From positions 1 through 32,547 of the forward strand of contig JAJYPS010000023.1 in assembly GCA_021795215.1 (NCBI GenBank): DNA of 32,547 nt, given 5' to 3'. The translations under genes were made by a program, and so were the position numbers. Positions 1-32,547 of this stretch are shown one piece after another. Within the stretch, counting starts at the first letter, position 1. Each line of letters begins with the position of its first letter. The notes under the pieces were generated by a model. It ran no database searches and was not told where the DNA came from. It saw nothing but the letters and a program-made list of their open reading frames with translations. Source of the DNA: Actinomycetes bacterium. GTDB taxonomy: Bacteria; Actinomycetota; Acidimicrobiia; Acidimicrobiales; JAKAOS01.

Positions 1-63
1 CGGTGGATGGAGCCCCGGCCAAGGCGAGCCCCGGCCCCGGCCCCGCCCCGGTGGATGGAGCCC
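1..63. repeat. 15-bp direct repeat pair in GC-rich leader
   Basis: The 15-mer CGGTGGATGGAGCCC occurs at 1-15 and again at 49-63, separated by a C/G-rich stretch made of GCCCCGG-like units. It resembles the other intergenic short-repeat arrays of this window (before rsmD and before smc). No gene is visible here. The array may continue beyond the window edge. Confidence 0.7.
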
Positions 64-80
64 GGTCGTGTGCCGATATA

Positions 81-86
81 TAGGGT
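81..86 (+). promoter_or_regulatory. putative -10 element (TAGGGT) upstream of the hydrolase
   Basis: TAGGGT fits the actinobacterial TANNNT -10 pattern and sits in a locally AT-richer stretch (GATATATAGGGT) after the GC-rich repeats. It would give a leader of roughly 90 nt before the GTG at 182. A 17-codon ORF (ATG 135 to TGA 188) lies in that leader and overlaps the hydrolase start. No convincing -35 is seen. Confidence 0.35.
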
Positions 87-181
87 GGCCCCCTCCGGCG
101 CCGGTATGGTGTGCTGTCTTCCCGGACTGCCGACATGACCGACTTGCCCCTGACCGACTTCGATCCCGTGGACCGCGGGCC

Positions 182-940
182 GTGCTGACGTCGTTCGCCT
201 CCGGTGCGGTGTTCGGCTCCCGCTACGGCTGCGGGCGACCGTGGCTGGTGGCGCTGCACGGATGGGACAGGACTCACGCCGACTTCGACAGAGCGTTCGG
301 AGAGTCGTCGCCGGACGGGCCGTCCGACGGGCTGGCGATAGACCTGCCCGGTTTCGGCGCCACGCCGCCACCTCCGGTCGCTTGGGGATCGGCGGAGTAC
401 GCCGCTTTCCTGGAGCCGCTGGTGGCCGAGGTGGCGGCCGAGCGTGGCGGACCGGTGGTGGTGGTGGGGCACTCGTTCGGAGGAAGGGTGGCGGTGCTGC
501 TTGGGGCGTCCCGGCCGGACCTGGTGAAGGGCCTGGTGCTGACGGGAGTGCCGCTGCTGCGGAGGGATGGCCCGCGCCCTGCCCCGGCTACCGCCTACCG
601 TCTGGCCCGTGCAGCGAACAGGATCGGGCTGATCGGCGCCGGGCGGATGGAGCAGTACCGGCGCCGGTACGGATCGGCGGACTACCGGAAGGCGACGGGG
701 ACGGTGAGGGACAGCTTCGTGCGGCTGGTGAACGAGGACTACGGGGAGGTGCTGGCGAAGCTGGCCTGTCCGGTGGAGCTGGTGTGGGGAAGCAGGGACG
801 ACCAGGTGCCGCCGGAGGTGGCCCGGAGAGTGGCGGCGATGCTGCCGGATGCCAGGCTTACCGAGTGCGACGGGGTGGGGCACCTGCTGCCGCTGGAGGC
901 TCCGGCGGCACTGCGGGCGGCGGCTGGGAGGTTGAGGTGA
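182..940 (+). CDS. alpha/beta hydrolase
   Basis: This is an alpha/beta-hydrolase-fold enzyme of about 252 residues from the GTG at 182. Family hallmarks are visible: the oxyanion strand ALHGW (about residues 24-28), the nucleophile elbow GHSFGG (Ser about 98), an acid in GSRDDQVPP and the catalytic His in GVGHLLPLE. The substrate cannot be read from the sequence. The track ORF starts at 68, but the first 38 residues look like translated leader (Pro/Cys/Arg-rich, unlike any hydrolase N terminus), so I prefer GTG 182. The stop (TGA 938-940) overlaps the GTG (937) of the next gene, so the two are probably translationally coupled, possibly linking this hydrolase to envelope precursor metabolism. 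The start remains uncertain because no strong Shine-Dalgarno (SD) sequence is present. Confidence 0.85.
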   Translation: MLTSFASGAVFGSRYGCGRPWLVALHGWDRTHADFDRAFGESSPDGPSDGLAIDLPGFGATPPPPVAWGSAEYAAFLEPLVAEVAAERGGPVVVVGHSFGGRVAVLLGASRPDLVKGLVLTGVPLLRRDGPRPAPATAYRLARAANRIGLIGAGRMEQYRRRYGSADYRKATGTVRDSFVRLVNEDYGEVLAKLACPVELVWGSRDDQVPPEVARRVAAMLPDARLTECDGVGHLLPLEAPAALRAAAGRLR

Positions 941-2535
941 ACGTCGTGCCGGTGGTCGTGACGGCGGGAGCGGCCGCCGCGGCCGTCCCCGGCGGGCTGC
1001 GATGGCTGCGGGTGGCGCAGCGGGAGCACTACCTGCCCGGCTCCACGTCCCGTTTCGCCAAGCGGTGGTGGCTGTCGACCGGCTGGGCCAACCTGGGGAT
1101 GGGACTGGGGTCGGTGGGTGCGGCCGCCGCTGCGTCATGGTTCCCGTGGACGGCGCTGGTGAGCGAGGGGCTTGTGGCGGCGGGGCCGCTGGGCCTGAAG
1201 GTGAGGGGCCGGGCCAAGCCGCTCGCCTGGACGCCTCGCATGCGGTCTCTGGCGGGGGTGTGGGCCGGCAGCGAAGCGGTGGTGCTGGGTACGTCGGCGG
1301 TTATGGCCTGGCGGGGAATACCCGGCTGGGCGACGGTGGCGGCAGTTGCGCCGGTGGCGTGTCCTGTGCTGGTGGACGCGGCCCTCGCGGCGACGGCCCC
1401 GTTCCAGCGCCGGTCGGCCAGCCGGTGGATCGACAAGGCACGGCAGCGGCTGGAGAGCGTGGGTCCGGTGGTGGTCGGGGTGACCGGGTCGTACGGCAAG
1501 ACGACCACGAAGGGTTACATAGCCCACCTGTGCAGTCGGAGGTGGTCGGTGCTGGCCAGCCCCGCCAGCTTCAACAACGCACTGGGGCTGGCACGGACGG
1601 TGAACGAGAACCTGGCTGCGGGGACCGAGGTGCTGGTGGCCGAGATGGGGGCGTTCGGGCCTGGAGAGATCGCCCGACTGTGCAGCTGGATGCACCCCCG
1701 CGTGGGCGTCATCACGGCGCTGGGGCCTGTGCATCTGGAGCGTTTCGGCAGCGAGGAGGCGATAGCCAGGGCCAAGGCGGAACTGGTCCATGCGGCCGAC
1801 GTGGCGGTGATAAACGTGAACTATCCCCGGCTTGCCGCCCTGGCGGACGACCTGGAGCGTTCCGGAAAGCGGGTGTGGCGCTGCTCGGGTCGCTGCACTC
1901 CGCCGACCGGTGTGGTGGTGCGCCAGGAGGACGACGGAGTGGTGGTGGAGATGACGCCGCCTCCAGGGGCTCCCGGGGGGTTGGAGCCCGCCCGGGCGAG
2001 GCTGGAGTCGGTGCCGGGAGCGACCGGCAACGTGGCGTGCGCGCTGGCGGCCGCGCTGGAGATGGGTGTGCCGTGGGAGGACGCGGTGGCGGGGCTGGGC
2101 TCGCTGCCGGTAGCGTCTCACCGGCTGGAGCCGCAACTTGCGCCCAGCGGAGCGGTCGTGCTGGACGACACCTACAACTCCAACCCGGCGGGTGCGAGGC
2201 TTGCCCTGCAGACCCTGGCGCAGGTCGGATCGGGTGGGAGGCGGGTGGTGGTCACCCCGGGCATGGTGGAGCTGGGGCGGCTGCAGCACCAGGAGAATGC
2301 TTCGTTCGCCAAGGAGGCGGCGGCTGCGGCGACCGATCTGGTAGTGGTGGGCCGGACCAACAGGTCGGCACTGGTGGAAGGGGCCAGGGAGGTGGAGTCG
2401 GGGCGCAACGGCGCAGGCGCGGCACGGCTGAAACTGGTGAGGTCCAGGGACGAGGCGGTCGCTTGGGTGAGGGAGACGCTGGGCGACGGTGACGCCGTGC
2501 TGTACGAGAACGACCTGCCGGACCACTTTCCGTAG
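937..2535 (+). CDS. membrane-anchored MurF-type Mur ligase
   Basis: A 532-residue Mur ligase. Residues 1 to about 155 are hydrophobic, with several predicted membrane segments (around 1-20, 50-88, 106-152), in place of the usual soluble MurF uridine-nucleotide-binding domain. The central ATPase domain starts with the P-loop GSYGKTTTK (about 184-192), followed by SFNNALGLARTVNE and the MAEMGAFGPGEI-like region. The C-terminal domain carries DDTYNSNP, the MurF-type signature, and ends in ENDLPDHFP. MurF joins D-Ala-D-Ala to UDP-MurNAc-tripeptide; the D-Ala-D-Ala ligase directly downstream supports that chemistry here. The membrane region suggests action at the inner face of the membrane or on a lipid-linked substrate (inference). 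The GTG start overlaps the upstream stop (GTGA). I believe this architecture belongs to a known but little-characterised branch; a canonical murF may exist elsewhere in the genome. Confidence 0.88.
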   Translation: MNVVPVVVTAGAAAAAVPGGLRWLRVAQREHYLPGSTSRFAKRWWLSTGWANLGMGLGSVGAAAAASWFPWTALVSEGLVAAGPLGLKVRGRAKPLAWTPRMRSLAGVWAGSEAVVLGTSAVMAWRGIPGWATVAAVAPVACPVLVDAALAATAPFQRRSASRWIDKARQRLESVGPVVVGVTGSYGKTTTKGYIAHLCSRRWSVLASPASFNNALGLARTVNENLAAGTEVLVAEMGAFGPGEIARLCSWMHPRVGVITALGPVHLERFGSEEAIARAKAELVHAADVAVINVNYPRLAALADDLERSGKRVWRCSGRCTPPTGVVVRQEDDGVVVEMTPPPGAPGGLEPARARLESVPGATGNVACALAAALEMGVPWEDAVAGLGSLPVASHRLEPQLAPSGAVVLDDTYNSNPAGARLALQTLAQVGSGGRRVVVTPGMVELGRLQHQENASFAKEAAAAATDLVVVGRTNRSALVEGAREVESGRNGAGAARLKLVRSRDEAVAWVRETLGDGDAVLYENDLPDHFP

Positions 2536-2647
2536 TCCGGGGAGGCGGGACGGCTGGGAACCGATTGCGCTCCGGGGCGGCAGTGGGAGCGGGTGATGGC
2601 GAAGTGCGGGCGGCGAGCGCCCCGGTGGCTAGATGGGAGGCCGGTCA

Positions 2648-3763
2648 GTGGCGGTAGGGGTGGTATTCGGCGGTCCGTCGCCGGAGCACGACGTGAGCGT
2701 CTTGACGGGGCTTCAGGCGGCACGGGCACTGGCAGGCTCAGGTCGGCAGGTGAGCCTGCTCTACTGGTCCAAAGCCGGCGAGTGGTACGAGGTGGCAGGA
2801 TCACCGGAGGCTGAGGCGTTCCTGGAGGGAGTGCCCAGAGGGTCCGCCGAGCTGTCCCTGGTGAGCGGCCCGGGCGGTGGGTTCGTCGTCAAGGGCGGCC
2901 GCTTCGCCCGCGAGCGGAAGGTCCCGATGGAGGCTGCGCTGGTCTGCTGCCACGGTGGGCCCGGGGAAGACGGCACGCTGCAGGGTCTGCTGGACAGCTG
3001 CGGCGTGAGCTATGCGGGACCGACTGCGGCGGGAGCGGCTCTGGGCATGGACAAGCTTGCCTTCGGCGGCCTGATGACCGCGGCCGGGCTGCCCACCCTT
3101 CGCAGGGCGCTGGTGACCGGAGACGGGTTCGTGGACGGGCCGCCGGGACCGGGCGGACCGTACATAGTCAAGCCCCGCTTCGGCGGCTCTTCGATCGGCA
3201 TCGAGGTGGTGGACGACGCGGCGACGGCGACCGCTCTGGCCAAGTCCAGCCGCCACCTGCGCCGCGGCGGGGTGGTGGAGCAGTGGAGGGGGGATCTGGC
3301 AGACGTCAACATCGCCGTGCGCACGTGGCCGGCGTTGCAGCTGTCTGCCATCGAGCGCCCGCTGCGCAGTACGGGTAGGGAGATCCTCTCGTACTCCGAC
3401 AAGTACGTGGGGGGCCAGGGGATGGTCTCGGCTCCCAGGGAGCTGCCGGCGAAGCTGCCGGCCGATACCGCCGATCGTATCCGGCAGCTCGCGGCGGCGA
3501 TCGTGGTGCTGGCGGGCGTGCGAGGGGTTGCCAGGATCGATTTCCTGGTCGGCGAGCAGGGGGAGATCTTCGTCAACGAGATCAACACGATCCCAGGGTC
3601 GATGTCCAAGTACCTGTGGGTCCAGCCGGACGTCCAGTTCTCCAAGCTGCTCCACGACATGCTGGACGAAGCGGCAGCCCGGCCGTCGGTGGCTTACACC
3701 AGCGAGGGTGCCGACGGAACCGCGCTGCGCAGCGCAGGCAGCATCGCCTCGAAGCTGGCCTGA
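2648..3763 (+). CDS. ddl: D-alanine--D-alanine ligase
   Basis: An ATP-grasp enzyme of 371 residues that condenses two D-Ala with ATP for peptidoglycan synthesis in the cytoplasm. It has the N-terminal VVFGGPSPEHDVS motif, the CHGGPGEDGTLQG loop, the central lysine region YIVKPRFGGSSIG, and the metal-binding/product loop FVNEINTIPGSMS near the C terminus, all typical of Ddl. The track ORF starts at ATG 2633, but GGGAGG (2635-2640) lies 7 nt before GTG 2648, so GTG 2648 is the better start. It follows the MurF-like gene by about 110 nt and probably supplies its dipeptide substrate. Confidence 0.95.
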   Translation: MAVGVVFGGPSPEHDVSVLTGLQAARALAGSGRQVSLLYWSKAGEWYEVAGSPEAEAFLEGVPRGSAELSLVSGPGGGFVVKGGRFARERKVPMEAALVCCHGGPGEDGTLQGLLDSCGVSYAGPTAAGAALGMDKLAFGGLMTAAGLPTLRRALVTGDGFVDGPPGPGGPYIVKPRFGGSSIGIEVVDDAATATALAKSSRHLRRGGVVEQWRGDLADVNIAVRTWPALQLSAIERPLRSTGREILSYSDKYVGGQGMVSAPRELPAKLPADTADRIRQLAAAIVVLAGVRGVARIDFLVGEQGEIFVNEINTIPGSMSKYLWVQPDVQFSKLLHDMLDEAAARPSVAYTSEGADGTALRSAGSIASKLA

Positions 3764-3831
3764 GCCGGGGGCCACCGTGAGGGCGGCGGTCCGCGTCTGC
3801 TGTCGGGTCCCAAGGCGACACTGCAGGGCCG

Positions 3832-3837
3832 TAGCAT
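3832..3837 (+). promoter_or_regulatory. putative -10 (TAGCAT) for a leaderless mRNA
   Basis: TAGCAT ends 6 nt before the GTG start at 3844. With the usual 6-8 nt from -10 to +1 the transcript would begin at or next to the start codon. No SD sequence is present, in agreement with a leaderless message. The -35 is not clear. Confidence 0.45.
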
Positions 3838-3843
3838 GAAGCC

Positions 3844-4461
3844 GTGGCGTTCCGCACCGCCGATCTTGGTCAGTCGGAGGACATGGTGGCGGACCTGCGC
3901 CCGCACTGGTCGGTGCTGATGCCGCCCGGCGTTCTCTCGGCGGTCGTGCTCGCCTCGGCGGTGACGCTCGACCTACTTTTCCCGGGTATGCCGGTGGCGG
4001 CGCTGGTGCTGCTGGTGCTGTGCATCTTCGCCTCTGCGGCATACTTTGCTTGGGCGGCGGTCAAGAGGGCGTCGGTCCACTACGTGTTGACCACCGACCG
4101 GATCGTCATGACGTGGGGGGTGTTGTCCAGGCATGGGAGGGAGCTGCCGCTGTGGCGGGTGGCCGACCTGTCGTATCGTCAGACGGTGCTGCAGAGGGTC
4201 CTCCGGTCCGGCACGGTTTCGATCTACACCGGAGCAGGGGAGCGGCCAACGGATCTGGCCCACGTGCCTGGGCCCGACCGGCTCCACCACGCGGTGTGGG
4301 TGCAGGTGGAGGGTGGCCGCAGGCGGCGGCGGTGGGTGCAGGAGGGCTCGGGGAAGTTGACCGTCCCGGAGCAGCTGGAGAAGCTGTACGAGCTGAAGCG
4401 GCGCGGCGCCATCTCCGACGAGCAGTTCCGCACGCAGACCGACGCTCTTTTCGACAGTTAG
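3844..4461 (+). CDS. PH-domain (bPH2-like) membrane protein with C-terminal SHOCT domain
   Basis: A 205-residue protein with two hydrophobic helices (about 20-45 and 48-72), then a bacterial PH-like domain (YVLTTDRIVMTWGVLSRHGRELPLWRVADLSYRQTVLQRVL), the pattern of DUF304/bPH2 proteins. A basic linker (GGRRRRRW) leads to a SHOCT module (LEKLYELKRRGAISDEQF), a short C-terminal helical domain often found in oligomeric or membrane-associated bacterial proteins. The molecular role is not known; bPH2 proteins are membrane proteins thought to act in envelope processes. It stands alone on the + strand between ddl and the methyltransferase gene. The start GTG 3844 is chosen because of the -10-like TAGCAT just upstream. 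Confidence 0.85.
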   Translation: MAFRTADLGQSEDMVADLRPHWSVLMPPGVLSAVVLASAVTLDLLFPGMPVAALVLLVLCIFASAAYFAWAAVKRASVHYVLTTDRIVMTWGVLSRHGRELPLWRVADLSYRQTVLQRVLRSGTVSIYTGAGERPTDLAHVPGPDRLHHAVWVQVEGGRRRRRWVQEGSGKLTVPEQLEKLYELKRRGAISDEQFRTQTDALFDS

Positions 4462-4547
4462 GGATCTGCCGGTACCGGCCGGGCTCGCGGATACCCGGCT
4501 CGCCGACGCCCGGCGCGGCGCGGCGGGGCAGCGCAGCGCTGCAGATC

Positions 4548-4565
4548 GCCCCGTTTCGTCGGGGC
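4548..4565 (+). terminator. short hairpin between PH-SHOCT gene and methyltransferase gene
   Basis: GCCCCG-TTTCGT-CGGGGC is a perfect 6-bp stem with a 6-nt loop in the 109-nt gap. There is no T-run. It ends 5 nt before GTG 4571, so it could be a factor-assisted terminator or could affect initiation of the next gene. Confidence 0.3.
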
Positions 4566-4570
4566 CACTG

Positions 4571-5476
4571 GTGTGGGAGCATGGGGACATGCCTCCGGAG
4601 GACTGCGCAGAGCTGGCCCGCTACTGGGCCGAGTCGCTCGCCGAATGGGCTATCCCCGACGAGATACTGGCCAAGGCTCCCGAGCCGCCCTGGGGACTGC
4701 CTCCGGGCCTGTTCACCCCTCCGCCAGAGCCTGCCGACACCCCGTCGAGGAGGGTGGCGCTGGCTCCGCTGCAGGCAAAGCCGGGAGGTGGCAGTGTGCT
4801 GGACATCGGTGCCGGCGGGGGAGCGGCCAGCTTTGCGCTGGTTCCCCCGGCCACCAGGCTGACTGCTGTGGACCAGTCGCCGGCCATGCTGCGGTCGTTC
4901 GCCGAACGGGCCGCCGAGCGCGGCGTGGAAGCCGTCACGGTGGAGGGAAGCTGGCCGGACGTCGCTGTATCGGTCGATCCGGCCGACGTGGTGGTGTGCC
5001 ACAACGTGCTCTACAACGTGGCCGACCCCGTCCCGTTCCTCACGGCGCTGACGGAGCACGCCGAGCTGAGGGTGGTGATCCAGATCACGGCGAACCATCC
5101 GCGTGCCAGGCTCTCGCCCCTGTGGAGCCGGTTCTGGGGCATCACGATGCCGCAGCGTCCTCGTGCCACCGACGCGCTGGATCTCGTACGGGCGATGGGA
5201 CTGCCCGCGGAGTCGCAGAGCTTCACCACTGCCCGACCGCCGGTCGAGAACCGGTCCGAGCTGGTGGCTTTCGTGCGGCGGCAGCTGTGCGTGGGCCCGG
5301 AACGGGACGGGGAGATAGAGCGCTGGATCTCGGAGAACGGGTTCGGCGAGCGCCAGGCGGTCTGCATCTGGTGGGACACCGGTCGCATACAGCGGTCGCG
5401 GTACGAGTTGGACGACGTTCCGGCGGTGATCCAGCCCGATCTGCCGGACGACGACCAGGCGCCTGCGGTCGCCTGA
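4571..5476 (+). CDS. class I SAM-dependent methyltransferase
   Basis: A 301-residue (or 295 from ATG 4589) Rossmann-fold methyltransferase. SAM motif I is VLDIGAGGGAASF (about 77-89), motif II has the acidic TAVDQSPAMLRSF, and the motif IV region is ADVVVCHNVLYNV. The substrate is not apparent; a conserved-looking 65-residue N-terminal helical part (CAELARYWAESLAEWAIPDEIL) precedes the fold. The C-terminal tail is acidic. Two starts are possible; GGGAG at 4575-4578 is about 10 nt before ATG 4589, which I slightly prefer, but the longer frame is given. The downstream ATPase gene starts only 14 nt after the stop and is probably co-transcribed. Confidence 0.8.
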   Translation: MWEHGDMPPEDCAELARYWAESLAEWAIPDEILAKAPEPPWGLPPGLFTPPPEPADTPSRRVALAPLQAKPGGGSVLDIGAGGGAASFALVPPATRLTAVDQSPAMLRSFAERAAERGVEAVTVEGSWPDVAVSVDPADVVVCHNVLYNVADPVPFLTALTEHAELRVVIQITANHPRARLSPLWSRFWGITMPQRPRATDALDLVRAMGLPAESQSFTTARPPVENRSELVAFVRRQLCVGPERDGEIERWISENGFGERQAVCIWWDTGRIQRSRYELDDVPAVIQPDLPDDDQAPAVA

Positions 5477-5490
5477 CGGCCGGCAGCCCT

Positions 5491-6804
5491 TTGTACCTGG
5501 GTAGAGGGAAGGACGGCTCGCTGCTCTTCACGCCGGCGGAGTCGGGGCTGCTGGTGCTCGGACCTCCCAGGTCGGGCAAGTCGGCTGCGATCGTCGTGCC
5601 GAACGTGCTGGGTGCCACGGGGCCGGTCGTGTCGACTTCGACCAAGACCGACGTGATGGAGGCTACCAGCGGCTGCCGTGCGCGGCAGGGGGACTGCCTG
5701 CTGTACGACCCGTCGGGGTCGGTCGACGCACCTCGGGGAGTAAGGCGGGTGACCTGGTCCCCGGTATCGGCCGCCTCCAGTTGGGATGGCGCTTTGGAGG
5801 TGACCCGAGCGCTGGTGCGCTCCGCCCACGGCATGGTCGGTCCGGACTCCCGGCACTGGTCGGAGCGTGCGGAAGCACTGCTGGCCCCGTTGTTCCACGC
5901 CGCCTGGCTGGCAGGCGAGGGGCCCGAGCGGGTGTCGGAGTGGGTCCACCGCCACCACGTGGCCGACTCCCAGGACGTGTTGCACGCCAACGGTGCCGAC
6001 TTCGCCGCAGGGGTGCTCGACGGTATTGCCGCCACCGACGAGAGGGAGCGATCCGGCATATTCTCCACCGCCGCGGGCGTGCTCGCCGCCTACCGGTCGG
6101 AAGGGGCCCGGTCCTCCTCCTCCGACTCCGAGGTGTCCCGGTTCGATCCGGCGGTGTTCGTGTCCGGCGGCGACACGCTCTACGTCTGTGCGCCGGCGAC
6201 GTCGCAGTCGCTGACCGCCCCGCTGGTGAGCGGTCTGGTCGACCGCATTCGCGCAGCCACCTACGCGGTCCACGGCTCCGGGACACGGACCGACGGCAAA
6301 CCTCCGGCGCGGCCCCGCCCTGCGGTCCTGCTGGCTCTGGACGAAGTGGCCAACATCGCGCCTCTGCCGGACCTGCCCGCAGTCGCATCGGAGGGAGGCG
6401 GTCAGGGCCTCGTCACGCTGGCGTGCCTGCAGGACCTGTCCCAGGCTCGGTCCCGCTGGGGTGACCAGGCGAGCGGCTTCATGTCACTGTTCGGCGCCAA
6501 GCTGTTCCTGCCTGGCATAGCCGACGTGCAGACGCTGGAGGCGGTATCGACTCTGATAGGCGACCGGCAGGTTGCGCTGCACAGCCGGACGCGGGGCCGG
6601 GGACGGAGCGGTTGGTCCTCCTCGTCCGGATCGACCACCGGGTTCCGGCGGCGGATGCCTCCCGATCTGCTGTCGAGGGGCCGGCCGGGAAGCGCCTTGT
6701 GGCTGCAGGGCGGGGAGCAGCCCCGCTCGGTACGGCTCACTCCCTGGTACTCCGCCTCACCCTGGAGGGAGCTCGCCGCCGCAGGTGCCCCTCCGCCGAG
6801 CTGA
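5491..6804 (+). CDS. VirD4/TraG-like ATPase (conjugative coupling-protein family)
   Basis: About 437 residues from TTG 5491. The Walker A motif GPPRSGKSA (about 24-32) sits almost at the N terminus, a STKTDVM stretch follows, and Walker B is VLLALDEVANI (about 279-289), followed by VTLACLQDLSQARSRWG, typical of TraG/TraD/VirD4 coupling proteins and their TraM-recognition end region. Such proteins are hexameric ATPases that recruit DNA or protein to type IV secretion channels. The usual N-terminal transmembrane helices are missing, and no relaxase or mating-channel gene lies nearby, so it is an orphan. No ATG/GTG lies in frame between the upstream stop and Walker A, so TTG is the likely start; the SD is poor. 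It is probably in an operon with the methyltransferase. The function is unknown. Confidence 0.82.
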   Translation: MYLGRGKDGSLLFTPAESGLLVLGPPRSGKSAAIVVPNVLGATGPVVSTSTKTDVMEATSGCRARQGDCLLYDPSGSVDAPRGVRRVTWSPVSAASSWDGALEVTRALVRSAHGMVGPDSRHWSERAEALLAPLFHAAWLAGEGPERVSEWVHRHHVADSQDVLHANGADFAAGVLDGIAATDERERSGIFSTAAGVLAAYRSEGARSSSSDSEVSRFDPAVFVSGGDTLYVCAPATSQSLTAPLVSGLVDRIRAATYAVHGSGTRTDGKPPARPRPAVLLALDEVANIAPLPDLPAVASEGGGQGLVTLACLQDLSQARSRWGDQASGFMSLFGAKLFLPGIADVQTLEAVSTLIGDRQVALHSRTRGRGRSGWSSSSGSTTGFRRRMPPDLLSRGRPGSALWLQGGEQPRSVRLTPWYSASPWRELAAAGAPPPS

Positions 6805-6828
6805 ACGGCTCGGCCCCTGACTGTCCCC

Positions 6829-7755
6829 TCAGCCCGCGGTCGACCTCTTTCGGTTTCGCCTCTCGGCTCGCTCCAGCTCCCTCTGGACGTCGTTCCACGT
6901 CAGGGGGTCGGGGTCCAGCCCTGCGTTCTGCGCCTTCTCTCCCCGCACCCATATCAGCGCAGCCGTGCCCCACAGCACCAGGATGCCGGCGAGCTTCGTC
7001 ACCGCCCCCGCCACCTGCTGGTCGGCCAGCGGGCTCAGGCCGAACAGCCCCGAGTGGTCGGCGTAGACGGCGTAGAAAGGATGCTGGGCAAAGATGAACA
7101 GCAGTGCCGGGAAGTTGGGAAGGATCGATATCACGAACAGGTACCCCATCCGACCGCCGATCGACAGGTGCCTGCCGTCCGGCAGGAGCCTCAGGACGGG
7201 AAGCCACATCACCAGCCCCGCAAGGCACAGAGCGACCTCCACCGCCGCGTCCAGGAGCCACGAATGCGCCTGTGCGTCGACCACGTCAGGGCTAAGGCAC
7301 CCGAGGGCGACAGTCGAGAAGATCAGCGCGGCGGGCACCGGCCGGGTGATCGCCCGCAGCCCGGTGTCGACCAGCCTGTTCCGTGTTGCCGAGGCGTAGG
7401 CGGACCGCGGGATACCGAGCAGCAGCAAGGGTGCCGACACCAGCACCAGCAGGAGCTGCTGAACCATGCGGGCCAGCAGCGACCAGTGCTGCGCCAGGTC
7501 CGCCACCGGCCACGTGACCGCCGTCGCCACCGAGGCCAGTCCCAATCCGAAACAGGTCACCTGTCCCGTAGTAGGTTGCCCGAGCGCCCGCTTCCAACGG
7601 CCCACCGGAAGACCGAACAGCAACTGGCAGTAGCCGACGGCAGAAGTGGCGATCAGGACCCAGGCAACCGGGTGCCAGTGCCATGCCCAAGGAGAGCCGC
7701 CCACCTTGCAGATCGTAGATGCTGGCACAGGCCCGGGGAAGTGGGAAGCGGACAC
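6829..7755 (-). CDS. CtaG-family cytochrome c oxidase assembly protein (copy 1)
   Basis: A 308-residue integral membrane protein of the CtaG_Caa3 family, which in Bacillus is needed to assemble a functional caa3-type cytochrome c oxidase, probably through copper delivery. Family features are visible: WAWHWHPVAWV at the N terminus, DLAQHWSLLARMVQQLLLVLVSAPLLLLG, then GYLFVISILPNFPALLFIFAQHPFY, with about seven hydrophobic helices and a charged cytoplasmic tail (RELERAERRNRKRS). The start is GTG at 7755. It lies 74 nt downstream of the phosphatase gene on the same strand and converges with the TraG-like gene, leaving 24 nt between their stops. A second CtaG gene lies at 9.4 kb in the opposite direction. 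Confidence 0.88.
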   Translation of the reverse strand: MSASHFPGPVPASTICKVGGSPWAWHWHPVAWVLIATSAVGYCQLLFGLPVGRWKRALGQPTTGQVTCFGLGLASVATAVTWPVADLAQHWSLLARMVQQLLLVLVSAPLLLLGIPRSAYASATRNRLVDTGLRAITRPVPAALIFSTVALGCLSPDVVDAQAHSWLLDAAVEVALCLAGLVMWLPVLRLLPDGRHLSIGGRMGYLFVISILPNFPALLFIFAQHPFYAVYADHSGLFGLSPLADQQVAGAVTKLAGILVLWGTAALIWVRGEKAQNAGLDPDPLTWNDVQRELERAERRNRKRSTAG

Positions 7756-7829
7756 CGGACCGAGACCGACTGCGGGAGAGTCGATCCGTTGCAGCCGCCC
7801 GACGGGTTCCTGGGAGCCCAGGTCGCGAG

Positions 7830-9344
7830 TCAGCTCGAGCTGGCACGGAACTGGCTGGCCCCAGAAGTGGCGCCGCGCACTCCTTCTTTTCCGTACCAGT
7901 CGATGCAGACCACGGTGGCGTCGTCGCTCAGCACTTGACCGGTCGCCTCCAGCAGATGGTCGGCCAGCTCCTGAACCACCTGTCTCGGATGACGGTCGCG
8001 GGTGGACCGCAGCACCTGCTCCACGTTTACTCGGGAAGTGTTGCGCTCCAGGTAGCCGTCGGTCACCAGCAGCAGCCGGTCCCCCGGGACCAGCTGCACT
8101 CTGTGTACCGAATACGTGCTGTCGCCGATCCCGAACGGCGTATCCGCCGCCAGGACGAGCGCCGAGGCCCGTCCGTCCCGAAGTAGGTACGGCAGTGGGT
8201 GCCCGGCGTTGACGATCTCCATGAGGCCGCTGGAGAAGCTGGCTCGCAGCAGTTGGGCGGTGACGAACTCCGAATCCTGACCGTGCTCGACGATCGAGCA
8301 GTGGGCAGCTCTGGCCTGAGCCGCCAGGTCGTCATACGCCCGCCGGCTGTTGCGCAGTGCGCCGACCGCCAGGGTCGCCAGCAGGGCTGCCCGCACCGAA
8401 TGGCCCATCGCGTCCGTGATCGACACGTGCAGGTCGTCGGCTTCGATCGAATAGTCGAACGTGTCGCCCCCGACGTTGTGCGCCGGCTCCAGCCATCCCG
8501 CCAGTGTCACCGCTCGGTCCTCGGCGGTGTAGGACGAAGGAAGCAGCCGCCGTTGGATCTCCGCCGCTACCGAGAACCGAATGTCGCGTTGAGTGTTCTC
8601 GAACCTGTCCGTGTGGCGCCGTGCAGCGATGAGCATGTAGGCGAGCGCATGAGCCGCGCTGCGCAGCAGGTCCACCGTGCTGTCGTCCGGGCTCTCGCTC
8701 AGCGTCACCTCCAGGATCCCCATCGCATCGCCCCGCTCGGTGACCGGCAGCAGCACCCTCCACACCCCGCTCGCCTGTGACACCCCGCTCGCCTGTGACA
8801 CCCCGCTCGCCTGCGACACCTCGACCGCCTGCGTGTGCAGCACCCGTGTGTACAGCGAATCGGCCCTGGTCAGATCCTCGTCGGTTCCGCCGCCCCGTCG
8901 TTCTCCCACGTCGCCACGTGAGGATGCGAAGTGATCTTCGACCACGCGGACCAACGCCGTACCGCTCAGGTTGGCAAGGAGCAGGCGCACCTTCTCGGTC
9001 GGCAGCAGCCTTCCGAGCTCCTCGGCGACGACACGGACCACGTCGACCGGGGGAGCCTCCTCGACTGCTGCCAGCAGGCGGCGCAAGTCAAGTGCCCCGG
9101 TTTCCTTCGCCTGCATCCTCGGACAGTACATGCAGCCCAAGTTCGATTGCACAGGGAAGAAAGTTGCTGGCTCAGGCGCCACTAGTTGCGCGTAACCGGG
9201 CGGGTTCGGGAGCAGTCCCGGACGTCCGAGACCGGCCGTCGCCAAGGCGACCGAGCGGGCTTCCGAGGCGCTCGACCGCCCAGACTCTGTCGGACGCGCC
9301 GGCACTGGCGGATTTGCGGTTGCTGTGGCAGGCAAAAGGTCCAT
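7830..9344 (-). CDS. PP2C/SpoIIE-type serine phosphatase with GAF-like sensor
   Basis: About 504 residues from ATG 9344. The N terminus is Pro/Ala-rich and contains CMYCPRM, a CxxC pair. A GAF-like region follows (LRRLLAAVEEAPPVDVVRVVAEELGRLL... VWRVLLPVTERGDAMGILEV). The C-terminal domain is a PP2C of the SpoIIE/RsbU kind: EIQRRLLPSS, VGGDTFDYS (metal-binding Asp), ITDAMGHSVRAALL, NAGHPLPYLL, LLLVTDGYLERN and LSDDATVV. Such enzymes dephosphorylate anti-anti-sigma factors in partner-switching signalling (family knowledge). A six-residue VSQASG repeat lies in the GAF-like part. The track start (9440) would overlap the divergent ctaG start; ATG 9344 is only a compromise, and a GTG nearer 9180 is also possible. 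No sigma-factor partners are adjacent. Confidence 0.86.
   Translation of the reverse strand: MDLLPATATANPPVPARPTESGRSSASEARSVALATAGLGRPGLLPNPPGYAQLVAPEPATFFPVQSNLGCMYCPRMQAKETGALDLRRLLAAVEEAPPVDVVRVVAEELGRLLPTEKVRLLLANLSGTALVRVVEDHFASSRGDVGERRGGGTDEDLTRADSLYTRVLHTQAVEVSQASGVSQASGVSQASGVWRVLLPVTERGDAMGILEVTLSESPDDSTVDLLRSAAHALAYMLIAARRHTDRFENTQRDIRFSVAAEIQRRLLPSSYTAEDRAVTLAGWLEPAHNVGGDTFDYSIEADDLHVSITDAMGHSVRAALLATLAVGALRNSRRAYDDLAAQARAAHCSIVEHGQDSEFVTAQLLRASFSSGLMEIVNAGHPLPYLLRDGRASALVLAADTPFGIGDSTYSVHRVQLVPGDRLLLVTDGYLERNTSRVNVEQVLRSTRDRHPRQVVQELADHLLEATGQVLSDDATVVCIDWYGKEGVRGATSGASQFRASSS
8763..8834. repeat. 18-bp tandem repeat inside the phosphatase gene
   Basis: The unit CACCCCGCTCGCCTGTGA is repeated three times (8763-8816, one mismatch in the third copy), followed by a degenerate fourth copy. 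On the coding strand it encodes VSQASG hexapeptides. The period keeps the frame. Confidence 0.9.
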
Positions 9345-9374
9345 TCGCTTCGGGTCGCGTCGCTTCGGGTCGCG
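9345..9374. repeat. 15-bp tandem duplication near the phosphatase/ctaG start region
   Basis: CGCTTCGGGTCGCG is present twice in tandem with a 15-bp period. It lies between the phosphatase start region and the divergent ctaG promoter, and would encode repeated DPKR if the long phosphatase frame were used. Confidence 0.7.
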
Positions 9375-9397
9375 CTCCGGCGCGAGGACTGCGGAGG

Positions 9398-9403
9398 TAA
9401 CGT
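9398..9403 (+). promoter_or_regulatory. putative -10 (TAACGT) for ctaG copy 2
   Basis: TAACGT ends 5 nt before the tandem GTG GTG at 9409-9414. GGAGG (9393-9397) also precedes it at about 11 nt from the start, so either a leaderless message or an SD-led one is possible; both point to GTG 9409 as start. Confidence 0.4.
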
Positions 9404-9408
9404 CGCGA

Positions 9409-10296
9409 GTGGTGCCAGCAGCCGTCAGCCCGCATGTCACTTTCGACCGGCTGCTTCTGGCGTGGCAACTACAGCCGCTCGCCCTGGCGTCGCTCGCCGT
9501 CGTGGTGCTGGTCGGGTTCGCCTATGTGGCCGGCGTACGCCGGGTGCAGCGGCGGGGACGGGCTTGGTCCCGGTGGAAGACCGCTTCCTTTGTCGGCGGC
9601 CTGGCGTCCATAGTCGTGGCGGTCAACTCCGGGCTCGCCTCGTACGACGACTCGGTGTTCACGATGCACGTCATACAACACCTGATCCTCATGAGCACCG
9701 CCCCGCCCCTGCTCGCGTTGGGGTCTCCCGTCACGCTCCTGCTCCAGGCGTCTTCCAGGGACACCAAACGGGTCGTGCTGAAGGTGCTCCACAGCCGTCC
9801 CGCCCGGATGCTCTCCTTCCCCCTCGTGGGGCTTGCCGTCTCGACGGTCGTCATGTATGGGTACTTCCTGACCCCCCTGTACGACGCGTCTCTCGTGCAT
9901 CCTCTGCTGCACGACGCCACGCACGTGGTCTTCCTGGCGGCCGGCTCGCTCTACTGGTGGCCGATAGTTGGTACCGATCCCATACCGAGGCGGATGGGCG
10001 TCGGGGCAAGGATGGCTTCGCTGGGCCTCGCCATCCCGTTCAACGCCTTCCTGGGCATCGCGGTCATGAACATGTCGTCGCCGATAGCACCCCGCTACAG
10101 CCTGACCGACACCCAGTCCGGGGGAGCGCTCCTGTGGGGCCTCGGGGAGCTGTTCACCCTGGGTGCGCTCGGAGTGCTGTTCCGGGAGTGGGCCAAGGTC
10201 GAGGAGCGACGGGCGGCCAGGGAGGATCGTCGGCTCGACGCAGAGCGCCTTGCCGCTCGAAACCCCGGTTCGGCTGCGGCCGGCGACCGCTCGTAG
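9409..10296 (+). CDS. CtaG-family cytochrome c oxidase assembly protein (copy 2)
   Basis: About 295 residues from GTG 9409, an integral membrane protein of the CtaG_Caa3 family. It shows WQLQPLALASLAVVVLVGFAYVAG (helix 1), the His-rich FTMHVIQHLILMSTAPPLLALGSPVTLLLQ motif, LLHDATHVVFLAAGSLYWWPIVGTDP, and a last helix before a strongly charged tail (EERRAAREDRRLDAER). These match the family core better than copy 1 does. The track frame starts at 9325, but the intervening residues are repeat-derived and Arg-rich. It is divergent from the phosphatase gene and convergent with the Lrp-like gene. Confidence 0.88.
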   Translation: MVPAAVSPHVTFDRLLLAWQLQPLALASLAVVVLVGFAYVAGVRRVQRRGRAWSRWKTASFVGGLASIVVAVNSGLASYDDSVFTMHVIQHLILMSTAPPLLALGSPVTLLLQASSRDTKRVVLKVLHSRPARMLSFPLVGLAVSTVVMYGYFLTPLYDASLVHPLLHDATHVVFLAAGSLYWWPIVGTDPIPRRMGVGARMASLGLAIPFNAFLGIAVMNMSSPIAPRYSLTDTQSGGALLWGLGELFTLGALGVLFREWAKVEERRAAREDRRLDAERLAARNPGSAAAGDRS

Positions 10297-10350
10297 AGCC
10301 GCCTCTCCCCGAGTCCCCGGTCCTTCGGCATTTCGCAACGGTGCTCGCCG

Positions 10351-10366
10351 GCTCCCTCCGGGGAGC
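10351..10366. terminator. hairpin between convergent ctaG and Lrp-like genes
   Basis: GCTCCC-TCCG-GGGAGC forms a perfect 6-bp stem with a stable-looking tetraloop in the 73-nt convergent gap. A wider CGGCTC/GAGCCG pairing encloses it. No T-run is present; it may act in both directions. Confidence 0.4.
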
Positions 10367-10369
10367 GTG

Positions 10370-10606
10370 TCAGAGCCGCATGACCGGACACGTCAGCGTC
10401 CGGGTTACGCCCTCTATGAGCTGCACCCTGGACACGACCGTCTTGCCCAGCTGGTCGACGGACTCGGCTTCGGCTCGGATTATCACGTCGTAGGGTCCGG
10501 TCACGTCGTCGGCCGCGACGACACCCGGTATGCCCCTGACCTCGCCGGCGACCTGCGCCGCCCTTCCCACCTCAGTCTGGACCATCACGTACGCCATCAC
10601 CGTCAC
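10370..10606 (-). CDS. stand-alone Lrp/AsnC ligand-binding (RAM) domain protein
   Basis: A 78-residue alpha/beta protein: VMAYVMVQTEVGRAAQVAGEV, GVVAADDVTGPYDVIIRAE, then LGKTVVSRVQLIEGVTRTLTCPV. This is the effector-binding/oligomerisation domain of Lrp/AsnC regulators without the helix-turn-helix. Stand-alone versions probably bind amino acids and may modify full-length regulators (inference). The track frame starts at 10699, but AAGGAGG lies 8 nt before a GTG at 10606, which decides the start; the extra N-terminal residues are Arg/Ser-rich noise. Confidence 0.88.
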   Translation of the reverse strand: MTVMAYVMVQTEVGRAAQVAGEVRGIPGVVAADDVTGPYDVIIRAEAESVDQLGKTVVSRVQLIEGVTRTLTCPVMRL

Positions 10607-10730
10607 CGGGCGAGCCTCCTTCGGGTACGCGGATGGTACCGGGCTGCACCAGCATTCGGTGCGGCGCCGGCGGCTTGGCGACGCCTGTCCTTCCGACACG
10701 AGGCCGGGTGCGCACCGCGGGCCGTGCGAT

Positions 10731-10736
10731 TAGGGT
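10731..10736 (+). promoter_or_regulatory. putative -10 (TAGGGT) for def
   Basis: TAGGGT fits TANNNT and is 14 nt before GTG 10751 and 47 nt before the alternative CTG start at 10784. No clear -35. Confidence 0.35.
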
Positions 10737-10750
10737 GGCCCTAGCGCGCC

Positions 10751-11341
10751 GTGGCGGGCTCACAGCTTTTCGAGGAGGAGACGCTGGCTGTTCGCTCAAT
10801 ACGCTTGCTGGGTGACCCGGTGCTCCGTGCTCGGGCATCCGAGGTCGTGGATTTCGATCGCCCTCTGCGCCGGCTCGTCAAGGACTTGGGGGACACCATG
10901 GTGGAGGCCAACGGAGTCGGGTTGGCGGCTCCTCAGTTGGGGATCGGGCTGCGGGTGTTCACGTACCTGGTGCCATCCTCGGAGGACGACGACGGAGGCC
11001 ATGTCGCGCACCTCGTGAACCCTTCCATCGCGGAGGAGGACCCGGACCAGGTGGAGGACGACGAAGGCTGCCTCTCCGTGCCCGGTATCTCGTACCCGCT
11101 GAAGCGACCTCGCAGGGTGGTGGCCAGAGGTTTCGACGGGCACGGGGAGCCGGTCGAGGTGACAGGCACGCTGCGGCTTGCCAGGTGCATCCTGCACGAG
11201 ACGGATCATTTGAACGGAGTCATCTTCTTGGACCGGCTCGAACCAGAGCTCCGCCGGGAGGCGCTGAAGGAGTTTCGCGAGCGGATGCTCGCAGGCGAGT
11301 CGATCCAGGTCGAGAAGTCACCGCACAGGCCCCTGCTCTGA
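10751..11341 (+). CDS. def: peptide deformylase
   Basis: A 196-residue (185 from CTG 10784) metalloenzyme that removes the formyl group from new N-terminal methionines. All three family motifs are intact: GVGLAAPQLG (motif I), EGCLSVPG (motif II, the metal-binding Cys) and HETDHLNG (motif III, two metal-binding His and the catalytic Glu). Family proteins usually begin just before the RSIRLLGDPVLR segment. That segment is preceded by GAGGAGGAG (10772-10780) and then CTG at 10784, so the real start could be the non-canonical CTG; the conventional choice is GTG 10751. The E1 dehydrogenase gene follows after 37 nt. Confidence 0.95.
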   Translation: MAGSQLFEEETLAVRSIRLLGDPVLRARASEVVDFDRPLRRLVKDLGDTMVEANGVGLAAPQLGIGLRVFTYLVPSSEDDDGGHVAHLVNPSIAEEDPDQVEDDEGCLSVPGISYPLKRPRRVVARGFDGHGEPVEVTGTLRLARCILHETDHLNGVIFLDRLEPELRREALKEFRERMLAGESIQVEKSPHRPLL

Positions 11342-11378
11342 GGGTGCACGAGCCGGTCTCCACAGCGGAGGAGCGATA

Positions 11379-13706
11379 ATGGCAGCCAAGTCCCAGGCGA
11401 CCGCGCAGTCCCGTGTCACCGGAGTGGCGGGTCGCGTGGGGGCGCCCGACCATTCCGACCGGGGATTCGGCTCCGGCGCCGACCGGAATGCGAGGAGTGC
11501 TGGCGCCCCCGCGGTGCGACGACCGGGAGAGTCGGCCGCTCGGCGCCCCGCAGGATGGCCCGACTCGGAACTGCTGGAGGACTACAGGCTGGCCTGCGTC
11601 TCGCGTGCCATAGACGACCGCGAGGTCATCCTGCACAAGCAGAGCCGAGCGTTCTTCCAGATCTCCGGTGCCGGTCACGAGGCTCTGCTCCTGGGGTTGG
11701 CCCGTTATCTGCGGCCCGGCTACGACTGGTTCTTCCCCTACTACCGCGACTTGGCGCTGATGCTCGGCCTGGGCGTCAGTCCGTACGAGATCCTGCTGCA
11801 GTCGGTCGGCTCGGCGGACGACGCGGCGTCGGGGGGCAGGCAGATGCCTTCGCACTGGGGCTTCGTGGACAAGAACGTGGTCACGCAGTCGAGCCCGACG
11901 GGGAGCCAGTGCCTGCCGGCGGTCGGATGTGCGGAGGCGGCGCAGTACATGCAGCAGCGCAGCCACCTTTTTGTAGACGAGGTCCACGCCGACGAAGTGG
12001 TCTATGTGTCCCTGGGCGAGGGTGCGACTTCGGAGGGCGAGTTCTGGGAGAGCCTGAACACAGCGTGCAACCTGCGCCTACCGGTGCTGTACGTCGTCGA
12101 GGACAACGGCTACGCGATATCTGTGCCCGTGGCGGAGCAGTCCCCCGCGCCCATCTCGGAGCTGGTGACGGGGTTCCCCGGCCTCACCGTCGAAGTGGTG
12201 GACGGATGCGACTACGTAGCGGTGCGGGACGTCGCGGAGCGAGCCGTGGCGGCCGTCCGCTCGGGCAACGGACCCTGGCTGCTGCACGCCAGGGTCACGA
12301 GGCCGCACTCGCACTCGTCGGCAGACAACCAGGCAAAGTACCGCTGCGCCGACGAGCTGGCGGAAGAGGCCGAGCGAGATCCCCTCGTGGTGTTCGAGCG
12401 CCACCTGGCCGCCCGGGGCCTGCTGGATTCAACGGGCGCCACGGAAGCCCGTGCCCAGGCGCGCCAGCTCGTGTCCGAAGCCGCTGCTGCCGCGCTGGCG
12501 GCGCCGAGACCCGACCCGGAGTCGGTCACCGACCACGTGTGGGACCTGGACAGGGTGACCTCCGGCGTGTCGGTCCGGCAGGACGACGGTCTCGCCGGTG
12601 CACGGCCCCCCGGTGGCAACCACTTCGACCCGTGGGTGGGCCGTCACGCGCGAGCGGCCTCGAGCGGCGAACGTACGGGCGGAGAAGTGGTCGCGATGGG
12701 TGAGGCGATCCGGCGGACTCTGGCGGAGGCGCTGGAGGAAGACGACCGGGTGCGGGTGTTCGGAGAGGACGTGGCCGACGCGGCGGAAAGCGTGCTGGGA
12801 AAAGTGGACGGCCAAGGCGGAGTGTTCGGCACGACGTTCGGGCTGCAGCGCCACTTCGGCGCCTCGCGGTGCTACAACACTCCGCTCGCGGAGGCGAACA
12901 TCGTCGGCCGGGCGGTCGGCCAAGCGGTGAGGGGACTTCGACCCTGTCCCGAAGTGCAGTTCTTCGACTACATCTGGCCTGCGATGCAGCAGATCAAGAG
13001 CGAGGCCGCCACGATCCGCTGGCGGTCCAACGGAGCGTTCTCCTGCCCGATGGTCCTCCGGGTGCCCATCGGCGGTTACATCACCGGGGGCGCCATCTGG
13101 CACTCGCAGTGCGGCGAGTCGATCTTCGCCCACATTCCCGGCCTGTTCGTGGCGTTCCCGTCCCGGGCGGCGGACGCGGCGGGCCTGCTGCGGACGGCGC
13201 TGAGGGCGGCGGACCCGGTGCTGTTCCTGGAGCACAAGCACCTGCTTCGCCAGGCCTACACCAAGGACCCGTTCCCCCCGGCGGGAGAGCTGATCCCCTT
13301 CGGCGTAGCCAGGACGGTGGTCACCGGAGAAGACCTGACCATCGTGACGTGGGGTGCGACGGTGGAGAGGTGCCGTCGCGTCGCCGCTTCGCTGGAGACC
13401 GCGGACGAGGCGTCGGTCGAGGTGATCGACCTACGGACGATCATGCCGTGGGACCGCCAGGCGGTCGCCGACTCCGTGCGCCGAACCGGAAGGCTGCTGG
13501 TGGTGCACGAGGACACCCTCACTGCCGGGTTCGGCGCCGAGGTGGCTGCCTGGGCCGCTCAGGAGTGCTTCGCCGATCTGGATGCCCCCGTCCGGCGGGT
13601 GGCAGCGAAGGACACCCACGTTGCCTACGAACCGACCCTGGAGCGCTCGACGCTTCCCCAGGTGGAGGACATCGCCGCGGCGGTAGCCGACCTGCTGGCC
13701 TGGTAG
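11379..13706 (+). CDS. fused E1alpha-E1beta 2-oxoacid (branched-chain type) dehydrogenase
   Basis: 775 residues, with both E1 subunits in one chain. Residues 1 to about 60 are a low-complexity tail. The E1alpha half (about 62-400) has SRAFFQISGAGHEA, DWFFPYYRDLALML, MPSHWG and the thiamine-diphosphate motif GEGATSEGEFW...EDNGYAIS (about residue 213; GEG where GDG is usual). The E1beta half (from about 437) begins GEVVAMGEAIRRTLAEAL and contains VFGEDVAD, NTPLAEANIVGRAVG and HEDTLTAGFGAEVAAWAAQECF. The enzyme decarboxylates 2-oxo acids and transfers the acyl group to a lipoyl E2; the E1alpha motifs look most like the branched-chain or generic 2-oxoacid type. No E2 or E3 gene is in the window. 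GGAGG lies 9-10 nt before ATG 11379. The substrate is uncertain. Confidence 0.9.
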   Translation: MAAKSQATAQSRVTGVAGRVGAPDHSDRGFGSGADRNARSAGAPAVRRPGESAARRPAGWPDSELLEDYRLACVSRAIDDREVILHKQSRAFFQISGAGHEALLLGLARYLRPGYDWFFPYYRDLALMLGLGVSPYEILLQSVGSADDAASGGRQMPSHWGFVDKNVVTQSSPTGSQCLPAVGCAEAAQYMQQRSHLFVDEVHADEVVYVSLGEGATSEGEFWESLNTACNLRLPVLYVVEDNGYAISVPVAEQSPAPISELVTGFPGLTVEVVDGCDYVAVRDVAERAVAAVRSGNGPWLLHARVTRPHSHSSADNQAKYRCADELAEEAERDPLVVFERHLAARGLLDSTGATEARAQARQLVSEAAAAALAAPRPDPESVTDHVWDLDRVTSGVSVRQDDGLAGARPPGGNHFDPWVGRHARAASSGERTGGEVVAMGEAIRRTLAEALEEDDRVRVFGEDVADAAESVLGKVDGQGGVFGTTFGLQRHFGASRCYNTPLAEANIVGRAVGQAVRGLRPCPEVQFFDYIWPAMQQIKSEAATIRWRSNGAFSCPMVLRVPIGGYITGGAIWHSQCGESIFAHIPGLFVAFPSRAADAAGLLRTALRAADPVLFLEHKHLLRQAYTKDPFPPAGELIPFGVARTVVTGEDLTIVTWGATVERCRRVAASLETADEASVEVIDLRTIMPWDRQAVADSVRRTGRLLVVHEDTLTAGFGAEVAAWAAQECFADLDAPVRRVAAKDTHVAYEPTLERSTLPQVEDIAAAVADLLAW

Positions 13707-13768
13707 CTCCGACCGGGGTGTGCGACGGCACCGGGAGAGGGTGGCGTGGTCGGACTGCCGTCAGGCTT

Positions 13769-15931
13769 TCAGAGAACGTCGACCGGCAAGTCCGCCAGCA
13801 CGTCGGCCGGCTGGAAGCCCAGGACCTCGCCGAAGAACTCCAGTTCCGCCTCCATGCAGCGGCGCTGGGTGTCGGACTGTCGGAACCCGTGCCCCTCGCC
13901 CTCGAAGGTCAGCAGCCGGTACCGGACGCCTTTGGCGGCCAGCGCCGCCGCCATCGCCTCGGCCTGTTCGGGCGGCACGACCCGGTCTTCGACGCCCTGG
14001 AACAGGATGACCGGCGTGGATAGCAGCTCCGTGTGGGCCACGGGGGAGCGTTCGGCGTAGGTCTGCTGCATCTGCGGGTACGGCCCTATCAGCTTGTCGA
14101 GGTAGCGGGACTCGAACTTGTGGGTGTCGGCCGCAAGCGCCGCTGCATCTCCGATGCCGTAGTAGCTCGCCCCCACGGCGAAGCTGTCCGTGAAGGTCAG
14201 GGCGCACAACGTGGTGTAACCGCCGGCACTGGACCCCCGTACGGCCACTCGCTCGCCGTCCGCCCTGCCGTTGGCTGTAGCCCAGCGGGCTGCTGCCACA
14301 CAGTCGTCCACGTCCAGCACGCCCCAGTTGCCATCCAGCAGCTCCCGGTAGGGGCGGCCATACCCGGACGACCCGCCGTAGTCGACCTGCAGCACCGCGA
14401 ACCCCCGGCTGGTGTAGAACTGCACTCCCTTCAGGTCCAACAGAGCCCTGAACGCTGCAGTCGGCCCGCCGTGGCTCAGCACCACCAGAGGAGGCCGCTC
14501 GCTTCCATCCGCCTCCACCAGAGGGTTCTTGGGGCCGTAGAACAGCCCGTATGCCTCGCTGCCGTCGGCCCTCGGGAAGCTGGCTCTTTCGGGCACCGAG
14601 ATCCACTCCGGTCCCACCAGAGGGTGGCCCCTGTCGCTCAGCGGCCTCGGACGAGGCCGACCGTCCCCAGGGCGCAGGTCCACTTCCACCACGACGCTCG
14701 GCTCCGTCGGGCCGCCGGCCACGGCGACGAAGCCCCCGGGCACCGGCCAGAGGTGGGAGAAGACCTCGTACGGCCCGGTGTCGACGTCCTGCAATCCTCC
14801 TTCCACCACGAGCGCCAGGCGATCCCTTCCCCCTGCCGTGTAGCAGCAGGCGACGACGTCTCCACCGGCTTGGTAGTCCCCCGCAACTGGGTCGTCCCCC
14901 GTAGCTTGGTCGTCGCTGGCGGCTCGGTCGTCCCCCAAAGCGGGGTCGTCGCCCGTAGCTTGGTCGTCGCTGCCCACGCCGGCCTCGGCGGCGCCTTCTC
15001 CGACGATGCTGGCTTCTCCGACGATGCTGGCTTCTCCGACGATGCTGCCTTCTCCGACGATGCAGTAGCGGTAGTCCCGGAACACCCACTGAGGCGAAGC
15101 GAACTCGGCTTGCGTGCGGTGGTCCACAGCGCATCGGGTACGGGTGCCGTCCCATCGGTACGGGAGCCACCAGCCGGTCCTGTCGCTCACGAAGTAGAGG
15201 GTTCCCGCTGCGGCCCAGGTGGGGTGGCACACCGACTCGCCGGGCCCTCCGGCCACCTTCGCTGGTTCCGACATCTCCAAGTCCTCACCGAGGTAGGCTG
15301 TCCAGAGCCGGGAGGAGTCCCACGGCATCGCCGGGTGGTCCCAGCTCACCCAAGCCAAGTGGTCGCCGCGGGGGGAGACCCTGGGACTGGACACGAAGTC
15401 GGCCGTGACGGACAGCACCCGCTCGTCGCCCGATCCGTCGGTCCGGAGGGCAACCAGCTCGTTGCGCACATCGGCGCTCCGGCCGCCGGGGGTGTGGGTC
15501 TCCCTCACCCCCACGAGCCATCTCCTGTCGGGAGTGACCGTGAGGTCCGCCCAGCGCACGGACCTGGGGTTGGCGGGCTCCGCGGAGATCGGCACCGGTT
15601 CCGTGCCAGGGCCTTCGATGCGCACGACTCGTTGCGTGGCGTCATCCACCGCGTACACGAGGTGGTCCACCGGTAGGTACGCCCCTCCGCCATACTCGTG
15701 CACTCGGCTGCGGATCGACATTCCAGGTGCCATCTCCACGGTTCGGCCGAGATGCCGCAGCATCAGCGCCTGCCGGCCACCTTCCTCCGGACGCTGCTCC
15801 AGCCAGTAGCGGCGGCCGGCGGCTGCCGCCGGTTCGGATACGGGCCGGTGTCCGGACCGGGTCAGTGCGTCAGGTGAGAGCGGCGACGGCCAGGCTCCGA
15901 AGGGGACGGTACGTCGCTCGGCCCGGTCCAT
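13769..15931 (-). CDS. S9 family peptidase (prolyl oligopeptidase / acylaminoacyl-peptidase type)
   Basis: 720 residues without a signal peptide. An N-terminal beta-propeller (to about 440) carries strands such as HEYGGGAYLPVDHLVYAVD and DRRWLVGVRETHTP. A C-terminal alpha/beta-hydrolase domain has PPLVVLSHGGPTAA, the nucleophile GSSAGGYTT (Ser about 566), the acid in GVEDRVVPPEQAE and the His in FEGEGHGFRQ. It likely cleaves short peptides in the cytoplasm. The propeller contains two hexapeptide repeat arrays of acidic low-complexity sequence, probably a surface loop. TAGCGT ends 6 nt before ATG 15931, supporting the start and a leaderless message. The upstream 226-bp repeat begins 23 bp beyond the start codon. 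Confidence 0.92.
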   Translation of the reverse strand: MDRAERRTVPFGAWPSPLSPDALTRSGHRPVSEPAAAAGRRYWLEQRPEEGGRQALMLRHLGRTVEMAPGMSIRSRVHEYGGGAYLPVDHLVYAVDDATQRVVRIEGPGTEPVPISAEPANPRSVRWADLTVTPDRRWLVGVRETHTPGGRSADVRNELVALRTDGSGDERVLSVTADFVSSPRVSPRGDHLAWVSWDHPAMPWDSSRLWTAYLGEDLEMSEPAKVAGGPGESVCHPTWAAAGTLYFVSDRTGWWLPYRWDGTRTRCAVDHRTQAEFASPQWVFRDYRYCIVGEGSIVGEASIVGEASIVGEGAAEAGVGSDDQATGDDPALGDDRAASDDQATGDDPVAGDYQAGGDVVACCYTAGGRDRLALVVEGGLQDVDTGPYEVFSHLWPVPGGFVAVAGGPTEPSVVVEVDLRPGDGRPRPRPLSDRGHPLVGPEWISVPERASFPRADGSEAYGLFYGPKNPLVEADGSERPPLVVLSHGGPTAAFRALLDLKGVQFYTSRGFAVLQVDYGGSSGYGRPYRELLDGNWGVLDVDDCVAAARWATANGRADGERVAVRGSSAGGYTTLCALTFTDSFAVGASYYGIGDAAALAADTHKFESRYLDKLIGPYPQMQQTYAERSPVAHTELLSTPVILFQGVEDRVVPPEQAEAMAAALAAKGVRYRLLTFEGEGHGFRQSDTQRRCMEAELEFFGEVLGFQPADVLADLPVDVL
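14880..15065. repeat. two adjacent 18-bp tandem arrays inside the S9 peptidase gene
   Basis: At 14995-15065 the unit CTTCTCCGACGATGCTGG occurs almost four times, encoding SIVGEA-type hexapeptides. At about 14880-14975 a more degenerate array encodes GDDQAT/GDDPAL-type hexapeptides, also 18 bp each. Both keep the reading frame. Confidence 0.88.
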
Positions 15932-15937
15932 TCGGTC

Positions 15938-15943
15938 ACGCTA
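15938..15943 (-). promoter_or_regulatory. putative -10 (TAGCGT) of the S9 peptidase gene
   Basis: On the minus strand TAGCGT ends 6 nt before ATG 15931; no SD is present. It lies just outside repeat copy A, so any -35 contact would fall within the repeat. Confidence 0.45.
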
Positions 15944-15954
15944 CCCAATGGGGG

Positions 15955-16180
15955 GCAACTGGCGCGACCTGTCTCGGCGTCGTGACGGCCGGCGGTCACT
16001 ACGTGGTGGCTTCGGCGCGCTGCGACCGAAGCGTGCGAAAACCAACACCTACGCCCACGTTCTGGCAGAAAGCCATTTCTGCCGTGATCGCCGCAGGCGA
16101 GGATCAGCCGCGGCCACCTGATCGCTCGTCGTCCGACCAGCGGCCGGTGAAGATATTGAAGCCAGGCAAACGAAAGCCCG
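15955..16180. repeat. 226-bp direct repeat, copy A (left edge of island)
   Basis: It matches 18321-18546 in the same orientation, with seven mismatches and no gaps by my reading (about 97%). It includes the inverted repeats GTGAC-N8-GTCAC, GCTTCGG-N10-CCGAAGC (16009-16032) and GGCAGAAA-GCCA-TTTCTGCC (16064-16083). On the minus strand its right part encodes the tail FRLPGFNIFTGRWSDDE of the small membrane protein found intact at copy B; here the membrane-helix part is absent, so this copy is a truncated remnant of that gene. Confidence 0.93.
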
Positions 16181-16205
16181 TCCGAGCCTCACCGCCGCGC
16201 GCCCC

Positions 16206-16302
16206 CAACTTGGCCACGACGAGCATGTCGCCCGACCGACACGCCGTGCGGTGAGGTCCTGTCGTCTGTCGACACCTTGGCGTAGCCGATCTTGACGTCG
16301 AC
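16206..16302 (-). pseudogene. serine recombinase (resolvase family) N-terminal remnant
   Basis: On the minus strand one frame reads VDVKIGYAKVSTDD (16261-16302), the typical start of resolvase/invertase-family serine recombinases including the catalytic Ser. A shift to a second frame gives RQDLTARR, and a third frame gives SGDMLVVAKLGAR (16200-16232), matching the later GDxLVVxKLDRLAR motif of the family. The expected 35-40 residues between the last two motifs are missing. It is a frameshifted and internally deleted fossil, cut off at repeat copy A. Confidence 0.7.
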
Positions 16303-16370
16303 AGCCCGCCGCCCTTGGCGATGGGAAGCTGGAATCGGTGAGCATCGCCCAGGTTGCTCGGCCTGCCAAG

Positions 16371-16402
16371 ACCAGTCCTCGACTGGTACAATGAATCGTA
16401 CC
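16371..16402 (+). promoter_or_regulatory. promoter/operator of the yefM-yoeB operon
   Basis: A -10-like TACAAT (16387-16392) overlaps two inverted repeats: ACCAGT-N5-ACTGGT (16371-16387) and GGTAC-N8-GTACC (16385-16402). YefM-type antitoxins autorepress by binding palindromes at their own promoter, so these are candidate operators. A weak -35 candidate CTGCCA (16363-16368) lies 18 nt upstream of the -10. Confidence 0.55.
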
Positions 16403-16423
16403 GTTACCGGAGGAGGGCAGGCC

Positions 16424-16672
16424 GTGACCGTCACCGCCAGCGAGGCCCGCAAGAACCTATTCCCGCTCATTGAGCGGGTCAACGACGATCGCCAGCCCAT
16501 CGAGATCACCTCTCGCCGCGGCGATGCGGTGCTCGTGGCGCGGGCCGACTGGGATGCGCTAAACGAAACGGCCATGCTGCTGCGGGTACCAGCCAACGCC
16601 CACTGGTTGTTGGACAGCCTGGCGCAGGCTCACGCCGGGGCACGGGAAGAGCACGCCCTCGATCGAAGCTAG
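16424..16672 (+). CDS. yefM: YefM/Phd-family antitoxin
   Basis: 82 residues from GTG 16424 (TVTASEARKNLFPLIERVNDDRQPIEITSRRGDAVLVARADWDALNETAMLL). This is the standard YefM/Phd fold: an N-terminal DNA-binding dimer part followed by a C-terminal helical tail that wraps the toxin. GGAGG (16409-16413) lies 10 nt before the GTG; the track's earlier starts, including ATG 16391, overlap the promoter and are less likely. The stop codon directly abuts the toxin start, so the pair is one operon. It neutralises the YoeB-like RNase and represses its own promoter (family knowledge). Confidence 0.92.
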   Translation: MTVTASEARKNLFPLIERVNDDRQPIEITSRRGDAVLVARADWDALNETAMLLRVPANAHWLLDSLAQAHAGAREEHALDRS

Positions 16673-16933
16673 GTGCGCCTCGTCTTCACCCCTCGCGGTT
16701 GGCAGGACTACGTCTGGTGGCAAGGGAACGACCGGGCGACTCTGAAGCGGATCAACCGACTGGTCGACGACGCTCTACGCGATCCGACGGCGGGTATCGG
16801 CAAGCCGGAGCCGTTGCGTCACGTGCTCGCCGGATGCTGGTCGCGGCGGATCGACGAGGAGCACCGCTTGGTGTACCTCGTCGACGGCGAGGACTTGGTC
16901 GTCCTCCAGGCCCGTTACCACTACGAGGCATAG
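16673..16933 (+). CDS. yoeB: YoeB/Txe-family mRNA interferase toxin
   Basis: 86 residues. It aligns by eye with E. coli YoeB over its length: GWQDYVWWQGNDRATLKRINRLVDD, GKPEPLRHVLAGCWSRRIDEEHRLVY and the terminal ARYHYEA. The catalytic residues known from YoeB are all present (the Glu of KPEPL, the Arg of EEHRLVY, His and Tyr of YHY), so the toxin looks active. YoeB is a ribosome-dependent endoribonuclease that cuts mRNA in the A site. The GTG start immediately follows the antitoxin stop. Confidence 0.94.
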   Translation: MRLVFTPRGWQDYVWWQGNDRATLKRINRLVDDALRDPTAGIGKPEPLRHVLAGCWSRRIDEEHRLVYLVDGEDLVVLQARYHYEA

Positions 16934-17025
16934 GCCACCGAGGGACGAAGGCCGGTCACGAAGCCCGGCAGGCCCCCGCTGCGCACGCTCCCGGTCAGCC
17001 ATCGGTCAACGGGCTGGGTCGGATG

Positions 17026-17050
17026 CCAGCTCGTGCCGGACGCGAGCTGG
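17026..17050 (+). terminator. hairpin downstream of the toxin-antitoxin operon
   Basis: CCAGCTCG-N9-CGAGCTGG is a perfect 8-bp stem, 93 nt after the yoeB stop, without a T-run. It is the best terminator candidate in the 322-nt gap (16934-17255), which otherwise shows no convincing gene. Confidence 0.4.
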
Positions 17051-17243
17051 TAGCTGCGGCATGTGGCGCGGGGAAACCGACAATCCGTGCTGCCCTTCCG
17101 GCCGATGGTCGGTACCTGGGTCGCCGAGCGTTGGCGCGGCGAGGCCGTGGCGGTGGGTGGGAGGTCGAAGTACAGGCATGATGGGGCCTCGGCAGGTCCT
17201 TGCCTAGAGCAGCGGGGTCCGTGGGCTCGCTCGCGAGTGTCGC

Positions 17244-17249
17244 TAGGGT
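17244..17249 (+). promoter_or_regulatory. putative -10 (TAGGGT) of the DinB-like gene
   Basis: TAGGGT ends 6 nt before GTG 17256, with no SD sequence, as expected for a leaderless message. Confidence 0.42.
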
Positions 17250-17255
17250 GCCGGA

Positions 17256-17756
17256 GTGACCACGCACCGGACCGGTGATGAGCGCCCTGTGATGGAGTAC
17301 CAGCTCGAGGCCCAGCGCTCCGACCTTGCGACGCTGCTGGATGGCCTCACCGAGGCGGAGGCGCGGGCCCGGCTGGTGCCATCACTGACCACGCCGCTTG
17401 GGCTGGTAAAGCACGCCACCTTCGTCGAGCAGGTGTGGTTCCACCACCGAGTGGCCGGTGTGCCCCGCGAGCAGGTCGGGATCCCCGAGACCGTCGACGA
17501 CAGCTTCGCCCTGACTTCGAAGGACACCGTAGGGGAAGTACGGCGGCGTTACCTCGACGCCTGCGAGCGCTCTCGGGAGATCGCCGCCGAGCACGACCTG
17601 GATGAGGTCTTCGACTGGCGAGGAACTCCGGTCAGCCTGCGGTTTCTCTATGCCCACCTGCTTACCGAGCTAGCCCGACACGCCGGCCACGGGGAGATCC
17701 TGGTCGAGCAGCTCCGGGCCCGCCGCGGAGCGGGCGACACCGAACCTGGCAACTGA
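17256..17756 (+). CDS. DinB-family protein (DUF664 type)
   Basis: 166 residues of a four-helix-bundle protein. It contains MEYQLEAQRSDLATLLDGLTEAEARARLVPSLTTPLGLVKHATFVEQVWF, with the first metal-ligand His in VKHATFVE, and the later HLLTELARHAGHGEILVEQL, holding the other His ligands. The DinB/DUF664 superfamily includes metal-dependent thiol transferases that use mycothiol or bacillithiol, and this mycothiol-type variant is common in actinobacteria. The substrate is unknown. It sits alone inside the repeat-bounded island, 322 nt after the toxin gene. A second in-frame start (ATG 17292) is possible. Confidence 0.85.
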   Translation: MTTHRTGDERPVMEYQLEAQRSDLATLLDGLTEAEARARLVPSLTTPLGLVKHATFVEQVWFHHRVAGVPREQVGIPETVDDSFALTSKDTVGEVRRRYLDACERSREIAAEHDLDEVFDWRGTPVSLRFLYAHLLTELARHAGHGEILVEQLRARRGAGDTEPGN

Positions 17757-18060
17757 ACGCCACGCTCCACTCCTCACGCTCCGGCGGCACGTCGTGGCCA
17801 TCCCATAAGGAGATGCTGAAGACAATGCGCGCGTCAAGTGTTCTCGGCGGCATCCGGTGGGATTGCACTGCCGTTGGTTGCGTTCGCCACAGCCTCGCGG
17901 ATGCGATCGCGGAGATGGCTTCGGCGTCGCTGGTTACTGTTCTCGTTCTCCCCAGCCCTGAATGGGAGGTCGAACTTTAGAAGCTCCTTACCAGGGTTTC
18001 AATAGACGTTAGCATCCCACATGGACTCTCTGAGCCGGGCCTCGACGTAGTCCGGTCCGT
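17757..18060. other. 304-nt gap with gene debris and a locally AT-richer stretch
   Basis: No intact gene is visible. On the minus strand a frame reads RIVFSISLWDGHDVPPEREEW (about 17770-17840), which looks protein-like but is not one I recognise; it may be a remnant. About 17955-18030 is clearly poorer in G+C than the surroundings. No tRNA or clear attachment site was found. Confidence 0.4.
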
Positions 18061-18289
18061 ATGCAGACACCCTTCCTGGCCCGCCAAGACGCCTTGCTCT
18101 ACTTCGGCGGTGAGACTCCGGTGTCACAGGTCTGGGCGGAGGGTTTGGAGCCTCGCAGCGATGGGTTTTGGCCGCGCTTCGACGTCGACATCATGCCCGC
18201 CAGCCTGGCGTTCGTCGAGGACCGTGCCTGCTGGACGGAGTGGGCGAACATCAGCCAGCCCACCTTGTTAGTGCTCGGCGAGACTGGCA
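18061..18289 (+). pseudogene. alpha/beta hydrolase fragment (truncated at both ends)
   Basis: The frame from ATG 18061 gives about 76 residues that resemble the cap and following segment of alpha/beta hydrolases: LEPRSDGFWPRFDVDIMPASLAFV, then WTEWANISQPTLLVLGETGM, the strand that normally leads to the catalytic acid. The nucleophile elbow expected upstream and the acid/His part expected downstream are both missing. At 18290 the sequence switches abruptly to a piece of S9 peptidase DNA and then to repeat copy B, so the 3' end was lost by recombination. The open frame runs on to 18351 through unrelated sequence. Confidence 0.72.
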
Positions 18290-18320
18290 TGTCGGGAGTG
18301 ACCGTGAGGTCGGCCCAGCG
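18290..18320. repeat. 31-bp fragment of the S9 peptidase gene, joined to repeat copy B
   Basis: 18290-18320 matches 15524-15554 inside the S9 gene with a single mismatch, in the same orientation. It is followed without a gap by the sequence that at the S9 locus lies 400 bp further on (15955). Copy B therefore looks like a duplicate of 15524-16180 that lost the 400 bp containing the S9 start. Confidence 0.88.
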
Positions 18321-18546
18321 GCAACTGGCGCGACCTGTCTCGGCGTCGTGACGGCCGGCGGTCACTACGTGGTGGCTTCGGCACGCTGCGACCGAAGCGT
18401 GCGAAAACCAACACCTGCGCACACGTTCTGGCAGAAAGCCATTTCTGCCGTGATCGCCACAGGCGAGGATCAGTCGCGGCCACCTGATTGCTCGTCATCC
18501 GACCAGCGGCCGGTGAAGATATTGAAGCCAGGCAAACGAAAGCCCG
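18321..18546. repeat. 226-bp direct repeat, copy B (right edge of island)
   Basis: Direct repeat of 15955-16180. It includes the hairpin GGCAGAAA-GCCA-TTTCTGCC at 18430-18449, 20 nt downstream of the small membrane protein stop on the minus strand, where it may serve as that gene's terminator. Copy B carries the 3' end of an intact gene, whereas copy A carries only the gene's tail. Confidence 0.93.
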
Positions 18547-18655
18547 GGTGGCGATGCCAACCTCTGAAGGCGATCACGGCCAGAGTCGCGATCGCCACCA
18601 AGAGCACGAGAAGCAAGACAAGCAAGATGACGGTGATGACGACGGTCGATCCCAC
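18470..18655 (-). CDS. small single-helix membrane protein
   Basis: 61 residues from GTG 18655. A hydrophobic helix (VVITVILLVLLLVLLVAIATLAVI, about residues 5-28) is followed by a short basic turn (FRGWHRHPGFRLPG) and the polar tail FNIFTGRWSDDEQSGGRD. GGAGGGAG lies 8 nt before the GTG, which supports expression. I do not recognise the family. It starts 48 nt after the stop of the secreted protein on the same strand and is probably co-expressed with it. Its last 26 codons are duplicated in repeat copy A; the tail residues are almost unchanged there, which could reflect recent duplication rather than selection. Confidence 0.75.
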   Translation of the reverse strand: MGSTVVITVILLVLLLVLLVAIATLAVIAFRGWHRHPGFRLPGFNIFTGRWSDDEQSGGRD

Positions 18656-18703
18656 TTCGTCATCTCCCTCCAGTCGGGCGCCCGGCGAGACGCCGGCCGC
18701 CTA

Positions 18704-19738
18704 CTAGAAATTGTAGGTCTGTCCCGTCTGCGACGTGAGGGTGTAGCCCGTCGCGGTGACGGCGATGCTGGCGATGGGGGAGGGCAGCGGCTTGGCAGCG
18801 GCGCTCCCGTACCACTTCGCACCGCCGAAGTTGTAGACGTTCCCCTTGGCGGTTACCAGGAAGTAGCCGTTGGTGACGGGCACCAGCGCCACGACGGCCG
18901 TCGGCAGGTGTGCTGCGGCGAGGCTCCCGAACCACCTGGCCCCGCCGTGGTTGAACACATTGCCCATCGCACTGAACTGGTAGGTGCCACCCCCGACCGC
19001 CTGAACGGTAGTGAGCCGCAGCGGCGTCGGGGCCGGAGCCGGAGCCTGCACAGGAGGCGGAGGGGTGGGTCCTGGTGTGGGGTTTTGCCAGTTCGTCTTG
19101 TAGTTGCAGTTCGTTGCCGCGTAGATCGGGTTGTTCTTCTGGTACTGCGGCGGCGTCCAGCAGATGTAGCTGGAGGGAAGGACGGTACCTGGACCGTTTG
19201 GTATCCAAGGGGCGGCGATCTCATTGCCAATTGGGGGCGGACCCGAGGGGCCACCTACCCAGCCGAAGCCGGCGAGCTTCGCCATGCTGATGGAGTTGAC
19301 GGGCGGCCATGCTCCTGCCCAATTAGTGTTCGTGAGCGGATTGTGCACGAGCGTAGCGTTGAGCAGGAAGTTGGGTAGGGGGGTTCCCGGCTTGACCTGA
19401 GAGACCACGTTCGGTGGCGTGCCCTCGCTGCACGGCCACACGACCAACGTGTGGGTGTAGTCGTACCCTTCACACGCTCCAGTGCCCGGGTCAACCGTAA
19501 TCGTCACGCTGTAGGTCCCGCCGCCGTTGGTACCCGGGTCCCCGCCGTAGACCATAGGAACGTAGTTGTCAATGATCGGCTGGTGCGTGACCGCGCTGAT
19601 CGGCAGTCCAGCCAGCGCCCCAACCTGCACCACCCCGTCGGTGGCCACTGCCGGAGCCGCCGCGTTGGCCACCCCGCCAGGCAGCAGGACGCCACCCAGC
19701 ATGGCCGCTATACCCATGAACCTCCGCAGAACGCTCAC
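18704..19738 (-). CDS. secreted protein with C-terminal aromatic Gly-rich repeats
   Basis: 344 residues from GTG 19738 (GGAAGG about 10 nt upstream). A signal peptide is clear: RRF, a hydrophobic core, then VANA|AAPAV. The middle part (about 30-230) is a Cys-containing, Pro/Asn/Gly-rich domain I do not recognise (CEGYDYTHTLVVWPC; YICWTPPQYQ). After a Pro-rich linker (PTPGPTPPPPVQAPAPAP) come at least two repeats of about 43 residues of the form NGYFLVTAKGNVYNFGGAKWYGS. This resembles the GYWLVASDGGIFSFG-type repeats found many times in extracellular Acidimicrobiia and related actinobacterial proteins, thought to form propeller-like surface modules. It is probably exported and may bind the surface or a substrate. 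The track start at 19828 would place 30 polar residues before the signal peptide, so GTG 19738 is preferred. Confidence 0.85.
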   Translation of the reverse strand: MSVLRRFMGIAAMLGGVLLPGGVANAAAPAVATDGVVQVGALAGLPISAVTHQPIIDNYVPMVYGGDPGTNGGGTYSVTITVDPGTGACEGYDYTHTLVVWPCSEGTPPNVVSQVKPGTPLPNFLLNATLVHNPLTNTNWAGAWPPVNSISMAKLAGFGWVGGPSGPPPIGNEIAAPWIPNGPGTVLPSSYICWTPPQYQKNNPIYAATNCNYKTNWQNPTPGPTPPPPVQAPAPAPTPLRLTTVQAVGGGTYQFSAMGNVFNHGGARWFGSLAAAHLPTAVVALVPVTNGYFLVTAKGNVYNFGGAKWYGSAAAKPLPSPIASIAVTATGYTLTSQTGQTYNF

Positions 19739-19974
19739 TCTTTCGGTACCTTCCAGGACGCGTATTCGTCGCTTCTCGCCATTCCAACATCGGCAGCTCT
19801 CTGTTGTATTGAGCGCTGTTCGTGCCACCCAAGCTCTGCACGCTGACTCCCGCTCAACGCTGACTCCTGCTCGAGGAAGTGGATGAGCGGCGCGTGTACC
19901 CGGTCGCCGGGGCCGTGCACCTGGGACGCATCGTTGCTTCTGCGCACCGCCGCTCGGGAGACATACTGACCGGC

Positions 19975-20967
19975 ATGGTTCGGTCGGGAGGCGACAGCCG
20001 CCACGGGGGGGAGCTGGCGGCGATCGCCCGTATCGCGGCGCTGAACGGAGCCGGTCCGGAGGGTGAGGTGTGGATAGGCGACGATGCGGCGGTCGTCCGT
20101 GTACCGCCCGGCCGCCTTCTCCTGGCAGCCGACGCCGTCGTCGCGGGGGTACATGCCGACTTGTCGCTCGTCGGTCTGGACGATCTCGGTTGGAAGGCGC
20201 TGGCGTCCAATGTCAGTGACATAGCTGCGATGGGCGGCAAGGCGCTGCATGCGCTGTGCTGCGTCGCGGGTCCTCCAGACACCGACTTGGACCTGCTCCA
20301 CGCGGGGCTACGTTCGGCTTCCCAGTCGTACGGAGTGGCGCTGGTCGGGGGAGACCTGGCCAACTCCGCCACACTGGTCGTGGCGGTGTCGATCACCGGC
20401 ACGACCGGCGACGGTCAACCGGTCCTGCGCAGTGGAGCCAGACCGGGAGACCTGATCTTCGTGACCGGTCCCCTCGGGTCGTCCGCGGCCGGCCTACGGC
20501 TGCTCCGGGCCGGCTCCTCCGCCGCTCCCTCGGCCGATCCGACGGACGCAGGCTGCCAGCCGATCTCCTCCGAGTGTGCCGCTCGGCTCATGCACGCCCA
20601 CCGCCGCCCATTCGCCAGGCCGGCGGAGGGCATCGCCGCCAGGGACGCGGGCGCCACTGCGATGATCGACATCTCCGACGGTCTGGCTACCGAGCTCGGG
20701 CACATCTGCGACGCTTCCAGCGTGGGCGCCATGCTGGACTTCGTTCCGGTGGCGGACGGAGCTTCCCTGGACGAGGCGGTGGCAGGCGGCGAGGACTACG
20801 AGCTACTTTTTACCGCTGCTGACGCCGGACTTGTCCGCGCCCAGTTTGAGAGCCAGGATCTTCGCGAACCGCTTGTTATTGGCCGAGTCACTCCCACCGC
20901 TGGGGAGCGGCTTCTCGACGGACGCCCTCTGGGCCGGGGTGGGTTCGAGCACGACTGGCTTCTTTGA
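19975..20967 (+). CDS. thiL: thiamine-monophosphate kinase
   Basis: 330 residues from ATG 19975. It phosphorylates thiamine monophosphate to the active cofactor thiamine diphosphate. Visible motifs: GELAAIARIAAL, IGDDAAVV (metal/ATP-binding Asp pair), LLAADAVVAGVH, LGWKALASNVSDIAAMGG, VGGDLANS, DISDGLATELGHIC and GGEDYELLFT. A family-typical length supports the internal ATG over GTG 19879. The last 165 nt, coding the conserved GEDYELLF-IGRVT end, also encode the C terminus of a gene on the other strand. The thiamine diphosphate made is the cofactor of the E1 enzyme in this window, though the genes are not linked. Confidence 0.95.
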   Translation: MVRSGGDSRHGGELAAIARIAALNGAGPEGEVWIGDDAAVVRVPPGRLLLAADAVVAGVHADLSLVGLDDLGWKALASNVSDIAAMGGKALHALCCVAGPPDTDLDLLHAGLRSASQSYGVALVGGDLANSATLVVAVSITGTTGDGQPVLRSGARPGDLIFVTGPLGSSAAGLRLLRAGSSAAPSADPTDAGCQPISSECAARLMHAHRRPFARPAEGIAARDAGATAMIDISDGLATELGHICDASSVGAMLDFVPVADGASLDEAVAGGEDYELLFTAADAGLVRAQFESQDLREPLVIGRVTPTAGERLLDGRPLGRGGFEHDWLL

Positions 20968-21876
20968 CTCAGCAGCAGCGGGTGTCGTTGCCACACGGAC
21001 CGACGCAGCCGCCGCCGGCCTGCTCTCCGCCCGGACCGTGGCGGTCGCCGCAGCCGGCGTCCTCGTCTCGACGGCGGGGTGCAGCGCATCCAGCTTCGCC
21101 TGCTCCGCCGCCTTTGCCAGTGCCACAGGCGTCGGGGTGGTCTCCGGACGGGTCACTGCAACGCTGACCGGCGCATCCAGCTTCGCCTTTGCCGCTTCTA
21201 TGGCGGCAGTCTGCGCTGCCGCGTGCTCCCCAGACGTCTGAGGCGAGACCGCCAGAGACACCTTGGCGGAACCGGACGTCTTGTCGTTCACGTAGGGGTC
21301 GCTGGCGTAGGATGTCAACGACGCTTTCGACGCCGCCTTCGAGATCGCAGTGAAGGTAAGACCGCTCCCGACGCTGCTCGCCGATGTCCGCCCGATGGTC
21401 GACGCGGACAGGCCGAGAGTCGTCTTGGGCGTTGAAGCGGTCCGTGACCCGCCGGCCGGCGTCGTGCGCTTCGTCGTCACGACGTGCTTCGTCGCCGCTG
21501 GAGTGCTCCCCTGGGTCGGCGCTGCGCCGGCAGCCGTGGAACGGCCCCCTGTCGTCGGACGGGACGGGTACAGGCCCAAGCCGGCGCTTACCGGAGCCGA
21601 GCTGAGCAGCGACCGGAGCGACGTGCTCGTGCCTCCGGTCGAAACCGAAGGCAGCGACCGCCCCACCGTCGTCGACCGCGGGGAGGGGGGCGGTGAGGGG
21701 GGAACGACCACCTGCGCAGGTCCCAGCGGAGTCAGCCAGTTCGTGCCTACCTGCGTTCCCAGGGGCGGGGCGTCCTTGGGCAGGTTGGACAGGGGGATTG
21801 CAATGGCCGCCAATCCGGCGGTCGCCGCGGCGACCCGCAACAGAGCTCCCTTTCTGCCAACCATTGAGCCAACCAT
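20803..21876 (-). CDS. Pro/Ala/Thr/Ser-rich membrane-anchored or secreted protein
   Basis: About 357 residues from ATG 21876. A signal peptide or anchor (RKGALLRVAAATAGLAAIAIPL) is followed by a long low-complexity region rich in Pro, Ala, Thr and Ser (PPSPPPSPRSTT, TKRTTPAGGS, AAAQTAAIEAAKAKL) with no domain I recognise, ending in a Lys-rich tail (RFAKILALKLGADKSG). This composition fits a cell-wall-spanning or surface protein. The promoter TTGGCA-16-TATTCT (21900-21927, minus strand) places transcription start near 21893, which rules out the track's ATG at 21969 and supports ATG 21876 or 21864. The 3' end overlaps thiL by 165 nt in antisense. The codons have high GC at third positions, as expected for a real gene. 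Confidence 0.7.
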   Translation of the reverse strand: MVGSMVGRKGALLRVAAATAGLAAIAIPLSNLPKDAPPLGTQVGTNWLTPLGPAQVVVPPSPPPSPRSTTVGRSLPSVSTGGTSTSLRSLLSSAPVSAGLGLYPSRPTTGGRSTAAGAAPTQGSTPAATKHVVTTKRTTPAGGSRTASTPKTTLGLSASTIGRTSASSVGSGLTFTAISKAASKASLTSYASDPYVNDKTSGSAKVSLAVSPQTSGEHAAAQTAAIEAAKAKLDAPVSVAVTRPETTPTPVALAKAAEQAKLDALHPAVETRTPAAATATVRAESRPAAAASVRVATTPAAAESKKPVVLEPTPAQRASVEKPLPSGGSDSANNKRFAKILALKLGADKSGVSSGKK

Positions 21877-21899
21877 CGACAGCAGTATCGTGGGACTTG

Positions 21900-21927
21900 A
21901 GAATATTTGCGTCCTGCCACCTGCCAA
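21900..21927 (-). promoter_or_regulatory. sigma-70-type promoter TTGGCA-N16-TATTCT
   Basis: On the minus strand a -35 box TTGGCA (21922-21927, 5 of 6 matches to TTGACA) is separated by 16 nt from TATTCT (21900-21905). This is the best-matching -35/-10 pair I saw in the window. It reads into the Pro/Ala-rich protein gene with a leader of about 17 nt. Confidence 0.6.
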
Positions 21928-22024
21928 GAGCTTGGCGATCCCACCGACCGTTCCCGGAGCCGTCCGCAAGCCGGAAAGGCCGCCACCGTCACGACGCGGG
22001 TCGGCCGACCCGGTCAGCGCGGCG

Positions 22025-22219
22025 CTATCGAGCTGCCTTGGTCACCTTTCCGGCCCGCAAGCAGGACGTGCAGACGGACAGTCGCCGCGGCGTCCTGCCC
22101 ACCATCGCCCTCACCCTCTGGATGTTCGGGTTCCACCGCCGCTTTATGCGACGGTGGGAGTGGCTGATGCTCATTCCGAACGACGGATGCTTCCCACAGA
22201 TCTCACATACGGCGGCCAC
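22025..22219 (-). CDS. rpmB: 50S ribosomal protein L28
   Basis: 64 residues from GTG 22219: AAVCEICGKHPSFGMSISHSHRRIKRRWNPNIQRV, then RRLSVCTSCLRAGKVTKAA. The two CxxC pairs (CEIC, CTSC) mark the zinc-binding (C+) form of L28. An AGGAG lies 7-8 nt before the GTG, so the longer track start (22258) is not used. It is divergent from fakA, a common arrangement in actinobacteria. Confidence 0.95.
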   Translation of the reverse strand: MAAVCEICGKHPSFGMSISHSHRRIKRRWNPNIQRVRAMVGRTPRRLSVCTSCLRAGKVTKAAR

Positions 22220-22295
22220 GGTCAACACTCCTAGGGCTTCAGTCGGGCCCGCAGCCACTACGGCCGAACCCAGCGATGACGACGGGATAGAAGAT

Positions 22296-22301
22296 TAGCA
22301 T
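22296..22301 (+). promoter_or_regulatory. putative -10 (TAGCAT) of fakA
   Basis: TAGCAT ends 8 nt before ATG 22310 with no SD sequence in between, fitting a leaderless transcript that starts the fakA-recG unit. Confidence 0.45.
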
Positions 22302-22309
22302 CGCCCGGC

Positions 22310-24106
22310 ATGGACGATGCCGAGGCGCTCACCGGCGACCAGTTGGCAGGAGCCATGTTGGTCTTCCGGGACCAGTTGCGCATCCACCGCGACCTGCTCA
22401 ATCGTCTGAACGTCTACCCGGTGCCCGATGGCGACACAGGCACCAACATGACTGCCACGCTGGACGCCGTGGTGGAGGAACTGCCCCACGGCGCGCCTCT
22501 GAAGGAGGTCGCAGTGGCCATCGCTCGTGCGTCGCTCATGGGAGCGCGGGGCAACTCGGGCATCATTCTCTCGCAGCTCCTACGGGGCTTCACGGACCGA
22601 CTGCTGACGTCGCCGCCGGACACCGCGTGCGTGGCGCAGGCCGTGCGCAACGCGGCCACCACGGCAGTGGCGGCGGTTCAGCAGCCGACCGACGGGACCA
22701 TACTCACGGTGGCCGCTGCGGCTGCCACCGCCGCCGAGCAGGCGGTGACGGACGGTCGCGACCTGCCCGGAGTTCTCACGGCGGCCCGCTGTGCAGCGGT
22801 GCAGGCAGTGGCTGTCACGCCGACTCAGCTCCCGTCTCTCGCCCAGGCGGGCGTCGTCGACGCGGGCGGAGCCGGGTACTCGCTCATGTTCGACGCCCTC
22901 TTGGAGGCGGTCACCGGAGCCAGTTCGCCGGGCCTCGAGCTGCCCTCCGACGTGTTGCGCTCGGTGGCCGGATCGGCCCCGACGCGACGGTCGGACCAAC
23001 GGCCGGGTGGGTCGCAGGCCGCCCCGCGGGCCGCCGGTGAGAGTGGGGCAGAACCGGGTGACGCCGCGGGTGCTGGTGGCGCCGTTGACGCCACACGGCA
23101 GGCGGGAGCCGGGCCGGTCGGGTCGCCGGTCGACTCCACGGTCGGGTCGCCGGAGAGCCCCAGGTACGAGGTGATGTTCCTGCTCGATGCTCCGGCGGAG
23201 TCGATCGGTCCGTTCCGCGCCGTGTGGGACGGGATCGGCGAGTCGATCGTGGTCGTCGGCGGAGGCAGCCTCTGGAACTGCCATATCCACACCGACGACA
23301 TCGGCGCTGCGATCGAAGCTGCGATCGACTGCGGCAAGCCCCGGCGGATCAGGGTCAGCGACTTGGCGGAGCAGGTCCAAGAGGAGCGATGGGTGCGCGA
23401 GGCGGTCCTCCAGGACCTTCCTTCGTCTTCGGAGGTGCTAGAGAGGAGGACCGCCGTCGTGGCGGTTGCAGAGGGCGCCGGTCTCCACCGAGCCTTCAGG
23501 TCGCTCGGTACGGCGGTCGTCACCGGAGGGGGGACGGTGACTCCGACCGTGGACGAGCTGGTGCGGGCCGTGGAGTCGCTCGCCTCGCCGGAGGTCATCA
23601 TCCTGTCGAACAGCTCCCAGGTGGTGAGTATCGCCGAGCAGGTGGCCTCCCGGGCCACCGGGCAGGGAAGAAGGGTCGCCGTGCTCGCCACGTCGGACGT
23701 GCAGGAGGGTATCGCCGCCGCTTGCGACTACGACCCCGCGTCCTCGCTGGAGGAGAACCTGAGGACGATGGGAGCGGCCGCGGGCCGGGTGGTCAGCGGC
23801 CGGGTGACGAGAGCAGTGCGGCCGGCGGACGGACCGGGGTGCCCCATCGCCGAAGGGGACTGGATAGGCCTGTCGCCGGAGGGGATCGAGGTGGTCGGGT
23901 GCTCTCTCGTCGAGGTGACGTGCGCCCTGTTGGCCAAGCTGGTCGCTGCAGGCCACGAGCTGGTCACGATCGTCGAAGGCGAAGGTCATCGCCCGGCCGA
24001 CACCAGGGCCGTTACCGAATGGCTGGCGGAGCACCATCCCAGTCTGGAAGTAGAGGTGGTGCAGGGAGGCCAGCCGATCTTCCCGTTCCTCGTGGGCATC
24101 GAGTAA
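22310..24106 (+). CDS. fakA: DAK2-domain fatty acid kinase subunit (FakA/YloV family)
   Basis: 598 residues. The N-terminal DAK2 kinase domain (about 8-205) has LNVYPVPDGDTGTNM, the ATP/Mg-binding Asp cluster, and MGARGNSGIILSQLLRG. A central low-complexity linker (about 225-280) with a repeated VGSP motif follows, then the FakA middle domain (YEVMFLLDAP...SIVVVGGGSLWNCHIHTDD) and a C-terminal DegV-like region (VTPTVDELVRAVESLASPEVIILSNSSQV). FakA phosphorylates FakB-bound fatty acids for phospholipid synthesis in Gram-positive bacteria; no FakB (DegV) gene is nearby. Placement directly before recG is classical. The linker is longer than usual and looks repeat-expanded. Confidence 0.9.
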   Translation: MDDAEALTGDQLAGAMLVFRDQLRIHRDLLNRLNVYPVPDGDTGTNMTATLDAVVEELPHGAPLKEVAVAIARASLMGARGNSGIILSQLLRGFTDRLLTSPPDTACVAQAVRNAATTAVAAVQQPTDGTILTVAAAAATAAEQAVTDGRDLPGVLTAARCAAVQAVAVTPTQLPSLAQAGVVDAGGAGYSLMFDALLEAVTGASSPGLELPSDVLRSVAGSAPTRRSDQRPGGSQAAPRAAGESGAEPGDAAGAGGAVDATRQAGAGPVGSPVDSTVGSPESPRYEVMFLLDAPAESIGPFRAVWDGIGESIVVVGGGSLWNCHIHTDDIGAAIEAAIDCGKPRRIRVSDLAEQVQEERWVREAVLQDLPSSSEVLERRTAVVAVAEGAGLHRAFRSLGTAVVTGGGTVTPTVDELVRAVESLASPEVIILSNSSQVVSIAEQVASRATGQGRRVAVLATSDVQEGIAAACDYDPASSLEENLRTMGAAAGRVVSGRVTRAVRPADGPGCPIAEGDWIGLSPEGIEVVGCSLVEVTCALLAKLVAAGHELVTIVEGEGHRPADTRAVTEWLAEHHPSLEVEVVQGGQPIFPFLVGIE

Positions 24107-24114
24107 GGAGGAAG

Positions 24115-26316
24115 GTGCCCGCCAGCAGAGTCGCCGCAACGAGTACCCCGACGGCCCCGAGTACCCCGACGGCCCCGGCGGACCGGGGGCAGGGCGGCCG
24201 TACCTGGCCCGGCCTGGGACGGCACCAGGTGACCGTCCTCTCAGGTGTCGGACCGGCGCGAGCGGCCAAGCTGGCGGACCTGGGCATAGTGAACGTGGCG
24301 GACCTGCTCACCCACTATCCGCGTCGGTGCGTGGACCGCTCCAGGCAGGCCTCCCTGGCGGAGCTGAGGATCGACGAGGAGGCCACGGTGGTGGTGCGGG
24401 TCGACTCCGTCGGCGCGGCCCGCAGGGTCCGGGGAAGGGCCATCGTGGAGATGGTCTGCTCGGATGCCAGCGGCTCGCTGAAGGTGACCTTCTTCAACCA
24501 GTCGTGGCGGGCGCGCCAGCTCCACACCGGCATGGAGCTGCTGCTCTTCGGCAAGTTGGAGGCCTTCCGGGGCCGCCGGCAGATGACCAACCCGCTCGTG
24601 GACCTGGTAGGGGATCGCTGCGGCGGCATCATCCCTGTCTATCCGGCTTCCGAGAAGGCCGGGATAACGAGCTGGGAAGTGGCCGTCATGGTGCAGGAAG
24701 CGGTCAGGAGAGCCGGGCGTATGGCCGACCCCCTTCCTCCTGCACACAGGCGCAGGCTTTCGCTGCTGTCGCGGACCGAAGCCCTGGCCGCCATACACCA
24801 GCCCGAGAGCATGGACCAGTGGCGGTCCGGACGGCGCCGGCTCGCGTTCGACGAGCTGCTCCGCCTGCAGTGCGCCCTGGTCGGTCGGAGAGTGGCCGCC
24901 CGCCAGCGATCGGACGGCATCGCCCACACGCCGCTGCAGGACCGGCAGGATCTCTGGCGCCGCCTGGCCGCCTCGCTTCCCTTCGGCCTGACCTCGTCGC
25001 AGGCTCGGGCGATAGCGGAGATCGGAAGGGACATGGAGTCCGACGCCGCCATGCACCGTCTGCTCCAAGGCGACGTCGGGTCGGGCAAGACCTTGGTGGC
25101 TGTCGCCGCGATGCTGGTGGCGCTACGGGCAGGTCACCAAGCGGCGCTCATGGCGCCCACCGAAGTGCTCGCCGAGCAGCACTACCTGTCCATACGTTCG
25201 CTGATCGACGGGTTCGACGTGCCCGACGCGTCCCGGCTGGGCGCGGGTCGCCCTCTCCAGCTTGGCCTGCTCAGCTCGCGTGTCGGCTCCCAGGAGCGGT
25301 CCAAGCTGCTGGCCCAGCTGGCCGTGGGCGCCGTGGACATCCTGGTGGGCACCCACGCCCTTCTCGTGGACGACGTCCGGTTCGCCTCGCTGGGGCTCGC
25401 CGTGATCGACGAGCAGCACCGGTTCGGCGTCGACCAGCGGTCGCTGCTGCGGGCGAAGGGCTCCGGGGGGAGGGACCCGGACCTACTGGTCATGACCGCC
25501 ACACCCATTCCCCGTACTGCGGCGATGACCGTCTACGGCGACTTGGACATGACCGTCATGACCGACCTGCCAGCCGGTCGCAGCCCGGTGACCACCGTCT
25601 GGGCGCGGGACGACGACCAGGTTGCCTCCGTGTGGGATCGCGTGCGCCGGGAGGTTGCCTTCGGCCACCAGGCGTTCGTCGTGTGCCCCTTGGTGGACGG
25701 ATCCGAGAGCGTGGAGGCTGCTTCGGTCGAGGACGAGCTCCGGCGGCTCGAAGCAGGGGAGCTGAGCGGGCTCCGGCTGGCGCTTCTCCACGGCCAGATG
25801 CCCCAGAGGGCGAAGCAGGCGGCAATGACCGCGTTCCGAGGCGGGGAGGCGGACGTTCTCGTGGCCACGACCGTGGTGGAAGTGGGCGTCGACGTGCCTG
25901 CGGCGACGGTCATGGTCGTCCTGGACGCCCACCGCTTCGGCATGGCGCAGCTCCACCAGCTCAGAGGTCGGGTCGGAAGGTCCGAACTGGCCTCTTGGTG
26001 CTACCTCGTATCCCGAAGCGACGGTGACGAGGCGGCGCAGCGCCTTTCTGCGCTCGAGTCGTCCACAGACGGGTTCTTCCTGGCCGACCGGGACCTGCAG
26101 ATCCGCGGCGAGGGCACCCTGCTCGGCACTCGCCAGCAGGGGCGATCCGATCTGCGGCTTGCTTCCTTCACCGATGACCGTGAGCTGGTCGCCGAGGCCA
26201 GACGGGTCGCGGTGGAGATCGTCGACCAGGACCCCGCCCTGTCGGCCCACCCCGTGCTGGCAGCCGAAGTCGCCTACTTCGTAGGGGAGCAGGCGGACTT
26301 CCTGCTCAAGAGCTGA
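24115..26316 (+). CDS. recG: ATP-dependent DNA helicase RecG
   Basis: 733 residues from GTG 24115, preceded by AAGGAGG at a short 3-nt spacing. RecG remodels stalled replication forks and Holliday junctions. The N-terminal wedge/OB region begins VTVLSGVGPARAAKLADLGI and LLTHYPRRCVDRS. Helicase motif I is GDVGSGKT (about 319-326), motif II DEQH (about 432-435), then VMTATPIPRTAA; the C-terminal part has VATTVVEVGVDVPAA, QLRGRVGRSE and the TRG motif RDLQIRGEGTLLGTRQQG. Residues about 9-22 are a duplicated STPTAP hexapeptide encoded by an 18-bp repeat, an extension not usual in RecG. A start at GTG 24229 would remove it but has a weaker SD. Confidence 0.95.
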   Translation: MPASRVAATSTPTAPSTPTAPADRGQGGRTWPGLGRHQVTVLSGVGPARAAKLADLGIVNVADLLTHYPRRCVDRSRQASLAELRIDEEATVVVRVDSVGAARRVRGRAIVEMVCSDASGSLKVTFFNQSWRARQLHTGMELLLFGKLEAFRGRRQMTNPLVDLVGDRCGGIIPVYPASEKAGITSWEVAVMVQEAVRRAGRMADPLPPAHRRRLSLLSRTEALAAIHQPESMDQWRSGRRRLAFDELLRLQCALVGRRVAARQRSDGIAHTPLQDRQDLWRRLAASLPFGLTSSQARAIAEIGRDMESDAAMHRLLQGDVGSGKTLVAVAAMLVALRAGHQAALMAPTEVLAEQHYLSIRSLIDGFDVPDASRLGAGRPLQLGLLSSRVGSQERSKLLAQLAVGAVDILVGTHALLVDDVRFASLGLAVIDEQHRFGVDQRSLLRAKGSGGRDPDLLVMTATPIPRTAAMTVYGDLDMTVMTDLPAGRSPVTTVWARDDDQVASVWDRVRREVAFGHQAFVVCPLVDGSESVEAASVEDELRRLEAGELSGLRLALLHGQMPQRAKQAAMTAFRGGEADVLVATTVVEVGVDVPAATVMVVLDAHRFGMAQLHQLRGRVGRSELASWCYLVSRSDGDEAAQRLSALESSTDGFFLADRDLQIRGEGTLLGTRQQGRSDLRLASFTDDRELVAEARRVAVEIVDQDPALSAHPVLAAEVAYFVGEQADFLLKS
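24142..24177. repeat. 18-bp tandem duplication at the recG 5' end
   Basis: AGTACCCCGACGGCCCCG occurs twice, perfectly and without a gap, encoding STPTAP twice. Confidence 0.92.
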
Positions 26317-26361
26317 GCGGTTGACGGCGAGCCCGTGAAGGGCCTTCCATTCTCCGGAACG

Positions 26362-26471
26362 GCACCGTGCTTGCCCGGAACGGCCCCGGGCACCGGGCAC
26401 ACCGGGCACCGGGCACCGTGCTTGCCCGGAACGGCCCCGGAGGGCACCGTGCTTGCCCGGAACGGCCCCGG
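26362..26471. repeat. intergenic array: three 28-bp repeats plus short CACCGGG units
   Basis: A 28-bp unit beginning GCACCGTGCTTGCCCGGAAC occurs at 26362-26389, 26413-26440 and 26444-26471. The first spacer (23 bp) is itself made of CACCGGG/CACACCGGG repeats; the second is 3 bp. The array fills most of the 195-nt recG-rsmD gap. Units contain CCGGAACGG-like segments also found in the array before smc. Confidence 0.92.
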
Positions 26472-26499
26472 GCGGCCCGTGCGCCGGGTTCCGGGTGGT

Positions 26500-26505
26500 T
26501 AGCGT
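26500..26505 (+). promoter_or_regulatory. putative -10 (TAGCGT) of rsmD
   Basis: TAGCGT ends 6 nt before ATG 26512 and no SD is present, fitting a leaderless transcript for the rsmD-coaD operon. Confidence 0.45.
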
Positions 26506-26511
26506 GGCATC

Positions 26512-27183
26512 ATGCGGGTGGTGGGGGGTGCCTGGCGGGGCCGGAGCCTGGAGGTGCCTCGTGGCGGTTCGGTCCGGCCGACCTCGGAGCGGGCTCGGGA
26601 GGCTGTGTTCGACATGCTCTCCAGTCTTGGTGTCCTGCCCGGAGCGGTGGTCGCAGACCTGTTCGCCGGTAGCGGGGCGATGGGGATAGAGGCGTTGTCG
26701 AGGGGTGCCCGGTCCGCCGTGTTCGTGGACAGTGGCCGGGAGGCGGTCAGCTGCGTGGAGCGCAATCTGAGCCTGTTCGGGTGGAGCCGGCCGGGCGCTC
26801 CGAGGAAACGGGCCGGCCTGCCCGACTCGCCGGGAGGCAGCGCGGACCTGCCCGACTCGCTGGGGGGCTGCAGCGCGGACCTGCCCGCCGCCGGGCGTCC
26901 GGCGGGAGAACCGGAATGGACCGCGACCGTCGTCCAGGGTGACGCTGTCCGCTGGGCCGGGACCGGCAACACTGTGGACGTGGCGTTCTGCGACCCGCCT
27001 TACGCCTACGAAGCCTGGCGCCAGCTGCTGGGGACGTTGCAGGCGACCCTGATCGTGGCGGAGTCGGACCGCGAGATCGGGCCGCCGAACCTCGCGGAAC
27101 TGCTCAAAGTACGCCGATACGGCACTACGGTGGTTACCTTGATCCAGCGAGACCGCGTCGGCGGCACCCGCGAGGCGTCCTGA
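26512..27183 (+). CDS. rsmD: 16S rRNA (guanine(966)-N(2))-methyltransferase RsmD
   Basis: 223 residues. MRVVGGAWRGRSLEVP and RPTSERAREAVFDML are typical of the RsmD N terminus; the SAM site is VADLFAGSGAMGIEALSRGA and the catalytic motif is CDPPYAY. It methylates G966 of 16S rRNA during 30S assembly. Between the SAM domain and the catalytic motif lies an inserted low-complexity stretch (about residues 97-135) with repeated ADLPDS-like units of 30-33 bp, making the protein longer than usual. Its TGA overlaps the coaD ATG by one base (TGATG). Confidence 0.93.
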   Translation: MRVVGGAWRGRSLEVPRGGSVRPTSERAREAVFDMLSSLGVLPGAVVADLFAGSGAMGIEALSRGARSAVFVDSGREAVSCVERNLSLFGWSRPGAPRKRAGLPDSPGGSADLPDSLGGCSADLPAAGRPAGEPEWTATVVQGDAVRWAGTGNTVDVAFCDPPYAYEAWRQLLGTLQATLIVAESDREIGPPNLAELLKVRRYGTTVVTLIQRDRVGGTREAS

Positions 27184-27659
27184 TGCGCGTCGCCCTGTTC
27201 CCCGGTTCGTTCGACCCCTTCCACAACGGTCACCTCGAGATAGTCGAGAGTGCCGCACGGGTGTTCGACCAAGTGGTGGTGGCTGCCTTGGCGAACCCGC
27301 AGAAGGGGGTGCCGCTGTTCTCTCTGGACGAGCGCCGCCAGATGCTGGAGGAGTCGCTGCAACATCTGGACACCGTCAGGGTGGAGACCTTTTCTTCCCT
27401 GGTGGTCGACCTGGCGAGGGAGGTGGGGGCGACGGTCATCGTGAAGGGGCTGCGGGCCGTTTCGGACTTCGAGAACGAGATGCAGATGGCGCAGATGAAC
27501 GAGCAGCTGTCGGGCATCGTGACCCTGTTCGTGCCCAGCCACTCGGCTCATTCGTTCGTAGCGTCGAAGCTGCTGCGGGAGGTGGCGCGCCTCGGCGGCG
27601 ACGTGAGTCCGCTGGTGCCCAAGCCGGTCGCTGCTCGCCTGGAGGAGAGGTTCCGTTGA
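27183..27659 (+). CDS. coaD: phosphopantetheine adenylyltransferase
   Basis: 158 residues, normal length. It makes dephospho-CoA from 4'-phosphopantetheine and ATP. The nucleotidyltransferase motif GSFDPFHNGH (8-17) is present, as are VKGLRAVSDFENEMQMAQMN and the C-terminal VPSHSAHSFVASKLLREVARLGGDVS. It is translationally coupled to rsmD upstream (1-nt overlap) and to the coiled-coil gene downstream (4-nt overlap). Confidence 0.97.
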   Translation: MRVALFPGSFDPFHNGHLEIVESAARVFDQVVVAALANPQKGVPLFSLDERRQMLEESLQHLDTVRVETFSSLVVDLAREVGATVIVKGLRAVSDFENEMQMAQMNEQLSGIVTLFVPSHSAHSFVASKLLREVARLGGDVSPLVPKPVAARLEERFR

Positions 27660-28216
27660 CGTCACAGGTTCCACAGGGGCTCGCCAGCCTGGAGACCCTG
27701 CTGAGGGACGCCTTGGAGTTGGTGGACGGTGCCAAGGCGATGCCGCTGTCGAACTCGGTGCTTGTCAGCCGGGACGAGCTGACCGAGCTGTTGGCCGAGG
27801 CGCTGGACGCGATGCCGGAGGAGATACGCCAGGCTCGCCGTCTGCTTCGCCAACGGGACGAGCTGCTGGAGCGAGCGGAGAGGGAGGCGGAAGCCATCCT
27901 CGGCGCGGCGCGGGAGCGAGCCGAGCACATGGTCAGCCGCACGGAAGTGGTCCGCGAGGCGGAGCACAGGGCGCAGCGCCTGGTGGACGAAGCGAGCGAC
28001 GAGTCGAGGCAGCTCCGGTACGAGGCGGAGGACTACTGCGAGCACATGCTCTCCGTGCTGGAATCGGGCCTGGAGAAGTCGTTGGCGTCGGTGCACGAGG
28101 CGAGGGACAGGGTCGCCTCCGTCCAGGATCCCCCCCAGGAGGACGAGCCGGAAGACGACGACGGACTGGTGGCGCCGCGGAGGATACTTCCCTTCGACCA
28201 GGACAGGGCGCCGTGA
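27656..28216 (+). CDS. coiled-coil protein, DivIVA-like or actinobacterial cell-division-associated
   Basis: 186 residues from TTG 27656, which overlaps the coaD stop (TTGA); GGAGG lies about 10 nt upstream. Residues about 35-150 form a long charged helix with heptad character (RQARRLLRQRDELLERAEREAEAILGAARERAEHM, then VREAEHRAQRLVDEASDESRQLRYEAEDYCEHML). The tail is acidic (EDEPEDDDG). Proteins of this kind sit between coaD and the yceD-rpmF genes in many actinobacteria and resemble DivIVA or ATP-synthase b-like coiled coils. The role is not known; scaffold or polar/septal function is an inference. Confidence 0.8.
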   Translation: MTSQVPQGLASLETLLRDALELVDGAKAMPLSNSVLVSRDELTELLAEALDAMPEEIRQARRLLRQRDELLERAEREAEAILGAARERAEHMVSRTEVVREAEHRAQRLVDEASDESRQLRYEAEDYCEHMLSVLESGLEKSLASVHEARDRVASVQDPPQEDEPEDDDGLVAPRRILPFDQDRAP

Positions 28217-28249
28217 GCGGACAGGGCACCGTGAGCGGACAGGGCGCAG
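28201..28249. repeat. 18-bp tandem repeat spanning a stop/start junction
   Basis: GGACAGGGCGCCGTGAGC (28201-28218), a near-identical copy (28219-28236) and a partial third copy. Each full unit contains GTGAGC, so the overlapping start codon of yceD (28213) is duplicated in frame at 28231. Confidence 0.9.
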
Positions 28250-28761
28250 AAGGGCGTCGGGGGAGGCGACACCCGTTCCGAGTCGGTGTGGCGGCCTTGC
28301 GGGAGCGCCACGGCGGCGTCATGGACGTCGCCCGGTCGGGACCGATCGACGGGTTGGAGATGCCGGACTCGGCGGTGCCGGAGGGTCGCGACGTGGAGGT
28401 GGAGGCGCGCCTGGAGGCGGCGGGCGAAGGAGTGATGGTGACGGCCGACGTCAGGGCGCCGTGGGAGGGCACCTGCCGTCGCTGCCTTGGGCCCGCATCC
28501 GGACTGCTCTGCAGCCGGACCAGGGAGTTCTACGGTGACCAGGGCGATCCGGAGCTGGTGTACCCCCTGCGCGGCCAGCAGCTGGATCTGGAGCTGCTCG
28601 CCCGAGACGCTATTCTTCTCGGGTTGCCGCAGGTGCCTCTGTGCCGGCCCGACTGCGCCGGGCTCTGCCCGACCTGCGGGACCGACCGGAACACGGGCGA
28701 CTGCGGCTGCGGCGAACGGACGGGAGACCCACGGTGGGCAGCTCTCGACCAGCTCAGCTGA
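28213..28761 (+). CDS. yceD: YceD/DUF177 family protein
   Basis: 182 residues from GTG 28213 (176 from GTG 28231). The DUF177 core includes GLEMPDSAVPEGRDVEVEARLEAAGEGVMVTADVRAPWEGTCRRCLGPA, LVYPLRGQQLDLELLARDAILLGLPQVPLC and the Cys-rich C terminus CRPDCAGLCPTCGTDRNTGDC, likely a zinc site. The family is linked to rRNA metabolism and nearly always precedes rpmF, as here. Its GTG overlaps the stop of the coiled-coil gene (GTGA). The N terminus is a repeated SGQGTV/SGQGAE hexapeptide caused by the 18-bp repeat. Confidence 0.9.
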   Translation: MSGQGTVSGQGAEGRRGRRHPFRVGVAALRERHGGVMDVARSGPIDGLEMPDSAVPEGRDVEVEARLEAAGEGVMVTADVRAPWEGTCRRCLGPASGLLCSRTREFYGDQGDPELVYPLRGQQLDLELLARDAILLGLPQVPLCRPDCAGLCPTCGTDRNTGDCGCGERTGDPRWAALDQLS

Positions 28762-28825
28762 GCAGCATTCCGGCGGCCGCACGGAACCGCAGGAACCGGA
28801 TCTCGAGATCGGAAGAAGCGAAACG

Positions 28826-29005
28826 ATGGCTGTTCCCAAGAAGAAGACGTCGAAGGCGAAGAGCCGCTCCAGGCGAGCCTCGAACTGGACCCTGGACGCA
28901 CCTCCGAGGAGTGTGTGCCCCCAGTGCCACCAGGCGAAGCTGCCTCACGTGGTGTGCCCTCACTGCGGCTGGTACCACGGTCGCCAGGCGCTCGAAGTCA
29001 GATAG
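28826..29005 (+). CDS. rpmF: 50S ribosomal protein L32
   Basis: 59 residues from ATG 28826 with GGAAG about 10 nt upstream: AVPKKKTSKAKSRSRRASNW, then VCPQCHQAKLPHVVCPHCGWYHGR. The four cysteines form the zinc site of the C+ form of L32. It was hidden in a longer track frame (28487-29005). It is followed with a 1-nt overlap by plsX (TAGTG). Confidence 0.97.
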   Translation: MAVPKKKTSKAKSRSRRASNWTLDAPPRSVCPQCHQAKLPHVVCPHCGWYHGRQALEVR

Positions 29006-30084
29006 TGCAGGCTGGTCCCACCACCAGCACAGCCGGGGACGCTCCGCCCCGAGCTGCGGCGAGGGACGACGCGGAGCAGCTGACCGGTCCTGAAGTGGCG
29101 ACCGGGGCGGGCGGCGCCCTGCCGGTGGCGGTCGACGCGATGGGCGGCGACAGGGCGCCGTCGGAGATCGTCGCCGGTGCCCGCCTGGCTGCCGATCGAA
29201 GTGGCGTTCGAGTGCTGCTGGTGGGAAGGCCGGACGAGGTGGAGGCGGCCGGCCTGCCGCTCATGGCAGCCTCGGAGGTGGTCACCATGGACGAGGAGCC
29301 CAGCCAGGCGATCCGGCGCAAGAAGGACTCTTCGCTGGTACGCGCGGCCGAAGCGGTGCGGGACGGCCGAGCGAGCGCCATGGTCAGCGCGGGCAACACC
29401 GGGGCGGCCATGGCCGCCGCCCTGCTGCGGATGGGCAGGCTGCCCGGCGTCGCCCGGCCCGCCATAGCGACAACTCTGCCGGTTCCGGGGGCCAACCACA
29501 CGGTGCTGCTGGACTCGGGTGCCAACTCGGAGTGCTCGGCCGCATGGCTGGTGCAGTTCGCCCAGATGGGCAGCGTGTTCTCGAGACTGCGCTACGGCAT
29601 CGGGTCGCCGCGGGTGGGGCTGCTGTCCATAGGGGAGGAGCCGGGCAAGGGGACGCCGTTGGTGAAGGAGACCCACCGGCTCCTGTCGGAGGCGGAGGGG
29701 ATCGACTTCGTCGGCAACGTCGAGGGTCGGGATATCTTGAGCGACGCCGCAGACGTCGTTGTGACCGACGGGTTCACCGGCAACGTGGCGCTCAAGGCGC
29801 TGGAGGGCTCGGTGGGGTTCGTGATGCGACTGGTCGTCGGAGCGCTGCGCTCCGATCCGGTCGCCCGAGCCTCGCTGGACGTCGTGATGCCGGCGCTGGC
29901 CCCCCTGGTGGAGGAGCTGGACCCGGACTCCCAGGGCGGGGCGATGCTGCTCGGCGTGGACGGTGTGTGCATGATCTCGCACGGGTCGTCGTCCGCCAAA
30001 GCGGTAGCGAACGCCGTCGCAGCGGCTCACGACCTGGCCGCAGCCGGCATGGTGGAGCAGCTACGGGCTGCGGTTGCCGGCTGA
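29005..30084 (+). CDS. plsX: phosphate acyltransferase PlsX
   Basis: 359 residues from GTG 29005, or 319 from GTG 29125. It converts acyl-ACP to acyl-phosphate for phospholipid synthesis. Motifs: VAVDAMGGDRAPSEIV (from residue 41), SAGNTGAAMAAALLRMG, GVARPAIATTLPV, LLDSGAN, LSIGEEPGKGTPL, FVGNVEGRDI and VVTDGFTGNVALKALEG. Most family members start right at the AVDAMGGD segment, so the first 40 Ala/Thr-rich residues are an extension or the true start is GTG 29125; neither has a clear SD, while 29005 would be coupled to rpmF termination. It clusters with acpP as usual. Confidence 0.95.
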   Translation: MQAGPTTSTAGDAPPRAAARDDAEQLTGPEVATGAGGALPVAVDAMGGDRAPSEIVAGARLAADRSGVRVLLVGRPDEVEAAGLPLMAASEVVTMDEEPSQAIRRKKDSSLVRAAEAVRDGRASAMVSAGNTGAAMAAALLRMGRLPGVARPAIATTLPVPGANHTVLLDSGANSECSAAWLVQFAQMGSVFSRLRYGIGSPRVGLLSIGEEPGKGTPLVKETHRLLSEAEGIDFVGNVEGRDILSDAADVVVTDGFTGNVALKALEGSVGFVMRLVVGALRSDPVARASLDVVMPALAPLVEELDPDSQGGAMLLGVDGVCMISHGSSSAKAVANAVAAAHDLAAAGMVEQLRAAVAG

Positions 30085-30218
30085 AGGCATCCCGGTCGGC
30101 TGCACCGCCCACGACGAACCGGCTTGACCGGCCCGAGGCCGGGCGCGTTGGCCCGACGGCCCCGGGTTCGACGGCGCCACATGGACGGGCGCCCCTCTGG
30201 CGGGGCGGTCGCTGCCGG

Positions 30219-30224
30219 TAGGAT
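30219..30224 (+). promoter_or_regulatory. putative -10 (TAGGAT) of the acpP-rnc operon
   Basis: TAGGAT lies 54 nt before the acpP TTG start in the 194-nt plsX-acpP gap. The leader contains repeated GGAGCGAC-like units and GGGGAG near the start. No clear -35. Confidence 0.4.
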
Positions 30225-30278
30225 GCTCGGCGCCACCGGAGCGACGGGCGGAGCGACGAACGGAGCGGGGAGCCTGCA

Positions 30279-30575
30279 TTGACGACAGCCGACGACACTG
30301 GCCCGGTTCCGATGGACCGGGGCGCCGTGTTCCAACTGATCCGGAACCAACTGGCGGAGATACTCGAGATCCAGCCCGACGGCATCCAGGAGAGCGCTTC
30401 GTTCGTAGAGGACCTGGACGCCGATTCACTGGCGCTGATCGAGTTGGTGGAGGGCCTGGAGTCCGAGATCGGCACTCACGTGGCGGGTTTTCGCATCGAG
30501 GACGAGGACCTGGAGGACCTGCGCACGGTGAGAGACGCTGTGGATTACGTGACATCCCGGCTCAGGGAAGCTTGA
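30279..30575 (+). CDS. acpP: acyl carrier protein
   Basis: 98 residues from TTG 30279, with GGGGAG 7 nt upstream. The phosphopantetheine attachment motif LDADSLALIELVEGLE (Ser 50) and the acidic helix pattern (FVEDLDADSL, IEDEDLEDL) identify it. It carries acyl chains in type II fatty acid synthesis and is the substrate carrier for PlsX. An ATG at 30312 would give a shorter form. Its stop overlaps the TTG start of rnc (TTGA). Confidence 0.93.
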   Translation: MTTADDTGPVPMDRGAVFQLIRNQLAEILEIQPDGIQESASFVEDLDADSLALIELVEGLESEIGTHVAGFRIEDEDLEDLRTVRDAVDYVTSRLREA

Positions 30576-31297
30576 TCGAGCCGTCTCCTCCAGGAGCCGG
30601 CTCCGCAGTGGCGGAGCTGTCGGCCAAGCTGGGCCACCAGTTCTCGGACCCGGCCCTGCTGGCCCAAGCACTCTCCCACAGGTCGTGGTGCGCAGAGACA
30701 CCGGGCCAGCGTTCCAACGAACGGCTGGAGTTCCTGGGCGACTCGGTGCTCGGCCTGGTGGTCACTCGCCACATCTTCGTGACGTATCCGGGATTGGCCG
30801 AGGGGGAGCTGGCCAAGCTCCGGGCGGCGGTGGTCAATTCGGTCACACTGGCACATGTCGCTGCCGAGCTGACACTCGGGCCGGCGCTGCGCCTGGGCAA
30901 GGGCGAGGATGCCTCCGGCGGTCGGGAGAAGCCGTCGATTCTTGCCGATGCGGTCGAAGCGTTGATCGGCGCCGTGTACCTGGACGGCGGTTGGGACGCA
31001 GCCGCCAGGCTGGTGATGGACCGGTTGGGCGACCGGATCGCCTCCGCGGCCACCGGCCCCGGAGGCGACGACTACAAGACCAGGTTCCAGGAGCTGTCGG
31101 CCAGGTTGGGCTACCAGCTTCCGACCTACGTGGTGAGCGATCGAGGACCGGATCACGCCAAGCACTTCTTCGCGAGGGTGACCGTGGGCGACCGGGAGCT
31201 GGGGCGGGGCTCCGGCCGGTCGAAGAAGCAGGCGGAGCAGGCGGCAGCCAGGGAGGCCTGGGGAGCGCTGCTGGAGCTCGGCGACAGCGTCGCCTGA
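30572..31297 (+). CDS. rnc: ribonuclease III
   Basis: 241 residues from TTG 30572, overlapping the acpP stop by 4 nt. The nuclease domain has ALSHRSWC and the signature NERLEFLGDSVLG (49-61), with the second acidic cluster in ILADAVEALIGAVYLDGG. The C-terminal dsRNA-binding domain (about 167-236) has DYKTRFQELSARLGYQLPTY and GSGRSKKQAEQAAAREAW. It processes rRNA and other double-stranded RNA. Confidence 0.96.
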   Translation: MIEPSPPGAGSAVAELSAKLGHQFSDPALLAQALSHRSWCAETPGQRSNERLEFLGDSVLGLVVTRHIFVTYPGLAEGELAKLRAAVVNSVTLAHVAAELTLGPALRLGKGEDASGGREKPSILADAVEALIGAVYLDGGWDAAARLVMDRLGDRIASAATGPGGDDYKTRFQELSARLGYQLPTYVVSDRGPDHAKHFFARVTVGDRELGRGSGRSKKQAEQAAAREAWGALLELGDSVA

Positions 31298-31303
31298 ACC
31301 GCA

Positions 31304-32158
31304 ATGCCGGAGCTGCCGGAGGTGGAGACGGTCAGGCAGGACCTGTCTCGGGTGCTGGTAGGCCAGAAACTGAGCGGCATGGAGGTCGGTCGGCCCCGCA
31401 GCCTTCGTCACCCGGATCCTTCCACGGCCGCTCGCTGGATCGAGGGGGGCACCGTGTTGGGGGTCGGACGGGTCGGTAAGCACTTGCTGATCGAGGTCGA
31501 CCGTCCTACGGGGGACACGGACGGACGGAGCCTGGTCGTGATCCACCTGGGGATGAGCGGACAGCTGTGGTGGTTGCCGTCGTCCACGGCCGCGCACCGC
31601 CACGCCCACGTTCGGATATTCGGCGAATCGGCCAACGAGCTGCGGTTCGTGGACCCGCGCACGTTCGGTTGGGTCGCAGTGGCTCGGGCGGCAGAAGTCG
31701 CCACCGTGCTGCCCGTGCTCGAGCGCCTGGGCCCCGACCCGTTGTCGGGGGACTTCGACGCCACTGTGCTGTCCCGGCGGATCGGCCACAGGCAGGGACG
31801 TCTGAAGGCGTTGCTGATGGACCAGACCGTCGTCTCGGGTCTGGGGAACATCTACTCCGACGAGGTGCTCCACGCTGCAGGCTTGCGTTGGGACCGGCCG
31901 GCCTGCTCGCTCGACCCCCGGGAGATCGTGGCTCTTCACGACCAGATCGTCCGGGTGCTGTCCGACGCAGTCTCCTGCCGGGGCTCGTCCCTGGCCGACT
32001 CCCAGTACCGGGACCTGTACGGCCTCCCGGGCCGCTTCCAGGAGCGCCACCGGGTCTACGCCAGGGCCGGCAAACCTTGCGCCCGTTGCGGCGAGACCAT
32101 CCGGAAGGAGCGCTTCGGCGGCCGATCGACGTTCTTCTGCCCCTCCTGCCAGACCTGA
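31304..32158 (+). CDS. mutM: formamidopyrimidine-DNA glycosylase
   Basis: 284 residues. The N terminus PELPEVETVR carries the catalytic Pro and Glu. VGKHLLIE holds the conserved Lys, HLGMSGQL and RFVDPRTFG are family motifs, QTVVSGLGNIYSDEVLHAAG is the helix-two-turn-helix, and the C-terminal zinc finger has CARCGETIRKE...TFFCPSC. It excises 8-oxoguanine and formamidopyrimidines. It starts 6 nt after the rnc stop without an SD, probably by re-initiation, and ends just before a repeat array. Confidence 0.97.
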   Translation: MPELPEVETVRQDLSRVLVGQKLSGMEVGRPRSLRHPDPSTAARWIEGGTVLGVGRVGKHLLIEVDRPTGDTDGRSLVVIHLGMSGQLWWLPSSTAAHRHAHVRIFGESANELRFVDPRTFGWVAVARAAEVATVLPVLERLGPDPLSGDFDATVLSRRIGHRQGRLKALLMDQTVVSGLGNIYSDEVLHAAGLRWDRPACSLDPREIVALHDQIVRVLSDAVSCRGSSLADSQYRDLYGLPGRFQERHRVYARAGKPCARCGETIRKERFGGRSTFFCPSCQT

Positions 32159-32204
32159 CCGACCTGACAGACCTGACCGACCTGCCTGTCTCGACAGGCC
32201 CGGA
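32155..32204. repeat. 9-bp GACCTGACC-type repeats and a small hairpin after mutM
   Basis: GACCTGACC/GACCTGACA units are repeated about four times over the mutM stop codon. They are followed by GCCTGTC-TC-GACAGGC, a near-perfect inverted repeat that could terminate the rnc-mutM unit. Confidence 0.6.
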
Positions 32205-32208
32205 CCGA

Positions 32209-32441
32209 CCGGACGGTGATCGGCGGCCCGGCGAGCGGCCACCCCGGAACCAGCCCCCCCGGAACCAACCCCCCCGGACCGGCCGGACGGTGATCGGCGG
32301 CCCGGCGAGCGGCCACCCCGGAACCAGCCCACCCCGGAACCAGCCCACCCCGGAACCAGCCCACCCCGGAACCAGCCCACCCCGGAACCAGCCCACCCCG
32401 GAACCAGCCCACCCCGGAACCAGCCCACCCCGGAACCAGCC
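32209..32441. repeat. intergenic tandem array between mutM and smc (16-bp unit, eight copies, plus a 48-bp duplication)
   Basis: The unit GGAACCAGCCCACCCC recurs with an exact 16-bp period at 32320, 32336, 32352, 32368, 32384, 32400, 32416 and 32432. A 48-bp segment (32209-32256) is repeated at 32283-32330, with degenerate CCGGAACC units between. The array fills most of the 353-nt gap. The long minus-strand open frame through it (MGWFRGGLVPGWAGSGV repeats) is a by-product of the repeat. There is no sign of a gene here. Confidence 0.95.
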
Positions 32442-32499
32442 CGGAGGAGAGGATGGTGGCGGCCAAGGCCAGGTCCACCCCTGATGGGCGCATGGAAGC

Positions 32500-32505
32500 T
32501 AACGT
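32500..32505 (+). promoter_or_regulatory. putative -10 (TAACGT) of smc
   Basis: TAACGT ends 6 nt before GTG 32512; no SD sequence is present, fitting a leaderless message. Confidence 0.42.
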
Positions 32506-32511
32506 CGGGCG

Positions 32512-32547
32512 GTGTTCCTGAAGTCGCTGACCCTGAAGGGCTTCAAG
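32512..32547 (+). CDS. smc: chromosome segregation protein SMC (5' end only)
   Basis: Only 12 codons remain before the window ends: (M)FLKSLTLKGFK, the usual N terminus of SMC ATPases (FLKxLxLxGFKSF). The position after rnc and mutM is the standard one for smc in actinobacteria. SMC organises and segregates chromosomes with ScpA and ScpB. Confidence 0.85.
   Translation, partial: MFLKSLTLKGFK

Follow-up and report, generated by a model that had tools for sequence, protein, structure and literature searches.

A coupling ATPase without a membrane helix and its probable place in a resident, dispersed conjugation-type system of the Acidimicrobiales

The ATPase gene and its methyltransferase neighbour

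The stretch of DNA considered here (32,547 nucleotides, hereafter the window) corresponds to contig C16 in a genome of 2.6 Mb and 152 contigs, which is 92.7% complete; the named records of its relatives are Acidimicrobiales metagenome-assembled genomes. Positions 4571-6804 hold a class I SAM methyltransferase gene and, after it, the gene of a VirD4/TraG-type ATPase, which we call VirD4-A. The features to which the text refers are the following:

3844..4461, + strand: bacterial PH-domain/SHOCT protein, in a synteny block kept in genomes G034 and G051
4571..5476, + strand: class I SAM methyltransferase, 301 aa (Pfam); neighbour of the ATPase through lineage-local synteny, the partnership not being conserved
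5491..6804, + strand: VirD4-A, coupling ATPase without membrane helix, 437 aa (Pfam, orthologues, AlphaFold/Foldseek); TTG start at 5491 probable
5560..5583, + strand: Walker A (P-loop) of VirD4-A, GPPRSGKS, residues 24-31 (alignment of 40 homologues)
5782..6195, + strand: helical stretch of VirD4-A, residues ~98-235, at the position of the TrwB-type all-alpha domain (secondary structure of the model, Foldseek; the borders are our reading)
6331..6345, + strand: Walker B of VirD4-A, LALDE, residues 281-285 (alignment of 40 homologues)

The reading frame of the ATPase formally opens at 4573; that 5′ part overlies the methyltransferase gene in another frame, as a shadow, and the protein probably starts at the TTG at 5491, a weak start codon that was placed from homologues and lies 14 bp past the methyltransferase stop. 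Elsewhere in the window, a Mur-ligase-like gene adjoins a D-Ala-D-Ala-ligase-like gene (937-3763), both belonging to the synteny block described below, and a YefM/YoeB-type toxin-antitoxin pair is encoded at 16424-16933 (Pfam PhdYeFM_antitox and YoeB_toxin).

The methyltransferase (Pfam Methyltransf_12/25/11, E ~1e-9 to 1e-10) looks like a generic small-molecule enzyme, its structural model, of low confidence (pLDDT 74, two sequences), resembling many small-molecule methyltransferases. From its close spacing to the ATPase, the earlier note had proposed a joint function of both genes, a proposal that did not survive the neighbourhood survey. Besides the window, the methyltransferase adjoins VirD4-A in G002 alone, a genome of the same family where the pair overlaps; in G034 and G051 it stands two genes off, and it was not seen near VirD4-A in G001, again of the same family. 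A specific match to it was found at one of the 80 named VirD4-A loci, against 50 for the relaxase discussed below. A synteny block made of hydrolase, Mur ligase, Ddl, PH and methyltransferase genes is kept in G034 and G051, so that the neighbourhood reflects local synteny. That both genes would form a pair of their own, handling DNA or protein with no relation to conjugation, draws on the 14-bp spacing and the overlap in G002, but the gene is not beside VirD4-A in nearly all relatives and two extra genes intervene in G034 and G051; we consider this reading scarcely credible, and the counts rule out the methyltransferase as a partner of VirD4-A. A role in anti-phage defence was also considered and rejected: the ATPase had no match in PADLOC, and the methyltransferase domain overlapped mad2 only in part.

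A VirD4/TraG relative that begins with its nucleotide-binding domain

VirD4-A matches the Pfam families TraG-D_C (PF12696, E 2.9e-21) and T4SS-DNA_transf (PF02534, E 4.1e-21), and PF10412 too. Both Walker motifs are invariant or nearly so among 40 homologues, with G24, P25, R27, G29 and K30 invariant in Walker A and L283, D284 and E285 in Walker B, which bears out the description of the protein, made previously from the DNA letters, as a VirD4/TraG-like ATPase with clear Walker A and B motifs. The absence of membrane helices, also claimed then, agrees with two observations: a scan of the window protein for hydrophobic segments of 19 residues found none, and the AlphaFold model (pLDDT 94, pTM 0.91) opens directly with the nucleotide-binding domain.

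Over the whole chain, the best Foldseek matches of the model are Cagbeta and TrwBdeltaN70, that is, TrwB minus its first 70 residues (E 1e-13 to 1e-17 and TM ~0.68 against TrwB/Cagbeta). The all-alpha domain which in the TrwB fold is inserted in the nucleotide-binding domain is also present, as judged by the model and its comparison with TrwBdeltaN70. VirD4-A would thus correspond, over its whole length, to the nucleotide-binding and helical domains of TrwB of R388, of the VirD4/TraG family and of Cagbeta, but, unlike in these, the orthologues examined have no N-terminal membrane domain and the gene is resident, chromosomal and away from the channel genes. An N-terminal membrane domain is found in most VirD4/TraG members; since a helix-free class is known, it is not strictly defining. 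In VirD4-A the ATPase domain of the family is there and the membrane domain is not, the N-terminus being short in the relatives of the window protein as well.

Judging from the sequences compared, the helix-free form is the normal state of the VirD4-A family. The homologues retrieved in a first search of 59 relatives, mostly at 44-56% identity, begin only a few to ~37 residues ahead of the conserved stretch YLG...GPPRSGKT, and the orthologues across the order measure ~400-520 aa and have a common start point. An upstream frameshift or a start-site artefact that would hide a membrane part, a possibility already raised in the earlier note, was rejected, since the upstream genes vary among lineages and relatives with unrelated upstream genes share the same start; no frameshift was found.

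VirD4-A is present in 59 of 198 Acidimicrobiales genomes, belonging to 19 sampled families, and scores at the level of the subfamily were confined to this order in a sample of 297 genomes of the phylum. Between close pairs, dN/dS ranges from 0.07 to 0.27. The sister group (support 100/99) is made of full-length plasmid coupling proteins with membrane helices, from small Mycobacterium and Rhodococcus plasmids; because these have the anchor, the simplest reading of the tree is that VirD4-A lost it. The nearest relatives found outside the order are VirD4 proteins of Mycobacterium/Rhodococcus plasmids (NZ_CP089219, NZ_CP118325; 35-37% identity), which, unlike VirD4-A, measure ~606-608 aa, have predicted membrane helices and are plasmid-borne. 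The Rhodococcus and Mycobacterium plasmids at loci L283/L284, of 13.8-18.4 kb, carry a full-length VirD4, and the profile search for a relaxase found none on them.

Secretion locus and relaxase in the same genome

The earlier note had called the ATPase an orphan, with neither relaxase nor VirB4 gene in 32 kb. The local part of this statement stands, for none appeared in the gene calls or in the Pfam scans of the genes near the ATPase, but both are encoded elsewhere in the genome and the protein is not an orphan. Targeted searches distribute the parts over three contigs: VirD4-A on C16, a single MobF/TrwC relaxase on C139, and on C105 the remote type IV secretion locus for which a search had been suggested.

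The conserved order of the C105 operon is DUF6112 (VirB2-like), VirB6-like, EccE/SCO6880-like, VirB4 ATPase and a second VirD4 relative (VirD4-B); genes for a transglycosylase and for a two-component system lie close by. The labels VirB2 and VirB6 were given from position, size, hydrophobic pattern and matches to the annotated locus of an Iamia plasmid. The combination of a VirB4 ATPase with VirB6/VirB2-like genes, by which conjugative type IV secretion is recognized, is found at C105 and order-wide. The Iamia sp. plasmid (NZ_CP050950) has all five channel gene types plus a MobF relaxase matching our profiles (DUF6112, VirB6, SCO6880, VirB4, VirD4, mobF); there, in contrast to the resident genes, they form one cluster, the VirD4 has membrane helices and an intact P-loop, and the relaxase has a helicase P-loop.

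VirD4-B of C105 carries two hydrophobic segments at its N-terminus and, in the tree, VirD4-A and VirD4-B fall in different clades. Its P-loop reads GPSQTMKT, the glycine being replaced. In 27 VirD4-B-type proteins, that of C105 among them, this residue is exchanged for M, Q, H, R, Y, F or K, with ~four changes on the tree and the Lys-Thr retained; many other VirD4-B keep the glycine. A rule by which VirD4-B would lose it whenever VirD4-A is present was discarded, as many resident VirD4-B keep GKT and, in G067, the glycine was lost without VirD4-A. Even where the glycine is lost, VirD4-B mostly stays in the operon with its helices and Walker B, which suggests a scaffold role.

The relaxase of C139 (938 aa; L088:6614-9430) matches PF08751 with E 7e-69 and has intact Tyr13/Tyr14 (YY) and HUH motif HRLSRAADPHLHTH; the Tyr and HUH residues are retained in most resident relaxases. 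The Walker A of a C-terminal helicase (GxxxxGK[ST]) was sought after the relaxase domain in 69 resident relaxase reading frames and found in none, against 20 of 21 long non-resident ones. Short frames account for 46 of the 69, a few of them cut by contig or locus ends, and the 23 others are long and lack the motif. This loss could reflect decay; the low dN/dS of the relaxase (0.14-0.35) argues against it. In the relaxase tree, the sequences linked to VirD4-A and most of those from VirD4-A genomes stand apart from the rest, two from such genomes (G002, G041) grouping among the others. Five VirD4-A genomes gave no relaxase match at threshold, and the matches in family f23 are weak.

Several layers of evidence connect these parts. 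The relaxase adjoins VirD4-A in 50 of the 80 named loci, mostly tail to tail, an association with a relaxase or with channel genes being what is looked for in a coupling protein; in the window genome they lie on separate contigs. Moreover, all five inspected genomes of family f16 (G017, G070, G105, G163, G188) have the relaxase next to a VirB2-VirB6-EccE-VirB4 operon and divergent to it, and in G017 and G105 VirD4-B is absent after VirB4 and VirD4-A is present. Different lineages thus tie VirD4-A to the relaxase and the relaxase to the channel. The homologues are mostly not found inside one single complete conjugation cluster, consistent with the reading of the earlier note; in the closed genome G034, the same chromosome bears the channel operon at ~207-212 kb, the relaxase at ~581 kb and VirD4-A at ~610 kb.

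Furthermore, VirB4 occurs in 57 of the 59 VirD4-A genomes and in 24 of 139 others (Fisher p 1e-27), and the relaxase in 54/59 and 42/139, respectively (p 2e-16), values that ignore shared ancestry and overstate independence because the VirD4-A genomes have a common history. When pairwise distances were compared with those of motif-checked rpoB, the correlation was strong for VirD4-A (rho 0.78) and VirB4 (0.79), lower for VirD4-B (0.64) and weak for the relaxase (rho 0.34, p 0.04); VirD4-A and VirD4-B distances correlate moderately with each other (rho 0.41). That the distances of VirD4-A and VirB4 follow rpoB points to a resident system, mainly inherited vertically. Together with the genes around the secretion locus that different families have in common, this pattern speaks to some extent against an integrative conjugative element, for which a patchy, horizontal distribution would be expected besides an integrase and att sites.

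A proposed dispersed export system and the explanations that compete with it

We hold it probable, at roughly 60%, that the Acidimicrobiales have a resident, dispersed DNA-export system of conjugation type in which VirD4-A is the soluble coupling ATPase. From sequence we read which components exist, that they are associated and that they descended vertically; nicking, docking and DNA export would proceed as follows. The relaxase would nick a chromosomal oriT and remain bound to the strand, and VirD4-A, as a TrwB-like hexamer, would take the relaxase-DNA complex from the cytosol and dock on the base of the VirB4/SCO6880/VirB6 channel. VirD4-B, where present, might serve as a membrane platform, having membrane helices and often a damaged P-loop, and VirD4-A and VirB4, the ATPases with an intact P-loop, would power the export. 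Because the relaxase lost its own helicase, unwinding would have to come from VirD4-A or from a host helicase. The product would be chromosomal single-stranded DNA, delivered to a neighbour cell or released. The former suggestion of a function outside classical conjugation keeps part of its sense here, the system being chromosomal, scattered and altered, but its parts are those of conjugation.

It has been described that TrwB, MobB and PcfC deprived of the membrane domain do not support transfer (PMC7431656); VirD4-A would therefore have to be anchored in some other way, and in G017 and G105 the place after VirB4 has no VirD4-B to play this part. A comparable arrangement, likened here by description, is that of pIP501 TraJ/TraI, in which a small membrane anchor is thought to tether the helix-free VirD4 ATPase TraJ (PMC7431656, PMC13037476). 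In contrast to pIP501, the system of the Acidimicrobiales is scattered over the chromosome, and its possible anchor would be another VirD4 relative of full size.

A variant that overlaps this explanation regards VirD4-A and VirD4-B as rival coupling proteins, one for DNA and one for protein, with no joint complex. Their position in different clades and the secretion locus of G017 and G105, which lacks VirD4-B, are compatible with it, but the retention of VirD4-B in the operon despite the loss of the glycine, with its suggestion of a scaffold, makes this variant doubtful in our view. It is also conceivable, if unlikely, that co-option turned the system to secreting proteins or to releasing or taking up DNA, with VirD4-A feeding protein substrates or the relaxase alone to the channel. 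Precedents exist in the chromosomal type IV systems of Patescibacteria (PMC12102498) and in the gonococcal island (PMC12857230), and the missing relaxase helicase would hamper the transfer of long strands. The Patescibacteria system is also lineage-wide, of monoderm type, and its coupling genes are often far from virB4 (PMC12102498); but relaxases are mostly absent there, whereas the Acidimicrobiales retain a relaxase whose catalytic motifs are intact, which is under selection and which is linked to the coupling protein.

Decay is the theme of another alternative, which sees in these parts the remnants of an old integrated conjugative element, in which VirD4-A was deprived of its membrane part and the relaxase of its helicase, and that would now move no DNA, or would only aid passing plasmids. 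The scattered genes, the P-loop glycine of VirD4-B lost in many lineages, the helicase P-loop absent from the resident relaxases and the sister proteins of VirD4-A on plasmids would all fit such an origin. Yet VirD4-A and the relaxase are under purifying selection, the Walker motifs of VirD4-A and the Tyr/HUH residues of most resident relaxases are retained, and nearly every VirD4-A genome (57/59) keeps VirB4; we judge this alternative improbable.

Returning to the DNA-export reading, the set departs three times from its mobile relatives, as far as the sequences tell: in the soluble coupling protein, in the glycine loss of VirD4-B and in the relaxases without helicase. A bolder version, which we put forward tentatively and with less than even confidence, is that a chromosomal, conjugation-type machine for gene exchange, resident and inherited vertically, exists in many Acidimicrobiales; it would be Hfr-like without being an integrated plasmid, and would combine a soluble coupling ATPase, an ATP-impaired membrane VirD4 and a helicase-less relaxase. 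Conjugation genes are normally borne by plasmids or integrated elements. Vertical retention of a conjugation-type set of relaxase, coupling ATPase and channel across 19 sampled families of an environmental order, with common departures from the mobile forms, would make these bacteria owners of the machine and not its hosts. Such a set would be a test case for two questions: whether bacteria keep conjugation on their own account, to exchange genes or release DNA, and in what way a coupling ATPase functions when it has no membrane anchor. A survey of 2011 had described the Acidimicrobidae as devoid of FtsK-type actinobacterial elements (PMC3218068), and in the open-access literature we found no paper on a resident system in Acidimicrobiales, nor any joining Acidimicrobiales, conjugation and relaxase.

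Some observations concern the genes around these loci. Those flanking the secretion locus are common to different families; on the sides of the operon, several families have genes for a histidine kinase and response regulators, joined in some cases by a Fur-like gene (L052 16547-18580, with counterparts in L053, L055, L058, L059 and L060). Genes similar to flgK, flgL, fliW and csrA lie beside the resident secretion locus or relaxase in two distant families (L272 of G034, 5881-17999; L092 of G017, 2541-18118), with Pfam confirming FlgK in G017. A large secreted-looking protein of 684-698 aa is encoded between the EccE-like gene and that of VirB4 in G017 and G105 (L092 14629-16683, L280 4794-6890), these being the same two genomes without VirD4-B there. 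Close to the resident relaxase, a PafB/PafC-like pair of WYL regulators is found in several families (L088 10427-12297; L034, L099), on C139 and likewise in G040 and G051. In mycobacteria PafB/PafC are regulators of DNA-damage control, and such neighbours might hint at regulation.

Follow-up and report, generated by a model that had tools for sequence, protein, structure and literature searches.

The window, that is the whole stretch of 32,547 nucleotides that was analysed, is one entire contig (C16) of a 2.61-Mb draft genome, fragmented into 152 contigs and with a completeness of 92.7%. An intact S9 peptidase gene and an intact gene for a small membrane protein, both on the minus strand, flank an island of 2.1 kb that is enclosed by two direct repeats. 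The features of the locus are:

13769-15931, minus strand: S9 (prolyl oligopeptidase family) peptidase gene, intact (ORF; PF00326, 4e-48), which gave the duplicated 5' segment
15526-15556: part of the S9 coding sequence (31 bp, roughly codons 126-136) that is found again at 18290-18320 (30/31 identity)
15557-15953: 397 bp found in the left copy alone, made up of the S9 5' end plus the 22 bp before it (offset between the copies changes from 2764 to 2366)
15954-16180: left direct repeat, S9 upstream region and 3' end of the small membrane protein gene
16206-16296, minus strand: N-terminal remnant of a serine recombinase (resolvase) gene with a frameshift and about 40 codons missing (reading frames; resolvase matches)
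16380-16423, plus strand: promoter/operator region of the toxin-antitoxin (TA) pair with the palindrome TGGTACAATGAATCGTACC; left limit of homology to the TA modules of other genomes
16424-16672, plus strand: yefM antitoxin gene (PF02604, 9e-16)
16673-16933, plus strand: yoeB toxin gene, intact (PF06769, 4.7e-36; TIGR02116, 6e-31)
17256-17756, plus strand: mycothiol-S-transferase/DinB-superfamily gene, intact ORF (PF04978, 4.9e-35; PF12867 (DinB_2), 4.5e-11)
18061-18288, plus strand: interior part of an alpha/beta-hydrolase gene, which stops at the S9-derived piece (tblastn)
18290-18320: 31-bp leftover of the duplicated S9 5' region
18320-18546: right direct repeat, running into the intact small membrane protein gene
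18470-18655, minus strand: small membrane protein gene (61 aa), intact, 3' end within the repeat (ORF)
18704-19828, minus strand: secreted repeat protein gene (ORF), missing from the S9-thiL gap of a relative (G002, see below)

Duplicated host DNA at the borders

Alignment of the two repeats yielded 227 bp without gaps at 96.9% identity, in close agreement with the preliminary description, which had counted 226 bp and 7 mismatches by eye. The mismatches lie at 16017, 16051, 16055, 16093, 16108, 16123 and 16131, and the right copy has an A or T at six of these seven sites. The preliminary description had named dispersal of the repeat through the genome as counting against its reading; a whole-genome search found only two copies in the 2.61 Mb, which rules out a dispersed family. 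The final codons of the small membrane protein gene are present in both copies, the junction at 16180 cutting the left one, so that S9 is whole at the left copy and the small membrane protein gene is whole at the right copy. Deletion of one repeat and the interior was said to restore a coherent locus, and it does: S9 starts at 15931 and the small membrane protein gene occupies 18470-18655, both on the minus strand.

The preliminary description had overlooked the short S9-derived piece at 18290-18320, which abuts the right repeat on its left and is identical to 15526-15556, within the S9 gene, except at one of the 31 positions. The probability of such a match arising by chance is about 1e-12, and the sole mismatch is synonymous in S9. 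The right copy thus derives from a host segment of 655 bp or more (15526-16180) and is worn, lacking 397 bp (15557-15953), or it was made without these 397 bp by template switching with two jumps. The duplicated segment comprises the 5' end of S9, the intergenic region and the 3' end of the small membrane protein gene; its two copies have the same orientation, and foreign DNA separates them. Because of the S9-derived 31 bp, the repeat is to be regarded as duplicated host DNA and not as the end of an element, which strengthens the earlier proposal that the insert lies between duplicated host sequences. A composite transposon or insertion sequence does not fit, since no inverted repeats were found at the island borders and the duplication measures 227 bp and more, against target duplications of 2-14 bp for such elements.

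All four interior components named in the preliminary description, a recombinase remnant, a TA pair, a DinB-family gene and a hydrolase fragment, were recovered. The recombinase remnant is tiny. Two segments of 13 residues each (KIGYAKVSTDDR and ACRSGDMLVVAKL) match a generic resolvase N-terminus; the start of the remnant reads KIGYAKVSTDD, followed by the frameshift and then ACRSGDMLVVAKL, and nothing of the gene survives past the repeat border at 16180. Judging from these reading frames, the remnant cannot work. The PhdYefM antitoxin gene lies directly upstream of yoeB (the ORFs end at 16672 and start at 16673; the GTG start of yefM was chosen by aligning the starts of relatives), and the pair is intact and predicted to form a TA module. 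As in other YefM-YoeB type II modules, adjacent antitoxin and toxin genes stand behind a palindromic operator; the pair is ordinary as such, and its sole peculiarity is its place between host duplications. The transferase gene is followed by about 300 bp without recognisable genes. The hydrolase fragment is 53% identical to Streptomyces alpha/beta hydrolases (tblastn, E 5e-16), the match stopping at base 18288; Pfam and PDB searches did not recognise it. No second copy of the stretch 17745-18290 was found elsewhere in the genome, and the island holds no intact integrase or recombinase of the kind expected in an integrase-mediated genomic island. The recombinase and hydrolase genes are broken at opposite junctions of the island; since the foreign segment begins in a wrecked recombinase gene and stops within a hydrolase gene, it is a piece of donor DNA and not a mobile element with its own ends.

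Two observations concern the flanking genes. Within S9, 18-bp tandem repeats at 15000-15063 encode a variable linker (IVGEASIVGEAS). The secreted protein (18704-19828) contains FGGAKWYGS-type repeats, and similar repeats occur on C96 and C103 of the same genome.

The insert compared with other genomes

The relatives searched included two genomes of the same family and none of the same genus. Among the database relatives of the S9 peptidase is one from a draft genome of the Acidimicrobiales (L023), with 37% identity; for the small membrane protein, no convincing homologue was found among 58 relatives. One genome of the same family (G002), the closest relative suited to the comparison, has pdf-BCKDH-S9-thiL-DAK-recG in the same order, with S9 and thiL about 130 bp apart and neither repeat, island, small membrane protein gene nor secreted protein gene between them. 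As S9 lies directly beside thiL in G002, the gap between the two genes was filled later in the genome studied here. This comparison dates the whole S9-thiL insert; it does not show precisely the site before insertion, since G002 also lacks the genes for the small membrane protein and the secreted protein.

A comparison with 397 genomes of the order gave matches to the TA pair and, at a distance, to the transferase, and to nothing else of the island, which rules out an island shared by relatives as a unit; no second relative was found with a larger part of the insert than this pair. Origin as a plasmid or phage piece was also rejected, as the records cover at most the TA pair or one island gene. 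About 30 genomes of the order share YefM-YoeB as a unit that extends from the operator to the toxin stop, with 66-88% DNA identity; its occurrence at unrelated places shows that it was acquired horizontally and is a mobile module. TA cassettes with special ends were considered and dismissed: past the operator and the toxin stop, the flanks differ between the window and its nearest relatives, and there is no common end motif. In one genome (G045; L133, 7338-7906) the pair has been inserted into the division gene cluster, with ftsZ on one side and a laccase-domain (YlmD/YfiH-like) gene on the other.

Other spaced direct repeats

Repeats of at least 40 bp and at least 80% identity, spaced 0.3-6 kb apart, were scanned in 1.6 Mb of this genome (G000). 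Direct repeats were present at 13 loci and inverted repeats at none; the corresponding numbers for mixed control loci (1.46 Mb) were 11 and 9. Some of the spaced direct repeats are tRNA ends around small islands (L184, L268, L290) or tandem paralogues. The clearest parallel to the island of the window, with the same build, lies on another contig of this genome (C84, L259), at 8600-13149 (gene names read from translations, except for the HTH gene):

8600-10722: intact M15 peptidase-hemerythrin-VOC cluster
10758-11821: Fic-domain/HTH gene pair, on the strand opposite to the cluster
11885-12644: worn copy of the 8600-10722 segment, followed by an intact isochorismatase gene

The second copy of this segment has shrunk from 2.1 kb to 0.76 kb through several deletions. 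On C86 (L261, 8023-10534), a VapBC pair is flanked by two copies of an RHS core, one worn and the other intact. On C35 (L206, 13043-14990), a gene for an MFS transporter and a divergent Rrf2 regulator gene are followed by a worn copy of the 3' end of the transporter gene, which consists, to the right, of 88 bp at 98% identity, a 91-bp deletion flanked by CAG, and a further 25 bp; the bracket is similar and there is no TA pair in it.

In two other genomes, YefM-YoeB stands almost alone beside a tRNA gene (Gln at L163, G136, 1758-2642; Arg at L167, G188, 1945-2786), with a 47-bp copy of part of that tRNA gene on the other side. TA pairs are known to outlast the rest of an island, and both loci fit this pattern. 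They resemble the island of the window in having the same toxin family between direct repeats with little else inside; in these two loci a tRNA end of 47 bp forms the repeat (site-specific integration), whereas in the window protein-gene ends do.

Origin and retention of the island

We estimate at roughly 60% the probability that a single recombination event, or a small number of them, placed horizontally acquired DNA beside S9 and duplicated the target, and that the island is the scar left after later erosion. An additive, homology-anchored insertion would have created a merodiploid with foreign DNA between the copies, either through a single crossover of a circular molecule or through homology-facilitated illegitimate recombination with DNA of a related strain; the copies would then have diverged and the redundant one would have lost 397 bp. 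We infer this order of events because the exact empty site is absent from sequenced strains. Homology-facilitated illegitimate recombination is a described process (PMC3240628), and the locus resembles such integrations, or additive (Campbell-like) ones, in that foreign DNA adjoins duplicated homologous host DNA and that one junction lies in homology and the other at unrelated sequence. It differs from such cases in being reconstructed from a single genome, with an eroded copy and an event not caught in action. The preference for duplication or integrative recombination over simple transposition, already expressed in the preliminary description, is upheld by the absence of transposon ends and of a tRNA attachment site and by the foreign genes cut at both junctions.

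The main rival is a plain tandem duplication, which we consider possible though unlikely. The row S9-small membrane protein-recombinase-TA-transferase-hydrolase would already have existed, a unit of about 2.8 kb would have been doubled, and complementary deletions would have taken the body of the small membrane protein gene out of the left copy and, out of the right copy, all that lay beyond that gene. The offsets of 2764 and 2366 bp and the erosion by internal deletion do resemble the local duplications on C84, C86 and C35, and the exclusively direct orientation of the spaced repeats in the 1.6 Mb scanned is in keeping with it. However, a tandem duplication requires more independent deletions than an insertion with duplication, and self-comparison revealed no trace of recombinase, TA or hydrolase to the right of the right copy.

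An assembly chimera of strain variants in the metagenome bin is improbable. The draft consists of 152 contigs and the repeats exceed a typical short read, so that one could be hidden here; yet each junction is local and of unique sequence, the copies differ at seven positions, and a de Bruijn assembler, faced with such repeats, would more probably merge them or end the contig there than create 2.1 kb of intervening sequence. An integrase-type genomic island, with the 227 bp as attL/attR and the remnant as the former integrase, could account for direct repeats that enclose foreign DNA with a recombinase remnant inside, and TA pairs do lie between a tRNA gene and its 3'-end copy at L163, L167, L290 and L184, but it is likewise improbable: the window contains no tRNA gene and no duplication of a tRNA or short attachment site, the repeat is made of ordinary gene ends, the duplication once reached about 400 bp into S9, and the cores that serine recombinases leave behind are short rather than 227-655 bp long.

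Recombination normally soon eliminates long direct repeats that lie about 2 kb apart. Under homology-anchored insertion, YefM-YoeB may, more tentatively, have penalised loss of the island by recombination between the repeats and so have blocked its loop-out. Retention through TA addiction is plausible by analogy, because TA loci are known to prevent superintegron deletions (Szekeres et al. 2007, as reviewed in PMC5543033) and a TA locus stabilises SGI1 (PMC5006074). The island shares with TA-stabilised islands (SGI1 sgiAT, SXT mosAT, Vibrio superintegron relBE/parDE) a TA pair in removable DNA with recombining borders; unlike these, it has no integrase and no tRNA attachment site and measures only 2.1 kb, and its TA pair is a candidate stabiliser. 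Overall, the locus illustrates well a familiar type of genome scar and reflects mostly ordinary genome evolution; the eroded duplicate and the parallel on C84 are the mildly surprising part. Surviving repeat pairs that have diverged and eroded internally are a natural archive of the factors that hold inserted DNA in its position, and if TA genes are the reason, genome sequences would allow counts that bear on the often-debated part of chromosomal TA loci as guards of neighbouring DNA.

It is rather doubtful that the TA pairs of this lineage act in general as locks on segmental duplications, loop-out being lethal and the redundant copy being worn by internal deletions. If they did, this locus, C84 (Fic/HTH) and C86 (VapBC) would be datable fossils. 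The bracket without a TA pair at L206 leaves retention by TA pairs, that in the window included, unproven, as do the held-out PIN toxin loci, not inspected before, of which none of nine testable ones (±1.5 kb loci only) was bracketed by direct repeats. In the first set, 4 of 14 testable TA loci were bracketed (5 of 15 with C112), compared to 23 of 600 random places (p = 0.002); for all TA places examined, the numbers were 5 of 27 and 26 of 1000 (p = 0.0009). A genome-wide enrichment of TA loci between direct repeats is thus suggested by the first set, is unproven given the mixed pattern, and is not claimed here. Two of the five bracketed TA positives are a tRNA end (C115) and pieces of a toxin gene (C112).
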